A stretch of 64,000 bases of DNA from Thermonema rossianum DSM 10300 (lineage in GTDB: Bacteria > Bacteroidota > Bacteroidia > Cytophagales > Thermonemataceae), in the NCBI RefSeq assembly GCF_000426825.1, contig NZ_AUGC01000004.1, positions 1 through 64,000 on the forward strand. The letters run 5' to 3'. Below the pieces are notes generated by a model. It saw only the letters and a program-made list of their open reading frames with translations, was not told where the DNA came from and made no database searches. Position 1 is the stretch's first letter. The number at the start of each line of letters is the position of its first letter. A program made the position numbers and the translations under genes. Below, piece after piece: positions 1 through 64,000 of the stretch.

Positions 1-603
1 TTCGGGCGGGGCATATTCCGGCGTGACTGCCATGGAAGGGAAGTGTCCTTCCTTTGTGTGTATTTGTATGCTGTCGAGGTCTGCAATGGAAATGAGACCG
101 TTGGGCAATACAAAGATATTGACGGGTTTGAGGTCGCCGATGACATATCCTTTTTGATGCAAGGCATGCACGGCCGCACAGATATTGAATGCTGTGCGCA
201 GGCGGTAGTATGCCACCATGGGGTGGGAGAAGTAAAACTTTCTCCACGCATGCTCCTGAAATTCGGGATAGTGTTCGAAGTCTTGTGAACAGAGGTATTC
301 GAGCTCGACGCCTTCGGCTTTGGGCATGAGGAATCCGGTGAATTGTCCCTGTTCGTTGAAGAGCAGGTCCATGGGCCATGCAAGGAAGGTGTGCCCGTCC
401 TGTTCGATGATTTCGGGCGGGTTTTGTATCATATAGCGCAGCTTGGCTTCTTTTTGCGCTGCTTTTTCGGGCGAGAAAAACACTTTGGCAACCAAGGAGG
501 TGCGGGTGGGGTGGTTGTTTACTTCATAAACGATTCCTTCACCGCCGCTGCCCAGCATTTCGCCCAATTGGACGGGCGTTCCGTTGGAGGTAAACAGTTG
601 CAT
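1..603 (-). CDS. Serine/threonine protein kinase of the TerY-P triad (YegI-like), 3' part beyond window
   Basis: The minus-strand frame starting with ATG at 603 stays open for 201 codons to the left edge, so only the N-terminal part is present. Visible kinase motifs are a glycine-rich loop (LGSGGEGIVYEV, residues 17-28), a candidate ATP lysine K40, a catalytic loop GDLKPVN with D157, K159 and N162, a DLDS metal-binding motif near 175-178 in place of DFG, and TPEYAPPE as the APE motif. The HRD histidine-arginine is replaced by IG, and DxDS replaces DFG, as I recall for kinases linked to PP2C and vWA partners (E. coli YegI with YegK and YegL). It starts 8 bases after the phosphatase stop, so the two are almost certainly co-transcribed. 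It probably phosphorylates protein targets in a stress or envelope signalling pathway; the substrate is unknown. Many relatives carry a C-terminal extension, which cannot be judged here. Confidence 0.88.
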   Translation of the reverse strand, partial: MQLFTSNGTPVQLGEMLGSGGEGIVYEVNNHPTRTSLVAKVFFSPEKAAQKEAKLRYMIQNPPEIIEQDGHTFLAWPMDLLFNEQGQFTGFLMPKAEGVELEYLCSQDFEHYPEFQEHAWRKFYFSHPMVAYYRLRTAFNICAAVHALHQKGYVIGDLKPVNIFVLPNGLISIADLDSIQIHTKEGHFPSMAVTPEYAPPE

Positions 604-611
604 GGGTTGGC

Positions 612-1442
612 TTATTTTTTTGCGATTAAGATGAGCGTTTTATCGTCAGTTTCTTCTGCGAAAACAGGGTCCTGGGCAAGATATTCTTCCAAAAACCGGT
701 TAATGGAAGACGTATCCATGCCTTGGGCATACATACGGTGCAGGGCATCGATCATTGGGTCGAGAAAGCCGGCAAAGGGGGTGTTCTTGTTTTGGTAGGC
801 GCCTTTTTCCGGGTTGAATATGGTCGTTTCATAACATACGTTTTCGCATCCGTCTGACATCAATACCACGGCATCTACGGGTTCGTCTATTACCCGGCTT
901 TCTATGTATTGGTCAGGGGCGTTGCCTTCCCAAATAGGCGAAGTAATGAAGATGGTTTCATTGGCATATTCGCCTTTGTAGGGTTGTATCATACTTTTCC
1001 ACACGCCCCCGGTGGTTCTGTAGCCGGCCCGGCCGTCGCCAATATGAGAACACAATAAATAATGGGGGGTTGCAATGGCCACAATGGCAGTGGCTGCCAT
1101 GGCTTGTGGTGCCACACGCGCTTCTTTGGCAGCCGCTTCTATTGTCTGTCGTACTCCACGAAAGGCCTGTTTGGCTACTTCATGCCAGGCCGCAGACGCA
1201 GGGGGCGTATGGCTGTTGTGCCATCCTTTTTCCTTCAATAAACGGGAAAAATGCTTATAGGCAGCTTCTACCACGATGCCGGCACCGAGGTGGGACAAGG
1301 GCGATGAGCCGGCTCCATCAGATACCACACACAGCAGAGCGTCTGTGTCTTTTATGAGTTTGCATAAGTGAGCATCTTGACAAGGCAGGTTATGAGCTGC
1401 ATGTGAGCTGCCCTCAACAGAAGCGTGCGCAGTGAGCCACAT
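612..1442 (-). CDS. PP2C-family protein phosphatase (YegK-like, TerY-P triad)
   Basis: A 276-residue cytoplasmic protein with the metal-binding signatures of PP2C-like phosphatases: VVSDGAGSSPLS with D42, a central CSHIGDGRAGYR segment, and VLMSDGCENVC near residue 195. The N-terminus (ASVEGSSHAAHNLPCQDA) matches the region of this family that contributes the first metal-binding aspartate. It should remove phosphates placed by the adjacent kinase. The kinase follows by 8 bases, and vWA proteins lie upstream on the same strand, giving the vWA-phosphatase-kinase order of TerY-P triads. ATG at 1442 is used; the 68 bases to the vWA remnant upstream are non-coding. Function is assigned from family motifs, and the targets are unknown. 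Confidence 0.88.
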   Translation of the reverse strand: MWLTAHASVEGSSHAAHNLPCQDAHLCKLIKDTDALLCVVSDGAGSSPLSHLGAGIVVEAAYKHFSRLLKEKGWHNSHTPPASAAWHEVAKQAFRGVRQTIEAAAKEARVAPQAMAATAIVAIATPHYLLCSHIGDGRAGYRTTGGVWKSMIQPYKGEYANETIFITSPIWEGNAPDQYIESRVIDEPVDAVVLMSDGCENVCYETTIFNPEKGAYQNKNTPFAGFLDPMIDALHRMYAQGMDTSSINRFLEEYLAQDPVFAEETDDKTLILIAKK

Positions 1443-1510
1443 AAGTGCGTAATTTTTTTGTTGATTCCTTTTTCCGTTTTGTGCGTTGTCCTATGTGCCA
1501 TTCCACACCT

Positions 1511-1921
1511 TTATCCATCGATGAGTCTTTGGGTGAGAGATGGCAGACTGGGAGCTACTTCCCAAGAAACGGTAGGGGGCGGCTGAAAATCTTCCACTTT
1601 TGACGACTTGCTCACGATGGTCATGGTAGCACTCAGCCATTGAAAAAACTCATTGTATTTGAGCCCGTCCAGCGTTTTGGGTGGCATTGACGGGTGACAT
1701 AATGTGCTAAGTACCCTATGATTGTAATTTTCCGAGCCCACTGCCCAAAAGGTGAATTTTTGTCTTTTTTTACTGCTTCGATAAAGACGTTTATCCCTTC
1801 GTTGAGTGCCTGGGGCACCTTTCATTGAGCCCGATACGTCCAGACAAAGCACACACAGGCATTTTTGTTCGTTGTTGCGGGGAACCTCTACAGTGGTTTT
1901 TTGGAATAGATTGTCTTCCAT
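1511..1921 (-). pseudogene. Decayed second copy of the TerY-like vWA gene
   Basis: The start (MEDNLFQKT...) and the end (KFTFWAVG... through SATMTIVSKSS) match the intact vWA protein encoded just upstream at 2042-2767. The middle is broken. After the MIDAS segment DVSGSMKG, the homologous continuation (QALNEGINVFIEAVKKD) lies in a different reading frame. About 110 residues of the vWA core, including the TDGEPD segment, are then missing before the frame becomes homologous again. The open frame is kept only because both frames happen to be stop-free, so a protein of about 136 residues could be made, but without a complete vWA fold. This is best read as a tandem duplicate that suffered an internal deletion plus a frameshift. 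A sequencing error could explain the frameshift but not the deletion. Confidence 0.82.
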
Positions 1922-2041
1922 TCTCTTTTTCGATATTGAAGGAAATACAGCTTGAATATATTCACTGTGAAATGTATGTGGCAAAAGCATCAGTTCTTAA
2001 CGGCTTTGCTTTCGGCCGCTGCCGCTTGCTTGAGCTATATT

Positions 2042-2767
2042 CTATTCATTGGTTTCATCGAAGGGCTTTTGAGTGGGCTCTGCGCTCAGGTCGCTTAACT
2101 CCCATGAAGTAATGGGTGGGGGCAAAAAGCGTTTCTCCGGTGACGACTTGCTCACGATGGTCATGGTAGCACTCAGCCATTGGAAAAACTCTTTGTACTT
2201 GAGCCCGTCCAGTGCTTTGGGCGGCATGTGCGGGTGGCATATGTAATTAAGCACCTTGTAGTTACAGCCTTGTGCACCCACTGCCCAGAAGGTGAATTTT
2301 TTTTGATCTACACCTTCCTTGATTTCTTGTGCCAAACCATGAATGTCTTGCCCTATGTCGGGTTCGCCGTCGGTCATCAGAATCACGAAGGGGCGATAGT
2401 AGTTCAAGCCATGCTTTTTGTAGTATTGTTTACGCTCTTCTATGATGCGCAAGGCGGTGCGTACGCCATCGACCAGCCGGGTAGTGCCGGCTGCCTGGAG
2501 CGTTGGCATATCAAAGAAATCGATAAGTTCGGGGTATTGCCTTATTTCAATGATGTTGTCAAAAGTAACGATGGCTATTTCGAGGCGCTTGCGTGCCACC
2601 GGGTCTTTTTTGACAGCCCTGCTGAACTCCTGCAGCCCCTCATTGAGGGCTTCAATGCGCTTGCCTTTCATTGATCCCGATACGTCCAAACAAAGCACAC
2701 AAAGACATCTTTGCTCCGAATTCCGGGGTGTTTCTACGATCGTCTTCTTGAATAAATTTTCTTCCAT
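2042..2767 (-). CDS. TerY-like vWA domain protein (YegL-like)
   Basis: A cytoplasmic vWA protein of 241 residues. The MIDAS motif is DVSGS (D28, S30, S32), followed by the conserved AGTTRLVDG segment and ILMTDGEPD. The rest matches TerY/YegL proteins: FTFWAVG followed by FFQWLSATMTIVSKSS near the C-terminus. There is no signal peptide or membrane segment. ATG at 2767 is chosen over a GTG one codon earlier. It is the first gene of the unit that continues through the broken copy, the PP2C phosphatase and the kinase. vWA proteins of these triads are thought to act as metal-dependent adaptors; the bound partner is unknown. Confidence 0.88.
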   Translation of the reverse strand: MEENLFKKTIVETPRNSEQRCLCVLCLDVSGSMKGKRIEALNEGLQEFSRAVKKDPVARKRLEIAIVTFDNIIEIRQYPELIDFFDMPTLQAAGTTRLVDGVRTALRIIEERKQYYKKHGLNYYRPFVILMTDGEPDIGQDIHGLAQEIKEGVDQKKFTFWAVGAQGCNYKVLNYICHPHMPPKALDGLKYKEFFQWLSATMTIVSKSSPEKRFLPPPITSWELSDLSAEPTQKPFDETNE

Positions 2768-2915
2768 CACAGCTTTCTTTTATGTGTTTCGACTGCTTAA
2801 GGCTAAAATAAAAACTTCTGAAAAAAACTGCTGTTTACGCATGACAGACAAGAAGCATGCCATAGAGAGGGGCAAGAAGGCAAGTCAAAAAAAGCAGGCA
2901 TCTCTTTGGGGTGGC

Positions 2916-2948
2916 TTTGTGAAATTTAGCGAAATAAGCTAACTTTTG
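2916..2948 (+). promoter_or_regulatory. Possible promoter of the osmC-like gene
   Basis: TTTG at 2916-2919 is followed, 20 bases later, by TAACTTTTG (2940-2948). This resembles the Bacteroidota TTTG / TAnnTTTG promoter with one extra base in the second element. It would give a leader of about 20 bases before the ATG at 2975. Confidence 0.35.
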
Positions 2949-2974
2949 TTTAGTTTATCAAAAACAACATTCGT

Positions 2975-3394
2975 ATGATACGTAGAAAAGCAACTGCACA
3001 ATGGCAAGGCAGCGGAAAAGCGGGTAAGGGGACCTTAACCACCCAAAGCCACGTGTTGCAAGAAACGCCTTATTCGTTTCATTCCCGCTTCGAGGAAGGC
3101 GAAGGCACCAATCCCGAAGAGCTGATTGCCGCAGCACACGCCGGTTGTTTTGCCATGAAGCTGGCATTTAACTTACAGGAAGCCGGTTTTGAAGCCGAAC
3201 AATTGGAGGTATCCTGCACCATAGAAATGAAAGATGGCACCATAGAAGCCTCGCACCTGAAGATGCAAGCCAAGGTGCCGGGCATCGATGCCGGTCGCTT
3301 TGAAGCACTGGCAAACGACGCAAAAGAGAACTGCCCTATTTCCCGTTTGTTGAACGCCACGGTATCGCTGGAGTACAGCTTGCAGCAAGCTTAA
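2975..3394 (+). CDS. OsmC-family peroxiredoxin
   Basis: A 139-residue protein with the full length and pattern of OsmC/Ohr-type thiol peroxidases. The two redox cysteines are C58 in AHAGCFAM and C120 in ENCPISRLL, and the N-terminal strand segment and the TNPEELIAAAHAGC stretch are typical of OsmC rather than Ohr. It would reduce organic hydroperoxides in the cytoplasm. It stands alone on the plus strand, splitting the TerY-P genes from the large minus-strand operon. ATG at 2975 gives a start directly before the conserved N-terminus. Confidence 0.92.
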   Translation: MIRRKATAQWQGSGKAGKGTLTTQSHVLQETPYSFHSRFEEGEGTNPEELIAAAHAGCFAMKLAFNLQEAGFEAEQLEVSCTIEMKDGTIEASHLKMQAKVPGIDAGRFEALANDAKENCPISRLLNATVSLEYSLQQA

Positions 3395-3417
3395 AAAATG
3401 CCGGAAAGAAGCACAGC

Positions 3418-3573
3418 CTCTCATCTCGAACGAGCGCAGTGAGGTGAGAAATCTCAATCTCATCAAACCAAGTTTATCTTTTGTCATGTCGAAGGCAGTG
3501 AGACCTTTCTTCAAACCAAACTTCTCCTTTGAGGCAAGAGATTTCTCGCTTGCGCTCGAAATGACAAAAGGGG
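3418..3573. repeat. Dispersed inverted repeat (copy A) in a 411-base gene-free stretch
   Basis: The region 3395-3805 holds no convincing gene. It contains CGAACGAGCGCAGTGAGG near 3427 followed by GAGAAATCTC, and an opposing GAGATTTCTCGCTTGCGCTC near 3537-3558, so the ends form an imperfect inverted repeat. The inner part (ACCAAG..., TGTCATGTCGAAGGCAGTGAG) resembles copy C near 49.55 kb. From about 3575 on, the stretch is purine-rich with loosely repeated GAAAGAACAAAAAGAG-type units. Confidence 0.6.
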
Positions 3574-3805
3574 ACTCGAAAGAACAAAAAGAGAGACCCG
3601 AAAGAACGAAAAGAGGGATGCCGGGAGTGTAAAAAGGGACTCGAAATAACCAAGAGAGGGTATTTGAATGTAAGAAAAAGGGGAGGCACAAGATGGCAAA
3701 AAAACATAGTGGAGACATGCCCGGGAAGACAAGATAAAAAAACAAGAGGGCAAAGCAGATGCCCCCTTGTATGCGGAAACTGTTCGACTATGCCCCCGGT
3801 AGCAT

Positions 3806-4312
3806 TTATTCCGACCTTTTCAAAATAGCGGCTACGAGCAAGCCAATGATTCCCAAAATGAAAATGTTACCTAAGAAACCGAAGACAGCCGAATAACCGG
3901 GCGTCATGAACCGCTTGGCAGTCTCTATGGCTTCATCCGGGGTTCCTTTCTCTTCCATTCGCAAGACAGCTTGCTCTATCGTTGCTTCGTAAAACTCAGG
4001 GTTGAGGAAAGAGAAATACACATAAGTGAAAATAGAAGCGATGACTGCCGTAAGCAAGGCTACCATGATACAAACGAGGTAGGCTTGCCCGAAAGAGGCA
4101 GAGCCTTCATTTGCCCGCCGGTAAGCAAATATACCCAACGCCATGAAGATGACGGGGACGGCTACGCCCAGAATGCCCACCAAAGTGTTTTCGTGTACGC
4201 CCAGGGTCATGGCTGCCAGGCTGTAAATGACGGAAGCCAGCCCTGCGTAGGCACCATATTGGGCACCTACAATAGCCGGTGAGACGCTGCTTGTGTTTTG
4301 TTTTTCGTCCAT
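3806..4312 (-). CDS. DUF4199-family membrane protein
   Basis: A 168-residue inner-membrane protein with four hydrophobic segments, near residues 17-35, 42-62, 76-101 and 143-163. The pattern fits DUF4199, a Bacteroidota family of unknown function: YGAYAGLASVIYSL at the N-terminus, RRANEGSASFGQAY between segments two and three, then a hydrophilic loop before the last helix. It lies 53 bases downstream of the retropepsin-like gene on the same strand, so it may be the last gene of the large operon. No catalytic residues are evident. Confidence 0.8.
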   Translation of the reverse strand: MDEKQNTSSVSPAIVGAQYGAYAGLASVIYSLAAMTLGVHENTLVGILGVAVPVIFMALGIFAYRRANEGSASFGQAYLVCIMVALLTAVIASIFTYVYFSFLNPEFYEATIEQAVLRMEEKGTPDEAIETAKRFMTPGYSAVFGFLGNIFILGIIGLLVAAILKRSE

Positions 4313-4365
4313 AAGGAAACAATAGTTTGGTTATACCTGCTTCTAAAATACAGAAAAAAGGCTGC

Positions 4366-4968
4366 TTATTCCAAGAGGATAACTTTCCGGCGGTTGTCTA
4401 TTTCTATTTTGCCGAAGCGTTGCAAGGCAGACTGCCCCAGCAGCAAAGGAGCGTCAAGGTTTTCGATGACCAGGGCTTCCACGTCGTGGAGGGTGCGGTT
4501 GCCGATGCTTACCTGCCGCAGACGCACCACATGAGCTTCGGAGATGCGCCCGGTGGCATCTTGGAACTGCCTTTTTTCCAAAAAATCTTCCTTGCGCAGG
4601 GTGCCTTGGCGTTGCAAAACCAGTGCCTCGGCAGCAGAGATACACAGGTTGCTGGCGCCGGTGTCGAACACAAAGCGTAGCTTCAATCCATTGACCGTCA
4701 CCCATATGTATTGCACCCCGTGCTCTTCTTCAATGGGCAGTATTACCGGGGCGGTGGTGTCGGGGCTTACGCTTACCTCTTCGCTATAGTCCTTGTTTTC
4801 TTGTATTGGGCTTGTGGGAGATGCCTTACGTTCCGGCTTGTATGTTGTCTGCGGCTGTTCTTGGGCGGTTCTGGGTTTGCGCTTGCCCGAGCGCCGGGCA
4901 TCGTTGCAGCCCGTTAGGCAAAGCAGCATCAGGCAAAAGCTGGTGATGACAAGCAGCTTAGTTTTCAT
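4366..4968 (-). CDS. Retropepsin-like aspartic protease lipoprotein
   Basis: ATG at 4968 gives 200 residues beginning with a lipoprotein signal (MKTKLLVITSF..., lipobox CLTGC), then a basic, low-complexity stretch of about 60 residues, then a single retropepsin-like domain. The catalytic motif is FVFDTGASNLCIS, and the C-terminal hydrophobic-hydrophobic-Gly motif is LLLGQSALQRFG. One DTGA motif per chain implies a dimer for activity, as in clan AA aspartic proteases. The gene overlaps the stop of the ZorB-like gene by 11 bases, so it is translationally tied to the motor pair. A periplasm-facing protease here could process one of the operon's envelope proteins, but that is inference. A TTG start at 4983 is less likely. 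Confidence 0.85.
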   Translation of the reverse strand: MKTKLLVITSFCLMLLCLTGCNDARRSGKRKPRTAQEQPQTTYKPERKASPTSPIQENKDYSEEVSVSPDTTAPVILPIEEEHGVQYIWVTVNGLKLRFVFDTGASNLCISAAEALVLQRQGTLRKEDFLEKRQFQDATGRISEAHVVRLRQVSIGNRTLHDVEALVIENLDAPLLLGQSALQRFGKIEIDNRRKVILLE

Positions 4969-5605
4969 CGGCAAAGTATTCAACTTTTGGCAGTATGTGA
5001 ATCAATATACGTTGATTGCGTTTTTCTTGGGCAGGCGGAAAACGCCCGATGCCACCGGTGCCGGAACCTGCAATTTGCACCTCACATATCTTTTCATCGA
5101 ATTTGATGCCGTGGCGTTTCCAGAAGCGGTAGATGGCAAGGGCGCGCTGGTAGCTGAGTTCATAGTTGTATTCATAGCCGTCTTTTGATGCCATCCCTTC
5201 AATGATGACGACATAGCGTATGTCTTTGTCGCGGTATAAGTCCTGAAGTCGTGAAATCAGCTTTTCTATTTCGCGCCCCACCTGAAGCAAATAACCGTAG
5301 TACTGGGGGCGTATATCGTATTTTTTGGTTTCAAACTCTATGTTTTTTTTCAAAGAAAAGCGTTTGTAGCGTGGGTCATATTCAAAATACTTGTCGGGCA
5401 GCTCTTTGAGTGCCTGTTCTATTTTTTTGATGCTTTCTACTTGCCGTTGCGTGACCTCCAGCTGCTCTTTGAGCCGGTTGATTGCCTCGGGGTTGTAGGT
5501 AGAATACGCCCATACGAACAGCACCAGCATGATGAAAAAAAGTGTAATCATCAAGTCGGTAAAGCTGGGCCAATACATCCCTTCTTCGTTGTCGAATAGG
5601 CTCAT
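4958..5605 (-). CDS. MotB/ZorB-like OmpA-domain motor stator protein
   Basis: A 215-residue protein with one N-terminal membrane helix and a C-terminal OmpA-like domain. The helix starts SFTDLMITLFFIMLVLFVW, with D17 where MotB and ZorB carry the ion-binding aspartate. A short coiled coil (about 44-68) leads to the OmpA-like region. Its peptidoglycan-binding elements are YELSYQRALAIYRFWKRHGI (about 146-165), a glycine-rich turn (IAGSGTGGIG) and EKRNQRILIHI. The length suits ZorB-type proteins. It begins 14 bases after the MotA/ZorA-like gene, the classical channel-stator pairing, and should anchor the motor to the cell wall. Confidence 0.88.
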   Translation of the reverse strand: MSLFDNEEGMYWPSFTDLMITLFFIMLVLFVWAYSTYNPEAINRLKEQLEVTQRQVESIKKIEQALKELPDKYFEYDPRYKRFSLKKNIEFETKKYDIRPQYYGYLLQVGREIEKLISRLQDLYRDKDIRYVVIIEGMASKDGYEYNYELSYQRALAIYRFWKRHGIKFDEKICEVQIAGSGTGGIGRFPPAQEKRNQRILIHILPKVEYFADEN

Positions 5606-5619
5606 GACTGCGGCTTCTT

Positions 5620-7461
5620 TTATTTAAACCATCCTTTGAAGTAGTTGCGCACTTTTTGTAGCCACGAGGCAGCAGGGGACATGCCCTTTTCTTCTGCTCC
5701 TGCCATTTCCTCTTCCCCTTGCGAAGAGGGGGGTAGATACTCTTGCCCCGTCTGTCCGTTGTTGACTTGGGAGGTGTTGCTTGGCTGTGCTTGCTTATTT
5801 TCGCGTGTTTTTGCCTGATTGTTTACTACCAGTTTGCCCTCTTCAATGAGGGTTTTCATCTGCGCCAGCTTGTCTGTTATTTGTTTGATGGCTTCGTTGA
5901 ATTGCTCTTGTTGCCGGCTGATGCGTCCGGTTTGTTCTTCTATCTGTTCTATGCGCTGTGGCACCCCCTCTTTCAGGCGATTGAGTTTTTCGATTTCTTC
6001 TTCGAGGAGGTTTTTCTCTCTTTTGAAATATTCGAATGCCTCTTGTAAGTCTTTCAGCATGGCTTGATGCTGCTGCTGTATGCTCTCTTTGAGCGCCTCT
6101 TGGTTTTTGCGGTTTTGCTCAACTGCATCCTGTACAGGCGGTATTTGTCCGTGCAGATGCTCTACAAGTGAGGTAATTAGCTTGGATATATGCTCTTGCA
6201 GGTTTTCATAGCTTTGGCTGAGGGCATTCATGGATTGTTCGTAGTTCTTAGAGATTGTTTCCAGATGGTTCTTATGGGAAGCATTGAGGTTGTTGACAAA
6301 GGTTTCTTGTGTTGCTTGATTTTCTTGCAGCACTCTTTTTATATCGCTCACGTATTGCCGGTTGGCTTGCTCCACGGCTTGGGCGTATTGCTCCATCTGC
6401 TTGAAGTGCTTGCTCAGGAACTCAAGCAAGGCTTGGCTCTCATTGAGGCGCAGCTCGAGGTTACGGGCTATCTTGTCGATGTTGTCGATGCGTTGCAGGG
6501 CAGCATGCAGCGCGACGGTTGTTTTTTCGTTGCTTTGAGTCATTTTGTCAAGAGACTTGATGAAATGACCGAGCGACTCGAAGTTTTCTGCCAGTAGCCT
6601 GCTTCGGGCAAGGATTTCTTTCGTTTCGGCAGCCAAGTAGCTCATTTGCTGCAGGTTGTCTTTGTTGAGGATTTGGCTTACTGCCTTGAGCAGCTTTTCG
6701 TTTCTGTCGAAGATGTAATCCAGCCGGCGGGTGTTTTCCGTAAACCGCTCGTTGAATTGCATCAGATGGTGATGCATCTGCTCTATGAGACGGCTCAAGC
6801 CGCTATCTACCTTGGGCAACACTTGCACCTGAATGAAGGCAAAGAGCGCGTTTTTGCGTTTTTCGGCTTGTTGGGCAGCCACCCGGTAATACACGTTGGC
6901 GGCTACGGTCAGCAACACCCCCGCGGCGCTTGCTATCATGGCAGAAGCAATGCTGCCTAAGAAGGAGTTGATGTCCCAGTCGGCTGCTGATTGACTACCA
7001 CTCAATTCAATGACCCCCACAATGATGCTGATGATGGTGCCCAACAGACCGAGCAGGATGGGCACCGGAATAAGTTGCCGGATGCCTTTCTGCCACGTTT
7101 CTATGGGGCGCTCGATGATGTCTTTCATGATGCCGAAATCGATGGCTACATGATAGTTTCTTGCCAGGTAGGCGTTCAAGTTTTGCAAAATAACTTGAAA
7201 GGGAACAGTGGGCTTTTGCACACTCAGTACCCTTATGGTGATGGCATCCTCGTCCGGCGTGGTATATACCTCCGGCTTTTTCAGAATATTATGGAGGGCG
7301 CCGTCGTCATTCAGGTCTGCCAGAGACACATAAAGCATCAAAAAGCTTAATTCGGTTTCTTCCGGCAGGCTGCTGCGAAGGGTGCTTATCTGCCGGTATA
7401 AAATGAAAGCACAGTATAATTGTAGTATACATATGATTGAAATGATAATCCAAGGTATCAT
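5620..7461 (-). CDS. MotA/ZorA-like ion channel protein with long coiled-coil tail
   Basis: A 613-residue inner-membrane protein. A first hydrophobic segment spans about residues 3-22, and a pair of helices typical of MotA/TolQ/ExbB spans about 130-153 (PVPILLGLLGTIISIIVG) and 165-191 (LGSIASAMIASAAGVLL). Small residues line these helices as in proton-channel subunits. From about 200 to 560 it is almost entirely heptad-rich coiled coil with many Q, E and K residues, then a low-complexity tail ending in an amphipathic KVRNYFKGWFK. A long cytoplasmic tail is the hallmark of ZorA in Zorya anti-phage systems, where it projects from the motor. No Zorya effector (ZorC, ZorD or ZorE) is present here; the partners are cytoskeletal-type proteins. 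Confidence 0.87.
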   Translation of the reverse strand: MIPWIIISIICILQLYCAFILYRQISTLRSSLPEETELSFLMLYVSLADLNDDGALHNILKKPEVYTTPDEDAITIRVLSVQKPTVPFQVILQNLNAYLARNYHVAIDFGIMKDIIERPIETWQKGIRQLIPVPILLGLLGTIISIIVGVIELSGSQSAADWDINSFLGSIASAMIASAAGVLLTVAANVYYRVAAQQAEKRKNALFAFIQVQVLPKVDSGLSRLIEQMHHHLMQFNERFTENTRRLDYIFDRNEKLLKAVSQILNKDNLQQMSYLAAETKEILARSRLLAENFESLGHFIKSLDKMTQSNEKTTVALHAALQRIDNIDKIARNLELRLNESQALLEFLSKHFKQMEQYAQAVEQANRQYVSDIKRVLQENQATQETFVNNLNASHKNHLETISKNYEQSMNALSQSYENLQEHISKLITSLVEHLHGQIPPVQDAVEQNRKNQEALKESIQQQHQAMLKDLQEAFEYFKREKNLLEEEIEKLNRLKEGVPQRIEQIEEQTGRISRQQEQFNEAIKQITDKLAQMKTLIEEGKLVVNNQAKTRENKQAQPSNTSQVNNGQTGQEYLPPSSQGEEEMAGAEEKGMSPAASWLQKVRNYFKGWFK

Positions 7462-7491
7462 TGGCTATAAAGTTATGTTGTTTGTTGTGAG

Positions 7492-8727
7492 TTACACATA
7501 TTGAATGACCATCTTTTCGGTGACTACCCATTTGCCTTGTTCAAGGCGGGCACGCCCGGGGCGAATCACCTCCAGCCGCTTGCCGTGGAGCCAGTCGTTG
7601 CCTTCGGCTATGACAGAAACCGGATGCAATACTTCTTTGCGGAATTGCATGGCCAGCTCATAGGCAGCGGGGCTTTCTACCAGCCGGAAATCGGCCTCCT
7701 GCTCATTGTAGCGGTTCAATACGAAGATGCTGCGCCCTTCTTTGTATTGTGAAGAGGCTTTCTCTGCCAAAAAGTAGCCTTGCGGATTGGGCACTTCGAA
7801 GTAATAGGTTTGGGGTTCGAAGGAAGGGGGAGGAGTTGTTGCTTTCGGGGCTTTTTCCTCGGGGGCCGCCGTTTTGCTTTTGTTGTTGGCATTGCGCAGT
7901 TCTATGAGCTCATTGCGCAGTTTTTCCACTTCCTCCTTCAGGTGTTTCAACTCACTTGTTGCCATGGACATTTTTGAAGTGGTGGAAGATGAGCCGGAGG
8001 CAACATGGCGCTGCTTTCTTTTCTTGTTCCTTTGCAGAAGCAGCCATCCCAGCAGCAGTGTATTGAGCAAGGTCAGTGCCCAGAGCAAATAGTGTGGGCG
8101 GTCGTCCCCCGCTTGGCTGATGACAGGAGACTGCACTTTCACAGGCGCCTCTTCCTCAGCGGCGGTCGGCTCCCGGTATTGGGCTTCTTGTGGTGGCTCG
8201 TCTGCATTTGCCTCCTCTTCGGGCGCTTGCGACAAGGCTGCCTCTTGAAAAAGCCGCGAGATGTAGGCTTCTATGTCGGCTTGGGTTTGTTTGAACAGTT
8301 CCTTTTGGGACGAGTACTTGCCATCGGGACTCAGCCGGTCCCCGGCAAACTCTTTGAGCTGCCCCGAGCGGAAAAAGCCTTCCCGGAAGAAGCGGAGCAG
8401 GCTCGCCTCATTGAGCGGGCGGTATTGAGGCGGGAGCTCCAAGTCGCGAATCTGCTGCACCAGCCGGGCGTTGTCTATAGCTCTTTTGGATTCCAGCGTG
8501 GCAATTAGTCTCTCAAAGGTTGGCGGTTTGTTACAGTCGCCACAAACCTTGTTCACGCTTGCTTTGGTTACGTAGGAGGCAGAGCCGTGTTGAACAGAAA
8601 GTTGCGTGAGCTTGCAGGCAGCATAGCGCTTAAACTGATTGAAAACCAGCGCCTCTCTGTCGTCGGATTGAGCGCCGGCAAAGAATGCCGGCAGGGTCAA
8701 GAAACATATATACAAGAAGATACGCAT
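7492..8727 (-). CDS. Membrane linker protein of the motor operon, unknown family
   Basis: I do not recognise this 411-residue protein. It starts with a signal sequence (residues 1-20, ending in FFAGAQ). A mostly helical periplasmic part of about 140 residues follows, with three cysteines (C38, C62, C65, the last two as CGDC), then an acidic Pro/Glu-rich spacer (165-200). A single transmembrane helix (212-232) is followed by a basic stop-transfer stretch, a coiled coil (about 257-283), a Pro-rich linker and a C-terminal domain of about 120 cytoplasmic residues. The topology (outside domain, one helix, inside domain) suits a protein relaying information across the inner membrane. It sits between the actin-like ATPase (14 bases) and the ZorA-like gene (30 bases). 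Confidence 0.8.
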   Translation of the reverse strand: MRIFLYICFLTLPAFFAGAQSDDREALVFNQFKRYAACKLTQLSVQHGSASYVTKASVNKVCGDCNKPPTFERLIATLESKRAIDNARLVQQIRDLELPPQYRPLNEASLLRFFREGFFRSGQLKEFAGDRLSPDGKYSSQKELFKQTQADIEAYISRLFQEAALSQAPEEEANADEPPQEAQYREPTAAEEEAPVKVQSPVISQAGDDRPHYLLWALTLLNTLLLGWLLLQRNKKRKQRHVASGSSSTTSKMSMATSELKHLKEEVEKLRNELIELRNANNKSKTAAPEEKAPKATTPPPSFEPQTYYFEVPNPQGYFLAEKASSQYKEGRSIFVLNRYNEQEADFRLVESPAAYELAMQFRKEVLHPVSVIAEGNDWLHGKRLEVIRPGRARLEQGKWVVTEKMVIQYV

Positions 8728-8741
8728 AGTCTTTCGTCGTT

Positions 8742-11700
8742 TTACTTTTGATTAGATTGTGCTACATCTCTTGTCCAGTCTGCATACAAAGCTTCGCGCA
8801 GCTTAAGAATTACCGGCACAAAGAAGGGGTCGTTTTCAAAGTGGCTGTCATTGGAGATATACTCGCTGCTTTGGTCGTGGTCTTCGATGGCGTTGCTGAT
8901 GGCATCGGTGGTAAGGGGCTTTTCCAGCAGCTCAAAGAAGCCTTTCAGCGCTTCTGCATGCACATCGAATTGTTTGGTGAGATTGAGCGTTTGGTTGATA
9001 GCCATGAAGCACTCATTGAAATCCTGAAATTCCTGTAGAACCCTTCCGGCTACTTCGGGCGATTTGACTTCTTCATAGGTGAACTCTTGTTTGACTTTGT
9101 TCAGCAGCAGCTGCGTGTAGCTCACCATAAGCTCTTCATCTTGTTGTGGGTCAAAGGCAATGTTTTTTGTCATAAGCACCCCTTTGGCAGAAAGCTCTTT
9201 GGCTACACTTTCTTCAAACTTCAGGTTGAGTGCATTCACTTCCTCTCCATAGGCACGGCGCACCAAGTCCAAGGTGAATTTGTGGATGGCAGAGCCTTCG
9301 CTCCACTTGCTCGAAATCATGGAGATAACCCGTGCACCATTGCCACTGAAGGTGAAGGTATATGGCACACCCAGTCCTTTTTGCTTTGCCAGCTTGGTAG
9401 CATAGTAAACCAAAGCGGCATAGAAGTAGAGGAATACAATCTTCATGCGCTTATGGTTTTGCAGGCGCCAGGTGTAAGAGTAAACGGAGCGATCAACTTG
9501 TTGAAGGCCGGGGTGGTCCTCCAAACTGAAAAGAATCATGTTTTTAAGCCAGAAGTCCTCGCTGCCCAGCTTCATGATATCGCTAATATCGGAGTTGCTT
9601 TCCCGCAGCACGTCTCTCAGTTTATTGATGATTTCGTCATACACCTCGCTAAACCATTGAGGCGTGGCACGTGGCTTGTATTCGTTGCCAAAGAGCACGT
9701 TGCCGGCGTAGCGCACCGAGCTGATGAGTTGGGCGGTGCTGTCGCCTTGATAGAATATCAAGTCGGAGGTGCCGCCCCCTATGTCAATCGATACGGCGAG
9801 GTTGCTTCTGCCGCCTACGTCAGGATATTTTTGACGGTAGTAATAGAAAGGTGCTACGGACTCAAGCACCGGCTTGGGCTCGCAGTCTTTGCTGATATAT
9901 TCTTGACAGAGTTCCTTCCATATATTTTCGAAGCTTTCACGGCGCCCCTGCGACATACTGCTGGGGAACAACCAGGTGATGCGCGTCATCTTCAGATTGC
10001 CGTCATTCAGAAGCACTTTGTTGCGTATGAGCAGCATCACTTCCGACAAGAATCGCTTGATATCCGAGGTGTCTTTGCCGCCGGTCCATTTCAAGTTTTT
10101 TACCGCCGTAACGCCCAGCCCCTCGAGCGATTTTCTGCCAAAAGCAAAGCCGATGGCGCTATTGACAAGCGGCTTGGTGTCTTGGTAAGTACTTTGGATG
10201 TCTTTCAGCAGGATGGTGGGTTGCGGGAAATGATACAGCGTGCCGGGAGCAATTTCCTGCGGTACAAACAACTGCTCTATGCGCCCGGGCAGCACCAAGC
10301 TCTCAATGCTTCCTTGCGTTTGGTCGAAGCGCAGTAGCGAAACCGTCTGGCGGTCGTGTTCCTCGAGGATGTCGAAAGGCTTCGGATCACCGGAATTATC
10401 TATGGTGTATTCTATGTGGGTATTGTTGGTGCCGAAGTCAATACAGAAGTGAAATTCGCGGCTGCGGTGTTTGCTTATATCTTTCCATTTGGGAATTGCC
10501 ACGCCCCGGTTGCCTTGCCGGTCTTCTATTTCCAGATAGTCGAAGCTCTCACTTAACCAATAGTGCTTGATATCATAAAGTTTATCAGCACGCTGCACTT
10601 CGATGGCATCGCCTTTTTGGGGCAGCGAGTCCGCATCCGGTGCTACTTTGTAGAAGTGAAGCTTCACTTCGTTTTCTTTTTTCATATTGACCATCTGCAA
10701 AGCATAGAAAGGCCGGATGCCTGCCTCTTCGAAGCGTATGGGGGGCAGCATGGCAATGTTCGCTTCGAATGTCCGTATGTAAAAATCATCGCTTAAGTCA
10801 GCACTTATGGGCGGATTATAGCGTCGTTCGAATTGAATAAAGCCTTGCGCAATGGGTATGCTCAAAGTTACTTTTACGGCTAAGCCTACGTATTCGGCTT
10901 TTATGGAAGGCGTGCCGGGGTCAGGGCTCAATAAATCTTCTACGGTAAAGAAGCGGAAGAATTCCTTCTTCAAAGGATACAGATAGGTTTTTTCCTCCTC
11001 TTCTTGCTTTAAGCTGAAAGCGTGGAATGCCTCCTTGTTGAGGGCTGCGGGCAGCTCTATGAGAGAAGGAGCCAGGAAATCATCGTCTGTGACGAAGGGG
11101 TATTGGATGTTGAGCTCGGGCAGCGTGCGCTTGTCTATCTCTTCGGATATGTATTGGCGCACTATGATGCGTTTGTCCCACATTTTGCCCTCAATGTAAA
11201 TAACATCCCCCTCATAGCCTTCTTTCAAAACCAGTGGTTTTTTGGATACGCGTTTCCTTATACCGCTGAGCAGGAACCCACTTTTTTGCACTTTTTCGTT
11301 ACCTCGGTGCGGGTCTTCCGTACGCAGTGCCACCTTGCACATTTCCAGCACACCGTTGCCCAAGTCCAAGGCAGGATATTTCTCTATGTCTTTTTCGGAC
11401 AGGCTTTCCAGCCCTTGCACAAAGTCGCGCCTTTCCTTACGCAGTTGTTCTATCTCACGCTCAATATACCTGTGAAGTGCCGGGAAGTAGGTGCGGAAAT
11501 ATTTGTCTGTACTGAGCAAATACATGTAGGTGATGAAATCGTCTTGTCGATTCCGAAGCGGTACAATCTTTTGAAAGGCAGTATGCTGGTCGAGCGCAAG
11601 CGGGGGCAGGTCGTCCACATCGCCGGCTACGGCAAAGAGCGTGAGGGGGGAGGTGGCACCTATAATTTTGCCGCTGTATTTGATAAGGTGAATGGCATTC

Positions 11701-12122
11701 CACAGTCCGGTGTGGTAATCTTCTTGGTCTTGCTTTAAAAATATGTTCAATACCTTGCCCAAAGCGCGATGCCCTTCATGAGCGGAAGATACGAGTGTTT
11801 CGAGCGATTCGGTTTTCTTCCAGCTGACAATGCGCAGGTCGCTTTGTGTTTGGTGCAGACGCTTGTATTTGAAAAAGATTTCCGCGATGTCCAAGGTATA
11901 GGATACCAAGCGGGCGTCTTCCAGTCCGCCCTGTCCTGTGTTTATATTTTCGAAAGCTTGATATACTAAATCAAAGCGTGCCAGAGGCGAAGGGATGGCG
12001 GTGGATTTCACTTGAACGGCACCGCCCTCAGGGTCCTTGATGTTGAGTATGTCTTTGTCGCTGTATGGGTCAATATCGAACCAATGCTCGTCTTTCTTGC
12101 CTGAATAACCAAATACTGCCAT
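8742..12122 (-). CDS. Large actin/Hsp70-fold ATPase with novel N-terminal half
   Basis: A soluble protein of 1126 residues. The C-terminal half carries the nucleotide-binding motifs of the actin/Hsp70 superfamily: a phosphate-1 loop DFGTNNTHIEY near 561, a phosphate-2 loop SIDIGGGTSDLIFY near 779, and an adenosine motif FSGNGARVI near 927. About 200 residues, mostly charged, follow. The N-terminal 540 residues have no motif I can name; they include charged helical stretches and probably beta-rich segments. SrfB-type virulence proteins and YegD are other large or divergent Hsp70-like proteins, and a relation to SrfB is possible but unproven. It lies between the tubulin-like gene (39 bases) and the membrane linker (14 bases), suggesting an ATP-driven part of the same machine. 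Confidence 0.85.
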   Translation of the reverse strand: MAVFGYSGKKDEHWFDIDPYSDKDILNIKDPEGGAVQVKSTAIPSPLARFDLVYQAFENINTGQGGLEDARLVSYTLDIAEIFFKYKRLHQTQSDLRIVSWKKTESLETLVSSAHEGHRALGKVLNIFLKQDQEDYHTGLWNAIHLIKYSGKIIGATSPLTLFAVAGDVDDLPPLALDQHTAFQKIVPLRNRQDDFITYMYLLSTDKYFRTYFPALHRYIEREIEQLRKERRDFVQGLESLSEKDIEKYPALDLGNGVLEMCKVALRTEDPHRGNEKVQKSGFLLSGIRKRVSKKPLVLKEGYEGDVIYIEGKMWDKRIIVRQYISEEIDKRTLPELNIQYPFVTDDDFLAPSLIELPAALNKEAFHAFSLKQEEEEKTYLYPLKKEFFRFFTVEDLLSPDPGTPSIKAEYVGLAVKVTLSIPIAQGFIQFERRYNPPISADLSDDFYIRTFEANIAMLPPIRFEEAGIRPFYALQMVNMKKENEVKLHFYKVAPDADSLPQKGDAIEVQRADKLYDIKHYWLSESFDYLEIEDRQGNRGVAIPKWKDISKHRSREFHFCIDFGTNNTHIEYTIDNSGDPKPFDILEEHDRQTVSLLRFDQTQGSIESLVLPGRIEQLFVPQEIAPGTLYHFPQPTILLKDIQSTYQDTKPLVNSAIGFAFGRKSLEGLGVTAVKNLKWTGGKDTSDIKRFLSEVMLLIRNKVLLNDGNLKMTRITWLFPSSMSQGRRESFENIWKELCQEYISKDCEPKPVLESVAPFYYYRQKYPDVGGRSNLAVSIDIGGGTSDLIFYQGDSTAQLISSVRYAGNVLFGNEYKPRATPQWFSEVYDEIINKLRDVLRESNSDISDIMKLGSEDFWLKNMILFSLEDHPGLQQVDRSVYSYTWRLQNHKRMKIVFLYFYAALVYYATKLAKQKGLGVPYTFTFSGNGARVISMISSKWSEGSAIHKFTLDLVRRAYGEEVNALNLKFEESVAKELSAKGVLMTKNIAFDPQQDEELMVSYTQLLLNKVKQEFTYEEVKSPEVAGRVLQEFQDFNECFMAINQTLNLTKQFDVHAEALKGFFELLEKPLTTDAISNAIEDHDQSSEYISNDSHFENDPFFVPVILKLREALYADWTRDVAQSNQK

Positions 12123-12161
12123 AGTTTTAATGTTTTGAGTAGTTTGTAATTAAGAAATAGA

Positions 12162-13631
12162 CTACTTATAGTATTCTTCAATAAAAGCGCGGGTGGCGTC
12201 GTGGAACAGACGCAGCACCTTCTGATTCACATTTTTGTAGGTGGCTCCTTTGGATATTTTGTTGAGCTTGTCGTCCAAGTCGGTGTAAGTGACGTCTCCT
12301 TTGGCCAGCCCCAGCATTTTCTTTTTGCTGCCATGAAAACCGCTGATGAAGCTTGCCAACGAGGCGTCTTTCGAGAGGTTGAAAGGCGCAAAGGCACGGT
12401 CGTTACGTGCCATCTCTTCGAGCCACTCTTCGAAGCCGCCCAAGAAGCGCGCCAGGTAATTGCGGTAAAATTCCGTATTGAGCCATGACTTCTCTACCTT
12501 GGGGTCGGTAGTGCTCCATGCCTGTACTTCCAGTGTTTCGGGGGCACGTTCCTTCCAGTAGCGGTGCATGAGATAGAAACTGCTCAGGGGTAGCTTGATT
12601 TTATCTTGGGTTATTTTTCCCAATTTGGTGAAATCTATCGTGCGGCTGTCTTCCATGATGCCGAATTCGCGGTGATAGCGGTCTTCCAAGGATAAATTCC
12701 CGGCTTCCATGAAATCGAGCACTGCCAGCGCCCCGATGAGTTCTGCAAAGTGGGCATCGTTTTTTTGTCCGCCTTCGCCGGGGTCGTTTTTGTAGGCTTT
12801 GCCTTTGTAGTTATTTTCGGCAAGATAGTAGAAGGCGTTAATTTCCTCACGCAGGTGTTTTTGGTAGTAGCTCAGTGCCGCGCGGGTTTTGATATAGAAC
12901 TCAGAGGTTTGAATGGGGCTGTTGCTGCTGTTTTCCAAGTTGAAGTAGGGCATCACCACCAAGGTGCCTATTTTGGCATTGCTCAGGTGCCCCTTATTGG
13001 ACAGGTTGGTGTCTTTGGCGCCCCGGATCAGACGTACCAAGCTGGGCAGCCCGGCAGCTCCGGTGCCGCCAAAAATAGAACCGATGATAAAGATGCGGTC
13101 TTGTTCGTTGAACTGGTTGGCAAAGGCTTGAATTTCTTCGAGCTCTTCGAGCAGACTCATCATCACCACACTGCCTATGTTGGGATTGCCCACGAAGCCA
13201 ATTTCCATGTCGATGTCGAGCATGGGTATTTCGTTGCCGTATTTGTCGACAGAAGAACCTGAGAACAGGAATTCTGCCAGGGCACGGCTATCTTCATCCA
13301 TTAAAGACAGTTCTATGAAATCGCGGAATTTCTTGGCACTGACTTCCTGCAGGCTGCTTGCAAAATCTTTGGTGCCGTCCAATGCTTTGACGGGTATGCC
13401 AAAAAAACCGTTGTCATTGCCTGTTTCTTGAGTGATTTGCCTGTATAGTTTCAAATATTGCAGGGTGCGCTGCAGGTCTTTATTATGCTTGTGAGGATCC
13501 AAAAGCACAGGAATAATGGTGTATTCGTCTTCTGTTTGAGGCTTCACACCGGCAGCCATGAGCATGGTCAAGGCTTTGATTACTCGTGCGCCTGTGCCTC
13601 CGATACCGAATAAATACAGTTTCTTTTGCAT
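12162..13631 (-). CDS. Tubulin/FtsZ-like GTPase candidate
   Basis: A 489-residue cytoplasmic protein. The N-terminus KLYLFGIGGTGARVIKAL (residues 4-21) has the strand-loop-helix form of the first nucleotide loop of FtsZ/tubulin proteins. The segment IFIIGSIFGGTGAAGLPSL (about 180-198) corresponds to the tubulin signature GGGTG(S/T)G in altered form, preceded by a strand as expected. The C-terminal 200 residues are helical and charged. This spacing of about 175 residues is longer than in FtsZ, which puts the signature near residue 105, so it may be a divergent tubulin-like family. A dinucleotide-binding Rossmann protein is the main alternative. It is 35 bases from the small membrane protein gene and 39 from the actin-like gene. 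Confidence 0.72.
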   Translation of the reverse strand: MQKKLYLFGIGGTGARVIKALTMLMAAGVKPQTEDEYTIIPVLLDPHKHNKDLQRTLQYLKLYRQITQETGNDNGFFGIPVKALDGTKDFASSLQEVSAKKFRDFIELSLMDEDSRALAEFLFSGSSVDKYGNEIPMLDIDMEIGFVGNPNIGSVVMMSLLEELEEIQAFANQFNEQDRIFIIGSIFGGTGAAGLPSLVRLIRGAKDTNLSNKGHLSNAKIGTLVVMPYFNLENSSNSPIQTSEFYIKTRAALSYYQKHLREEINAFYYLAENNYKGKAYKNDPGEGGQKNDAHFAELIGALAVLDFMEAGNLSLEDRYHREFGIMEDSRTIDFTKLGKITQDKIKLPLSSFYLMHRYWKERAPETLEVQAWSTTDPKVEKSWLNTEFYRNYLARFLGGFEEWLEEMARNDRAFAPFNLSKDASLASFISGFHGSKKKMLGLAKGDVTYTDLDDKLNKISKGATYKNVNQKVLRLFHDATRAFIEEYYK

Positions 13632-13666
13632 GACGGATTATGGGTTTAGCTGAAGTGTGTTTTTGT

Positions 13667-14113
13667 TTACCAAGGACGTAATGGAGTTGTGTTGCGGCAG
13701 TTGGTGCTGAAATAGCGGAAAAGGAAGCTGAGGGCTATTGTCAGTATCAAAGTCAACAGGGCTTGTGTGAGCCCCACACTGATGACATCGCCATTGGTAA
13801 TGACCAGCTCGGGGCAATAGTTGCCTTCTTGTGTAGCAGAGGTGGCAATCCCGTAGCCTACGATGAAGTTAAGAAGGGTAGCGCCGCCGATAAACATCCA
13901 CAGGTGCCAAGCCCGCACCAAGCGGGGCGAATCAATAAGTTTGTAGTATAGCAGCAAGGTGAAAATGACAATGCCTGCTAATGCCCAGAAAAGCCAGCCG
14001 TAGTAGAAGGTGCCCATGTAATCGGTGCAAGTGATATCCCAGCCACGCAGGTGCTCGCCCATATCGCGGGAGTAGGTGGAAAAGGTCTCGTAAATCCAAG
14101 CTATCCAGTCCAT
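13667..14113 (-). CDS. Small membrane protein of the motor operon
   Basis: A 148-residue inner-membrane protein of no family I recognise. Three hydrophobic segments are visible: about 55-77 (YGWLFWALAGIVIFTLLLYY), 90-110 (LWMFIGGATLLNFIVGYGI) and 122-146 (VGLTQALLTLILTIALSFL). The N-terminal 50 residues are aromatic- and charge-rich (MDWIAWIYETFSTYSRDMG) and may lie in the periplasm or along the membrane. It begins 8 bases after the stop of the vWA lipoprotein and ends 35 bases before the tubulin-like gene, so it could recruit the tubulin-like protein to the membrane. That role is a guess from position. Confidence 0.75.
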   Translation of the reverse strand: MDWIAWIYETFSTYSRDMGEHLRGWDITCTDYMGTFYYGWLFWALAGIVIFTLLLYYKLIDSPRLVRAWHLWMFIGGATLLNFIVGYGIATSATQEGNYCPELVITNGDVISVGLTQALLTLILTIALSFLFRYFSTNCRNTTPLRPW

Positions 14114-14121
14114 AGTTTATG

Positions 14122-15600
14122 CTATTTTTGTAGTTTAATGTTGATATTTATAAAAGCAGCTTCATTCTCTTTTTGCGGTGGATAGAAAGCTTCATACACG
14201 CCACTGAACAGATGGTAAAACCCAAAAGTCTTTTTTTGCTCTTCGGGGTCATTGGCTATGTCCCGGTCGTCGGTGCTGCCGGCTTCCTTGACCCATTCCG
14301 GAAATTGAGGAACAAAAGCTATGTGCAGCTGCTCTTCGGCGAGGGTGCCGGTCGTTAGCGTGAATCGATGAGTAAATGCCTGCTGCGCGTTCTTTTCTTG
14401 TGGGGTGAGCGGGCGTATGCTCAGTTTATAGTTGGGGTTGCTGATGCGCCAAGCAGATGGGTTGGTAAGGCTCGCCTCGTCAAAGGGCAAGCCCGACAAA
14501 TCGACGTTCATATGGAATGTAAAACGTTTTTTTTCGGGGTCTTCTTTTGCATTCAGCAGTTGCCCCGTGCTTAAGCCTGCCAGGTCAAAGCTTCCTTCAC
14601 GAGGGTTGGTCAGCAGCTTAAAAGGGAGGTCTTTTTTGCCGGCGGGCAGCAACACATATTTATGCAGATAGCCTCCTTTGATATTTTCCACTATTTTTTC
14701 CTGAAGAATGCGCTGTATTTGCTCGTCGGTGCCTATAATCCAGATGTAGTAGGGGCGGGTGCCTTCAAACAAGACTGGCGGAGGGACTACCCGGTAGTAA
14801 TAGCCCTTGAAGTTGGATTCCATGTGAAGAACAATGACGCCCAAATCCTGCTTTTTGAGTTGCTCGCTGAACAAGATGCGCATGCCGATGCTTTGGTTGG
14901 TCAAATAATCTTGGGGTGATGAATTAGACTTTGGGCCCGGCGAAAACACAAAATCCGAAACCAACACGGTGGCATTTCTTTCATTCACCTGCTTGAGCAG
15001 ATACTCTACTACTTCTTTTAAGTCGGATACACTGCGGTTGCCGCCCCGTAAGCGAAACACATCCGGCTCCAGTTTTTGAATAAAATCCTCAATATCTTCG
15101 GGAAGGGCATTGAGTTTCTTGTAGGGTACGGTTTGGTTGATGTAATAGAGATTAAGGCTGTCACAAAAATCGGCAATCTTGAAGTCTGCCAACAGGTTAT
15201 AGACGGCCGATTCGAATTGCGTAACGCCGTTTACGTAGCCGTCCATGCTGGCTGAGTTTTCTATAAAGGCATGTACATTGAACTTGCCGGCTTTTTGGGG
15301 AGTACTTGGAGTCCACAGGTTATTTACCGTGAGGTCGTTGCTGCGGCTTTCAAGGTATTTTTTTACGTATTGGTACAGCTTGTCCGGGTCAATGTTACCT
15401 TCTGCATTTTTGAAAGCAGGAATATCGAGTTTTTCAGCTTCTTTTAGAATCTTTTTGAAGTCGTCTTCCGAAAATTCTTTATCCCTGACAAGCCGCTCAA
15501 TTCTTGCATTCAGGTGCTCGATGGGATTGCTTCCACAAGCGACGATTTGTAATAGCAGCACGCATAAAAGTATGGGTAAGCCTTTCTTATGGTATATCAT
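14122..15600 (-). CDS. vWA-like lipoprotein, first gene of the motor operon
   Basis: A 492-residue exported lipoprotein with signal MIYHKKGLPILLCVLLLQ and lipobox IVAC (Cys22). A helical stretch (25-90) precedes a vWA-like domain. That domain starts VHAFIENSASMDGY, so the MIDAS motif reads ExSxS (E114, S116, S118) instead of DxSxS. A second acidic strand, TVLVSDFVFS (D216), matches the vWA strand that bears the third metal ligand. A C-terminal beta-rich region of about 200 residues follows. The protein should sit in the periplasm or outer membrane and could sense or bind a partner. The next gene starts 8 bases downstream. ATG at 15600 directly precedes the signal peptide. Confidence 0.8.
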   Translation of the reverse strand: MIYHKKGLPILLCVLLLQIVACGSNPIEHLNARIERLVRDKEFSEDDFKKILKEAEKLDIPAFKNAEGNIDPDKLYQYVKKYLESRSNDLTVNNLWTPSTPQKAGKFNVHAFIENSASMDGYVNGVTQFESAVYNLLADFKIADFCDSLNLYYINQTVPYKKLNALPEDIEDFIQKLEPDVFRLRGGNRSVSDLKEVVEYLLKQVNERNATVLVSDFVFSPGPKSNSSPQDYLTNQSIGMRILFSEQLKKQDLGVIVLHMESNFKGYYYRVVPPPVLFEGTRPYYIWIIGTDEQIQRILQEKIVENIKGGYLHKYVLLPAGKKDLPFKLLTNPREGSFDLAGLSTGQLLNAKEDPEKKRFTFHMNVDLSGLPFDEASLTNPSAWRISNPNYKLSIRPLTPQEKNAQQAFTHRFTLTTGTLAEEQLHIAFVPQFPEWVKEAGSTDDRDIANDPEEQKKTFGFYHLFSGVYEAFYPPQKENEAAFININIKLQK

Positions 15601-15718
15601 ATTCTTTATTTTTTAAATCACGGCTATGAATATAGCAAATAAAGTTTTGAGATGGGGTAGTTTTGTAATCATTTTAAACTACTCTTAAGAAAGCGCTCAT
15701 CACTGTCTGTCTGTTTGT

Positions 15719-16057
15719 CTATTGTTTGGCTTGTGGGGTATCCGGCTCTATGTAATAGCACGAGCGGATGGTGGTTTTGCGTTTGGTGCCTCTGCCAAGC
15801 TTACCGCCGATGCCTGCTTTTTCAAGTACCACCCGCAGCAAGAAAGCAGTTTTTATAGCTCCGTTAAACCCTACATTGGCAGGTATCTGGAGTGCCTGCC
15901 GGATGAAATTATCCGTTTCGGGTGTTTCCGGATAGTAAATTTTCTCCAGGTGTATGACTTTTCCTTCGGCATATACCTTTGCGGATATGCCTGCGCGCCG
16001 GAGAGCCTCGGCAATCTTAGGCACAAGTTTTTCGGGGTCTTCAATGCGTTTTGTCAT
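15719..16057 (-). CDS. Small basic protein of unknown function
   Basis: A 112-residue protein starting at ATG 16057 (MTKRIEDPEKLVPKIAEAL). A frame upstream to 16165 stays open but would add an unlikely hydrophobic leader. The protein is helical at the N-terminus and strongly basic near the C-terminus (GGKLGRGTKRKTTIRSC). I cannot assign a family. It is 118 bases upstream of the vWA lipoprotein on the same strand, so it could be the first gene of the large operon or a separate unit. Confidence that it is coding rests on length and composition only. Confidence 0.55.
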   Translation of the reverse strand: MTKRIEDPEKLVPKIAEALRRAGISAKVYAEGKVIHLEKIYYPETPETDNFIRQALQIPANVGFNGAIKTAFLLRVVLEKAGIGGKLGRGTKRKTTIRSCYYIEPDTPQAKQ

Positions 16058-16173
16058 GGGTGTTATTATTTTAGGCAAGTCATTTGTATAAATATATTGG
16101 AATTTTATTAAGCAAAGCAAGATAAAAGCAAAAAGATAGCAGATAACATTTTTACAAGCTTGCAACTGCGGTC

Positions 16174-16205
16174 AAAAAAAAGACAACCTTCCAAGAAGGC
16201 TGTCT
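16174..16205 (-). terminator. Rho-independent terminator after the first POT gene
   Basis: The stem AGACAaCCTTC / GAAGGcTGTCT (16181-16205) is followed, on the minus strand, by eight T residues. It lies 32 bases beyond the stop of the transporter gene and separates it from the small basic protein gene. Confidence 0.85.
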
Positions 16206-16236
16206 GGCATTACAGGTAATAAAGGTTCTTTTTTTC

Positions 16237-17763
16237 TTAGTGAATCCCTTTCATGGCTTTGTTGAGCAACGGAGAAAGCAGAATCAGCACAATGCCACTG
16301 CCCAGCATCCAGTAAGTAATGAAGGGGTATAGCTCAAGCATGAAGCCTTGGGTTTCGGCTTGGTGGGCATTGAATTCTTCCAAGAAAGTCTCCAGCATGC
16401 CTGCCAGGTAGTTGCCGGCAGCGAAGCTCGCCATCCACAAGCCCATGACCACGCTCACCAGCTTGCGGGGGGCCAGCTTGGTAATCATCGAAAGCCCAAT
16501 GGGCGAAAGCATCAGCTCACCCAGCGTAAGAATGACATACACGGCTACCAGCCACAGCGGCGACACTTTGCCGTGTTCTGCCAAGGCATCGGCTTGGGTC
16601 ATGATGGCAAAGGCAAGTCCTCCCAGCAGCAGCCCTAAGGCAAATTTAATAGGGGTGCGGGGGTTGAGTTTGCGTTGGTCCAGCTTCAACCACATGACCG
16701 AAAAGAGCGGAGCGAATATCAAAATGGCCAGCGGGTTGATGTTTTGGAACCACGTAGTGGGCACTTCCCAGTTCAATGCTTCTATGAAACGGTTGGTTTT
16801 TTCCTCAGCAAAAAGGTTGAAAGTGCCACCTGCCTGCTCAAAGCCTGCCCAGAAGGCTACATTGAAGAATGCCAGCACCAATATAACGCCCATGCGGCTC
16901 CACTCGGTTGCCCCTTTGGTATTGCTCACAATGACCCAAAGAAGTCCCAAGATGAGGACGGCAAAGCCTGCTTTTACAATCACATCGGTGGTGGTATCGG
17001 GCAGTTGCCGCCACCCCCAGATGATGCCGCCGGTGAGTAAAATAAGCACGACCGCCAAAACAACCAGCTCTGCCCAGTCTTTGTTGGTCAGACGGGTTTG
17101 CCCTAACTTGGCATGCGGCGGCAAACCATACCCATTCAGCGATGTTTCTTTGGCAAAGAGAATCAACATGCTGATGAGCATGCCCACGCCGGCAGAGAAG
17201 AAACCCCAGCCCCAATGCACTTGTTCGCCCAAGGCACCTGCCAAGAAGGGACCTAAAATAGCCCCCAAGTTGATGCCCATGTAAAAAATATTGAAAGCTG
17301 AATCTTTGCGCGGGTCGTTGTCGTCATACAGGTCGCCCACAATAGTGGAGATATTGGGCTTAAAGAAGCCGTTGCCGAAGATTAAACAGCCCAAGCCATA
17401 AGAAAAAATAAAGAAGCGCAAATCGGGGTCCAAGCTGTGTGCCATGAAAGCAGAGGCAGCCAGCAAAAACTGACCGGCAGCCATCATCACAGCCCCCGTA
17501 TATACAGCTTTTCTCTTGCCCAAAAAACGGTCGGCAGCCCATCCGCCAATGATGGGGGTCAAATATACCAAGCCTGTGAAGATGGCATAGATAGCCAAGG
17601 CTTCCTTGCGACCCATGCCAAAGCCGAAGTTATCGAGATTGGCTACCAAGTAGAGTACCAGTAGGGCACGCATGCCGTAATAAGAAAAGCGCTCCCACAT
17701 TTCAGTGGTGAAGAGCACATATAATCCCGAAGGGTGTGTTGTTTTTTTCGTAGAAATACCCAT
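16237..17763 (-). CDS. POT/PTR2 family proton-coupled peptide transporter
   Basis: A 508-residue inner-membrane transporter with about 12 or more membrane helices. It carries the POT signature E-x-x-E-R-F-x-Y-Y-G in helix 1 (TTEMWERFSYYGMRALL) and the typical FYMGINLGAILGPF motif. The family imports di- and tripeptides with protons. ATG at 17763 is preferred over a TTG six bases upstream. A second POT gene lies upstream on the same strand, but a terminator separates them, so each is its own unit. The 50-base leaders of both genes are similar. Confidence 0.93.
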   Translation of the reverse strand: MGISTKKTTHPSGLYVLFTTEMWERFSYYGMRALLVLYLVANLDNFGFGMGRKEALAIYAIFTGLVYLTPIIGGWAADRFLGKRKAVYTGAVMMAAGQFLLAASAFMAHSLDPDLRFFIFSYGLGCLIFGNGFFKPNISTIVGDLYDDNDPRKDSAFNIFYMGINLGAILGPFLAGALGEQVHWGWGFFSAGVGMLISMLILFAKETSLNGYGLPPHAKLGQTRLTNKDWAELVVLAVVLILLTGGIIWGWRQLPDTTTDVIVKAGFAVLILGLLWVIVSNTKGATEWSRMGVILVLAFFNVAFWAGFEQAGGTFNLFAEEKTNRFIEALNWEVPTTWFQNINPLAILIFAPLFSVMWLKLDQRKLNPRTPIKFALGLLLGGLAFAIMTQADALAEHGKVSPLWLVAVYVILTLGELMLSPIGLSMITKLAPRKLVSVVMGLWMASFAAGNYLAGMLETFLEEFNAHQAETQGFMLELYPFITYWMLGSGIVLILLSPLLNKAMKGIH

Positions 17764-17810
17764 CTGCAATATTTTTTGGTTTACACTAAACTGCGCAATA
17801 ATAATAAAAA
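17764..17810 (-). promoter_or_regulatory. Leader/promoter of first POT gene, similar to that of second POT gene
   Basis: Read on the minus strand, the leader has ATTATTATTGCGCAG, then TTTAGTGTAAACCAAAAAAT and ATTGCA before the ATG. The same order of elements occurs at 19634-19681. The similarity extends across the whole stretch, suggesting a shared promoter inherited by duplication. Confidence 0.45.
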
Positions 17811-17923
17811 GCTTTCAAAGAAATGACGGAATAATGCAAGTTCCACTTCTGTTTGAAAAAAATAAATATAAAAAAACACCCTCTAAGCCGGTGCATTTTC
17901 CCGTCTTTACCGCAAACACAAAT

Positions 17924-17953
17924 AAAAAAGCGGCTCTCTCAAAAGAGAGCCGC
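17924..17953 (-). terminator. Rho-independent terminator after the second POT gene
   Basis: A perfect stem GCGGCTCTCT / AGAGAGCCGC with a short loop (17930-17953) is followed by six T residues on the minus strand. It lies 31 bases beyond the stop at 17984. Confidence 0.9.
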
Positions 17954-17983
17954 CCCGGGAAAGTAGAAAGAAGGTTTTAATTA

Positions 17984-19633
17984 TTAATAGTGCCCCGTTT
18001 TGTCTTTCACTACCTTGGCTATGGAGCGCACTTTTACAAACAGCAGGATTGCCGCCAGCATAGCCCCCGCAAAGTTGATATAGAACGGAAGGGCGAGGTT
18101 GCTGCTTTCTGCCCCTACATGACCCACCACGCCACTCAGCTTGTTGCCTATGGCAGTAGCCAAAAACCATCCGCCCATCATGACGGCGGTCAGGCGCTGC
18201 GGGCTTAGCTTAGACACCAGCGACAGCCCCATGGGGCTCAGGAACAGTTCACCCACCGTAATGACGGCATAGGTGCCCACCAGCCACCAAGCACTCACTT
18301 TTACGGCGCCGTTTTGGCTTGCAAATACGGCTGCTACCATCACCAAAGTAGAAAGCCCGGTGATAAACAAGCCCCAAGCTATCTTGGCAGGCGTTGAAAG
18401 GATGACACCCCGTGCCTGAAGGAAGTTGAAGAAGGCAATGACCAAAGGTGTGAATATGATGATAAAGAATGGGTTGAGCGACTGAAACAGCTCCGTAGAG
18501 ATTACATAAATAGAGCTGCCGGGGGCGGGCCATTCTTGCGGCGGCATGTTTTTGAAATAATAAGGCAAGTCCTCCTGCATGCTTTGGGCAATGGCCGCGG
18601 CATCCGGCGCTTCCGGTATTTTTATGTTTTCGGGCATCTTTATTTCTTCCAAGAAACCGAAGGGTTTTAGCGTTGCCTGCATCTCACTGCTCACGCTGCG
18701 GTCGGTATAGCTTTTGGCCCACTCGGTCAATACATTCCCGTTTTGGTGGAAAATCATCCAGAAAATAATGACCACAAAGAAAATATAGAGTAGCGCACCT
18801 ATTGCCCCTTTGTCAGAAGCAGAGGCTTTGACATACAGCGACACATAAAAGATAACAATGGGCAGGCAGGCAAAAAGAAAGATGTCGTTGGTGGTAGAAC
18901 CCAGGAAGTTGTCTACCCCCACGAGGCGCGGCAGAAAATAACCCAAAGCACCGGCAAGCAGGGCAGGCACAAAAATATAACCGAAAATCTGCTCCAAAGG
19001 CATGTCTTCGGCTTGTGTGGGTTGTATTACGTCTGCTTCTTTTATATGTTTTTGACCTGCAATGAATATAATCAAACCAAGCAACATGCCTGCGCCGGCG
19101 GCAGCAAAGGCATACCCCCAGCCGTAGTTGTTGCGCATATAGGCAGCCACAAAGTTGCAGACAAACGCCCCGATATTGATACCCATGTAAAAGATATTGT
19201 AGCCTTTATCTTTCAAAGAGGCATTTTGAGGGGTGTTGTACAGGTTTCCCAGCAAGGTGGAAATATTGGGTTTGAAGAAACCGTTGCCCAAAATAACCAG
19301 CAGCAGGGCGGTGTAAAAAGGTATGACGCCGGGAAGCGACAAGGTCAGATAGCCACCGGCCATGAGCAAGCCGCCTGCAATGATGGTGGAGCGGTAGCCG
19401 AAGATACGGTCGGCAAGCAAGCCTCCCAAGAAGGGCGTCAGGTAAACCAAGGCGATGTAGGTGCCATAAATATCATTGGCAAAAGCTTCATTGAAAGCCA
19501 GCCCCGATTCTTTATCGGTCATATACAAGTAAAGAATGCCCAGCATGAGATAGTAACCGAAGCGCTCCCACATTTCGGTGAAAAAGAGCACATAGAGCCC
19601 CTTCGGGTGCTTGGCAGAAGTAGAATTGTTCAT
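17984..19633 (-). CDS. POT/PTR2 family peptide transporter (second copy)
   Basis: A 549-residue paralogue of the neighbouring transporter. It has the POT signature FTEMWERFGYYLMLGIL in helix 1 and the FYMGINIGAFVCNF motif. Relative to the first copy it has a longer central insertion, about residues 310-375, rich in charged and Pro residues between helices. This may reflect a different substrate range. ATG at 19633 is chosen; the TTG at 19639 lies in the conserved leader. It is its own transcription unit, with a terminator after it. Confidence 0.93.
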   Translation of the reverse strand: MNNSTSAKHPKGLYVLFFTEMWERFGYYLMLGILYLYMTDKESGLAFNEAFANDIYGTYIALVYLTPFLGGLLADRIFGYRSTIIAGGLLMAGGYLTLSLPGVIPFYTALLLVILGNGFFKPNISTLLGNLYNTPQNASLKDKGYNIFYMGINIGAFVCNFVAAYMRNNYGWGYAFAAAGAGMLLGLIIFIAGQKHIKEADVIQPTQAEDMPLEQIFGYIFVPALLAGALGYFLPRLVGVDNFLGSTTNDIFLFACLPIVIFYVSLYVKASASDKGAIGALLYIFFVVIIFWMIFHQNGNVLTEWAKSYTDRSVSSEMQATLKPFGFLEEIKMPENIKIPEAPDAAAIAQSMQEDLPYYFKNMPPQEWPAPGSSIYVISTELFQSLNPFFIIIFTPLVIAFFNFLQARGVILSTPAKIAWGLFITGLSTLVMVAAVFASQNGAVKVSAWWLVGTYAVITVGELFLSPMGLSLVSKLSPQRLTAVMMGGWFLATAIGNKLSGVVGHVGAESSNLALPFYINFAGAMLAAILLFVKVRSIAKVVKDKTGHY

Positions 19634-19681
19634 ATGCAATATATTTTTGTTTTTACTATAATCTGCACAATGATAATGAAA
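19634..19681 (-). promoter_or_regulatory. Leader/promoter of second POT gene
   Basis: The minus-strand order is CATTATCATTGTGCAG, TATAGTAAAAACAAAAATAT, then ATTGCAT and the ATG. It parallels the first POT leader at 17764-17810 base for base in most positions. Confidence 0.45.
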
Positions 19682-19733
19682 AGGATTTAAAAAATTAAAA
19701 ATAAAAGTGTGGCAAATGGGGCAGTGTTGTTAT

Positions 19734-19778
19734 AAAAAAAATGCCCGGGCATGCTGTTTGAAACGAGCGCCCGGGCAT
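19734..19778 (-). terminator. Rho-independent terminator after the MCE gene
   Basis: A ten-base stem ATGCCCGGGC / GCCCGGGCAT encloses an 18-base loop (19741-19778), followed by a T run on the minus strand. It lies 22 bases beyond the stop of the MCE-domain gene. Confidence 0.85.
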
Positions 19779-19800
19779 CCGGTTGAACTGAAATAAAAGC

Positions 19801-20715
19801 TTAAAAAACAGATACTTTGATATAACGGCGGGGGTTGTTACGCAAATCGATAAGCAGCTTGTCCAGGTCGGCAGACAGTTCCACCAGATTTTGATAAAGC
19901 GCCTTGTCATGCAGCAAAGCCCCCATGCTTCCCGAAGGGTCATTGGCTTGCTCGAGCACCTGCTGCAGGGCGGCCAAGCTTTGGCGGGTTTGTTCGATGG
20001 TTTGTTGCAGAGGCAAATGCTGCAGGCTGTCGGCTACGGCATCCAGCTTTTGCATGGTCTGCGGCAACTGGGCAGTAGCTTGGTTCAGGTTGCCACTCAT
20101 TTGCTCCACTTGCTGCAAAGTGCTGTGCAACACAGGGCGGTTTTCATGCAACATGGCCTGCAATTCTGCGGCACTTGCCGACAGGTGCTGCAGGGTTCGT
20201 TTCGAAATGTCACCGACGCCTTCAAAATCTATCAGCAGACTATTGATAAGCGTAAGCGTGCTGTCCAGCTTTTCAATGATGGGCTTGGTTTGCTTCTCAA
20301 TGGCAGTGAACATACCATCTTCTCTGCTGCTGCGCAGGGTGTCGCCGTCTTGGTGTATTTCCTGCGACCGGCTCAGGAGCAGCTCTATCTGCATACCACC
20401 CAGCAGTCCGTTTTCGCGCAGCAGTGCCACACTGCCCTTGGGTATTTCTATGTCGCCATCTACTTCCACTTCCACGAGCACCTGCGATTTGTCTTGGTTG
20501 AGCCGCATTTTGGTTACCATGCCTATGGTGACACCGTGAATGGTGACGGGGTTAGATACCATCAAACCGTTGGTGTTGTCGTAGGGAATGTAGTAGGTAT
20601 TGTTGCTGCTAAAAAAACCGCGTCCTTTTAAAAAGTTAAATCCAAAGTAGAGCATGCTCAAAGAAATGATGGCCAGCAGTCCTACTTTGGCTTCTTTCGA
20701 TAGTTTCAGCTTCAT
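19801..20715 (-). CDS. MCE-domain (MlaD-like) lipid transport protein
   Basis: A 304-residue inner-membrane-anchored protein. One N-terminal helix (about 12-32) is followed by an MCE domain (about 38-115) with its conserved VSNPVTIHGVTIGMVTKM and LLGGMQIELLL segments, then a long helical, Gln-rich C-terminus. MCE proteins form hexameric rings that carry phospholipids between the membranes. Permease and ATPase genes are not in the window. It begins 36 bases after the amidase stop. This pairing with a cell-wall amidase and a divergent LptD is, to my knowledge, common in Bacteroidota. Confidence 0.88.
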   Translation of the reverse strand: MKLKLSKEAKVGLLAIISLSMLYFGFNFLKGRGFFSSNNTYYIPYDNTNGLMVSNPVTIHGVTIGMVTKMRLNQDKSQVLVEVEVDGDIEIPKGSVALLRENGLLGGMQIELLLSRSQEIHQDGDTLRSSREDGMFTAIEKQTKPIIEKLDSTLTLINSLLIDFEGVGDISKRTLQHLSASAAELQAMLHENRPVLHSTLQQVEQMSGNLNQATAQLPQTMQKLDAVADSLQHLPLQQTIEQTRQSLAALQQVLEQANDPSGSMGALLHDKALYQNLVELSADLDKLLIDLRNNPRRYIKVSVF

Positions 20716-20751
20716 AGTTTTTGATGTTGTTTAAAGGTGCAAGCTAAGAAT

Positions 20752-21561
20752 TTATAGTGATTCAAGTTCTTTTTTGTAGTCCCGGAAAGCCCGGAAAATA
20801 GCCGAAGCAATCAGGGTTTGCCCCCATGAGTCATTCAAAAACTTCTCTTCTTCGGGGTTCGACAAATAGCCGATTTCTATAAGTACACTGGGCATGGCAC
20901 TGCGATGCAGCACCACAAAGCCCGCCTGTTTGATGCCCCGGCTGGGGCGTTTGGCCCGCTCACGGAATTGGTAGTCGAGCAGCTGGGCAAAACGCAAGCT
21001 GTTTTCGAGGTAGGCGGTCGAGTAAATAGACATCATAATGTGGGATTGGGGCGAGTTGGGGTCAAAGCCTTCATACACTTCTTCATAGCCTTCTTCCAAA
21101 TAGATTACGGCGTTTTCGCGCTTGGCTACCGCCAGGTTTTCTTCGGTTTTGTGCACCCCCATCACATACACCTCGGTGCCACTTACTTCGGCACGCTTGG
21201 CAGGCGAGGCGTCAATGGCATTGCAGTGGATGGAAATGAACAGGTCGGCTTTGTTTTCATTGGCTATCGAGGCGCGTTTATGCAACTCCACGAACTCATC
21301 TTTCGTGCGTGTATAGATGACTTTCACGTCGGGCAAATGTTCCCGGATGGTTTCGCCCAGTTTTAAAGCTACAGCTAAGGTGATGTCCTTTTCTTTTGTA
21401 AATTTGCCCGAGGTGCCCGGGTCATGCCCGCCGTGGCCGGCATCAATCACAACGGTTTTGAGCTTATATTGAACGAATTTATGGGTATTGAGTGCACTGA
21501 TTGGCGCACAAACCAGGAACAAAGAGACTATTGCCATAAAAGAAACGACGCGCTTCCACAT
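20752..21561 (-). CDS. N-acetylmuramoyl-L-alanine amidase (Amidase_3 family)
   Basis: A secreted cell-wall hydrolase that cuts the bond between muramic acid and the peptide stem. ATG at 21561 gives 269 residues: a signal peptide (WKRVVSFMAIVSLFLVCAP) and a single Amidase_3 domain. Zinc and catalytic motifs visible are VVIDAGHGGHDPGTSG (H43), LFISIHCNA, and the C-terminal PSVLIEIGYLSN. No SPOR or LysM domain is present. An in-frame ATG at 21606 would add 15 basic and aromatic residues. The gene is divergent from lptD, whose likely ATG is the very next base (21562), so the promoter region lies inside the neighbour's 5' end. Confidence 0.92.
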   Translation of the reverse strand: MWKRVVSFMAIVSLFLVCAPISALNTHKFVQYKLKTVVIDAGHGGHDPGTSGKFTKEKDITLAVALKLGETIREHLPDVKVIYTRTKDEFVELHKRASIANENKADLFISIHCNAIDASPAKRAEVSGTEVYVMGVHKTEENLAVAKRENAVIYLEEGYEEVYEGFDPNSPQSHIMMSIYSTAYLENSLRFAQLLDYQFRERAKRPSRGIKQAGFVVLHRSAMPSVLIEIGYLSNPEEEKFLNDSWGQTLIASAIFRAFRDYKKELESL

Positions 21562-24279
21562 ATGTTTAAAGATTCGGTTAAAGTTCACTTTTACAAATTT
21601 GCGCATTTTTTGCTAAAAGCTCAATACAGTCTTTTGCTGCTGTGTGTGAGCTTGACCGTTCAGGCACAACAAACCGACAGCCTGCGCACCACGCCGCCCG
21701 ATACTTTGCAGCATACGCCCAAAGCAAAGAGCGATATTCAAGATATCATCACATTTAGTGCCAAAGATTCGGCCATATTTGAAATGGATGCCCGCCGCGG
21801 GTGGCTCTACCGCGAAGCACAGATAGACTATGGCAACAGCCGCTTGCAGGCGGCCGTCATACGCATTGACCTGGAGCGTAATATCGTACAGGCACGCCCG
21901 CTGCCCGACAGCACCGGCAGACCGGAAGGGCGCCCCGTCTTTACCGAAGGTAGCGAACAGTTCGTGGCCGACTCTATGGATTACAATTTGAAAAGCAAGC
22001 GGGGCATCATCTTTAATATTGTTTCGGAGCAGTCGGAGGGCTTTGTGGGCGGTGCTAAGGTAAAGCGAAGCCCCGAAAATGAATTTTATATTGCCGGGGG
22101 CTACTACACCACTTGCAACTTGGCGCATCCTCACTACCGTATCAAGGCAAGCAAAATCAAGCTGACGAAAAACCAAAACGTCATTTGTGGTCCTTTTCAT
22201 ATGGAGCTTGCCGATATTCCCACACCTTTGGGCTTTGCATTTGGCATTTTTCCCAAGCCACGACAAAAAAAATCGGGCATCATTGTGCCGGTATATGGCG
22301 AATCGCAGCAGAACGGCTTCTTCTTGCGTAATGGTGGCTACTATTGGGCCATTAGTGACTACATGGATTTGAAGCTTCTGGGAGAAGTATATACCTACGG
22401 CAACTGGGGCATACAGGCGGTAAGCAACTTTAAAAGGCGCTATCAATACTCGGGCAACCTGTCGGTGTCTTACAATGTGCGCTACGATGAAAATACCGAA
22501 AGTATTTTGCGCAGCGAAACCAAGCTGTTTTGGGTCAATGGCTCTTTTACACCTGAAAGCCGTGGCGACGGGCGCTTTGCAGCTTCCTTGAATTTTGGTA
22601 GCTCGCAATTCAACCGGCGGGTATCGTTCGACCTGGCCAATCAGCTGACCAATACCTTTCAGTCGAATGTATCGTATTCGCGCCGTTTCCGGGGAACGCC
22701 TTTTACCCTGACACTCAGCGCACGGCACAACCAGGAAAACAATACAGGGGTTGTCAATCTCAACTTGCCCACCTTTACCTTAGGCATGACCCCGCTGTAT
22801 CCTTTTAAAAGCAAGACAGGCAACAACCGGGGCTTCTTCTCTCAATTGAATGTGGCTTATACTTTGAATGGCTCGTTTGATATTACCAACCGTGTTACTT
22901 CCCCTTCTTACAATTTTAAAGTAGCCAACATCGGTGAAAGCATTGACTCTGTGTATGCTTTCCGCCCCGAAAACTTCGACCTTTTTGTAGAACGGGGCAA
23001 AATGAACCTGCAACATAGTATTCCTGTCAGCTTGCCGTTCAAAGTATTGAAATATCTGAACGCGAGCGTAGGGTTCAATTTTTCGCAGCGCTTCTACAGG
23101 GAAAAGTACCGCTACACTTGGCTCGACAGTGAACAAGCCGTGCAAATCGATACGCTCAAAGAGTGGGGCAGCAGTTATCAGTATTCCCTTTCTTCGGGGC
23201 TTTCCACCAATATTTACGGTACCTTTTATCCAAAGCGTGGACGCTTTTCGGCTATCCGGCACCTCGTACAGCCTACCATTGGCTTTGGGTATGCCCCCGA
23301 TTTTTCGGGCGAAAATTATGGCTTTTATCAGCGTACCCAAACGGGTATTGATGGCAACGGCAATCCTGTGTACCAAGATTTGCCCACTTTTTCAGGCGTG
23401 AGTGCCCCGGGCGCCTCGGCCAGCATCTCGTTTGGAGTGCGCAATACCTTGGAAGCTAAATTACGTCCTAAGTCCGACACTGCCGCAGCAAAAAAAGCAG
23501 AGAAGGTGAAGTTGTTGGATGAGCTTTCGGTAACTGGCAGTTATAATTTGCTGGCAGACACAACCAAAGGGCAGTATCCGCTTTCTGACCTGTTGTTCCG
23601 GGCACGTACGCGTGTGGGTGGTTTGTTTGACCTGAACTTGAGTGCCACCTTGGCGCCCTATGCCTTCCGCGATACTTTGATTGGTGAACAGGTGTCACGC
23701 ATCAAGTCTTATACTTATGCATGGGATGCCGGGCAAGGCATCGGGCGGTTTACCAACTTCGATATGTCGGTGAGTGCTTCGCTCAATCCCGATGTGTTGC
23801 GCGGCAAGCGTGGCACCACTACCGCGACCCCGGAACCCGTGCCGGGTAGCCTGCGTAACCCCACCACGGCCATCACGGACCCCCTGCAGGCGCCCGAAAC
23901 TTCTTATGAAGCCTATTATCAAGCCAGCCCCGACCAATACGTGGACTTCGACATTCCTTGGAATCTGCGTTTCAATTATAAGTTTACCTACAACTTTTTA
24001 AGCACGCAGCGCCCGGTCACCCAAAGCCTTTCTTTTTCGGGCGACATGAGCCTGACGCCCAAATGGCGCATTGGCTTTAGCTCGGGTTTTGACTTCACAC
24101 AAGGAAGATTGAGCACCACCAGCCTCGACTTTTACCGTGACCTGCATTGCTGGGAGATGCTCTTTAACTGGCGCCCCTTTGGGCAGTTTCAGTCCTATTC
24201 TTTTACCATCCGGGTGAAAGCTTCCACTTTGCGTGACCTGCGCCTCGAGCGCAAGCGCACATGGTACGACAACCAGTAA
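21562..24279 (+). CDS. lptD: LptD-like LPS-assembly outer membrane protein
   Basis: A protein of about 905 residues: signal peptide, an N-terminal OstA/LptA-like beta-jellyroll (about 50-190, FTEGSEQFVADSMDYNLKSK) and a C-terminal beta-barrel with alternating aromatic strands ending in FTIRVKAS. It inserts LPS into the outer leaflet of the outer membrane. The barrel is typical of the Bacteroidota LptD form, which lacks several conserved cysteines of E. coli. The start is uncertain: ATG 21562 gives a 24-residue prelude before the hydrophobic signal, a TTG at 21610 would give a compact signal peptide, and the frame is open from 21424. murB follows by 11 bases. Confidence 0.87.
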   Translation: MFKDSVKVHFYKFAHFLLKAQYSLLLLCVSLTVQAQQTDSLRTTPPDTLQHTPKAKSDIQDIITFSAKDSAIFEMDARRGWLYREAQIDYGNSRLQAAVIRIDLERNIVQARPLPDSTGRPEGRPVFTEGSEQFVADSMDYNLKSKRGIIFNIVSEQSEGFVGGAKVKRSPENEFYIAGGYYTTCNLAHPHYRIKASKIKLTKNQNVICGPFHMELADIPTPLGFAFGIFPKPRQKKSGIIVPVYGESQQNGFFLRNGGYYWAISDYMDLKLLGEVYTYGNWGIQAVSNFKRRYQYSGNLSVSYNVRYDENTESILRSETKLFWVNGSFTPESRGDGRFAASLNFGSSQFNRRVSFDLANQLTNTFQSNVSYSRRFRGTPFTLTLSARHNQENNTGVVNLNLPTFTLGMTPLYPFKSKTGNNRGFFSQLNVAYTLNGSFDITNRVTSPSYNFKVANIGESIDSVYAFRPENFDLFVERGKMNLQHSIPVSLPFKVLKYLNASVGFNFSQRFYREKYRYTWLDSEQAVQIDTLKEWGSSYQYSLSSGLSTNIYGTFYPKRGRFSAIRHLVQPTIGFGYAPDFSGENYGFYQRTQTGIDGNGNPVYQDLPTFSGVSAPGASASISFGVRNTLEAKLRPKSDTAAAKKAEKVKLLDELSVTGSYNLLADTTKGQYPLSDLLFRARTRVGGLFDLNLSATLAPYAFRDTLIGEQVSRIKSYTYAWDAGQGIGRFTNFDMSVSASLNPDVLRGKRGTTTATPEPVPGSLRNPTTAITDPLQAPETSYEAYYQASPDQYVDFDIPWNLRFNYKFTYNFLSTQRPVTQSLSFSGDMSLTPKWRIGFSSGFDFTQGRLSTTSLDFYRDLHCWEMLFNWRPFGQFQSYSFTIRVKASTLRDLRLERKRTWYDNQ

Positions 24280-24290
24280 TCATTCTTCTT

Positions 24291-25334
24291 ATGAAACCTT
24301 TTTCTTCACATTGGCAAGTAGCCCAAAACGTATCGCTCAAGGCATGGAATACCTTGGGCTTAGAGGCCGTGGCTCGCTATTATTATGCGGCAACTACCGA
24401 AGCGGCTGCCATGGCTGTCATGAAAGAAGCACGCGCCGCCGGCTTGCCTGTGTTGGTGCTGGGAGGTGGAAGCAACCTTCTCTTTGCAGCTGATTGGGAA
24501 GGGCTCGTGCTGCATATGCGCACCGGAGGCAGATGGGTGGTGGCAGAAACGGAAGACGAGGTGTTGATAGAGGCGGCTGCCGGTGAAAATTGGCATGCCT
24601 TGGTGATGTGGACCGTAGCGCAAGGGTGGGGCGGCATAGAGAACTTGGCGCTGATTCCCGGCACGGCAGGTGCCGCACCTATTCAAAACATTGGTGCTTA
24701 TGGGGTAGAGCTCAAAGATGTCTTGGACGAAGTGCGTGTTTGGATTGCCGGAAAGGGGGTGGTGCCGCTCAAAAACGAAGATTGTGCTTTTGATTATCGT
24801 GATAGTATCTTCAAACAGATGCCCCGTGGCGACTTCTTGGTGTTGGCTATTCGCTTGCGTTTAAAAAAGCAAGCTGTGCCTAATCTTTCTTATTATGCGC
24901 TAAAGCAATATTTCGAGGAGAAAGGCATCGCTTCGCCTTCTGTTGCCGAAGTAGCGCAGGCAGTCATAGACATACGCCGTTCCAAACTGCCCGATCCCGC
25001 ACAGATTGGTAATGCCGGTAGTTTTTTCAAAAACCCGGTAGTAGAAAGGGCGCTTTTTGAGCGTCTGCGTGCGCAGTATCCTTCCATGCCTTTTTTCGAG
25101 GTGAATGAACGGCAGGTGAAAATACCGGCCGCTTGGTTGATTGAACAGTGTGGGTGGAAGGGCAAGCGGCGGGGCGCCGTGGGCGTACACGAGCGCCAGG
25201 CACTGGTGTTGGTACACTACGGTGGGGGCACGGGTGCCGAACTATGGCAGCTGGCAAAAGATATACAAAAAGATGTGGCTGCCCGCTTTGGCATCTGCTT
25301 GCAGCCCGAAGTGAATGTGTTGGGGGGAGGGTGA
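24291..25334 (+). CDS. murB: UDP-N-acetylenolpyruvoylglucosamine reductase MurB
   Basis: A 347-residue cytosolic FAD enzyme that reduces UDP-GlcNAc-enolpyruvate to UDP-MurNAc in peptidoglycan synthesis. FAD-binding motifs are LVLGGGSNLLF (56-66) and IPGTAGAAPIQNIGAYG. The C-terminal domain has GNAGSFFKNP, which carries the catalytic serine, and QPEVNVLG at the end, which carries the glutamate. The layout is that of the E. coli-type (type I) MurB. The ATG is 11 bases after the lptD stop. Confidence 0.95.
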   Translation: MKPFSSHWQVAQNVSLKAWNTLGLEAVARYYYAATTEAAAMAVMKEARAAGLPVLVLGGGSNLLFAADWEGLVLHMRTGGRWVVAETEDEVLIEAAAGENWHALVMWTVAQGWGGIENLALIPGTAGAAPIQNIGAYGVELKDVLDEVRVWIAGKGVVPLKNEDCAFDYRDSIFKQMPRGDFLVLAIRLRLKKQAVPNLSYYALKQYFEEKGIASPSVAEVAQAVIDIRRSKLPDPAQIGNAGSFFKNPVVERALFERLRAQYPSMPFFEVNERQVKIPAAWLIEQCGWKGKRRGAVGVHERQALVLVHYGGGTGAELWQLAKDIQKDVAARFGICLQPEVNVLGGG

Positions 25335-25403
25335 AAGTTATTTCTGTTTTTTTAAAAAAAACATAGAAAAGCTTGCGTTTTTTTTTTTTTTATTTCTTGA
25401 CTT

Positions 25404-25441
25404 CGAAAATTTTCGATGCACCCGGGAGTCGAAGATTTTCG
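25404..25441. promoter_or_regulatory. Two 12-base palindromes, possible operator
   Basis: CGAAAATTTTCG (25404-25415) is a perfect palindrome. CGAAGATTTTCG (25430-25441) differs at one base. Their centres are 26 bases apart, about two and a half helical turns. They lie upstream of the Cys-rich peptide gene and after a weak A/T-rich stem and a 14-T run (25378-25391) that may end murB transcription. Confidence 0.4.
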
Positions 25442-25491
25442 GTAGCGCTACGTATTTGTTGATTATGTGTAACCTAAAAATGTTGAGAATC

Positions 25492-25752
25492 ATGTTGCTT
25501 CGAAAAGAATCCAGAATTTTGTTAGGCATATTGTTGTGCCTTATTGGCTACAGTTATGCAGATGCATGTTCTGCAACTGCTTCATGCGAGAATGGGGCTA
25601 CCGTTTCTTGCAGTGCTAACGGAGGTGGTTGTACCGGTGTGGATGGTAGAGGGGTTGTTTGTGATGATGGTGAGTATGAGACTTATAAATTGTGTAGTGG
25701 CGGAACCGTCATCAAGCGCAAAGCAAAACCTGAAATTGAAGTAGCTATGTAG
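25492..25752 (+). CDS. Small secreted cysteine-rich protein
   Basis: An 86-residue product with a basic start, a hydrophobic core (ILLGILLCLIGYSYA) and a mature part that begins DACSATASCENG. Six cysteines fall within about 45 residues (DAC, ASC, VSC, GGC, VVC, KLC), spaced as in a disulphide-bonded mini-protein; a basic KRKAKPEIEVAM tail follows. I do not recognise a family. Two other ATGs, at 25465 and 25480, would lengthen the signal. It is followed by a beta-propeller lipoprotein and a thioredoxin-like lipoprotein. This resembles Bacteroidota cassettes in which a small exported peptide sits beside a 6-bladed propeller. Confidence 0.6.
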   Translation: MLLRKESRILLGILLCLIGYSYADACSATASCENGATVSCSANGGGCTGVDGRGVVCDDGEYETYKLCSGGTVIKRKAKPEIEVAM

Positions 25753-25817
25753 GACTTGATTCCCCCTTGGCAAGCTTTATTTACCGAGGGGGAATTCAAA
25801 AACATAATGAAACAGTT

Positions 25818-26906
25818 ATGGATAAAAGACAATGCTTTTTTTGGTTATGTATTTTGCTGTTTTCACTTGTTGCTTGCCAAAGTAATGAGGACAATGGTAA
25901 AAACAGCGCAAAAGAGCTGCAGGTGATGAAACTTGCAGTTAATCGTGATTACATTGCGGCGCTAAGTGATACTATCTTTTTTGAAGGTCCGGTTTTTTTG
26001 TTTCCCGTCAGGGTTTCCAATGTGGAAGGTTTTGTTTTCTTGAATGCATCGAACCATTTGGCTTACCTTACCGATAGGCAGTTTCGTATCATTCAAAAAA
26101 TAGCAGAAGAAGGGAAAGGGCCGGGTGAAGTGTCAAATCCCGTTTTGGCCTGGCAGTTGGGTGATTCCATTGGGGTTTATAGCCTTTCAAATAGTACTAT
26201 TAATTACTACCAACTACCTGACTTCCGAAAGGGTATCAGCATAAAAGCAGAAGCAAATTCTTTTGGAGGCAGCATCACAAAAGAACCGGGTACTTCTTTT
26301 GCGTGGCTTACGTCGGCTTTTGACGTGCCGGGACAGATCAATAGAATGGACTTATGTTCGGGTAAGGTAGTGGCTCAAATTGACACGCTTTTACCTCATC
26401 TCCCTGAGAGCAGTGTTGCCCAAGCAAGGATGTTGCATTGCACTGAAGATGGCAAGGTGATAGCTATCGGCAAAGCGCAGCCTTTTATTGAAGTGTTTGA
26501 TGCCAAAAGCGCTCGGTTACTTTACAGACACGATATAAGCAACTGGCCTTTTTTCAAAGAAGTGTGGAAAGACTTTGCTCCCATGATAAAGGAAATGGAA
26601 CAAAATCCTTTTATTGGAGCTTCATACGTAAAGTACACTTATTTCGACGGACAGCGGCTATTTGTGCAGATACCTAATAAGCAAACAAAAGAAGCAGAAA
26701 AAGAAATTAAAGACGCTTATTATCTTGTGATAGACATGAGTGATATAAGTCAACCACGATTAGAGGGTTACATTCAGTGGGAACTTCCCATAGAAGAGGA
26801 CCAAAAAGCCGGAGCACACATCTTAATGGTAGAACACAAAAAGAAAAAAGCGTATGTACAGGGGAATATCTCTCATTTTATTTACACTGTTGATTGGCCT
26901 TTTTAG
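25818..26906 (+). CDS. 6-bladed beta-propeller lipoprotein
   Basis: A 362-residue exported lipoprotein with signal MDKRQCFFWLCILLFSLVAC (lipobox LVAC) followed by a region matching Bacteroidota 6-bladed beta-propeller proteins. The characteristic blade pattern is FRIIQKIAEEGKGPGEVSN, then WQLGDSIGVYSLSNSTINYY. Proteins of this family are surface or periplasmic and often neighbour small exported peptides; the ligand is unknown. ATG at 25818 precedes the signal. The next lipoprotein gene starts inside its 3' end (53-base overlap). Confidence 0.78.
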   Translation: MDKRQCFFWLCILLFSLVACQSNEDNGKNSAKELQVMKLAVNRDYIAALSDTIFFEGPVFLFPVRVSNVEGFVFLNASNHLAYLTDRQFRIIQKIAEEGKGPGEVSNPVLAWQLGDSIGVYSLSNSTINYYQLPDFRKGISIKAEANSFGGSITKEPGTSFAWLTSAFDVPGQINRMDLCSGKVVAQIDTLLPHLPESSVAQARMLHCTEDGKVIAIGKAQPFIEVFDAKSARLLYRHDISNWPFFKEVWKDFAPMIKEMEQNPFIGASYVKYTYFDGQRLFVQIPNKQTKEAEKEIKDAYYLVIDMSDISQPRLEGYIQWELPIEEDQKAGAHILMVEHKKKKAYVQGNISHFIYTVDWPF

Positions 26907-27396
26907 TTGTACACTAAAACAAGAGGAAGGCAAAATTGCGAAGAAAACAGAAGAGGAGAGTTATCAAATACTTCGCAGCTCTGCGGAAGAAGCAAAAAGT
27001 AAATTGTTAAAGGTTGCCTTGGAAAGCTACACTTTCCAGGTAGATGCACCTTCTTTGTGGTTCGTATTTGAAAAAAACGATTGCGACGATTGCATTAATA
27101 AAGGCATTGATGCTTTCCTTCTTCTCCAAAAGCAAATGCCAAATGGAATAGTGCCGGTAGCCATAGGGCTTTCACTTGAAGAATCAGACTATAAGCATTA
27201 TGCAGAGGTCCATGGATTATCACTCACTAATGATATAAATCCGCAAGACAAAGAAAAATTAGGTACACTAAGTACTCCCATGTTGCTATTGATAGACAAG
27301 AATGGAAAAGTGGTAGCATTTGAGAAAATTACCTTCGGAAAGCCCGTGCATACGCAAACACTTGTTTCTATTGCCGGAAACTTGCTTGGCGAATAA
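26854..27396 (+). CDS. Thioredoxin-like lipoprotein
   Basis: A 180-residue lipoprotein: signal MYRGISLILFTLLIGLFSC (lipobox LFSC), a charged linker, then a thioredoxin-like fold. The motif FEKNDCDDCINKG holds a CxxC (CDDC), and the cis-proline region reads LSTPMLLLIDKNGKVV. This is a redox-active periplasmic protein in the style of TlpA/redoxin-like lipoproteins. It probably acts on the secreted proteins encoded with it, possibly the Cys-rich peptide; that link is inference. It starts within the propeller gene, and its 3' end overlaps the opposite-strand decarboxylase by 29 bases. Confidence 0.72.
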   Translation: MYRGISLILFTLLIGLFSCTLKQEEGKIAKKTEEESYQILRSSAEEAKSKLLKVALESYTFQVDAPSLWFVFEKNDCDDCINKGIDAFLLLQKQMPNGIVPVAIGLSLEESDYKHYAEVHGLSLTNDINPQDKEKLGTLSTPMLLLIDKNGKVVAFEKITFGKPVHTQTLVSIAGNLLGE

Positions 27397-28807
27397 TTCG
27401 CCGGCTTTCTGCTTCAATCAGTTGCCAAGCCTGCTGTACGTGCTGCTCTTGCACATAGGTTTGCCCACACACCAATCGAAGCACATATTGCCCGCGCAGC
27501 TTGGTGTGCGACAGGTACAGCTTGCCACCGGCATTCAGGCGTTGCAGGAGGGTCGCATTCAACTTATTGAGCATTTCCGGGTCATCTACGCCCTGCGGGT
27601 GGTAGCGGAAGCAAACGAGATTCAAAGGCACAGGTGCCATCAATTCAAATTCAGGGTGCCCTTCAATACATGTTTTGACCCACTGGGCAAACATAATATG
27701 CCGGCGTAGAATCTGCTGCAGCCCCTCGATGCCATAACTGCGCAGCACAAACCACAGCTTCAAGGCACGGAAGCGACGCCCCAAGGCAATGCCCCAGTCG
27801 CGGTAGTTGTTTACTTGTCCCTCCAGTCCCGTTTTTAAATACTCGGGCAGAATGGAAAAGGTGCGCAAAAGGGTCTCTTTGTCGCTTACGTAATATGCCG
27901 AGCAGTCGAAATTGGTAAGCATCCACTTGTGGGGGTTGAATACGTAGCTGTCGGCATGTTCGATACCCTCTATTATATGACGGCACTCGGGCAAGAGGCA
28001 GGCGGTACCCGCATAAGCGGCATCCACATGCAGCCATAAGCCGTATTCTTTGGCAATGGCAGCGATGGCAGGCAGCGGGTCTATGGCGGTAGAGCCGGTA
28101 GTGCCTATGTTGGCAACCACCATCATGGGGCGATACCCCCGGCGCAGGTCTTCCTCTATGGCTTGGCGCAGCGCTTCGGGGCGCAAAGCATAGCGCTCAT
28201 CGGTATCTATGTACACCAAATTCTCTTTGCCCAGCCCCGCAATCTTTACGTCTTTTTCTATGGAAGAGTGGGTTTGTCCGGAGGCGTATATGCGCAGGCG
28301 GGCTTGTTCATATAAACCCGATTCGTTGCATTGAAAGCCGGTTGCCCGTTCGCGTGCGCTCAAGATGGCGCAAAGCGAGGCGGTAGATGCCGTATCTTGA
28401 ATGACCCCATGCCAGTGGGAGGGAAGCCCGCAGGCATCGCGCAGCCATTGCATCATCCGCTCTTCGAGTTCGGTGGCAGCCGGTGAGGTTTCCCATACCA
28501 TGCCTTGCACACCCAAAGTAGCCATCAACATTTCGGCAAGCACCGAAGGGGGGCTTGAGTTGGCAGGGAAGTAGGCAAAAAAGGAAGGGTGTTGCCAGTG
28601 GGTGATGCCGGGTAATATCTTATTCTCAAAGTCACGAAATATATCTTCAAAAGCTTCGCCCTTTTGTGGGGCTTGTGCAGGCAGTTGTGCAAGCAGGTCG
28701 CCGGGCTTGCTTTGAGACTTCACCGGGTATTGCTCTACCTGTTCGAGGTAGTCTGCCATCCAGTCAACCAGCCGGTGGGCGTGTTTACGAAACTCTTCTA
28801 TCTTCAT
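27368..28807 (-). CDS. Aromatic-L-amino-acid decarboxylase-like PLP enzyme (group II)
   Basis: A 479-residue cytosolic PLP enzyme of the DOPA/tryptophan decarboxylase family. Typical N-terminal elements are HWQHPSFFAYFPANSSPP and a WETSPAATELE segment. The PLP site is NPHKWMLTNFDCSA, with K near residue 292 and an upstream HVDAAYAGTACLLPE aspartate. It converts an aromatic amino acid to its amine and CO2; the exact substrate cannot be read from the sequence. Its start overlaps the upstream sensor kinase stop by 23 bases, so the two are co-transcribed. Confidence 0.9.
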   Translation of the reverse strand: MKIEEFRKHAHRLVDWMADYLEQVEQYPVKSQSKPGDLLAQLPAQAPQKGEAFEDIFRDFENKILPGITHWQHPSFFAYFPANSSPPSVLAEMLMATLGVQGMVWETSPAATELEERMMQWLRDACGLPSHWHGVIQDTASTASLCAILSARERATGFQCNESGLYEQARLRIYASGQTHSSIEKDVKIAGLGKENLVYIDTDERYALRPEALRQAIEEDLRRGYRPMMVVANIGTTGSTAIDPLPAIAAIAKEYGLWLHVDAAYAGTACLLPECRHIIEGIEHADSYVFNPHKWMLTNFDCSAYYVSDKETLLRTFSILPEYLKTGLEGQVNNYRDWGIALGRRFRALKLWFVLRSYGIEGLQQILRRHIMFAQWVKTCIEGHPEFELMAPVPLNLVCFRYHPQGVDDPEMLNKLNATLLQRLNAGGKLYLSHTKLRGQYVLRLVCGQTYVQEQHVQQAWQLIEAESRRIIRQASFRQ

Positions 28808-31244
28808 GGGGCTTTACTTTGCCGGTTTGGTTTGCCAAATTAGGGATTTTTACGATAAAAGTAGTGCCTTTGCCCAAGGTGGATTGCAATTCTATGCTTC
28901 CTTGCAGCTTATCGACGGCTTCTTTCACGATGTATAAGCCTAAGCCGGAGCCTTTGCTGTCGGTGGAGGCGCGGTAAAACATGCGGAATATCTTGTCTTG
29001 ATGTTCGGGGGCTATGCCCAAGCCGTTGTCTTCGCACCGGATGACCGCTTCTTGCGCATCTGCTCTTACCAGCAGGCGCACATAGGGGTGCGGCTCGTAG
29101 GGGTTGTAATAGCTGAGGGCATTGGATATGAGGTTGTTTAAAATGATGTTTAAACGGCGGACGTCGCTATAGAAAGGGGCTTTTTCTTCTACCTCTATGA
29201 TTTTTTCTATGTGTTGACTCTGCGGCAGATACCTCATGTCTTCAAAGACCTCTTCGATGAGCTGCCGGAAGTCCACAGGTGCGGGCTCTACCCGGGTGCG
29301 TGTATTCCGTGAGTACTGTATGATTTCTTTGACAAAGCGTTCGAGGCGTATGGTACTGCGTTCTATCATGTCCAAGTATTGATACACCTCGTTTTTGTCT
29401 TTCTCCAGACGTGCCACCTGCACGATGCCCTGAATGGACGCCAGTGGGGCTTTCAGGTCATGGGAAGCGCTATATACGAAACGGTCCAGCTCGGCATTGA
29501 TTTTCTTGAGTTCTTCGTTCTGAACGATGAGCTTTTCCTGTATTTCCTTGAGCAGGCTGATGTCATGCATGGAACCGTCGAAGATAACCTGCCCGTCGGT
29601 ATCGCGATGAAAAGAGGCATTGAGCAGTGCCCAGAAAGTGGAGCCGTCTTTGCGTTTGAAAAGCAGTTCGGCATTGGATACCCGCCCCGTATTGAGTATT
29701 TCCTTGATGACCTGCCGGGCAGCGCCGGGGTTGGCAAAAAACTCTTGTACTTTTCTTTCCCGGAGCGCTTCTACTGAATCAAAGCCCAGCAGTTGAGCCA
29801 GGGCTTGGTTGGCATACAAAATATCGCCTTCGAGGGTGGTACGGTAAATGCCTTCTTGCAGGTGTTCGTTGATGCTTTGCAGTAGCTCTTGGCGGTTTTT
29901 GTCTTCGGTAATGTCCCGGATGAATACGGCCACCCCCATGACTTTGCCTGCTTCGTTCAATAGTGGGTTGGCAGATACTTCTACCGATACTTTTTGGTTC
30001 CAGCTGAGACGCATCTCTACACGCAAGTGGTGCCCTTGCAGCACTGTTTCCATAAGTTGTTTGAAACGCTCACGCTCTTGACTTTGGGCAGGAAGTAATG
30101 CAAAGAAAGAATGCCCCACGGCAGGGGTTACGCCCAGTAATGCCTGCATACGCTCTTTATGGCGTTGGTTAAAGAGTAAATACCTGCCTTGGGTGTCCAG
30201 AACCATGAGACCGTCTTGGGTGCTCTCAATGATGGTTTGTAAGAGCCGCTCCGACTCTTTTATTGTGGTGATGTCTTTTGAAAAGACTACCACGCCGGTA
30301 ACTTCCTTCCCTTCATATACCGGACGGAAGGTGATTTCGGTATATTGCCGGTTGTAAGACTCATATACCGTATGTGTTTGGCCTTGCAGGGCACGATCAT
30401 AATAAGCTTTCCATTTTTCGCTTTCCTGCTTGTCGCGAGGAAGAGAAAGCAGCTCGATGCCCGGCACTACTTCCACGCCGTAGTAAGCAGATAGCGCCAA
30501 GCGAAAAGCTTCGTTGCATTCTATCAGGCGGTAGTGCCGGTCAACTACCCATACCGATATGTCTTGGGGGGTGTCCAAGATAGCACGCAAACGGCTGCTC
30601 TGCTTTTCTAATGCCTGCTCTTTTTCGAAAAGGCGTTGTTGCACACTTTGAAAGATAAGATGTGCTTTGACCATTTCTTCCATTGCCTTTTGTTTTTGCC
30701 TTTGCAGCAGCAGGGCAATCAGCCATAAAAGAAGACTACACACCAACGCCATCAAAGACAGCTCGGTATGAGGCGGAAAAACGGGTAGCAGCAATGTAAG
30801 CAGCAAAATAGCACCGGAAACAATAAGCACACCGGGATGCCACAATGTGTTGATAAGCACGGGGGCGTAAAGTGCAACACTCAAAATCATGAAGGCAGCC
30901 AAATGAAGCGTACCGTCAATATGGAAGGCAAACCAGCCGGCGAGCAGAATAAAACCGAGGTGTGCGCATGCATAACCTGCATATAACCGCCATGGAAAAG
31001 AGCGCCTGTAAGCAAGCCCAAAAAGTAAACTGCCAAACAGGGCTGCACCACCACTCCCATAAACTGCAATGGCAGTGAAGCCTTGCTCTATAAGAGAAAA
31101 TCCTAAAATCAAGCCGATATAACAGGCAAATGTTATTTGTGCAAATCGTTTTAAAAGTGCTTGTCTGCGCTCTTCTATAGCTTTTCGGACACGCTCTTTT
31201 TGCTCTTTTATTTGTAGAGATAAGGCATATTTGTCATGTGCCAT
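28785..31244 (-). CDS. Multi-PAS sensor histidine kinase
   Basis: An 819-residue inner-membrane kinase. About six hydrophobic segments lie between residues 35 and 190, followed by a short coiled coil and three PAS domains (about 215-325, 335-455, 460-575), the last two ending in the FIRDIT- or MHDISLL-type C-caps of PAC motifs. The HisKA dimerisation domain has H593 in SASHDLKAPLASI. The ATPase domain has CEDNGLGIAPEHQDKIF and a GSGLGLYIV G-box. No receiver domain is present. It is co-transcribed with the decarboxylase downstream. The output partner is not encoded next to it. Confidence 0.93.
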   Translation of the reverse strand: MAHDKYALSLQIKEQKERVRKAIEERRQALLKRFAQITFACYIGLILGFSLIEQGFTAIAVYGSGGAALFGSLLFGLAYRRSFPWRLYAGYACAHLGFILLAGWFAFHIDGTLHLAAFMILSVALYAPVLINTLWHPGVLIVSGAILLLTLLLPVFPPHTELSLMALVCSLLLWLIALLLQRQKQKAMEEMVKAHLIFQSVQQRLFEKEQALEKQSSRLRAILDTPQDISVWVVDRHYRLIECNEAFRLALSAYYGVEVVPGIELLSLPRDKQESEKWKAYYDRALQGQTHTVYESYNRQYTEITFRPVYEGKEVTGVVVFSKDITTIKESERLLQTIIESTQDGLMVLDTQGRYLLFNQRHKERMQALLGVTPAVGHSFFALLPAQSQERERFKQLMETVLQGHHLRVEMRLSWNQKVSVEVSANPLLNEAGKVMGVAVFIRDITEDKNRQELLQSINEHLQEGIYRTTLEGDILYANQALAQLLGFDSVEALRERKVQEFFANPGAARQVIKEILNTGRVSNAELLFKRKDGSTFWALLNASFHRDTDGQVIFDGSMHDISLLKEIQEKLIVQNEELKKINAELDRFVYSASHDLKAPLASIQGIVQVARLEKDKNEVYQYLDMIERSTIRLERFVKEIIQYSRNTRTRVEPAPVDFRQLIEEVFEDMRYLPQSQHIEKIIEVEEKAPFYSDVRRLNIILNNLISNALSYYNPYEPHPYVRLLVRADAQEAVIRCEDNGLGIAPEHQDKIFRMFYRASTDSKGSGLGLYIVKEAVDKLQGSIELQSTLGKGTTFIVKIPNLANQTGKVKPHEDRRVS

Positions 31245-31319
31245 AAGTGAACGGGCGTTAGGTATGTCGCTTGATACCTAAAAGATACACTTTTTCATGA
31301 TTCGTTCCATGAAGCTTGC

Positions 31320-31327
31320 TATCTTTG
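31320..31327 (+). promoter_or_regulatory. -7 promoter element of the porin gene
   Basis: TATCTTTG matches the Bacteroidota TAnnTTTG element exactly. A start of transcription near 31335 would leave a 15-base leader before ATG 31350, which argues against the GTG start at 31329. No good TTTG is present upstream at the usual distance. Confidence 0.45.
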
Positions 31328-31349
31328 TGTGCGAGAAGTAGCCAAACTC

Positions 31350-33233
31350 ATGCAGAAAAGTATTTTATTTTTCGTTTTCTCCTTTTTATTTATAGCTCCC
31401 CCGGGCTTTGTGCAGGCGCAGATATTGGACGACAGCACCAAGCAGGTGTATGGCACCTCCACCACCCGTTTTATTACCGAAAAAGATTGGTTGGGGGACT
31501 CTACCGCTTGGCGCTCGCTCGATACGACGGTGCGTGGCTTTCATCGTTACCACCCGGTGCGTCGTAGTCATTATTTACTGCAAGACTTGGGGCATAACTT
31601 AGGTACTGCCACGCAGCCTCTGTTTCCGCAACTGCCGGGTGCCATCGGGCGCCACTACGGGTGGGATGTGTATGCGCCTTATGTGGTGCAAGCCGAAGAG
31701 GTGAAGTATTTCGACACCAAATCGCCTTTTACGCACTTCTATTATGCTTTGGGGGGAAGAGGGCAGCAAATAGCCGAACTGGAATTTAGCCGTAATATTA
31801 CGCCTTTGTGGAATTTTGGATTTCTTTACAGACGTACAAACACTTTCCGCCAGTTTGCGGCTACCGGCAACCGCAACGAAGATGCCATTCTTGAACAGTA
31901 CAATTTTGTGCTTCACATGAGCCGCCGTTCAAAGAACGGGCGCTATCGCTTTTTGGCGCATTACGCACACTTCAATGCGCCGATGCAGGAGTACGGCGGC
32001 ATTCTGATGGACGAAGACGACACCCCCGACAGCCTTTATCAGTATGCCGAAGAGGGGGCACAGCTGTTGGGGGCAAGCAGCTGGCAGACTCAAAACCGCT
32101 ATTACCTTTACCATGACTACCGTCTCGATTCTTTGTTTCAACTCTATCATCGCGGGTTTTATTTGCGCCGCCGCGACCGCTACCACGATGACAAGGTACC
32201 GGACAACCCTCAGACCGGTTTTTATGGCACTTTGCCTTCGGATAAAATCTCGGATGATGTCATATACCGGGAGCTCTACAATGAAGCGGGCATCAAAGGG
32301 GCTGCGAAGGCATTCCGGTACCGTTTGTTCTACCGCAACCGGCTTTATGACTTGCGTTTTGGTTGGGACAACGACTCCACGCAGGGGAACCTGGTATTGA
32401 AGCCCCGCATGGAACACCACATAGGGGGGGCGCTGCGCCTGCGCAAAGAGCGCATGGATGTGTATGCCGAAGGGACTTACCGCCTGGGAAGCGATTACCT
32501 CCTGCGGGCGTCGTTGCGCCTGCCTTGGTTCGAAGCTTCGGCACAGAGCAGTTATGTGTCGCCCACCTGGCAACAGCAGTACTATTGGGGAAGCACCGGC
32601 TATTGGCACAATGACTTTTCGCCTGTGTTTGGCAACCGGCTGGAAGCAGGGATACCGGTACGACTGAAACGGCAGCGCTTGCATCCGTTCGTACGCCTGG
32701 TGCAGGCTTCTTCGTGGGTGTATTTCCAAAAAGACAGTGAAGGCAGGGTGCAGCCCCGCCAAACCGAAGCGTTGCAGGCTATGGGGCAGCTGGGTGTGAA
32801 AACCCACTGGCAATGGAAGTACCTCCATTGGCAAAACGAATTGTATCTGTCAAGGGACTTGGGCGAGCAGAGCGTGTGGCGTTTCCCGGAGGTCTTTTGG
32901 TTTACTTCGCTGTTTTATGAGCGCGACTTGTTTAAGGGCAACATGCAGTTGTGTGTTGGCGTGGACGGGCGCTATCAGAGTGCCTATGAAGCTTATGCTT
33001 ACTCGCCGCTGCACAAGGTGTTTTATCTGGCCGATGAGTATGCGCTGCGCTCTTATTTTGTGGCCGACTTGTATGCCAACATCAAAGTGAAGCAACTGCG
33101 GGCGGCCATACAGTTTACGCATGTAAACCAAAATATGGCACCGCCGCCTTTCAATGGCTACCAAGTGACGCCCTACTATGCCGGCATGCGGCGTACGCTA
33201 TCGCTGGTGCTCAGCTGGATGTTTTTTGAGTAG
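31350..33233 (+). CDS. Putative porin of Bacteroidota
   Basis: A 627-residue outer-membrane protein with a signal peptide (MQKSILFFVFSFLFIAPPG, cut near VQAQ). The large domain is rich in aromatic, alternating strands and ends WMFFE, as outer-membrane barrels do. Hallmark segments are YFDTKSPFTHFYYALGGRG and ELEFSRNITPLWNFGFLYRR, typical of the putative porin family (PF14121). The substrate is unknown. A terminator follows 46 bases later. Confidence 0.85.
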   Translation: MQKSILFFVFSFLFIAPPGFVQAQILDDSTKQVYGTSTTRFITEKDWLGDSTAWRSLDTTVRGFHRYHPVRRSHYLLQDLGHNLGTATQPLFPQLPGAIGRHYGWDVYAPYVVQAEEVKYFDTKSPFTHFYYALGGRGQQIAELEFSRNITPLWNFGFLYRRTNTFRQFAATGNRNEDAILEQYNFVLHMSRRSKNGRYRFLAHYAHFNAPMQEYGGILMDEDDTPDSLYQYAEEGAQLLGASSWQTQNRYYLYHDYRLDSLFQLYHRGFYLRRRDRYHDDKVPDNPQTGFYGTLPSDKISDDVIYRELYNEAGIKGAAKAFRYRLFYRNRLYDLRFGWDNDSTQGNLVLKPRMEHHIGGALRLRKERMDVYAEGTYRLGSDYLLRASLRLPWFEASAQSSYVSPTWQQQYYWGSTGYWHNDFSPVFGNRLEAGIPVRLKRQRLHPFVRLVQASSWVYFQKDSEGRVQPRQTEALQAMGQLGVKTHWQWKYLHWQNELYLSRDLGEQSVWRFPEVFWFTSLFYERDLFKGNMQLCVGVDGRYQSAYEAYAYSPLHKVFYLADEYALRSYFVADLYANIKVKQLRAAIQFTHVNQNMAPPPFNGYQVTPYYAGMRRTLSLVLSWMFFE

Positions 33234-33278
33234 CCAAAACCGGGCAATACACAACAGACTTGCATAGAAACACAAAGA

Positions 33279-33316
33279 GGCTGCCCCGCAGGGCAACCTT
33301 CTTTTGTTTTTTGAGC
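33279..33316 (+). terminator. Terminator after the porin gene
   Basis: A stem GGcTGCCC / GGGCAaCC with a CGCA loop (33279-33298) is followed by TTCTTTTGTTTTTTG. One mispair is present. Confidence 0.75.
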
Positions 33317-33362
33317 GTGTAGCTTAAACACAGGTGGGTTTCATCTTTCTCAAGTTTTTTCT

Positions 33363-36300
33363 TTATTCGAACTCGAAAAGGTCGAAATCGGGCTTTGACG
33401 TGCTCTCGTATAGGTTTTTCAAGCCTGTCAAGCTCAATTCAACTTTGATTTTTTTTGTGTCATCACCAAAGCCGTGTTCATCCATCATGCTGGTTTTGCG
33501 CAATGATTCGAGTCCATGAAACAGCACTCCCGGATGGAAGAGGGTATGGGAAGGTAGGCGTAGTAAACGGCGAACGTCTATCTTGCCACTTTCGTATTTG
33601 ATGTAATAACCTACCCATAGCTCCACTTGGGGGGCGTCTTTTCTAAGGTCGGTAAGAAACATTTCCCATTGCCGGCGGCTGAGCAGGAGGCTAAGAGCAT
33701 TTTCTATACTTTGAGCTTTGCATTCAATTTTTTTGACACGCTCTCCGCTTGATCGGTCTATTACTTCTATGTCGTACGACATGCTGCTTTCCCAATGCTG
33801 ATTGTTCCATTTTATTTCATAGCGGTCGCTGGGGTAGAGGTCGTACAACTTTTCTTTCACTTTTGCTTCGATAGCCTTGCCTGCTTTTTGCTTATCTTCG
33901 ACAGAAACAGATGCCGGTGAGAAGGGAGGTGTGCTACTTGGTGTATAGCCCCGGTACTTATCAAAACTACTTACGAGCTCATCGGCGACCTCAGCATAAC
34001 CCTCTTCTCTTAGTTTTCTTTGAAGCCAATAGATATCACTCTCTTTGCCTTTCGGGACGTAAACAAAAAGTTCATTGCCCTCCCGAGTCAGCAAGAGGTC
34101 ATCTGTGGCTTCTTTTTCCCTGCCATAGAAGAAAGCTGACTTTCCGCCTTCGGAGGAGCGAAGGTAACGTACAATGGGAAAGGATCGGTTACGATAGGTG
34201 TAGATGGACCAAGTGGGTTTTTTAGGCTTGAAGTCTTCCTTGTACCAAGGTGCGTCCCACTCTTGGCTGTTTTTCTGTATCTTTTCATTGTTCCTGTGCT
34301 CTTTTATTTCAAACCCATGGGATGCATCGTCAATCTGCTGCATGTAAACATCACATATCGTTTGAATTAAATCAGCTTTTTCCTCGTCTTTAACAATTAC
34401 TTCCTTCTCAATAATCCACCATAGGACGGCACTTAGGGCAGAGACAGGCAGCTTCGTTACAACAGACTTGAATTTTTGGATGTCCGCTTCCTTGTCTTTC
34501 AATGCCTCTCTTAGCTTAAATTCTTGGCTATTCGTTTTTTTAATGCCCAAGGCATATAGGAACTGTTTGCATTGAGCAAGTTCGCTACCGGAGGCGCCGG
34601 AAAGAAAATGTTGCTTGACAAAATCAGGAAGCATTTCTTCTTCGCAAATCAGGGAGGCTTGTTGTTCTTGTTCAATCAAAAACAGACTTGAGGGGGTAAA
34701 ACCTAAATGCTGCGAGTAAGCATCCCAATCCACGTTTTTAAATCGTGCCTTGTCTTGGTGCCATAGGGAAAAGAGGAATTTCAGCAAATCGATACGCTCT
34801 TCCTCGTCAAGCTGTTCTTTTACATTAGGCATGAACAACTCTGTGAGTTCCTCGTCGTTTTCTGTGTAAGTACGTAAAAAAGGCGCTTGCATCCAGTAAA
34901 CGTAACTTTTTTGATGTGAGCCGCCCTCATCTTTTTTGAAATACCACAGTTTTAAGGGGAAGTCCTCCGCTTTTATGATATTGTTGATATCGCGATAGTG
35001 GTCAGCCAGGATATATGCGGATTCAAGGAACGAAAAGCGACAGGTATAAGTGTGGTAGGGTAATATGTCATAATTTTCTCCATCGGCAGCTTCTATTTTA
35101 ATGCCCTCTAAATAACCTTTCTCCGGGAACAAACTTTGCACCAGCAGCAGGAATGCCAGTTGGGTAGCGTTTTGCACTACGCCGTCGTGGTGGTGTTTCA
35201 GGTCATAAATTACCGAACCGATGAGCTCATGGTCTATGTCCTCGCCTGTTTTGAAATTGAAAAGTTTTTTTAACTGCTCTTCTGAGGGTTGCCCGGATGG
35301 CTTGAAAACGTGGGCAATGTGTTGCACCACCTCTTGAAAAAGAATGATTTCTTGGTTGCGCTCAGGCAGCAGCTCCGAAATAGCAAATTCATAGCTGTTG
35401 TCTTTTTTATACTCCACTCTTACGGTGTTTTGTATGGGCACGGCATCAATGGTGTATTCGGTATTCTCTGCCGCAAGTATAAATGCCTCCCTGAGGGCTT
35501 CTGTTGTTGATGGGTCGTGGGTATATCCGGCATATTCTTTTATTAATATAAGCTCAGGAGACGTCTGTGTGAGTGTCGTTAGATTTGTATAGTCAATTTC
35601 CAAATGGGTGATTTTTTCGCATAATAGCCGTTTGGTGTTCTCCGTAGAGAGTTTACAGCTGCGTAGAAGCCGGGCAGCCTGCTTTATTTCGTTTTGAGGG
35701 AGCAAGTCCACAAGTTTTTCACCTAACTTGTCTCCTTGAAGAACATGCAGCGATGCCTTTGCCTTGCTTTCATAGGCTTGGGGTACAGCATAAAGTATGT
35801 CGTCATGATAATCCCGGATGTATTGTTTCCCAGCGTCATATCCGCTGATATAGTTTAGGCAGCTGTTATCGTGTCTTTGGTGTAGCTGATAGCTACCGGA
35901 GACCTCTGCCAAAACAAAATATTGGAACAAGTCTTTTCCCTGATACTCGAGGAGGGTAAAGAGGGTATCGATGATTTCCGTAGGGCATTGACGAAGCTTT
36001 TCCCAGCCCCATTCCTCAAATGCCAAAGGTGTGGTGCCAAATAGTTCTCTGAGAAAGCGCAGCATCTGCGGATGCGGCAGGGTCACATTCATATGCTGCA
36101 AAACAAAGACATGCAACTGCTCATAAGCTTCTTTGCCTTTCTCTTTGTGGAAACGGCTTAGTTGTGCGTTGTAGTAAATTTCGTTTTCACCTCTCAGAGT
36201 GCCGTCGTAATCCAAAATGTATGCTTTGGCTGTGTTTTTAAAGTCCGGAAGGTTGGGGATTCTGTTTGCTTGCGCTGCTTCTTCTTTTGCCTGCTTATGG

Positions 36301-38666
36301 GTTTTTTGGGTGTACTCATAAAGCGCTATGAGCTTGCTGATGGTAGCTTCTGTGTCGTTGCCGGCAGAATCTATGATGCCTTGGGTGATGTCCTCCCAGC
36401 GTTCAAAAAGGAGGTGGGTATAAATGTCTTCTGCTTTGTGAATCAACTCCCTTTTGAAATCAGCGCTGAAAGCATCGGGATGTATTTCAAAAGGCTTCAA
36501 AAAATCAGGGGTCTCTTCTGAGGGCAGCAACATTTTCGAAAGAGGCAGGCGCTCGCCCCGCCGGTTTTCAAAGATGGCCTTTTCTCTGAGGTCATCAATT
36601 TTGCATAAATTTACTCTTTTAAGCCATAAAACATAGTCTCTCCGCAGGGGTAAGGAGAGGTCACAAATTTTTTTGAGGATGTGTTCGCCATCAAACAGCA
36701 GCTCTTTGAGTTCCTTCGGGTTATTTAAATAGGGAAGTGCCGGCGCAATAACAGCCTTGAAGAATTCTGATTCGCTTTCTTGTTCACTTAAAAGTATGCA
36801 TTTCAAGTTGAGGTCTTTCTTGAACGCTTCCAAACCGGCATATTGGTGGGGCAGTAGCAAAATATCCGTGCTTCCCGACAGCCGTTTGATTGAGTAGAAT
36901 ACATCATCTTCTGCCTCGTAGAACAAGTGGATTTCGTACAGCTTTGCTTTTAAGGATTCATCAGAAAAGTCGCTTTCACTTTTTTCAAGCAACTCCTGCC
37001 ATAGTATCTCCCGGTTTTCCGGCTTAACATTGAGTTGTATATTGATTTGTCTTACCTCGCCGTGCCGGATAAGGTCGAGTGCATCCCATCGCTCCAAGTC
37101 TAACCTCTCTCTGGCATACTTGATAATATGGCTGCCCCGGTGGTATTCCCAAGCAAACCAGAAGTAAGGTCTTCCGTTGGCGTCGGCAGCGCCCCACTCC
37201 GCAGGCTGTATCTGCAGTTGTGTATCTTTGATTTTGACCAGTTCGCTGTTCTTGAGTGTTTGCCGCTCAGTGGTAGGCACCCGTTGCTTGATGGCGTCGA
37301 GCAGGGGAATATAAAGTATGTTTTTGTACCACTCGTTGCGCTGCTCTTCGGGGGATTCGGAGAGCAAGATGGACAAAAAGATGGCACGGTAGCGCTCGTA
37401 ACCTTCCTCCGTTTGGGTGAGTTGGTCCATGCGTTTCTCCAGCATATCGGCGAATGCAGGCAAAAGATGCCGGTTCACGTGGTCGTTTTGCATCTTGCGC
37501 CGGTTGGCTTCCATGCCAAAGGCGTCGGAGTGCAAAATGAAAGCAAATTTGTTGGTTTCGTCCCCCATGGGGAAAAACTTGTAGAAGTTGGGGCTTTGTT
37601 TAATGTAATCTACCTTGCTTTTGTCTTCATATTCCTCTTGCTTATGATAGCCGAAAGCAATGTGTATGTCACACTCTTTCGATTCGGGTTCAATTTCCCG
37701 GAAAAGCGCCTCGTCTGTTTTAATGGTAAAATGCTCGGTGAGAATCTCTTTCCTGTGCAGGTAACACTCGTTGATGCGTATATTTTCCAGTTTCTTCAAG
37801 AAGTTCATGGAGTATTCCATGCCTATGCGCAGGTCTTCTTCGTTTCTTTTCAGCAATTCGTGCTTGTTTTCGCCCAAATCGATAAAGAACAGACTGCCTT
37901 GGCTGAAGGGGCTGAAGTCAAGCCTGTATTGCCGGGTGACCTCCTGCAAGGCAGCGCACATCTGTGCATACTCTTCATGGCTAAAAGGCGTAAAGTCTTC
38001 GTGGTCGAGGTTTTTGACGCTTTCGCCAACGCCTGCGGGGAAGTTGGTCAAAAGAATTTTTGTCAGCAGAGGATAATCCGCAAAAGTACCGGCTAAGTTA
38101 TCTGCCGTCTGCTCTTCGGCAAATTGGACTTCCTCTCCGTTTATGAGGCTTTGCAGTTGCTCCGGGCGGTGCCAGCTGAACAAAACAGGTCCTTTGTATT
38201 TCTCCAGCAGCTCGTGGTTGCCGTCGCCTTTGCCCACCAGGCGGTGCACCAGCTTGAAGCCGATGCCGAAGCGTCCAATCTTATCGCACCGCTCTTTTTT
38301 GGTGCTTTGGGCTATGTTTAAGATAGAGCGAAGCCCTTCGAAGTTGAAAGGCTCGCCGTTGTTCAGCACAATGAAATAGCGCTCGTTGTAAAATGCCCAG
38401 AAATGGGTGGACTGGGCATCTACCGCATTTTGAGCGAATTCATAAAAGGCCTGTTCGTCTTCGGCTATCTTCAATAAAGAAGGCAGGTAGGTGCGTATGT
38501 CTTCTTTGTCGCCATGATACAGCTCAAAAAATCCGAAAGTCGTTCTGTTGCTTCCGGGCAGCCTGATGGAGGTGCCTACAAAATGTTCGTCGTTGCGTTC
38601 GAGAGGTTGCTCTTTTATTTTTTCCCGGTAATAAGTGCGAAAGGCGCGGAGGTTAACGGTTTTCAT
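33363..38666 (-). CDS. NO VEIN/sacsin-type Hsp90-like ATPase with C-terminal DUF3883-like domain
   Basis: A very large cytosolic protein, 1767 residues. The N-terminal GHKL ATPase motifs are YEFAQNAVDAQ (about 77-87), VLNNGEPF and GRFGIGFKLVHRL, the last being the glycine-rich loop. The middle 1400 residues are mostly charged and helical with no motif I can name. Near the C-terminus lies SMSYDIEVID then KKIECKAQ (about 1630-1650), the D...ExK pattern of PD-(D/E)XK-like domains, as in DUF3883 of plant NO VEIN proteins. Bacterial proteins with this architecture are found in defence contexts, so an anti-phage or anti-plasmid role is plausible. It is alone: the porin terminator is on one side and nadE on the other. 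Its sequence appears AT-richer than its neighbours by eye. Confidence 0.8.
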   Translation of the reverse strand: MKTVNLRAFRTYYREKIKEQPLERNDEHFVGTSIRLPGSNRTTFGFFELYHGDKEDIRTYLPSLLKIAEDEQAFYEFAQNAVDAQSTHFWAFYNERYFIVLNNGEPFNFEGLRSILNIAQSTKKERCDKIGRFGIGFKLVHRLVGKGDGNHELLEKYKGPVLFSWHRPEQLQSLINGEEVQFAEEQTADNLAGTFADYPLLTKILLTNFPAGVGESVKNLDHEDFTPFSHEEYAQMCAALQEVTRQYRLDFSPFSQGSLFFIDLGENKHELLKRNEEDLRIGMEYSMNFLKKLENIRINECYLHRKEILTEHFTIKTDEALFREIEPESKECDIHIAFGYHKQEEYEDKSKVDYIKQSPNFYKFFPMGDETNKFAFILHSDAFGMEANRRKMQNDHVNRHLLPAFADMLEKRMDQLTQTEEGYERYRAIFLSILLSESPEEQRNEWYKNILYIPLLDAIKQRVPTTERQTLKNSELVKIKDTQLQIQPAEWGAADANGRPYFWFAWEYHRGSHIIKYARERLDLERWDALDLIRHGEVRQINIQLNVKPENREILWQELLEKSESDFSDESLKAKLYEIHLFYEAEDDVFYSIKRLSGSTDILLLPHQYAGLEAFKKDLNLKCILLSEQESESEFFKAVIAPALPYLNNPKELKELLFDGEHILKKICDLSLPLRRDYVLWLKRVNLCKIDDLREKAIFENRRGERLPLSKMLLPSEETPDFLKPFEIHPDAFSADFKRELIHKAEDIYTHLLFERWEDITQGIIDSAGNDTEATISKLIALYEYTQKTHKQAKEEAAQANRIPNLPDFKNTAKAYILDYDGTLRGENEIYYNAQLSRFHKEKGKEAYEQLHVFVLQHMNVTLPHPQMLRFLRELFGTTPLAFEEWGWEKLRQCPTEIIDTLFTLLEYQGKDLFQYFVLAEVSGSYQLHQRHDNSCLNYISGYDAGKQYIRDYHDDILYAVPQAYESKAKASLHVLQGDKLGEKLVDLLPQNEIKQAARLLRSCKLSTENTKRLLCEKITHLEIDYTNLTTLTQTSPELILIKEYAGYTHDPSTTEALREAFILAAENTEYTIDAVPIQNTVRVEYKKDNSYEFAISELLPERNQEIILFQEVVQHIAHVFKPSGQPSEEQLKKLFNFKTGEDIDHELIGSVIYDLKHHHDGVVQNATQLAFLLLVQSLFPEKGYLEGIKIEAADGENYDILPYHTYTCRFSFLESAYILADHYRDINNIIKAEDFPLKLWYFKKDEGGSHQKSYVYWMQAPFLRTYTENDEELTELFMPNVKEQLDEEERIDLLKFLFSLWHQDKARFKNVDWDAYSQHLGFTPSSLFLIEQEQQASLICEEEMLPDFVKQHFLSGASGSELAQCKQFLYALGIKKTNSQEFKLREALKDKEADIQKFKSVVTKLPVSALSAVLWWIIEKEVIVKDEEKADLIQTICDVYMQQIDDASHGFEIKEHRNNEKIQKNSQEWDAPWYKEDFKPKKPTWSIYTYRNRSFPIVRYLRSSEGGKSAFFYGREKEATDDLLLTREGNELFVYVPKGKESDIYWLQRKLREEGYAEVADELVSSFDKYRGYTPSSTPPFSPASVSVEDKQKAGKAIEAKVKEKLYDLYPSDRYEIKWNNQHWESSMSYDIEVIDRSSGERVKKIECKAQSIENALSLLLSRRQWEMFLTDLRKDAPQVELWVGYYIKYESGKIDVRRLLRLPSHTLFHPGVLFHGLESLRKTSMMDEHGFGDDTKKIKVELSLTGLKNLYESTSKPDFDLFEFE

Positions 38667-38704
38667 AGCAGTTTGTGGTTATGTTTCTAAAAGTTGCCTA
38701 ATTG

Positions 38705-38749
38705 CCAAAGCGGAGTGCATGTGCGGGGGGGCGCCCCCTGCCGCTTTGG
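38705..38749. other. Large inverted repeat at the nadE 3' end
   Basis: CCAAAGCGG (38705-38713) and CCGCTTTGG (38741-38749) flank a G/C-rich core whose centre, GGGGGCGCCCCC, is itself palindromic. The hairpin lies 20 bases beyond the nadE stop. No clear T run follows, so it may be a transcript-end structure or a repeat unit. Confidence 0.6.
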
Positions 38750-38768
38750 TCAGAGGGCGCATCAAAAA

Positions 38769-40748
38769 TTATTCCATCTCGTCGAGGGCGCGCAGTTCCA
38801 CTTCAAAGCCGCCCGAAAGGATAGGGAAGCGGCACCATGTCTTGGGGTCAAGATTGGCGTCGTCCAAGTGGAAGGAGGGCGCATAGCGCTCGCGCTTCCA
38901 TTGGTTGCGGCACCACAAGCGGAAAAATTTCTTCACCCATTCTTTGATGGTGGCGGCATCATATTGCGGGTACTTCTCTTTGAGCAGACGGTAGCAATCT
39001 ACCGGGGCGCGTTTGTCGCGGATGGCTGCCTCTTCGATGTCATCCAGCACCTCATAAGGCATGAGGTCGGCTTCGTCGGTTTGCTTGCTATCGGGTGGAC
39101 GCAGCTCGGCAGTAGGCTGTTGTTCGTTCACATAGCGCAGGGCAGGGAGGCGGTAACGCCCGCCCAAACCTTCGGTTTCCATCCAACGCAGCCAGCGCCG
39201 CAAATAGGCTTTGTCTATGCCTGCGATGGGGCTGAGCCCGCCGGCGGTGTCGCCGTCCATGGTGGCATAGCCTACAGCTGCCTCGGAGCGGTTGCTGGTT
39301 GCCAACAGCAGCGCATTTTTCAGGTTGGCAAGCATCCAGATACTTGGTGCGCGCCCGCGTGCCTGTATGTTTTGCAGGGTGAGGTCGTCTTGCTCCCAGT
39401 TGAGGGGGCGCCCAATGCTGCGGCTGATGAGGTCTATATATTGCTGAATGATGGCATCTACATCCAAGTAATGATATTTGGCGTGGATGGCTTTTGCCAG
39501 CTCTTCGGCAGCGCGGCGTGTGGTTTCGGAGCTGTTGCGTGTGGCTTGGTAAGCCACCGTAATCATCTTTTGTGCAATCTCGTCGGCCGTTTGGCAGTCT
39601 TGTATTGCCTGAAAATATGATAATTTTTGCTTGAAGCCGTCCAAGCCCAATTGGCGAATGCCTTCATCGATGAGCATGCGGCAAAGCACGCTGATGGCAG
39701 AAGAGTCGGCACCTCCGCTCAAAGAGATGACAAAGCCACGGGAGCGGCTCTTGCGCATATAATCGAACAAGCCCAGCATCATAGCCCGGGCAAACTCCTC
39801 TTCTTTGAGGAAGGGGCTGTGTTCCCAGCCGGCTTCTTGGGGATGCCATGCCTCGGGGCGGATGTCCGGGAAGTTGAAGTCCACTTCCACTACGTGTCCG
39901 AAGTCTTTATCAACGGCAAACTGTGTTTGCATTTGCACTTGTGCCAGGCGCGAAAGCTCTACGTCAATGACTGCCGGAGTTACGTTGTAGTCGTCGAAAG
40001 TGAGGCGTTCACCCACGGCAATGAGTTGTCCGTTGCAGGCGATGATGCCGCCCCCGTCATAGATGGCGCGCCCTGCTTCATTGCCCAGCAGGTTGCTATA
40101 TACATAGGTTACTCCAAATGCCCGAGAGCCGTCTAAGATAAAACGCTTGCGCACTTCCAGCTTGCCAAAAGCAAAATGGCTGGCACTGGGATTCAGAATC
40201 ACGTCGATGCCGTGCAAATACAATTGGCGCCCCGGGCGGTTGGCAACCCAAGCATCTTCGCATATTTCAAAACCTATTTTGATATCGCCTACCCGGAAGT
40301 AAATATCGCCTACTTTGTAGTCTTTGCCTTCGATGCGTACGGTGGTGTAGCCCTCTTGTGTCCAGGGGGTAAACCAACGGGGCTCGTAATGAATGCCATT
40401 GCCTGCCAGGAATTTTTTTGCGACGAAGCCGGCAATGTTGCCATCTACCAGCAAACAAGCACAGTTGAAAGCTTTGTTTTGCACCAGCAGGGGCAAACCT
40501 ACCGATACCACCATGCCGCGCGTATGGGGGCGCAAAGCCAGCAGGTATTTAAGCGATTGCCGGAAGGTATTGGGCGCAAAGAAAGCATCCTCGCAACCAT
40601 AGCCCGAAATGCACAGTTCAGGCAGGCAAAGCAAACTGACGCCCTGTGCGCGTGCCTGCTCTATGGCACCCACAATACGTTGAAAATTACCTTCCCAGTC
40701 CAGTGGCGTTTGATTTACGACGCCCGCACCTACTTTTATCAGTTTCAT
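38769..40748 (-). CDS. nadE: Glutamine-dependent NAD+ synthetase
   Basis: A 659-residue cytosolic enzyme with a nitrilase-like glutaminase domain (about 1-290) and an ATP-dependent NAD synthetase domain (about 320-650). It makes NAD from deamido-NAD using glutamine-derived ammonia. Motifs are LCLPELCISGYGCED (glutaminase Glu), FEICEDAWV near 162 (nucleophile Cys), and SLSGGADSSAISVL near 343 (pyrophosphatase P-loop). The large two-domain form is standard for this group of bacteria. It stands alone, with a possible promoter at 40790-40822. Confidence 0.95.
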   Translation of the reverse strand: MKLIKVGAGVVNQTPLDWEGNFQRIVGAIEQARAQGVSLLCLPELCISGYGCEDAFFAPNTFRQSLKYLLALRPHTRGMVVSVGLPLLVQNKAFNCACLLVDGNIAGFVAKKFLAGNGIHYEPRWFTPWTQEGYTTVRIEGKDYKVGDIYFRVGDIKIGFEICEDAWVANRPGRQLYLHGIDVILNPSASHFAFGKLEVRKRFILDGSRAFGVTYVYSNLLGNEAGRAIYDGGGIIACNGQLIAVGERLTFDDYNVTPAVIDVELSRLAQVQMQTQFAVDKDFGHVVEVDFNFPDIRPEAWHPQEAGWEHSPFLKEEEFARAMMLGLFDYMRKSRSRGFVISLSGGADSSAISVLCRMLIDEGIRQLGLDGFKQKLSYFQAIQDCQTADEIAQKMITVAYQATRNSSETTRRAAEELAKAIHAKYHYLDVDAIIQQYIDLISRSIGRPLNWEQDDLTLQNIQARGRAPSIWMLANLKNALLLATSNRSEAAVGYATMDGDTAGGLSPIAGIDKAYLRRWLRWMETEGLGGRYRLPALRYVNEQQPTAELRPPDSKQTDEADLMPYEVLDDIEEAAIRDKRAPVDCYRLLKEKYPQYDAATIKEWVKKFFRLWCRNQWKRERYAPSFHLDDANLDPKTWCRFPILSGGFEVELRALDEME

Positions 40749-40789
40749 AAAAAATAAAGTTTAATTGCCGGTGTTTTTTTACAATAAAA

Positions 40790-40822
40790 TAAATGTACGA
40801 ATTTTGATGAAGTAAAAACAAA
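40790..40822 (-). promoter_or_regulatory. Possible nadE promoter
   Basis: On the minus strand, TTTG (40819-40822) is followed 21 bases later by TACATTTA (40790-40797), one base off TAnnTTTG. This would give a leader of about 35 bases before the nadE ATG. Confidence 0.4.
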
Positions 40823-40883
40823 CCACTGCACCATGAAAATATATGACTGTTGTGCGCCTCTTTTACCTAAGTTTGAAAAATAT

Positions 40884-42092
40884 ATGAGAACGCTGATTCT
40901 TGGGAGTTGTTTGTGGTTGCTGACTGCTTGTGTTGCCGGCAAACTATATGCACAGGAGCTGCCTCCGGCAGAAGCCGCCCGCCTCGACACCGGCTTGATT
41001 TATGACCCTTTGCTACAGACCGAACTTTCCGATCTTATCGATTACACCTACAATTACGACTTTGCCAAGGCAGAAAAAGAGTGGAAGTGGTTGCACTACC
41101 GTTATCGTAACCATCCGTTGCCCTATCTGGTCAAGGGCTTGATGGTTTGGTGGAAGATGATGCCCAACATTGACAAGTACCGCTACGATGACGAACTGCT
41201 CGACGCCTTGGATAAAGCCATCGAGCTGGCAGAAGAACGGCTCAAGCAGGAGCCCGGCAACCCGGAATATCAGTTCTATTTGGCGGCTGCTTATGGCTAC
41301 AAAGGGCGGCTGTATGCCGAGCGTGAGTCTTGGGTAAAGGCAGCATGGAATGGCAAACAGGCTATCAAATACTTGCGGCGCGAGAAGGAGGTGACTTCTT
41401 TGAGTGTGGAGTTTCTTTTTGGGGACGGCCTGTACAACTATTACTCGGTATGGATACCTGAAAATTATCCTTCTTTGCGTCCGTTGCTCGTTTTTTTTGA
41501 AAAGGGCGATAAACAAAAAGGCATTGAGCAGCTCGAAGAAGTCGCACGCAATGCTTTTTATACCCGCATAGAAGCCTATTATTTCTTAATACGCATCTAT
41601 GCCCTTGAAGAAAACCAGCCCCACAAAGCTACCCGTTATGCCCGCTATCTGTATGAGCACTATCCTAACAATCCTTACTTTCACCGTTTTTATACCATGC
41701 TTTTGTTTTTGCAAGGGCGCCTGCAGGAAATGGAACAGCCCGCACAAGAACTGCTGCGACGCGTGGAAGACGGCTGGCCCGGCTATGAAGAAATCAGCGG
41801 ACGCTATGCAACCTATTTTTTAGGCTACAAAGCGCAGCATTATGAACACAATATGCGGCGGGCCGTTGAGTTTTACCAAAAAACCATCGCTTATGCCGAA
41901 GCCATAGAAGCCTATGATTCAGGCTATTATCAGGCGGCATTGCAAGAAGTAGCCCAATGGGCTGAAAGCCAAAAAAACTATAAATTGGCAAAGGCTTGTT
42001 ATGCCAAGCTTGCCAAATATGGCAATGAACGGAAAAAGCGGCGCGAGGCGCGCAAAAAAGGCAGAAAACTGCGTAAGATAGAAGAAGATTAA
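40884..42092 (+). CDS. Exported TPR-like protein
   Basis: A 402-residue exported protein of mostly helical hairpins with TPR-like spacing (for example residues 90-150 and 220-290: PEYQFYLAAAYGYKG, RIEAYYFLIRIYALEE). The N-terminus MRTLILGSCLWLLTACVAG contains an LTAC lipobox, so it is probably a lipoprotein; cleavage at YAQ is the alternative. The very basic C-terminus (RKKRREARKKGRKLRK) is unusual. ATG at 40884 is preferred over 40833, which would place an unsuitable prelude before the signal. A lipoprotein gene follows 9 bases later. The function is unknown. Confidence 0.75.
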   Translation: MRTLILGSCLWLLTACVAGKLYAQELPPAEAARLDTGLIYDPLLQTELSDLIDYTYNYDFAKAEKEWKWLHYRYRNHPLPYLVKGLMVWWKMMPNIDKYRYDDELLDALDKAIELAEERLKQEPGNPEYQFYLAAAYGYKGRLYAERESWVKAAWNGKQAIKYLRREKEVTSLSVEFLFGDGLYNYYSVWIPENYPSLRPLLVFFEKGDKQKGIEQLEEVARNAFYTRIEAYYFLIRIYALEENQPHKATRYARYLYEHYPNNPYFHRFYTMLLFLQGRLQEMEQPAQELLRRVEDGWPGYEEISGRYATYFLGYKAQHYEHNMRRAVEFYQKTIAYAEAIEAYDSGYYQAALQEVAQWAESQKNYKLAKACYAKLAKYGNERKKRREARKKGRKLRKIEED

Positions 42093-42101
42093 AACAAATG
42101 C

Positions 42102-42953
42102 ATGATGAAGCATCTGAGCACGATATTTTTTATCTGGCTGTTGTTGGCTGCCTGTGAAAGCAAACAAGAGACCGGGAACCGGAAGGAATCAGGCAGCAAT
42201 TCCCGGGCGACCACTTCGCAAGAAGTGAACATGCCTGAAAGAGTAGAACTTCCCGCAGAGGCGCCCCCCAATGAAATATTGAAAGTAGAAGCCTACAGCC
42301 AACGCTATGAACACGGGCGGTGCGAGGGTGGTGCACCCTGTCTGGTGCTTGAGTTGTCGCTGCCTTCGCTCATCTGCTCACAACGTGCCGTGGGCGAGCT
42401 GCTCAACCACCATATCCGGCAGTATCCGGCAGAGCACTTAAGCCGCTGGCTGCATGCATCCGGCACAGACATTACCCGGCTATTGCCTTCGCTTTACGAT
42501 ACTTTGTTGGCTAAGGGAAACACTCCGCCTGTTGAAGTGTACATTGGTGCAGAAATTACCTACACCAGCCGCCAGGTGTTGTGTGTGGGTTACTCTTTGT
42601 TAGACGGCGTGCATTATTTGATGCTGAACATGCAAGACGGGCACCGCATGGAACGCAGCGAATGGCTGGTAAAAAACCAAGAAAATGCCTTGCGGCAGCT
42701 GCTGGCAGAAGAGCTGCGCAAAATGTACAATCTTAAACCGGCAGAGCCGCTTTCAAAGGCAGGTTTTCGCTTTGAAGGACAGTTGCCGCCTTTGCCGGCT
42801 CAAATGGGATACGCTTCGCTCTCCGGCGGTAGTGGACAGGAAGAGTACTTGGTTGCTTTCTATTCCTATAATGACGGGGCTACGGAGCAAACCGGTACGC
42901 CTGAAATAAAAATCCCCTTCAGCAAGCTGAAAGGAATTTTGAAACTTATGTAA
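42102..42953 (+). CDS. DUF3298/RsiV-like lipoprotein
   Basis: A 283-residue lipoprotein with signal MMKHLSTIFFIWLLLAAC and a Ser/Thr/Glu-rich spacer. A domain with the pattern of DUF4163/DUF3298 proteins (relatives of RsiV and PdaC extracellular domains) follows: SLPSLICSQRAVGELLNHHI, EITYTSRQVLCVGYSLL and NALRQLLAEELRKMYNL. It should be anchored facing the periplasm. Such domains bind glycans or lysozyme in some relatives; here the role is unknown. It is co-transcribed with the TPR-like gene. Confidence 0.75.
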   Translation: MMKHLSTIFFIWLLLAACESKQETGNRKESGSNSRATTSQEVNMPERVELPAEAPPNEILKVEAYSQRYEHGRCEGGAPCLVLELSLPSLICSQRAVGELLNHHIRQYPAEHLSRWLHASGTDITRLLPSLYDTLLAKGNTPPVEVYIGAEITYTSRQVLCVGYSLLDGVHYLMLNMQDGHRMERSEWLVKNQENALRQLLAEELRKMYNLKPAEPLSKAGFRFEGQLPPLPAQMGYASLSGGSGQEEYLVAFYSYNDGATEQTGTPEIKIPFSKLKGILKLM

Positions 42954-42970
42954 GTGCTTCGTTCTTTGTG

Positions 42971-43375
42971 TTACTGCTCGTTGGCAACCACTGTGCCGCG
43001 AATGGTCAGATAAATGGTAGCCCCTTCGCTGGTGGTTACTGTGATGGTCTTGGTGAATGCACCCATGCGGGCAGCGTTATAGCTTACCTTTACCACGCCG
43101 CTTTTCTTGGGTGCTACCGGATCTTTGGTGTAGAAAGGAGTGGTACATCCACAACTGGTCTTTACGCTTACAATTTGCACCGGCTGGTTCGAGGTGTTTT
43201 TGAATTTGAATTCATATACCGCCGGCACATTCTGCGGAATCTCACCGAAGTTGTGTTCTGTCTTTTCAAATTTCAAGGCGCTCTCTTGATTGGTATTTGA
43301 CGCCTGGCTTTGTGCTTGCGCAAATAAAACGCCTGCAAACAAAGCGAAAAAGAGTAAAAATGCCTTCTTATACAT
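42971..43375 (-). CDS. DUF1573 secreted protein
   Basis: A 134-residue exported protein: signal peptide MYKKAFLLFFALFAGVLFAQ, then a single DUF1573 Ig-like fold. Key segments are FEKTEHNFGEIPQNVPAVY, VSVKTSCGCTTPFY with its CGC motif, and PKKSGVVKVSYNAARMGAF. These small periplasmic or surface proteins are common in Bacteroidota; function is unknown. ATG at 43375 is preferred over 43402, which would add charged residues before the signal. Confidence 0.85.
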   Translation of the reverse strand: MYKKAFLLFFALFAGVLFAQAQSQASNTNQESALKFEKTEHNFGEIPQNVPAVYEFKFKNTSNQPVQIVSVKTSCGCTTPFYTKDPVAPKKSGVVKVSYNAARMGAFTKTITVTTSEGATIYLTIRGTVVANEQ

Positions 43376-43436
43376 GGCCTCTTGTTGTTTATGGTGAAAC
43401 ATGCTTTACAAACTTACAACAAAGAACTTACAAAAA

Positions 43437-44315
43437 CTATTCCATAGAACTTGTGCGTGTCATCTCTGCCGGTGGCGACAGCTTCCAACGTTTGTGAGAC
43501 CACAGCCAGTTGTCTGCTTGCCGTTGCAGGCTATCTTCCAACGCCTTGGCATAGGCTTGTGTGATGCTTGATGCAGCTTCTGCATCATAGGGCGGCTGGC
43601 TCAATGTGCTGAATTCCAAGCGGTAATGTCCCCGTTTCTCGCGATAGCTGATGCCCAGCACTACCGGGCTTTGCAGCTTGGTAGCCAACTTGGCACCCCC
43701 GTTGAAGAAAGCCACCGGTTCATTAAAAAACGACACCCATTCAAAAGAAGAGTCGCGGCGTGGGCTTTGGTCAGCCAATAATGCCAAGATGACAGGCTCG
43801 CGACGCAGCATCAAGGCTTTACGAAAAACCTGCTTCATTTCAATGCCTTGTGCCCCGAAACGGCTGCGCAAATGCAGCATCAAACGGTCGAAAAAAGGGT
43901 TGCTCAGCTGTTGATATACAAAATAGACAGCCGTGCCGGGCAAGTGCAGCTGAACGGCATGTTGCAGCCACTCCCAATTGCCTTGATGAGTGGTGAGAAT
44001 AACCACCGGGCGCTGCATACGTAAGCCTTCCCGCAGGGCTTCCATGTTTTGAATATGCACCCGGTTGAGAATATCCGTTTCCTTCATCTGCAGCAACTTC
44101 AGTGTTTCCACCAATATATCGCTTAGGTTGCGGTAAAAACGCTTGCTTAAGCGGTGAATATCTGCCTCGCTCAATTCGGGAAATGCCCGGCGCAGGTTAT
44201 TTTTTACAACCTCTACCCGGTAGCGCAACACCCGGAATGCAACGAAGCTCAGCAGGTCGGACAGGCCATACAGAACACGCCAAGGAAGTAAAGAAAGCAG
44301 CTTGAAAAACCACAT
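43437..44315 (-). CDS. LpxL/HtrB-like lipid A acyltransferase
   Basis: A 292-residue inner-membrane enzyme of the lipid A biosynthesis acyltransferase family. An N-terminal membrane anchor (about 4-30) is followed by the HX4(D/E) active site in THQGNWEW (H110, E115) and a substrate-pocket segment LLADQSPRRDSSFEWVSFF. It transfers an acyl chain to lipid A, or may act on another membrane lipid; the acyl donor and position cannot be told. It is 61 bases from the DUF1573 gene downstream. Confidence 0.88.
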   Translation of the reverse strand: MWFFKLLSLLPWRVLYGLSDLLSFVAFRVLRYRVEVVKNNLRRAFPELSEADIHRLSKRFYRNLSDILVETLKLLQMKETDILNRVHIQNMEALREGLRMQRPVVILTTHQGNWEWLQHAVQLHLPGTAVYFVYQQLSNPFFDRLMLHLRSRFGAQGIEMKQVFRKALMLRREPVILALLADQSPRRDSSFEWVSFFNEPVAFFNGGAKLATKLQSPVVLGISYREKRGHYRLEFSTLSQPPYDAEAASSITQAYAKALEDSLQRQADNWLWSHKRWKLSPPAEMTRTSSME

Positions 44316-44520
44316 AGAAGTTTTGATTTTATTGAACGGAGCGCTAAATTACTTAATTATGCCCACACCAAAGAAGCATCCGGATATGAACAAGGCCCCT
44401 CTTTACCGTGCACGCTCATCGCCTGCCTCTTCTATTTTAAGAATACTTTTTGCTAAAGCATACATGAATGTTTACCTTTCTTAAAGGAAGGAGTATGTAC
44501 AACCAAATGCACGCTTTTAA
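44316..44520. other. Intergenic region upstream of the sigma factor gene
   Basis: Two hundred and five bases between the acyltransferase and the sigma factor, starts facing away. The palindrome CCTTTcttAAAGG lies at about 44475-44487, roughly 35 bases before the sigma factor ATG, and could be a binding site. No gene or RNA is recognised. Confidence 0.4.
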
Positions 44521-45057
44521 ATGAAAGATGAAGAGATTCTCAGACGTTTAAAAAATGGCGATGAATCTGCGCTTCAATATTTGTACAAAAAACATTACCG
44601 TATGATGTTGCGCATGGTAACCAAGAACAGTGGTACCGAAGAGGAAGCGCGCGATATCTTTCAGGAGGCACTCATTGTGTTGTGGCAGAAAGTGCGGGGC
44701 GGAGATTTTGTGCTCACGTCTAAGCTGAGCACTTTTCTGTATAGCGTTTGCCAGAACCTGTGGCGCAAAGAGCTGGAGCGCAAGCGGCGTCTGAGCAGTG
44801 AAGAGAAAGACGACATAGTAGAGCAAAATTGGGAAGAAAAAGAGCGTGTAGAGTTGGTGCGTCAGTGCCTTGCCCAATTAGGCGAAACTTGCCAAAAGGT
44901 GCTTACCTTTTACTACTTCGACCGGATGAATATGAAGGAAATAGCCGAACAACTGGGGTTTGCCTCGGCTGATGTGGCAAAGTCCAAGAAATATAAATGT
45001 ATGCAAGAGCTGGAACGTATCGTGCGTGCCAACTTTAAGAAAAGTGACTTAATCTAA
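44521..45057 (+). CDS. ECF RNA polymerase sigma factor
   Basis: A 178-residue sigma-70 ECF protein. Region 2 spans about 10-85 and includes EEEARDIFQEALIVLWQK (the core-binding and -10 contact helices). Region 4 spans about 115-172, with the helix-turn-helix NMKEIAEQLGFASADVAKSK. It should redirect RNA polymerase to a small regulon under control of the membrane protein encoded next. ATG at 44521 directly precedes region 2. The next gene begins 14 bases later. Confidence 0.93.
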   Translation: MKDEEILRRLKNGDESALQYLYKKHYRMMLRMVTKNSGTEEEARDIFQEALIVLWQKVRGGDFVLTSKLSTFLYSVCQNLWRKELERKRRLSSEEKDDIVEQNWEEKERVELVRQCLAQLGETCQKVLTFYYFDRMNMKEIAEQLGFASADVAKSKKYKCMQELERIVRANFKKSDLI

Positions 45058-45071
45058 ATCAATGCTCCGTT

Positions 45072-45932
45072 ATGAACATTCAGCGGCAAGAACAAATCGA
45101 AGCCTATTTGCAGGGAACCCTGCCCGCAGAGGAGAAGGCTCACTTCGAAAAACTACTACAAAGAGATCATGTACTGCGTGATGAAGTTGAAATGCACCGT
45201 TTGATGGTAGAAGCCATCTGCGCAGAGCGCAAGGCATCACTTAAACGGTTACTCGACAATACGCCGGTGCCTCACGGGCCTACTTTCAGCTGGTCAGCCG
45301 GGCAATGGTGGCGTTGGGGAGTTGGCGTGGTGGCTCTGGGAAGTGTCATCTGGTTGGCTATATGGAGCAATCATAAAAAAGAAGAATGGCCGGTGCAGTC
45401 ACCTGCGCCCACTACTTCCGTTACGGAACAAACGGCGCCTTCAATAGAAAGCAATGAAGCACCGGTGACAGAAGGGCTGAAACCGGAAGAAGAGCGTGAA
45501 AAAACAGATGTACCGCTGCAGGCAACACAAGAGCCTCCAATAGAGAAAGTGCAGCCAAGCGTTCAGCATCAACAAAAAGAGGAGAAAAGCATGGAAAGCC
45601 GGCTTACTCCCCAAAAAGAAGAGACGCAGATAATTACGGAACCTGTTGAGCAGCCTCTACCAAGAGAGGTATCTGAGGAGGAAGAAGCTTTGCGTGATTT
45701 TGAACAAAGCCTGTTCTACCAATACAACAATAAAGTACTGGTGCTTTTTAAAGAAGTGGACTATCAATTATTGCAAGGCATAGACTTGGGAAATGGAGCA
45801 AAAGACTATATCTTTGTGAACAATCATTTTTATGAGATAAAAGAAACCGGCGACTCCATTGAAAACTTTGAAAATTGCCGTGTTACTGACTCTACGAAGG
45901 TTCAAATGCTCAAAAAATATTTAACCCCTTAA
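45072..45932 (+). CDS. Probable membrane anti-sigma factor
   Basis: A 286-residue protein: a cytoplasmic helical N-terminal domain (1-65, QEQIEAYLQGTLPAEEKAHF, as in anti-sigma domains that bind ECF sigma factors), one membrane helix (82-98), then a long Glu/Gln/Pro-rich periplasmic part and a C-terminal compact domain (about 210-286). There is no zinc HxxxCxxC motif. Co-transcription with the sigma factor, plus this topology, make an anti-sigma role likely. Confidence 0.8.
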   Translation: MNIQRQEQIEAYLQGTLPAEEKAHFEKLLQRDHVLRDEVEMHRLMVEAICAERKASLKRLLDNTPVPHGPTFSWSAGQWWRWGVGVVALGSVIWLAIWSNHKKEEWPVQSPAPTTSVTEQTAPSIESNEAPVTEGLKPEEEREKTDVPLQATQEPPIEKVQPSVQHQQKEEKSMESRLTPQKEETQIITEPVEQPLPREVSEEEEALRDFEQSLFYQYNNKVLVLFKEVDYQLLQGIDLGNGAKDYIFVNNHFYEIKETGDSIENFENCRVTDSTKVQMLKKYLTP

Positions 45933-45963
45933 CTAAATCTGATGAGTTTTAAGTTAAGTCGGC

Positions 45964-45999
45964 AAAAACCACCTGTTTCGGGTGGCTTTTTGTTTTTTT
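45964..45999 (+). terminator. Terminator of the sigma/anti-sigma operon
   Basis: The stem aaaaaCCACC / GGTGGctttTT has a TGTTTCG loop (stem bases 45969-45973 and 45981-45985), followed by a long T run to 45999. Confidence 0.88.
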
Positions 46000-46015
46000 A
46001 GCTCATAGGCTCATA

Positions 46016-46388
46016 TTGTTATTTCGAGCGTCAACGAGAAGTCTATGTTGGCTTTGAGAGAGGGGGGAGGAGGATTCCTTACTACGCTTCGTCTGAAATG
46101 ACAAACCATGCTGCTGCTATCCCCTTTGGGGAAGAGTAAGAAAACTCACAACATCGCTTTGCGTTTCCTTATTGCAGCACGGCTTCTCTCTTTTGGCAGC
46201 TTGACCGCCCCGTGTCCTTTCGACTGCCTTCCTTTTGTCATTTCGAGCGCAAGCGAGAAATCTATGTTGTTTCTTGTGGCTTGGTGCAATGAGATTGAGA
46301 TTTCTCACTACGCTTACGCTCCGTTCGAAATGACAAGCTGCGTAAGGCGCGAAATGACGGGCTATGCCTACGCTTCGTTCAAAATGGC
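46016..46388. repeat. Dispersed inverted repeats (copies B1 and B2) in a gene-free stretch
   Basis: The 479 bases from 45933 to 46411 hold no real gene. Copy B1 (about 46016-46103) starts TATTTCGAGCGTCAACGAG and ends TCTGAAATGACA. Copy B2 (about 46236-46335) starts TGTCATTTCGAGCGCAAGCG and ends CGTTCGAAATGACA, so its ends form a near-perfect inverted repeat. A third partial unit runs to 46388. The cas6-like gene ends 24 bases beyond. Confidence 0.75.
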
Positions 46389-46411
46389 AGCTTTGGCTTG
46401 CCCCCCTTGCT

Positions 46412-47194
46412 CTAATGAATATCGATGCGGTGTTTGGGCATGGGACCGGAAGCCAAATCAAGCATGCCGTATCCGAGGTGAGGCAGTGCGCCCAAGCCGG
46501 TCAGCATGATAAAGCGCTTGAGCAGGGGGTGGGCATATAAGGTAAAAGGAAAGCTGTAACCGCGCACGTCTGAGTGGCTTTTACCTTGAGTTACCTCGTA
46601 GAGGCGTGCATACTTTTTGTCTTGCGCAGCCAAGCGTTGCAAATATCCTTCATCAGGCACTACCTGAAAACGGTAAAACTCATTGAGTGTGGCTTCGTCG
46701 TAAAGCCCCGATGCCTCGGCTCGCAGGATGGTGGATTCATATACCAAATCGGAAAACAGGTTGTCGGCAGGTGATATCAAGCGTTTGGCATTGTAAGCAT
46801 CTGCCCGCGGGTCAATAAGCACCAAGGGCGATAGGCAAAGCATCTTTGATTCGAAGGGCAGTTCCGGTACCACTTCTTCTTCTACATATTCCGGTTTGAG
46901 CCACAGACTGCCGATACGCACCTTAGGTTGGGCAAATAACACTTTCAGCAGTTTTTGCACAAATGCAGGCGAAAGCGCCGCAAATACCAAGGTGACATGC
47001 TTGGATTGGTACAACAGCCCATTTTTCTGTATTTTGATTTGCCCTTTCAGGCTCGAAAAGTGGTAATGCAAATAATGTGCGTCTTCGGGAGGAAGCTGCT
47101 GTCGCAAGAACTCAATCATCTGCGCTATCAGCGGCTGATGGTGAAAAGGCACGATGGCTTTCCCGAGCATTGAAAAAATGATTCTTACACGCAT
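46412..47194 (-). CDS. Cas6-like CRISPR pre-crRNA endoribonuclease
   Basis: A 260-residue protein with the Cas6 pattern: MRVRIIFSMLG beta-strand at the start, an N-terminal ferredoxin-like half, and the C-terminal glycine-rich loop LTGLGALPHLGYGMLDLA (about 232-249), the main signature of the family. Cas6 cleaves CRISPR repeat transcripts. No other cas gene and no repeat-spacer array was found in the window. Flanks are the dispersed repeat (3' side) and 156 bases to ychF, so it may serve a distant locus or be a remnant. The assignment rests on the glycine-rich loop and overall size. Confidence 0.75.
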   Translation of the reverse strand: MRVRIIFSMLGKAIVPFHHQPLIAQMIEFLRQQLPPEDAHYLHYHFSSLKGQIKIQKNGLLYQSKHVTLVFAALSPAFVQKLLKVLFAQPKVRIGSLWLKPEYVEEEVVPELPFESKMLCLSPLVLIDPRADAYNAKRLISPADNLFSDLVYESTILRAEASGLYDEATLNEFYRFQVVPDEGYLQRLAAQDKKYARLYEVTQGKSHSDVRGYSFPFTLYAHPLLKRFIMLTGLGALPHLGYGMLDLASGPMPKHRIDIH

Positions 47195-47284
47195 ATGTAA
47201 AAAAATATCAGTAAAAACGACTGTTGTTTAAAACGGCCTAAAAGCCGGCAATGTTTTCTCTTTCGTTTGAATATTCATAAAAAA

Positions 47285-47325
47285 TAAAAAAAGAAGGCAT
47301 AGCTGCAAAAAAATATGCCTTCTTT
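47285..47325 (-). terminator. Terminator after ychF
   Basis: A stem AAGAAGGCATA (47291-47301) / TATGCCTTCTT (47314-47324) is followed by an A run on the plus strand, i.e. a T run on the minus strand. It lies 26 bases beyond the ychF stop. Confidence 0.88.
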
Positions 47326-47350
47326 ACCATGATAAATAAGCAAAAATGCC

Positions 47351-48451
47351 TTACACATTGAAGCGGAAGTGCATGATGTCGCCGTCTTCTACCACATAGT
47401 CTTTGCCTTCTATTGACAATTTGCCGGCTTCTTTGCAGGCTGCTTCACTTTTGTATTTCACAAAGTCGTCGAACTTGATGACTTCGGCACGAATGAAACC
47501 ACGCTCAAAGTCGGAGTGAATGACACCGGCTGCCTGGGGGGCTTTCCATCCCCGGCGTATGGTCCATGCGCGCACTTCTTTCTCGCCGGCGGTGAAGTAG
47601 GTAATCAGGTCAAGCAGGCGATAGGCGGTGCGTATGACACGGTGCAAGCCCGGCTCTTTCAGTCCGTACTCTTCCAAAAACATTTTGCGTTCTTCGGGGT
47701 CTTGCAATTCGGCAATCTGGGCTTCAAGAGCAGCGCAAATCACTACTACTTCGGCATTTTCATGAGCTACAGACTCTTTGAGGGCTTCCACAAATTCATT
47801 CGTGCCTGCTGCAAGGCTGTCTTCATCTACATTGGCAACATACATCACCGGCTTGGCAGTGAGCAGCTGCAGTTCTTTCATTAAATACTGAAAGTTGTCG
47901 TCAATGCTAAGAGAGCGGATATTTTTGCCGCTTTCGAGCGTGCTTTTGAGCAGGGCAAGCACTTCCATTTCTTCTTTGGCTTTTTTGTCGCCCGACTTGG
48001 CCACACGCTCGGTCTTGGCTATGCGTTTCTCTACGGTTTCAAGGTCTTTGAGCTGCAGCTCGGTGTCTATGACTTCTTTGTCGCCTACGGGGTCCACTTT
48101 GCCATGCACATGCACAATGTTGGGGTCGTCGAAACAACGCACCACGTGGGCAATGGCATCCACTTCGCGAATGTTGGCTAAAAACTGGTTGCCCAAGCCT
48201 TCGCCCTTGCTGGCACCTTTTACCAAGCCGGCAATGTCCACAAATTCGATGATGGTAGGCACCACGCGCTGCGGCTTCACCAATTCGGCGAGGGTGTCGA
48301 GCCGGGGGTCCGGTACTGTAATGATGCCCACATTGGGCTCTATGGTGCAGAAGGGGTAGTTGGCTGCTTCTGCTTTGTTGTTGGCTAAGGCATTGAATAA
48401 GGTGGATTTCCCTACATTAGGTAAGCCTACGATTCCACATTGTAATCCCAT
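47351..48451 (-). CDS. ychF: YchF/Obg-family ATPase
   Basis: A 366-residue cytosolic P-loop protein, the universal YchF (OLA1) family. It has [11 protein letters not shown] (9-19), a switch/DxxG-type segment [12 protein letters not shown], and [10 protein letters not shown], the altered G4 motif (NxxE) that makes it prefer ATP. A TGS-like C-terminal domain (about 280-366) is present, with [20 protein letters not shown]. It associates with ribosomes and is involved in stress and redox responses. ATG at 48451; a candidate promoter element is 45 bases upstream. Confidence 0.97.
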
Positions 48452-48495
48452 GAGTCTTGGCTTTTAAAAATTTTGATTTTCTTTGAAAAGGAGCA

Positions 48496-48503
48496 CAAAT
48501 ATA
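48496..48503 (-). promoter_or_regulatory. -7 promoter element of ychF
   Basis: On the minus strand TATATTTG matches TAnnTTTG exactly. It lies 45 bases upstream of the ychF ATG. A TTTG partner at the usual distance is not evident. Confidence 0.45.
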
Positions 48504-48523
48504 GTGAATTCGACACAGCCTTG

Positions 48524-48531
48524 TATTTTTG
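48524..48531 (+). promoter_or_regulatory. -7 promoter element of metF
   Basis: TATTTTTG matches TAnnTTTG exactly and lies 29 bases before the metF ATG. ychF and metF thus diverge from two elements only 20 bases apart. Confidence 0.45.
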
Positions 48532-48560
48532 TTTTTCATCTTTAAATAATCGACACAGCT

Positions 48561-49514
48561 ATGAAAATTGTAGAGTACTTGCGCAATACTGACAAAACAT
48601 TGTTTTCATTTGAGGTGCTGCCGCCCATGAAAGGGCAAAGCATTCAAGGTCTGTTCAATACTTTGGACCAGCTGATGGAGTTCCGGCCCAAGTTTGTCAA
48701 TGTGACTTATCACCGGGAGGAGTTTGTATATAAAAAGCGCCCCGATGGTCTGTTGGAGCGCAAGACCATTCGTAAGCGCCCCGGTACGGTAGGTATTTGT
48801 GCGGCCATTTTGCATCGCTATGGGGTAGAGCCGGTGCCCCATCTGATTTGCGGCGGTTTCACCAAAGAAGAAACCGAAAATGCATTGATTGATTTGCACT
48901 ATCTGGGCATACACAATATTTTGGTGTTGCGTGGCGATCCCATTCCCACAGAAAAAGTATTTACGCCCGAGCCGGGCGGGCACCGCTATGCCGTGGAGCT
49001 GATCGAGCAGGTGGTCAATATGAATCACGGTATTTATTTGGAGGAGGAAATAGAAAACGCCGTGCCTACTGACTTTTGCATTGGTGTGGCAGGCTATCCC
49101 GAAAAACACTACGAAGCCCCGAACCTGCAGTGCGACTTGCGCTATTTGAAAATGAAGGTCGATAAAGGGGCTGACTATATCGTTACACAGATGTTTTTTG
49201 ACAATCGCAAGTATTTCGAGTTTGTGGAGAAGTGCCGTGCCATGGGCATTCATGTGCCTATCGTGCCCGGTTTGAAGCCTTTGACTTCCAAAAGGCAGTT
49301 GACCATGATACCGCGGGTATTTCATGTGGAACTGCCCGAAGACTTGGTGAAAGAAGTAGAGAAGTGCGAAACCGATGCGCAAGTAAAAGAAGTGGGGGTG
49401 GAGTGGTGCATTGCACAATCCAAAGAGCTGATGCAACACAAAGTGCCTTGTCTGCATTACTATTCCATGAGTAAAGCAGACTCGGTGCGCAAAGTGGCAG
49501 AAGCGCTTTTTTAG
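48561..49514 (+). CDS. metF: Methylenetetrahydrofolate reductase
   Basis: A 317-residue FAD enzyme that reduces 5,10-methylene-THF to 5-methyl-THF for methionine synthesis. The beta/alpha barrel motifs are visible: FSFEVLPPMKG at the first strand, VNVTYHREEF, HLICGGFTKEE, NILVLRGDPIP, VTQMFFDN and VPGLKPLTSKRQL. Length and order match bacterial MetF. It is transcribed alone from a promoter divergent to ychF. Confidence 0.95.
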   Translation: MKIVEYLRNTDKTLFSFEVLPPMKGQSIQGLFNTLDQLMEFRPKFVNVTYHREEFVYKKRPDGLLERKTIRKRPGTVGICAAILHRYGVEPVPHLICGGFTKEETENALIDLHYLGIHNILVLRGDPIPTEKVFTPEPGGHRYAVELIEQVVNMNHGIYLEEEIENAVPTDFCIGVAGYPEKHYEAPNLQCDLRYLKMKVDKGADYIVTQMFFDNRKYFEFVEKCRAMGIHVPIVPGLKPLTSKRQLTMIPRVFHVELPEDLVKEVEKCETDAQVKEVGVEWCIAQSKELMQHKVPCLHYYSMSKADSVRKVAEALF

Positions 49515-49526
49515 GGATGTAAGAGG

Positions 49527-49693
49527 CGTGCCGAACGAAGCGCAAAGCGAAGTGCGAAATCCCACCAAACCCAGCTTCTTTTTTGCCATGTCGAGCGGAA
49601 CGGAGTGGAGTGAGCCATCTCTTCAAGACAAGCAACAAGAAGCGAAAAGAGGTTCCTCGCCTGCGCTCGAACAGAGAGAACCGACAAGACAAA
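49527..49693. repeat. Dispersed repeat (copy C)
   Basis: The order CCGAACGAAGCGCAAAGCGA, GTGCGAAATCCC, ACCAAACCCAG, then CCATGTCGAGCGGAACGGAG parallels copy A near 3.4 kb with many differences. It ends near CTGCGCTCGAACAGAG. No gene is present. Confidence 0.6.
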
Positions 49694-49744
49694 GGACGAG
49701 GGTATTTACCTCCTTGTCAGCTCAAGCAAAGCACAGGAAAGAAC

Positions 49745-49778
49745 AAAAAAAAAGGCGGGTTGGAAAAGCCCGCCTTTG
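49745..49778 (-). terminator. Terminator after the small lipoprotein gene
   Basis: The stem AAAGGCGGG (49751-49759) / CCCGCCTTT (49769-49777) is followed by an A run on the plus strand (T run on the minus strand), 22 bases from the stop. Confidence 0.88.
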
Positions 49779-49799
49779 CTTTTATGAATATGCGCAGCT

Positions 49800-50132
49800 T
49801 TATGATTGCTTGTCTTCTTTGTTTTGGTTTTCTTCTGCTTGATTGCTGCTCTGATTTTTTTGAATGGTAATGTATTGACGGTAGAAGTCTGCCGGGTTCA
49901 TAGGCGCATAAAGCTTCTCACGGATTTTCTTGGCACGTGCAGCGCCATCGGCCGGGTCGGGGTAGTCGAGCAATGCTTGACGCGGTTCACCGTCGGGGTC
50001 ACCATAAACATAAGGGTCACCGGCACGGCGGTCGGTCAAGGTTTCCGGATCGGAGTTGTTATATTGGTCCAAGTTGCAAGCTTGTAAACCAAGTGCAAGT
50101 ATCAGTACAAACAACCAGCGTAGATTTTGCAT
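49800..50132 (-). CDS. Small lipoprotein of unknown function
   Basis: A 110-residue lipoprotein: signal MQNLRWLFVLILALGLQAC with lipobox LQAC, then an acidic, Pro- and Asp-rich mature part (DPYVYGDPDGEPRQALLDYP) and a polar C-terminus rich in Gln, Asn and Glu. I do not recognise a family. It is a monocistronic unit with its own terminator, divergent from the BatD/BatA-like pair. TATCTTTG on the minus strand at 50294-50301 could be its promoter element, with a long leader. Confidence 0.7.
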   Translation of the reverse strand: MQNLRWLFVLILALGLQACNLDQYNNSDPETLTDRRAGDPYVYGDPDGEPRQALLDYPDPADGAARAKKIREKLYAPMNPADFYRQYITIQKNQSSNQAEENQNKEDKQS

Positions 50133-50303
50133 AACTGTTTACGTTTTCGTTTTTGCGTGTAAAGGTAGAAAAAAAAATTGAAGGTGAAAACCAGAAAAAG
50201 GTCTTTTCCTGTCTATAAAAGAAACGGGGCGCTTGTTTACTTTCGAGGGTGCTTGTAATGATGCACGGGCTTCATTACCTTGCTTCTGTGAAACAAAGAT
50301 ATA

Positions 50304-51248
50304 ATGTGGCGAATAGCTCATATATTGACCGCTTTGAGCTTGTCTTTGTGCGTGGTGCAGGCACAAAACAACAAGGTACTGCTCAGCACTTACGTAAGCA
50401 GCGACTCATTAAGCATTGGCGAGCGACTGTTTTATTCGCTGGTTGTGCACCATCCGGACACCATGCAGCTGTTTTTTCCGCAGCGTGTGGGGCGCCTTGC
50501 TGTCCCCTTGACACTTTTAAACATACACTATGCGCCTTCGATGGCAGCGGGGGAGCTTGTCAAAGACAGTGTGACCTATGAGCTGACTTTGCTTGAACGT
50601 CTTGATTCAGTGAAATTGCAATTTCCGGTTTATGGGCTGGCACTACCCGACACTTTGCAATTTCTGCCCCCTGCTAAAATATTGTACTTCAAAAGTCTGC
50701 TTCCATCCAATGCACAAGCCGATACTTTGGAGCTAAAAATGGAAGTGCCTGTGCCGGCTTTGTCTGCCCGCCCATTGTACTTATGGTGGGCTGTGGGAGG
50801 GCTGCTTTCTTTGTGGCTGTTGTGGCGCTTATTGGTGCCTTTGCGGCGCTATGCTATTAAATTATGGTTACTTTACCAATGGGACAGGCGCTGGCATGAC
50901 TATGAAGTACGTGTTTTCGGGCAAGGGCAAGCCGCCATTCGCGCGCTTGATTTAACCGCCATGGAAGAGGCGCGCCGTCAGTGGATGGAGTTCATGGAGC
51001 TGCTGCGCGGGCAGGCGCTTAAAAGTCTGACATCGGCAGAACTGGCCGCTCTCTGGCAAAACGAAGCCCTGAAGGAGGCGCTCAACTGCCTGGATAAGGC
51101 TATTTACGGCGGACACTTCGAGCCGGAACTGCCGCAAGCATGGATGACTTTACACCGCTTGGCAGCACAAGAATATGAGTTGATGATCGATAAACTGAAA
51201 AAAGATAAAGATGCTGTTAAGGCAGTCCGATTTACTTTATTCCGATGA
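50304..51248 (+). CDS. BatD/DUF4381-like membrane protein
   Basis: A 314-residue protein with a signal peptide (MWRIAHILTALSLSLCVVQAQ), a periplasmic beta-sandwich domain of about 130 residues (TYVSSDSLSIGERLFYSL is the usual start of such domains), one membrane helix (about 160-180) and a cytoplasmic helical tail with Trp-rich segments. The layout fits the BatD-like or DUF4381 proteins that accompany vWA proteins in Bat/MoxR operons. It overlaps the next gene by 38 bases. Sequence identity with BatD is not strong by eye, so this rests mostly on context and topology. Confidence 0.62.
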   Translation: MWRIAHILTALSLSLCVVQAQNNKVLLSTYVSSDSLSIGERLFYSLVVHHPDTMQLFFPQRVGRLAVPLTLLNIHYAPSMAAGELVKDSVTYELTLLERLDSVKLQFPVYGLALPDTLQFLPPAKILYFKSLLPSNAQADTLELKMEVPVPALSARPLYLWWAVGGLLSLWLLWRLLVPLRRYAIKLWLLYQWDRRWHDYEVRVFGQGQAAIRALDLTAMEEARRQWMEFMELLRGQALKSLTSAELAALWQNEALKEALNCLDKAIYGGHFEPELPQAWMTLHRLAAQEYELMIDKLKKDKDAVKAVRFTLFR

Positions 51249-52290
51249 TTGGTGGAAGCTCTGGCGTTGGTTGACACCGCAGTTTATGCAGCAGGTAGAA
51301 TGGAAGCACCTGTATGCATGGTGGTGGTGGCTTGCAGCAGTGGCATTGGTGTTGGCGGTGGTGGTTGCCATCGTGCGAAAAGAAAAGTATGTTTATTCGT
51401 TGCCCGGCTACAGCTATTGGAAGGAAGAGCACAAGCCCGCTGCTGCTTTATGGTTAATGCATAAATTGAGTGCTTTTTGCATCTTGCCGGCTGCTTTTTT
51501 CTTTTTGCTGGCATTGGCACGCCCGCAGAAGCAGCAAGTGCTCACAGAGCAGGAAACAGAAGGCATCAGCATTGTGCTGGCTTTGGATGTATCGGCTTCC
51601 ATGCAGTTGAAAGACTTTACGCCCAACCGCCTGGCCGTTATGAAAGCGCTTGCCAAAGATTTTGTCCGTGGGCGCCACACCGATGCCATAGGTTTGGTGG
51701 TGTTTGCCGGCGACGCTTTTACCTTATCGCCTCTGACTACCGACTATGAACAGCTGGTGCAGCGTATCGATGAAATAAGCTTTGCTACCATTCGAAAGCG
51801 CGGGACCGCTTTGGGCACTGCCATTGCAGTAGGGGTGAACCGGCTTAAAGAGTCAAAAACCAAAAGCAGGGTGCTGCTTGTGCTGAGCGATGGCGACAAT
51901 ACGGCGGGGACATTGGAACCGGAAGCGGCTGCCCTGATTGCCAAAGAATTTGGGATAAAGATTTATAGCATCTTGATAGGCAAAGAAGGACAGATACTCA
52001 AGGGTAAAGATGCCTTTGGACAGGCAGTGTATGTAAACAATACGGTAGAGCCGGCTGTGATGCAGTCCATAGCACGTATAACCGGGGGGCGGTATTATCG
52101 TGCCGAAGACCAACAGGCCCTCCGCCAAATATTCCGGGAAATTGACAAGCAAGAAAAAGCGCCTATCAAAGTAAAGCGAAAAAAAATAGTGGTAGAATAC
52201 TATGCTATTTATTTGCGATGGGCGTTGCTGTGTTGGCTGTTGTGGTATGCCTTGCGTTTGGGGGCATGGCGTTCTTGGTTGTCAGACTAA
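51211..52290 (+). CDS. BatA-like vWA membrane protein
   Basis: A 359-residue inner-membrane protein. Two hydrophobic segments (about 38-55 and 84-103) precede a vWA domain with MIDAS motif ALDVSASMQL (D126, S128, S130), GTALGTAIAVG for the middle ligand and LVLSDGDNTAG. A last helix spans about 330-348. This is the BatA/BatB topology of Bacteroidota aerotolerance operons. MoxR and DUF58 genes, usually adjacent, are absent. It starts within the upstream gene and its end overlaps the opposite-strand glycosyltransferase by 4 bases. Confidence 0.85.
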   Translation: MLLRQSDLLYSDDWWKLWRWLTPQFMQQVEWKHLYAWWWWLAAVALVLAVVVAIVRKEKYVYSLPGYSYWKEEHKPAAALWLMHKLSAFCILPAAFFFLLALARPQKQQVLTEQETEGISIVLALDVSASMQLKDFTPNRLAVMKALAKDFVRGRHTDAIGLVVFAGDAFTLSPLTTDYEQLVQRIDEISFATIRKRGTALGTAIAVGVNRLKESKTKSRVLLVLSDGDNTAGTLEPEAAALIAKEFGIKIYSILIGKEGQILKGKDAFGQAVYVNNTVEPAVMQSIARITGGRYYRAEDQQALRQIFREIDKQEKAPIKVKRKKIVVEYYAIYLRWALLCWLLWYALRLGAWRSWLSD

Positions 52291-53373
52291 AAGCTGCCGT
52301 GGAAAAGAGCTTTACAAAAGTGTTGCGCTTGGTAGTCAAATGCCCATTTAGGGAGCGTGTAAAGCTTTTCTTTGTGAGTCAGCAGCTCAGGGAGTTGCCG
52401 AAGTGTTTCCACTAAATTGTGTTCATCGTAGAAAAAGGCGGTATCCCGAAAGTCTTCAATATGCTTAAACATGTTGTGCATGAGCAGTGGCTTGCGGAAA
52501 GTCCATGCCATATTGAATGAACCGCTGATTTGGGTGCTTGCATATTGGCGGGCAGAAAGGGTGTGGGGGTGTATTAAAGGCAGAATAACATCGGAAGCTT
52601 GCAAGTAGGCATAGTATTCATCGGAAGGTAAATAGTGGTAAAACACCTGAAAGTGGTCCTCCAATGCAAAATTGGCCATTTCTTTCAGTTGTGAAAGGTT
52701 GCTGTTGGGGTGGGTAGCATTGCCCAAAAGCAAAAATCGTATATGGGAAGGGAGCGCATGGCGGTTGAGTAAATGAATCAATGAATCATAGGAGCGGCGT
52801 TTGAGTTCTATGCTACCCGGAATGGCAATCCATAGTTCATGAGCAGGTTTTTGTACATGAGGCAACTGTTGTTGCAGGGAGGCAGGCAGGCAGGTGGCAT
52901 AGTAACTACTTACCGGTACCGGGCAGTGCGGGCGCACGGTGTCTGCAATGTAATCTGTCAGCGCAAAGTAGCGCTTTATATTGCGGCTAATCATGCGTTG
53001 GGTGCCACTTTTTCGCAAGAACTTATCCCCATTATGCAACAGTCCATATTGCCGGACACCGGTGCTTGATAAAAAATAGCTAAAGTTACGACACAGCGAC
53101 CCGTGCGCCGTGTTGAAGTACACGTATTGAATGCCTTGGTTTTTAATATATTGCTTCAATGCATGAAACATGTGTAGGTTAGGCAGCAGCTTTTCGCCCT
53201 GTGTGTGGCAGGGGAACACGTCGCTGACTTCAGGCATTTGCTCAAAAACAGCACACCTTTCGTGGTGTATTGCCAGGGGGATATTGATGTTTCAAATAAG
53301 CGACGGCGGCATGCAGGCATTCAGTGTGCGAAGGCGTGAACTCAATAAACAGGATAGACGATGAAGAAGGCAT
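52287..53373 (-). pseudogene. GT-B glycosyltransferase-like gene, frameshifted near its start
   Basis: An intact C-terminal frame (53237-52287, 316 residues) has the features of a GT-B glycosyltransferase: WIAIPGSIELKRRSYDSLI, RFLLLGNATHPNSN and YYAYLQASDVILPLIHP. The N-terminus lies in another frame: ATG 53373 gives MPSSSSILFIEFTPS and continues through YLKHQYP, then stops. The homologous continuation IPLAIHHERCAVFEQMPE is one base off, so one inserted base near 53277-53290 (a C5 run is there) breaks the gene. It may be a real mutation, an assembly error, or a phase-variable site. Neighbours are glycan-building genes. Confidence 0.7.
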
Positions 53374-53401
53374 TTTTGGCTGCTAAAATAGCGAAAAAGC
53401 T

Positions 53402-53647
53402 TCAATCCTCTATCACATGAAATGCCCGCAGGTAATCCAGCCGCAGATGCTTATGATTATCAAGGACTACATATTCTGCCCCCTCTTTTACATACCAGTC
53501 GGTGAGCAAAGTATTGCAACTAATTGTTTTACCTGTATCAGGATCGTCATAAGTCAAGTGCACTCTCTGCTTTTTGACAATGCTACTCTCTATGTGGTCG
53601 TGCAGATGACAGGCTATGGGCTTATAGGTATGTGCTTTGTCTTTCAT
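53402..53647 (-). CDS. Rof-like Rho-binding antiterminator
   Basis: An 81-residue cytosolic protein. ATG at 53647 precedes TYKPIACHLHDHIESSIVKK, the N-terminal signature of Rof proteins, and the C-terminal half has EYVVLDNHKHLRLDYLRAF, equal to the last strands of the Rof fold. Rof (YaeO) binds the Rho primary site and blocks termination. The TTG at 53674 is not used. It sits between two glycosyltransferase genes, 30 bases after GT2, so it may be co-expressed. Confidence 0.75.
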   Translation of the reverse strand: MKDKAHTYKPIACHLHDHIESSIVKKQRVHLTYDDPDTGKTISCNTLLTDWYVKEGAEYVVLDNHKHLRLDYLRAFHVIED

Positions 53648-53677
53648 GCTTTTCTCGGTTTTGAACAAAAACAATGC

Positions 53678-54424
53678 TCACTGCTTTTTAGTGCTTATTT
53701 CATAAGCTTTTAAATACTTTACTGCATTGTAGTAGGCTGCCATGAGAGACCAAACGACACCTACTGAGCCATTCAGCCAGCATCCTTTCAATAAAAACTG
53801 TTGTATGAAAGCAACACCAAAGCGGAGGAGGGCATAGGCAGGTGGTTTTACTTTCCCTTTCTCTACAATCCCCTGTGCCATCAGGGTCGTATAGCGGTTG
53901 AACTTGGTAAAGTAGTCTTCCAGGTTGCGGTAACTTTCATGCCATAGTATTCCCCGCAAATAACCTGTACTTCCGCTTACTTCCACATATTCGTGAACGG
54001 CTTTGTTTACAAAATTACCGTGCCGTTTGTCAAACAAGCGCAAGATAGGCTTGCGTCTTTCTGAGCGTATCTCTTTGCCCATAAACACCAGGCTGCGTGG
54101 CAGGTAGTAGCCATGGTGACGTGGTGTAACCAACTCTTTTTGTATCTCTGCCTGCAAAGTAGCAGACAGATACTCATCGGCATCGAGCGAAAGTATCCAT
54201 GAGTGCGTAGCTTGAGTAACAGCGAAGCGCTTTTGTTCGCCGAAATTGGTGAACGGACGATGTATTACCTTGGCGCCCATTTTCCGGCAAATATCCACCG
54301 TTCCGTCGGTGCTGCCTGAATCAACCACTACTATTTCGTCGCACCATTGAATGCTCTGCAAACAGCGCTCAATTACATCGGCTTCGTTGTAGGTAATCAC
54401 TACTGCGCTGACGGCCTGCTTCAT
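53678..54424 (-). CDS. GT2 glycosyltransferase, WaaE/KdtX-like
   Basis: A 248-residue GT-A family 2 enzyme. Motifs are VVITYNEADVIERCLQSI, VVVDSGSTDGT (nucleotide-binding Asp) and the metal-binding DAD in SLDADEYLS (D81, D83). The C-terminal part (HESYRNLEDYFTKFNRYTT, then hydrophobic) is typical of the LPS-core subgroup around WaaE/KdtX. It likely adds a sugar to LPS or another surface glycan. The Rof-like gene follows 30 bases downstream. Confidence 0.88.
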   Translation of the reverse strand: MKQAVSAVVITYNEADVIERCLQSIQWCDEIVVVDSGSTDGTVDICRKMGAKVIHRPFTNFGEQKRFAVTQATHSWILSLDADEYLSATLQAEIQKELVTPRHHGYYLPRSLVFMGKEIRSERRKPILRLFDKRHGNFVNKAVHEYVEVSGSTGYLRGILWHESYRNLEDYFTKFNRYTTLMAQGIVEKGKVKPPAYALLRFGVAFIQQFLLKGCWLNGSVGVVWSLMAAYYNAVKYLKAYEISTKKQ

Positions 54425-54496
54425 CTTTTTGGCTCAAAAATACATAAGTCTTGGCAGATAATTGCTAATTTGCCGGTGAAACGATCATTGGGTGAG

Positions 54497-54512
54497 CCCG
54501 CCCGCGGGCGGG
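54497..54512. other. Perfect 16-base GC palindrome
   Basis: CCCGCCCGCGGGCGGG reads the same on both strands. It lies in the 98 bases between the GT2 and GT4 genes (divergent) and could be a binding site or a repeat unit. Confidence 0.55.
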
Positions 54513-54528
54513 TAGAAACTGCATGCTC

Positions 54529-55602
54529 ATGAAAAATATTGTACTGGTCAATACCGAAGAAAATTGGGGCGGTGGTGAGCATTGGTTTTATGAAGTGGCA
54601 GTAGCTTTGCAAAAAGACCCGCGTATAGCTGTTTGGGTAATGACGCATCCGGAAGGCCGCTTAAGCGCCCGGCTAAGAGAGGCCAATGTGGGAACGGTGC
54701 CATGCAGTGTATCCTTGGCTGATTTGCTGAACCCTTCCAAGCAGAAAAAGTGGCGCACTTTTTTTGAGTCGCACCATATAGAGTGCATACTGTTCAACAC
54801 ACCAACCGAAGCTAAAGTGCTGGGGGCAGCGGCATATAAAGCGGGGGTGAGGCGGCGTATCTTACGGCGTGGAAGTGCCCTGCCTGTGCGGGACTCTTTG
54901 CCCAACAAATGGTTGTTGAAGAAATATATCACGCACTTGCTCACCAACTCTTATTGGACGGCCCGTTTGCTTCAAGAGGAAAGTAGCTGTGTGGCCGGCT
55001 TGCCCGTAAAGGTGATTCATAACGGAGTGCCCAAAGCCCGGCTGTGGCAGAGCCCCACCTACCGTGAACAACCACCTTTAAAAATAGGAAGTGTAGGCCG
55101 CTTGTCACCGGAGAAAGGGCACAAAGACCTCTTGGAGCTTGCAGAGTATTTGATACAGGACGGTATGGAGGTTGAAGTGCATATTGCAGGCGATGGGGCG
55201 GAACGTCCTGAGCTTGAGCGTCTCATCCGGCAGAAACACCTTCAGCAAAAGGTTTTTTTGCATGGCTTTGTGACCCAACCGGCGCTCTTTATGCAAGAAA
55301 TAGATGTGCTTGTGCATACGGCGCGTTGGGAAGGGTTTGGTTTTGTATTGGTGGAAGCCATGGCGCAGGGGCGTCCGGTAATTGCTTATGATGCGGGCAG
55401 TACCGGCGAGATAGTGGAGCACGGAAAAACCGGCTTCATAGTACCTATGGGCGAGGTGGAACAGCTTGCAGAGGCTGTGCGTATGCTCCGGAGCCCGGCC
55501 CGCCGTCATATGATGGGGATAGCTGCCATAGAACGGGTGCGGCAGTGCTTTCTTTGGGAGAACAAGTTAGAAGAAATATTGCATTACTTGCTGTTTGAAT
55601 GA
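54529..55602 (+). CDS. GT4 glycosyltransferase
   Basis: A 357-residue GT-B enzyme of family 4. N-terminal MKNIVLVNTEENWGGGEHWF has the glycine-rich loop that binds the sugar acceptor site. IGSVGRLSPEKGHKDLLEL is the start of the nucleotide domain, and EGFGFVLVEAMAQGRPVIAY is the EX7E-type motif that binds the donor phosphate. It probably builds LPS or polysaccharide with the neighbouring enzymes. The ATG at 54529 or 54523 is possible. Its end overlaps the opposite-strand fur-like gene by 19 bases. Confidence 0.9.
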   Translation: MKNIVLVNTEENWGGGEHWFYEVAVALQKDPRIAVWVMTHPEGRLSARLREANVGTVPCSVSLADLLNPSKQKKWRTFFESHHIECILFNTPTEAKVLGAAAYKAGVRRRILRRGSALPVRDSLPNKWLLKKYITHLLTNSYWTARLLQEESSCVAGLPVKVIHNGVPKARLWQSPTYREQPPLKIGSVGRLSPEKGHKDLLELAEYLIQDGMEVEVHIAGDGAERPELERLIRQKHLQQKVFLHGFVTQPALFMQEIDVLVHTARWEGFGFVLVEAMAQGRPVIAYDAGSTGEIVEHGKTGFIVPMGEVEQLAEAVRMLRSPARRHMMGIAAIERVRQCFLWENKLEEILHYLLFE

Positions 55603-56009
55603 TCGCTGCACCGGGGGCACACACCCTGCACCAATAAACTGACTTCTTCTGCCCGGTAGCCCTCGGGCAGCGAAATATTGGGCACATACAGCCGGTCGAA
55701 GCACTCGGTATGCTCGCAGCGCGTGCATTTGAAATGCACATGGTGGTGATGATGTTCGTGGGGTTCGCAGCTGCTGCACAATGCATAGCGTGGAATGCCG
55801 CTGTCGTCCGGTATCTTATGCACAATACCCTCCTCGGTAAAGGTTTTGAGCGTACGGTAAAGGGTAACCCGGTCGAAAGAAGGCAAAGCTTCTTCCAAGT
55901 CGTGCTGCGACAGGGCAAAGTCACTGGACAAAAAACACAAGAGCACCTGCTCGCGCGCTGCCGTGCGCCGTAATCGTCGCGATGCCAATATTTGCCGTAC
56001 TGTTTTCAT
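55584..56009 (-). CDS. Fur-family metalloregulator
   Basis: A 141-residue repressor of the Fur/Zur/PerR family. An N-terminal winged helix carries the recognition helix RVTLYRTLKTFTEEG. A His-rich metal site (HEHHHHHVHFKC) and two CxxC pairs (CTRC, CPRC) form the structural zinc site. The His-rich stretch resembles zinc-type Fur proteins, but iron or peroxide sensing cannot be excluded. The palindromic AT region just upstream may be its own operator. Confidence 0.88.
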   Translation of the reverse strand: MKTVRQILASRRLRRTAAREQVLLCFLSSDFALSQHDLEEALPSFDRVTLYRTLKTFTEEGIVHKIPDDSGIPRYALCSSCEPHEHHHHHVHFKCTRCEHTECFDRLYVPNISLPEGYRAEEVSLLVQGVCPRCSDHSNSK

Positions 56010-56014
56010 CAGAA

Positions 56015-56036
56015 CAAAAATACAAAATATTTTACG
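56015..56036 (-). promoter_or_regulatory. Possible promoter/operator of the Fur-like gene
   Basis: On the minus strand TATTTTTG (56015-56022) matches TAnnTTTG and lies only 6 bases before the ATG. The overlapping palindrome AAAATATTTT (56024-56033) could be a Fur-box-like site for self-control. If the element is used, the mRNA would be nearly leaderless, or the true start lies inside the gene. Confidence 0.3.
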
Positions 56037-56166
56037 TTTTTAACTCCCTGAAAAGCTGTGTCTTTGCTTCCACTATGCCGTTTTGCCTGCCTGCTCTTCT
56101 TGTGGATTCAGCAAAAAAGTATATTTTTATTATCGATATACCTGATTTTTTGAAAACACTGTTTCC

Positions 56167-57558
56167 ATGAATCGACGAGAGGCGCTTCGATTGATTACAG
56201 CCGGCACGGCTTCTATGCTCTTACCTTCTTTTGTGAGGGTGCGCTCCCGCGCTTTGAAAATAGGCATCGTGGGGGGCAAGGTATTTTATAACGGGAGCTT
56301 TAAAAATCTTTTTGTAGGGATAGACCAAAACAACCGCTTGGTCGTATCGGACGTAGTCCTGCCTTCCGAAGCACTCTACGAAGTGCATGGTAAGGTGGTA
56401 AGTGCCGGTTTTATTGACATACTGGGCGACAACTCTTCCAATCCGGAGCGTACGTATCATATTTTTGAGAAATACAAAGTAACCGACGGTTTAACCACCG
56501 TCTTGCAAATGCATGGGGGGAGTGGTGACCCCGCTGCTTTTTATGATTATTTTGGCCGGAAGCCCCACTATGTGAATTATGGCGTATCGACCAAAGTCAT
56601 GAGCATACGCTACAAATATTCTACGGTGGCGGCGCGTTTAAAAGCAGTAGAACGGGCTTTGGAGGCCGGGGCTTTGGGGGTATCGCACAGCTTGGAGTAT
56701 CAGCCCACCCCTTACGATGAAGTGCTGGCGTATGCCCGTTTGGCACATCGTTATGAGCGCCCTTTTGTATTGCATTTGCGTTACTCTTCGCCTGAAAAAG
56801 AGCTGGAGGGCGTAAGGGAAGCCATTCGATTGGCTGCCGATGCCGGCGTGCACCTGCATATTGCCCACCTGCACTCAACAGGGGGCACTTACCATATGGC
56901 AGAGGCTTTGGAGCTGATTGCGCAAGCGCGCGCCCGGGGGCTGCGTATTACTACCTGTGTGTATCCTTATAGTTATTGGGCTACTTATTTGCACTCTAAG
57001 CGTTTTGACCCCGGTTGGCGCTCTTATTATGGTCTGGACTACAGCGACCTGGTGGTGGTAGGAACAGGTGAGCGGCTGACGCCTGCCCGCTTTGAACAGC
57101 TGCGGCGGACCCCTGGCGTATTGGTGGCTGTGCCCGAAGGAACCATGCCGCTGCATAAAACGGTGGACTTGGCCCTGCAAACCGATTTTTGTATGATAGG
57201 TTCTGATGGGGGAATAGAAAGGGAACCACGGGCCAACTCGCACCCAAGAGGTGCCGGCTGTTTTGCTACCGCCATACGCCATGCTTTGAGCATAGGTATG
57301 CCTTTGGAAAAAATACTAACGAAAATGACCACTTTGCCGGCTTCGTTGGCGCCTTCGCTTTTGCAGCCGCGTGCCGCCATAGAAAATGGACGAATAGCTG
57401 ATATTACCGTTTTTGACCCTGAAACCATAGAAGGAATGGCCACCGTGTCGAACCCCAACCGCTTTTCTAAGGGGATTGAACTGGTGGTAGTCAATGGGGA
57501 AGTAGCCTACGAAGGAGGCCTGTTGCGTAAGCAAAACGGGCAGGCTATACGCTACTGA
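56167..57558 (+). CDS. D-aminoacylase-like amidohydrolase (N-acyl-D-amino-acid deacylase family)
   Basis: A 463-residue enzyme, probably exported: the N-terminus MNRREALRLITAGTASMLLP looks like a Tat-type signal. The amidohydrolase fold is visible in VVSAGFIDILGDNSSN, GALGVSHSLEYQPTPYD, FVLHLRY, HIAHLHSTGG and IGSDGG, with a C-terminal beta-domain GRIADITVFDP. In most members the first motif is HxHxD-like; here the histidines are absent (FIDILGDN), so the metal site is altered. A deacylase of N-acyl-D-amino acids is the nearest family; activity is uncertain. Confidence 0.78.
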   Translation: MNRREALRLITAGTASMLLPSFVRVRSRALKIGIVGGKVFYNGSFKNLFVGIDQNNRLVVSDVVLPSEALYEVHGKVVSAGFIDILGDNSSNPERTYHIFEKYKVTDGLTTVLQMHGGSGDPAAFYDYFGRKPHYVNYGVSTKVMSIRYKYSTVAARLKAVERALEAGALGVSHSLEYQPTPYDEVLAYARLAHRYERPFVLHLRYSSPEKELEGVREAIRLAADAGVHLHIAHLHSTGGTYHMAEALELIAQARARGLRITTCVYPYSYWATYLHSKRFDPGWRSYYGLDYSDLVVVGTGERLTPARFEQLRRTPGVLVAVPEGTMPLHKTVDLALQTDFCMIGSDGGIEREPRANSHPRGAGCFATAIRHALSIGMPLEKILTKMTTLPASLAPSLLQPRAAIENGRIADITVFDPETIEGMATVSNPNRFSKGIELVVVNGEVAYEGGLLRKQNGQAIRY

Positions 57559-57621
57559 CCAAGAATATTGACTTTTATACTTATAACTTCGTATATTACA
57601 GCACCGTAAGCTCTTGTTGCA

Positions 57622-58821
57622 ATGCATGACCACCACACCATATTATATGTAGATGACGAACGCTATAATTTAAAAGCATTTTATCATGCTTTCAAGCCAT
57701 CTTACCATATCGTAACGGCTCAAAGCGGAGAAGAAGCATTGAAGGTGCTTGCCACTCAGCCGGTAGCGGTGCTTATTACCGACCGCCGCATGCCGGATAT
57801 GGATGGCATCGAGCTGCTCAAACGGGTGGCAGAGAACTACCCGCAGGTCGTTACCATGATGCTGACAGCTTACGGGGACAAAGAAGCCTTGATGCAGGCT
57901 ATCAATGAAGGGCATGTGTATGCCTTCGTTACCAAACCATGGAATGAGGTCGATCTGCGCCTTAAAATAGATAAAGCCCTTGAACATTTTCGTCTGTTGC
58001 GCAAAAACGAACAGCTGGTTCGTGAGTTGCAAGAGGCCAATGCCCAACTGGAAGAACGGATAGAGGCACGCACGCGGGAGCTGTCGCAGCGCAACCGCGA
58101 ATTGGAGCGCCTGACTGCCTTGCAAAACCGCTTGTTTTCCATTATTTCGCATGATTTGCGTGCGCCTTTGCATACGCTTTCCAACTTCTTGCAAATATTT
58201 ATCAATTACGGTGAAAAAGGGTTTACCGTAGAAGAGTTGGTGCATACGGCGCAGGATATCCACACCCATCTGCAAAACATACAGCAACTGCTCAATAACT
58301 TAATTCAATGGGCCAAGTTGCAACTACAAGAAGTCGACTACTCTTTGAACCCCGTGGACTTGCAAGATTTGTTTGATGAAAATGGCGCTTTGGTGCGTCA
58401 AACGGCCATAGAGAAACAGATAGATTTGCAAGTACAACCGGCAGGGGGAATCAAGGTAATAGCCAACCGGGAGATGCTCAACTTTGTATTGCGCAACCTG
58501 TTGTACAATGCCCTGAAATTTACGCCGGAAGGAGGCAAGGTGGCTCTGACTGCTCTTTATCAAGGGAACGGCCACTGCCATATATTGGTGGAAGATTCGG
58601 GCGTGGGCATGCCTTCCTGGATGATTACACAAATCATGGAGGGTAAAAGCATAAGCCGCCCCGGTACGAAGGGCGAACGCGGTACAGGCTTGGGCTTGGC
58701 CTTGTGCCATGAGTTTGTAAAGCGAATGAACGGAAAAATGGACATAGAAAGCGAAGAAGGCGAGGGGACCCGTGTTTCTATCCGTCTTCCTTTGTATGCC
58801 GGACCGGAAGCTGAATCGTGA
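57622..58821 (+). CDS. Receiver-histidine kinase fusion protein
   Basis: A 399-residue soluble protein. A receiver domain (1-120) carries the phosphoacceptor D54 (LITDRRMPD) and K105 in VTKPW. A coiled coil of about 40 residues leads to a histidine kinase: HisKA with H177 in IISHDLRAPLHTL, N-box FVLRNLLYNALKFT, and EDSGVGMPS and GERGTGLGLAL for ATP binding. The order receiver-then-kinase lets an upstream kinase control it. Its 3' end overlaps the opposite-strand sensor kinase by 44 bases. Confidence 0.93.
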   Translation: MHDHHTILYVDDERYNLKAFYHAFKPSYHIVTAQSGEEALKVLATQPVAVLITDRRMPDMDGIELLKRVAENYPQVVTMMLTAYGDKEALMQAINEGHVYAFVTKPWNEVDLRLKIDKALEHFRLLRKNEQLVRELQEANAQLEERIEARTRELSQRNRELERLTALQNRLFSIISHDLRAPLHTLSNFLQIFINYGEKGFTVEELVHTAQDIHTHLQNIQQLLNNLIQWAKLQLQEVDYSLNPVDLQDLFDENGALVRQTAIEKQIDLQVQPAGGIKVIANREMLNFVLRNLLYNALKFTPEGGKVALTALYQGNGHCHILVEDSGVGMPSWMITQIMEGKSISRPGTKGERGTGLGLALCHEFVKRMNGKMDIESEEGEGTRVSIRLPLYAGPEAES

Positions 58822-60781
58822 AAACAGTGCCCTTTCCTTCTGCACTCTCCACCGTGATATTGCCTTGATGCTGTTGAATGATACCATACACGATAAACAG
58901 CCCCAAGCCGGTTCCTTCGCCAGTTTTTTTAGTGGTATAAAAAGGCTCAAAAATATGACGGCGTACATGCTCGGGGATGCCGGTTCCGGTGTCTTCCACC
59001 GTAATCATAACTTCATTTTCTTTCATATGCCAAGTGCGAATACGCAACTTACCTCCGTGCGGCATGGCATGAATGGCGTTGGTACATAAGTTAATGATGA
59101 CTTGCTGCAGGCGGGCAGGAAATGCTTCGATAGCAGGCAGCTGTTCATTCCTTTTCCAATCCAGTTGAATATTGCGGGTGCTCATCTCTGACCGCAGGAA
59201 GCGTAAACTTTGTTCTATCAATTCATTGAGGTCGCAGTTTTGCATGCTGTCTTCCGTACGGGCAAAACTCAGTAAATCTGAAATAATGCTGTTAACCCGG
59301 CGTGCCCCTTCCTCTATGGCTTCGGCTAAGTCCTTGATGTCGTGCAGGATTGCATCCCCTTCTGCTTTTTTCACCAAGGTGCGCAACTCTTCTATGTTTT
59401 TGTCGTTGGGTTTTTCTACTACCTGTATGACACTCTGCATAATGTTTTGTAAATAACTTACATAACGCCGGAAAGGGGCTGCGCTTCCTAAAATAAAGTT
59501 AATCGGGTTCTTAAGCTCATGGGCAATGCCTGCAGTGAGTAAGCCAAGCGAAGCCATTTTTTCTTTTTCGGCCAGTTGTAACTGCATACGCTGCATTTGT
59601 TGCTGGGCTGCTTTTTGCTCCCTGATGTCCCGAAAGATACCGGCCAAGCAGATGGTATGCTCCTTGCTTTTGTCTTGAACCAGAAAAAGCAGGGCATCGC
59701 AGATAACCGGCACCCCGGTGCTGTATTCCATGAGGGTAAGCTCACCGCGCCAGTATTTTTGTTTGTATAGCACCGGAAATACCTCCTCAAATATTTCCCG
59801 GCTATTGGCTTCCAGCAGCTGCCGTATGTTGATTGCTTCGCCGGCTTTTAGCTGTAGTAGCTCTTGTCCGGCAGGGTTGGTATAAATCACTTCACCTTCT
59901 ATATCAGATAGAATGATGCAGTCGGCGCTGTAGGTAACGGTTTGAACAAACTTTAGCTCCTCCTGTTGTGCTTTGCTGAGCTTTTCTTTTATTTCCTCCA
60001 GCTCAATGATTTTTCGCTGATAGTCTTTCAGCAAGCTTTGTAATTCTTCTTGTTTTTCAATAAGGGCTTTGGTGCGTTGGTGAATGATGTTTTCAAGGTT
60101 TTGCTGGTGCAAGGTGATTTTCTCTCTCTCTTTCCGCAGTATTTCTTCCCTCTTGCGCAGCAGCTCTTTTTGTGCTTCACTTTGCTTGGTGAGCTTGTCA
60201 AGTATATGGCTGTTGCGGCGCAGCTGCCAGTCCGATACCCATACGACAAACAAATTGATAAGTGCAAGACTTACAAGAGTGTTGAGGCGCACGGTATCAA
60301 TAGCATTTTCCGGCAGGGGAAATTGCACCGTAAAGGGAACGCTGTACAGGTAGGCAATACATGCAAAAGGCATGGATAAAGCAAGGAGGCGTAGCCCCAA
60401 CTCTTCTTTGGTAAAGAGGAGGACAGCTACAACAATGGAGGTGGTGTAATAGTATTGGAAAAGTGTATCAGTACCAAACAGGTAAACGAAAAGCAATATA
60501 TTCAAATTGATGAACACAACGAATACAAAACGGGCAAGACGATGCATCTGCCAGTAGTTGAGCAGTGGGAAAGCCCAATACATGATGAAAGTGGCAAAAA
60601 AGTAGTTGTATATTTCCGGCGTTTCGAGCAATGTGGTAAAGAAAATGGCATTCATCAAGTTCACTGCCATAAGAAACAGCGCGCCCAAGTTGAGGAGCTC
60701 CACACACTGTGCCAGGTCAAAGTTGAGCTGTGTGGTAATGCCTAATTTTCGATATTTACTAAACCATGCTTTCCACATCAT
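58778..60781 (-). CDS. Membrane sensor histidine kinase with PAS domain
   Basis: A 667-residue inner-membrane kinase: about six hydrophobic segments (30-195), a coiled coil of about 90 residues (195-290), a PAS domain (about 290-400), HisKA with H near 421 in AGIAHELKNPINFI, and the ATPase domain (VIINLCTNAIHAM, EDTGTGIPE, GEGTGLGLFIV). There is no receiver domain, so the receiver-kinase across the 3' end may take its phosphate. Its ATG overlaps the stop of the TPR-caspase gene (ATGA), so the two are translated together. Confidence 0.93.
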   Translation of the reverse strand: MMWKAWFSKYRKLGITTQLNFDLAQCVELLNLGALFLMAVNLMNAIFFTTLLETPEIYNYFFATFIMYWAFPLLNYWQMHRLARFVFVVFINLNILLFVYLFGTDTLFQYYYTTSIVVAVLLFTKEELGLRLLALSMPFACIAYLYSVPFTVQFPLPENAIDTVRLNTLVSLALINLFVVWVSDWQLRRNSHILDKLTKQSEAQKELLRKREEILRKEREKITLHQQNLENIIHQRTKALIEKQEELQSLLKDYQRKIIELEEIKEKLSKAQQEELKFVQTVTYSADCIILSDIEGEVIYTNPAGQELLQLKAGEAINIRQLLEANSREIFEEVFPVLYKQKYWRGELTLMEYSTGVPVICDALLFLVQDKSKEHTICLAGIFRDIREQKAAQQQMQRMQLQLAEKEKMASLGLLTAGIAHELKNPINFILGSAAPFRRYVSYLQNIMQSVIQVVEKPNDKNIEELRTLVKKAEGDAILHDIKDLAEAIEEGARRVNSIISDLLSFARTEDSMQNCDLNELIEQSLRFLRSEMSTRNIQLDWKRNEQLPAIEAFPARLQQVIINLCTNAIHAMPHGGKLRIRTWHMKENEVMITVEDTGTGIPEHVRRHIFEPFYTTKKTGEGTGLGLFIVYGIIQQHQGNITVESAEGKGTVFTIQLPVRHTKEDG

Positions 60782-63195
60782 TTATTGCTTTGTAGGGGAA
60801 TGATAAATAAAAAGTCGCTACCCGGTTCATTGTCACCAAACTCACCTAAGCGAGGCTGCGGACTGATGACCTCCAGATAGGTCATCAATTCGGCTATGGT
60901 CAATATGCGGTCCTCGCCGCCCATGCTGCGTAGTGCTTCCAAAAAGCGCCGTACAAAAGGAGAGTGCTTGCCGGGCATTCCGTCAGAGACATACTCCTTG
61001 CCGCCGGAGGTGATGTATTTGCGTGTTACGACCGATAGTTTTTGACTGATAAAGTTTTCTCTTTCTTCCACACCGGGCTCATGCGTGCCTCTTTTTTGGG
61101 TAGTTTTGGCAATGGCCGGGTCAAAGGTGCCACCAAAGCAAACATCCATCATCAAGAGTATATGCCGGCAAGGAATGTTATTGATATAGGTGCGCAGGCT
61201 TGAATAAGACAAATAACTGGACTTGGTTTCGTCGTCGGCGCGTGAGTCGGCAGTAACCAAATAACCTTCTCCAAAAAGCTCATCGTATTGCCCGTGTCCT
61301 GCAAAAAAGATGAACAGCTCATCTTCTGCCTGATATTTTTTCAACAGATACTCTTTGATTTTGAGTAATATCTGCTCTTTACTTGGGTTAATCACCAAAT
61401 CGGTTTCGAAGCCATAAAGGGTATGCAGAGTGCGGGCGATGGTTTGGGCATCGGCAACAGGGTTGACCAAGTCGCTCCAATGCTCATATTGGTTGGTGGC
61501 AAAGATAAGTGCATATTGACGTCGCTTGGGAACGGCCGGCGCTGCTTGGCTTAGCAAGGGGGCAGCATCCAGAATAAAAGTTTGGGTTTGGCAGTTGTCA
61601 TGAATATCACACACTTCGATATGCAGGGTGTCATGCGCTGCGCGCATGCTATGCGTATAACGAAACTCATCTCTTTCGTTCAGCACCAAAGGAATGCCAT
61701 TGATATGGAGTTTCTTGACGCCGCTTTCATCCGCAATACGCCCTATGATGGTGAAAGTGGAAGCACTCACAGGAAGGCGCCCTTGGGAGCCGGCTTGCGG
61801 TGATACCAGCTCCACGACCGGCGGGCTGTCGTCCAAGCCCAGTGCGTCGAGGGTTTGCTTCAATTGGCGTGCTTCCTCGCCGGGGTGATGTTCTTTCCGG
61901 GCCAAATCAATGGCTTTCATGCAAATGGGATAGGCACGCAGCGGATGCCCCGCCTTGTAAAGCATTTGTGCCCACAGCAGGTTATGGGCATAGGTGTCTT
62001 GCTGTTCGGCTGCCATTTGTGCCCATTGCAGGCCTTGCGGACTCCAAGCTTCTGTGGGCAGAAAGTCAAAACAAGCTTTGGCAAGATAATAGTAGTCGCT
62101 GCCTGTACGGCATAGCTGTAGGTAGTAGGCCTGCAACATCTGTGCTTGGGCAGTAGCTTGCTTTTTCCGCTGCACTACGTATTGCAAAGCCAAAACCGGC
62201 AAATGGTCGCGTGATAATGCAAGAGCCGCCTGCAGCAGACTGTCGGCACGTTCCACCTCATGAGTAGAAAGATAATACTCTGCCAGTCCGGCATAGGCAC
62301 TCAGCTGATGGGGCGACTCGGCGAGCAGTTGCCGGTAAGCGTTTTCCACAGACCGGTTTTGTTGCATCTTGCGGGCAATGGCGGCACGCAGCAGAAGCCC
62401 TTCCGTGAAAGAGGGGGTGTGTTGTAGGCAGTATTCGACCTGCTGAAGGGCTGCCCCATATTTGCCGCTTTGATAGTAACAAAGCGCTTGTTGGTAAAAG
62501 GGCAGGGGCGAAGAAGGGCGTAAGGCTGCTGCCAAGCGGAAGTCTTCCAGTGCCTGGTAGTACCGCCCCAAAGAGCGGTAAGCAATGCCCCTTTCTATCA
62601 AGTCATGGAAGAAAAGCGTTTCGCTTTGCTCGATACAATGATTATAGAGCGCTATGGCACGCTCATAGCTGCCTTCTTGCAAGGCAATGCGGGCATGGAT
62701 GCGCCGGACCCACAATGAAAGGCTATCGATGGCGGCAGCTTCGCGTAGTTGTTGATAAGCCCTTTCCCGTTCGCCGCTCATATAAAGCGCATAAGCCCGG
62801 CAGGCTATCCGGTCAGTACGGCGGGGCGAAAGAATAAGGGCCTGCTCATAGCTGCGTGCTGCCTGTTGCCATTGCCCGGCAGCCAGTTGTATGTCGCCCA
62901 GAAGTGCATGGTAGCAGGCTTCTTGTGGCGCTAAACGCAGGGCTTCGGTGATGTCTTGTTGGGCGGCTTGCAACAGGTGCATGTCCAAGTATGTGCGCGC
63001 GCGCCAGGCATAAAGCGAGTCGTGAGGTGCTTGCTTAAGCAGCTGATTCCAGCAGTGAAGCGCCTGCGGATACTGCCCCCGTTGGTAAAAGGCTATGCCT
63101 TGCTCGGCAGAAACCTGTGCAAAGAGTCCGGATTGGATGCCCGCTAACAGATGAATGAAGCAAAAAAAGAGAAGTAAATGCTTTTTCGGAGCCAT
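60778..63195 (-). CDS. Secreted TPR-caspase (C14 peptidase) protein
   Basis: An 805-residue exported protein. A signal peptide (MAPKKHLLLFFCFIHLLAG) is followed by about 10-12 TPR repeats (30-420), a linker domain (about 440-540) and a C14 caspase-like domain (about 550-790). Its catalytic pair is H near 631 in FFAGHGQYDELFG and C near 685 in LLMMDVCFGGTFD, so it looks active. It ends with the start of a sensor kinase gene (4-base overlap), which suggests protease and kinase act in one pathway in the periplasm and membrane. Substrates are unknown. Confidence 0.9.
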   Translation of the reverse strand: MAPKKHLLLFFCFIHLLAGIQSGLFAQVSAEQGIAFYQRGQYPQALHCWNQLLKQAPHDSLYAWRARTYLDMHLLQAAQQDITEALRLAPQEACYHALLGDIQLAAGQWQQAARSYEQALILSPRRTDRIACRAYALYMSGERERAYQQLREAAAIDSLSLWVRRIHARIALQEGSYERAIALYNHCIEQSETLFFHDLIERGIAYRSLGRYYQALEDFRLAAALRPSSPLPFYQQALCYYQSGKYGAALQQVEYCLQHTPSFTEGLLLRAAIARKMQQNRSVENAYRQLLAESPHQLSAYAGLAEYYLSTHEVERADSLLQAALALSRDHLPVLALQYVVQRKKQATAQAQMLQAYYLQLCRTGSDYYYLAKACFDFLPTEAWSPQGLQWAQMAAEQQDTYAHNLLWAQMLYKAGHPLRAYPICMKAIDLARKEHHPGEEARQLKQTLDALGLDDSPPVVELVSPQAGSQGRLPVSASTFTIIGRIADESGVKKLHINGIPLVLNERDEFRYTHSMRAAHDTLHIEVCDIHDNCQTQTFILDAAPLLSQAAPAVPKRRQYALIFATNQYEHWSDLVNPVADAQTIARTLHTLYGFETDLVINPSKEQILLKIKEYLLKKYQAEDELFIFFAGHGQYDELFGEGYLVTADSRADDETKSSYLSYSSLRTYINNIPCRHILLMMDVCFGGTFDPAIAKTTQKRGTHEPGVEERENFISQKLSVVTRKYITSGGKEYVSDGMPGKHSPFVRRFLEALRSMGGEDRILTIAELMTYLEVISPQPRLGEFGDNEPGSDFLFIIPLQSNK

Positions 63196-63273
63196 GGAAC
63201 AAGTCTATTATAAGCAGAAAATACAAAACTTATTGGGAAGTTGGCCGGTATTTGGCAAAGAAATATAGCAAAA

Positions 63274-64000
63274 TTACTGCGCATCCGGCTTGGTGCCGGT
63301 GCGGGGCGGCTCTTGATAAGGCGGCGGTGGTGAAGGGTGGTGCCAGGCATAGCCCTCTATTTGAGCCACCAATTGCCGCAATCCCTTGAAGGGGGTGTGG
63401 GGGTGTTGTAAAATGAGTTTTTGCGCTTGTGGCGTTTGAAAGACCTCATCCATACGGTTGACTGCTCCGGCGGGTATTTTGTGCGCCCGGAGTGCCTGCA
63501 ACAGCTCGTCTTTGTTCCATTGCAAGATAGCTTGGCGCAGGAGCGGCAGCAGCTCGTTGCGGTGGTGTACGCGCGCCGCATTGTCGCGAAAGCGCCTGTC
63601 CTCTGCCACGGTGCTCATGCCCAATACCTGACAAAGCGCCCGGAACTGTTTGTCTGTACCTACAGCCAACACAATTTCTTTGTTGTCGGCAGTGGGGAAT
63701 ACCGTGCCATAGGGAACAATGTTCGGGTGCTCGGAGCCTAAGCGACGGGGAACGGTACCTGTATTGAGATAGTTGGTAGCTTGGTTGGCCAGTGAGGCAA
63801 CGGCCGCTTCAAACAAGGACACATGCACATAAGCGCCCTTTCGCAAGCGCTCGCGCTGCCATAAGGCAATCAGCAGCCCCTCTTTCAGTTGGTGGGCAGC
63901 CAGCACATCTATTAGGGCAACAGGCATTTTGACGGGCCCGCCGCTACTTTCGCCATTCAGATAGGTAAAGCCTGCTTCGGCTTGTATGATGGCATCGTAT
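63274..64000 (-). CDS. CaiB/BaiF family III CoA-transferase, 5' part beyond window
   Basis: The C-terminal 242 codons of a family III CoA-transferase or racemase; the start lies past the right edge. Visible are AIIQAEAGFTYLNGESSGGP, VKMPVALIDVLAAHQLKEGL and SLFEAAVASLANQATNYL, then the typical EIVLAVGTDKQFRALCQVLG and HKIPAGAVNRMDEVFQTPQ. It moves CoA between acyl groups or racemises a methylacyl-CoA; the substrate cannot be told. The catalytic aspartate lies in the missing part. It ends 78 bases from the caspase gene start. Confidence 0.88.
   Translation of the reverse strand, partial: YDAIIQAEAGFTYLNGESSGGPVKMPVALIDVLAAHQLKEGLLIALWQRERLRKGAYVHVSLFEAAVASLANQATNYLNTGTVPRRLGSEHPNIVPYGTVFPTADNKEIVLAVGTDKQFRALCQVLGMSTVAEDRRFRDNAARVHHRNELLPLLRQAILQWNKDELLQALRAHKIPAGAVNRMDEVFQTPQAQKLILQHPHTPFKGLRQLVAQIEGYAWHHPSPPPPYQEPPRTGTKPDAQ

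Follow-up and report, generated by a model that had tools for sequence, protein, structure and literature searches.

The window analyzed here is a 64,000-nucleotide stretch of DNA from Thermonema rossianum DSM 10300. It contains a tmtA-like gene on the minus strand, with exact coordinates 33363..38666, an ATG start, and 1767 codons free of internal stops. The gene begins 102 bp after a NAD synthetase gene on the same strand (38769-40748, minus), and a Porin_10 gene (31329-33233, plus) is convergent with it on the other side, so that it stands alone between the two. Tiamat is by definition a single stand-alone gene. The features of the gene and its product are listed below.

33363..38666, minus strand: tmtA-like gene (Tiamat), a single gene of 1767 aa (open reading frame and profile matches)
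38632..38675, minus strand: start-codon region of tmtA, a degraded counterpart of which survives in the same-genus genome G001 (local alignment)
37752..38558, minus strand: sacsin/Hsp90-type ATP-binding (GHKL) domain, residues about 37-305 (Pfam, NCBIfam, model, and sacsin SR1 entries 5v44/5v45/5v47, Z 12.4)
38418..38441, minus strand: ATPase motif I, E76-N80-D83 (sequence; 65 of 65 alignment rows)
38247..38387, minus strand: ATPase motifs N102-N103-G104 and G131..G134..G136-K138, residues 94-140 (alignment)
37083..37751, minus strand: Hsp90/MORC-like middle (transducer) domain, residues about 306-528 (model and fold match)
37500..37502, minus strand: R389, which may be the catalytic arginine of the middle domain (invariant, 62 of 62 rows)
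33903..37082, minus strand: central region, residues 529-1588, mostly helical (model and fold searches)
33597..33902, minus strand: predicted NOV_C / PD-(D/E)xK domain, residues about 1589-1690 (Pfam in relatives, alignment, weak fold match)
33771..33773, minus strand: D1632, predicted nuclease residue (alignment with relatives)
33717..33725, minus strand: E1648-C-K1650, predicted nuclease ExK motif (alignment with relatives)

The locus itself does not look like a defense island. Queries for helicase, reverse transcriptase, DarT, and NOV_C taken from relatives had no matches among open reading frames of at least 120 aa between 23 and 48 kb of the window, and a PADLOC scan of eight neighbors of tmtA gave no convincing defense gene, the best match (E 0.0014) being to a histidine kinase. 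The GC content of the gene is 45.8%, compared to 49.4 +/- 3.5% for 44 mechanically picked window open reading frames; the offset is about one standard deviation, and a foreign origin is therefore without support. Elsewhere in the window, two overlapping open reading frames at 25767-27396 (plus) have low GC, 0.41 and 0.39 against the window mean of 0.49 (n=44), the first of them with no Pfam match at E<=1e-5, and a gene at 60778-63195 (minus), adjoining a histidine kinase gene at 58778-60781, encodes a TPR protein that also contains a caspase domain (Peptidase_C14, 8.6e-19).

Judged by its sequence, the window protein is a member of Tiamat, a kind of system already known. The PADLOC TmtA model PDLC03970 matches it with 1390.8 bits (E=0) across residues 1-1692, corresponding to positions 1-1537 of the 1552 in the profile, and this near-full-length match, together with the sacsin-type domain found by Pfam and NCBIfam, places it in the family. 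The general plan also agrees, that of a single giant protein with a sacsin/HATPase N terminus. The TmtA models encountered in PADLOC run from PDLC03964 to PDLC03972, and six further ones match weakly, with their best stretches within the first 455 residues. A sequence-only reading of the gene had proposed a single-gene anti-phage module, and the family assignment bears this out. Pfam gave no match at E<=1 to DUF4263, DnaJ, or HEPN in the protein and a single SACS stretch, and PADLOC gave neither a Shedu match at E<=1 nor a match to the MkoA/MkoC helicase of Mokosh. The original Tiamat paper is reportedly that of Millman et al. in 2022, and the family is said to have been named for phage protection. 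In the portions of the later literature consulted, the mechanism of Tiamat is listed as unknown (PMC12926258, PMC10482375), the system is almost always chromosomal in Actinobacteria (PMC10482375), and in Pseudomonas it sits in genomic-island hotspots (PMC12629846).

Residues 1-640 are confidently modeled as a sacsin/Hsp90/MORC-type ATPase with its middle domain. Pfam SACS (36.1 bits; cut-off 32.8) and the NCBIfam sacsin N-terminal domain (63.2 bits; cut-off 50) are both above cut-off in the window protein, Pfam HATPase_c_3 is below it, and all of the motifs are present, in agreement with the Hsp90-like ATPase with intact motifs recognized previously. Structure prediction, also proposed in the sequence-only reading, was carried out with 48 of 60 prepared slices of relatives and gave an Hsp90/MORC/sacsin-like model with a mean pLDDT of 90.9 and a pTM of 0.88. 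Its fold matches to Hsp90 (6xlg, Z 12.9, 266 aligned, rmsd 5.5), MORC3 (5ix2, Z 12.5), sacsin SR1 (5v44, Z 12.4, 161 aligned, rmsd 2.9), and TopoVI-B (1mx0, Z 12.3) are tied within one unit of Z across model residues 37-528, and a sequence search for solved relatives of the protein returned sacsin entries only.

In a 65-sequence alignment, F107 is invariant, as are N102, G104, G131, G134, G136, and K138, which lie outside the search patterns. The invariance of E76, N80, and D83 is little independent evidence, because the search patterns covered that stretch. Classical Hsp90 has an Asp as its adenine-binding residue, and the TmtA family appears to carry Asn (N102) in its place. R389, invariant in 62 of 62 rows, seems to be placed like the catalytic arginine of the middle domain, R380 in Hsp90 and R474 in sacsin; the latter is described as a candidate for that role in a partly consulted paper that also calls ATP binding by sacsin domains debatable (PMC9880540). 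The likeness to animal sacsin (SACS) thus covers the ATP-binding domain subfamily, by sequence and fold, and probably the middle-domain arginine. Sacsin differs in having this region in triplicate, along with J and HEPN domains (PMC9880540) and a ubiquitin-like domain (PMC3710099), at least in the sections of those papers drawn on, where the window protein has one module and a nuclease-like tail; in addition, the NN stretch of sacsin is one column out of register with N102-N103.

The region between the ATPase motifs and the tail had been left as 1400 unassigned residues. About 1060 of these remain so, and the rest now fall within the Hsp90/MORC-like module, since residues up to about 528 align with its N-terminal and middle domains. 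No convincing fold was found for the central region (best Foldseek E 0.028 at probability 0.10; best Z 7.2 over 66 residues). The model covering center and tail, made from 19 sequences including the window (18 of 22 prepared slices), is weak overall, with a mean pLDDT of 71 and a pTM of 0.42, and the fold searches therefore neither support nor refute a novel fold for the center. Two large TmtA forms, L035 (in genome G052) and L037 (G008), match the same stretch of the model twice in succession (positions 546-843 and 618-814), which suggests a duplicated central module.

The tail of the window protein is predicted to be a NOV_C-type PD-(D/E)xK nuclease, an assignment that is supported, not proved. 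In the protein itself, NOV_C (PF13020) scores 19.3 bits (E 0.0012; Pfam cut-off 22.1) and PDDEXK_15 scores 14.1 bits (cut-off 27), and with its own scores below cut-off the assignment rests on relatives and on a weak fold match. In a first Pfam scan, NOV_C was above cut-off in seven of ten relative C termini (L045, L044, L048, L053, L086, L094, and L112) and did not reach it in L043, L089, and L090; in a second scan it did so in one of ten (L085). L043 lacks a Pfam NOV_C match yet joins the NOV_C tail alignment. A profile of the nine NOV_C-tailed proteins, run against all 71 sequences, reached E<0.05 only for those nine and L112. The D and the (D/E)xK are present in all nine (the window and eight aligned relatives), a conservation that is partly circular because a search pattern for this very motif served in the initial choice of the group. 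With these findings, the nuclease-like domain that had been suggested from the C-terminal D...ExK gains support; the lysine of that motif is K1650, and the ATPase asparagine of the same reading is N80.

The order of elements in the tail fits the PD-(D/E)xK fold, with pLDDT of about 60-84 for the helix at 1589-1610 and the strands that follow and lower model confidence, about 46-53, for the second helix (1664-1675) and the last strand. The restriction-endonuclease-like structure 3ijm matches weakly (Foldseek probability 0.97, E 0.52; Z 5.0, 95 aligned, rmsd 4.3). NOV_C is named in Pfam after the plant protein NO VEIN, to which the comparison extends at the level of that domain alone, and we take DUF3883 to be its older name. 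In the part of an earlier survey that was consulted, DUF3883 is called a novel restriction-endonuclease domain (PMC3710099). A separate gene of 446 aa lies upstream of TmtA in L043 (602-1939), and 132 residues of its product are 41% identical to the NOV_C tail of Raineya TmtA.

A scan of genome contigs for relatives gave 70 loci, mostly from Bacteroidota, with others from cyanobacteria, Planctomycetota, Methylococcales, Campylobacteraceae, KSB1, Calditrichaeota, Sphingomonadales, and Poribacteria. A complete open reading frame of at least 1100 aa is present in 57 of these loci; eight run off the contig end, and five are short, two of them frame-broken. The PDLC03970-type match extends to NOV_C-tailed relatives (1213-1476 bits in L043, L044, and L053; 605 in the more distant L085). 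We built a tree of 57 rows, the window and 56 relatives, leaving out L112 as too distant. By their tails, nine rows are NOV_C (window included), 14 carry a fused SF1 helicase, one carries DarT, nine have a tail without D/ExK, and 24 have no assigned tail, for which reason a nuclease does not seem to be required of the TmtA family. The helicase label comes from Pfam in L068 and, for the other 13, from BLAST clustering of the last 400 residues with L068. The DarT tail, that of L083, was recognized by Pfam (5.1e-26) and PADLOC (2.3e-11).

The tail without D/ExK is defined by a profile built from the nine sequences that carry it, and a Pfam scan of five of the nine gave no convincing match. Its alignment with NOV_C is weak (hhalign probability 17%, E 0.0014), and the idea that it is a dead NOV_C domain was kept as a lead at that score and not adopted. 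Of the 24 rows with no assigned tail, the Pfam scan covered four (L065, L073, L089, and L090), and the profile of the D/ExK-less tail picks up three, L059, L060, and L061 (E 6e-10 to 2e-7). L089 and L090 may be interrupted helicase forms, because a helicase-like open reading frame lies 1.4-1.7 kb downstream in both. On the tree, which was made by a quick method and has several long branches, the window among them, the tail labels need 10 changes where the least possible number is 4, and the starred branches alone force at least three changes each for NOV_C, the fused helicase, and the tail without D/ExK.

BLAST of neighboring open reading frames located an SF1 helicase gene downstream in all nine loci with the D/ExK-less tail, at a gap of 39 bp or less in eight and of 2354 bp in L063. 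None of the nine NOV_C loci has such a gene, although the fair count is none of seven, because L045 and L086 hold less than 1 kb downstream. The tail groups had been set before the helicase gene was noticed; as the rows share ancestry, the association is a pattern and not a test. In L069, the helicase partner (15007-17322) carries a C-terminal PIN nuclease domain (2.6e-19).

The sequence-only reading had counted the lack of a defense-island context in relatives as a point against a defense role. Instead, a recognized defense gene lies near TmtA in 7 of 11 hand-picked relative loci, a raw count without a control set. PADLOC found a reverse transcriptase UG19 and its associated protein beside TmtA in L053, and L043 has the same pair by homology to that of L053 (75% and 64% identity). 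Olokun OloA/OloB lies near TmtA in L085, type I restriction in L068, L088, and L071, and an RT-protease in L051; L045, L094, and L063 had no defense neighbors in those scans, and L056 had weak matches only. PADLOC was also run on 86 of the 127 listed neighbors, from 20 of 26 selected loci, and again gave raw counts without a control set: the MkoA, MkoC, PDC-S37, and PDC-S68 models were matched by nine of the 86 each (helicase models overlap), DpdJ by five, and reverse-transcriptase models by three, among the 25 of 268 families listed. The Mokosh models thus recur beside TmtA relatives, whereas no helicase gene of this kind lies near the window copy.

Of 59 related genomes, a set that includes that of the window itself, 9 have a TmtA match, which in some is weak or partial; within the family of the window organism, four of eight genomes match strongly, in one case with the match truncated at the end of a contig. 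No convincing match was obtained in G001, a genome of the same genus (best E 7.7e-4), where 215 nt separate the matches to NAD synthetase and porin. At the expected place in this interval there is a trace of the tmtA start: 45 columns with 36 identities, 7 mismatches, and 2 gaps, at a local score of 41, which none of 1000 dinucleotide shuffles reached (maximum 35). This one short match in one genome suggests that tmtA was lost in G001. A recent insertion in the window genome is less likely, since the 215-nt "empty site" keeps the degraded start at the same place. The repeats listed at the gene borders were only short or degenerate pairs, which lends no support to direct repeats or a mobile element there, and searches of plasmids, phages, and viral contigs gave no copy of tmtA at their sensitivity.

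We consider it fairly probable that the window protein is a chromosomal, single-gene Tiamat (TmtA) defense protein in its nuclease-tailed form, in which the ATPase senses infection and the tail is released to cut. The center and the middle domain would restrain the tail, a phage component or a phage nucleic-acid structure would change the ATP-driven conformation, and the released tail would cut nucleic acid. Its target would more likely be the phage genome than host nucleic acid, the cutting of which would kill the cell. That other nucleic-acid-acting modules, SF1 helicase and DarT, take the tail position in relatives is expected of an effector. A Tiamat protein in which the ATPase core itself protects, and in which the NOV_C tail binds nucleic acid or a partner and does not cut, would accommodate the nine D/ExK-less rows with their faint resemblance to NOV_C and the 24 rows with no assigned tail. 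We regard it as unlikely, given that D and (D/E)xK are kept in the window and eight relatives, a group in part picked by motif, and that the downstream SF1 helicase accompanies the D/ExK-less tails and not the NOV_C group, as if it replaced a lost activity.

Two other readings would move the protein away from phages. DNA restriction often involves PD-(D/E)xK domains, and the target might accordingly be plasmids or transposons; with a family said to be named for phage protection, we think this quite improbable. Slighter still is the chance that the protein plays no part against phages and is instead a stress protein that acts like a chaperone, much as sacsin does in animals. Sacsin, a proteostasis protein, supplies the only solved relatives by sequence, and the window locus is not island-like, in keeping with such a role; against it stand the near-full-length match to a defense family, the patchy presence in related genomes, the effector-like exchange of tails, and the defense neighbors of relatives.

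The nuclease-tailed Tiamat reading has a close analogue in VcSduA (Shedu type I-D, paraMORC3), which combines an N-terminal GHKL ATPase, a clamp-like middle domain, and a C-terminal PD-(D/E)xK nuclease. In the part of that report drawn on here, the E27A (GHKL ATPase) and K557A (PD-(D/E)xK) changes each abolish phage protection, and protection is seen at all multiplicities tested, from which its authors infer direct restriction with the host spared (PMC12137116). VcSduA belongs to another family, because its nuclease is DUF4263 where that of the window protein is NOV_C, and with its catalytic lysine at residue 557 it lacks a center comparable in length to that of the window protein, with its roughly 1060 residues. 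If our reading is true, the window protein would join VcSduA as a second example of a PD-(D/E)xK nuclease coupled to an Hsp90-like ATPase, here with a domain-level relationship between the core and sacsin, the human ataxia protein. The predicted intact nuclease and the relatives with DarT or helicase at the same place would make the mechanism of Tiamat simply testable, through K1650, N80, and a comparison of tails.

The possible novelty lies in the swapping of tails on a shared TmtA core. Exchangeable TmtA tails were not found in the portions examined of the literature (PMC12926258, PMC10482375, PMC12629846, PMC11811056, PMC10952713, PMC13092281, PMC3710099, PMC9880540, and PMC12137116), and they may be published already. 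We put at about even the chance that Tiamat is a platform, in which a sacsin-type, ATP-driven sensor core is combined with exchanged effectors that act on nucleic acid, namely the NOV_C nuclease, DarT, or an SF1 helicase, the last either fused to the core or encoded by a gene of its own alongside the D/ExK-less tail; the window protein would then be its minimal, self-contained nuclease form.

Two members of the survey have arrangements of their own. In a KSB1 bacterium, L083 (10001-14818) encodes a TmtA core fused to a DarT ADP-ribosyltransferase, with no DarG-like antitoxin partner among the five neighbors scanned. L038 (G011) is a distant relative of 1415 aa that lies in a row of four large open reading frames on the same strand (1051, 1415, 489, and 789 aa).
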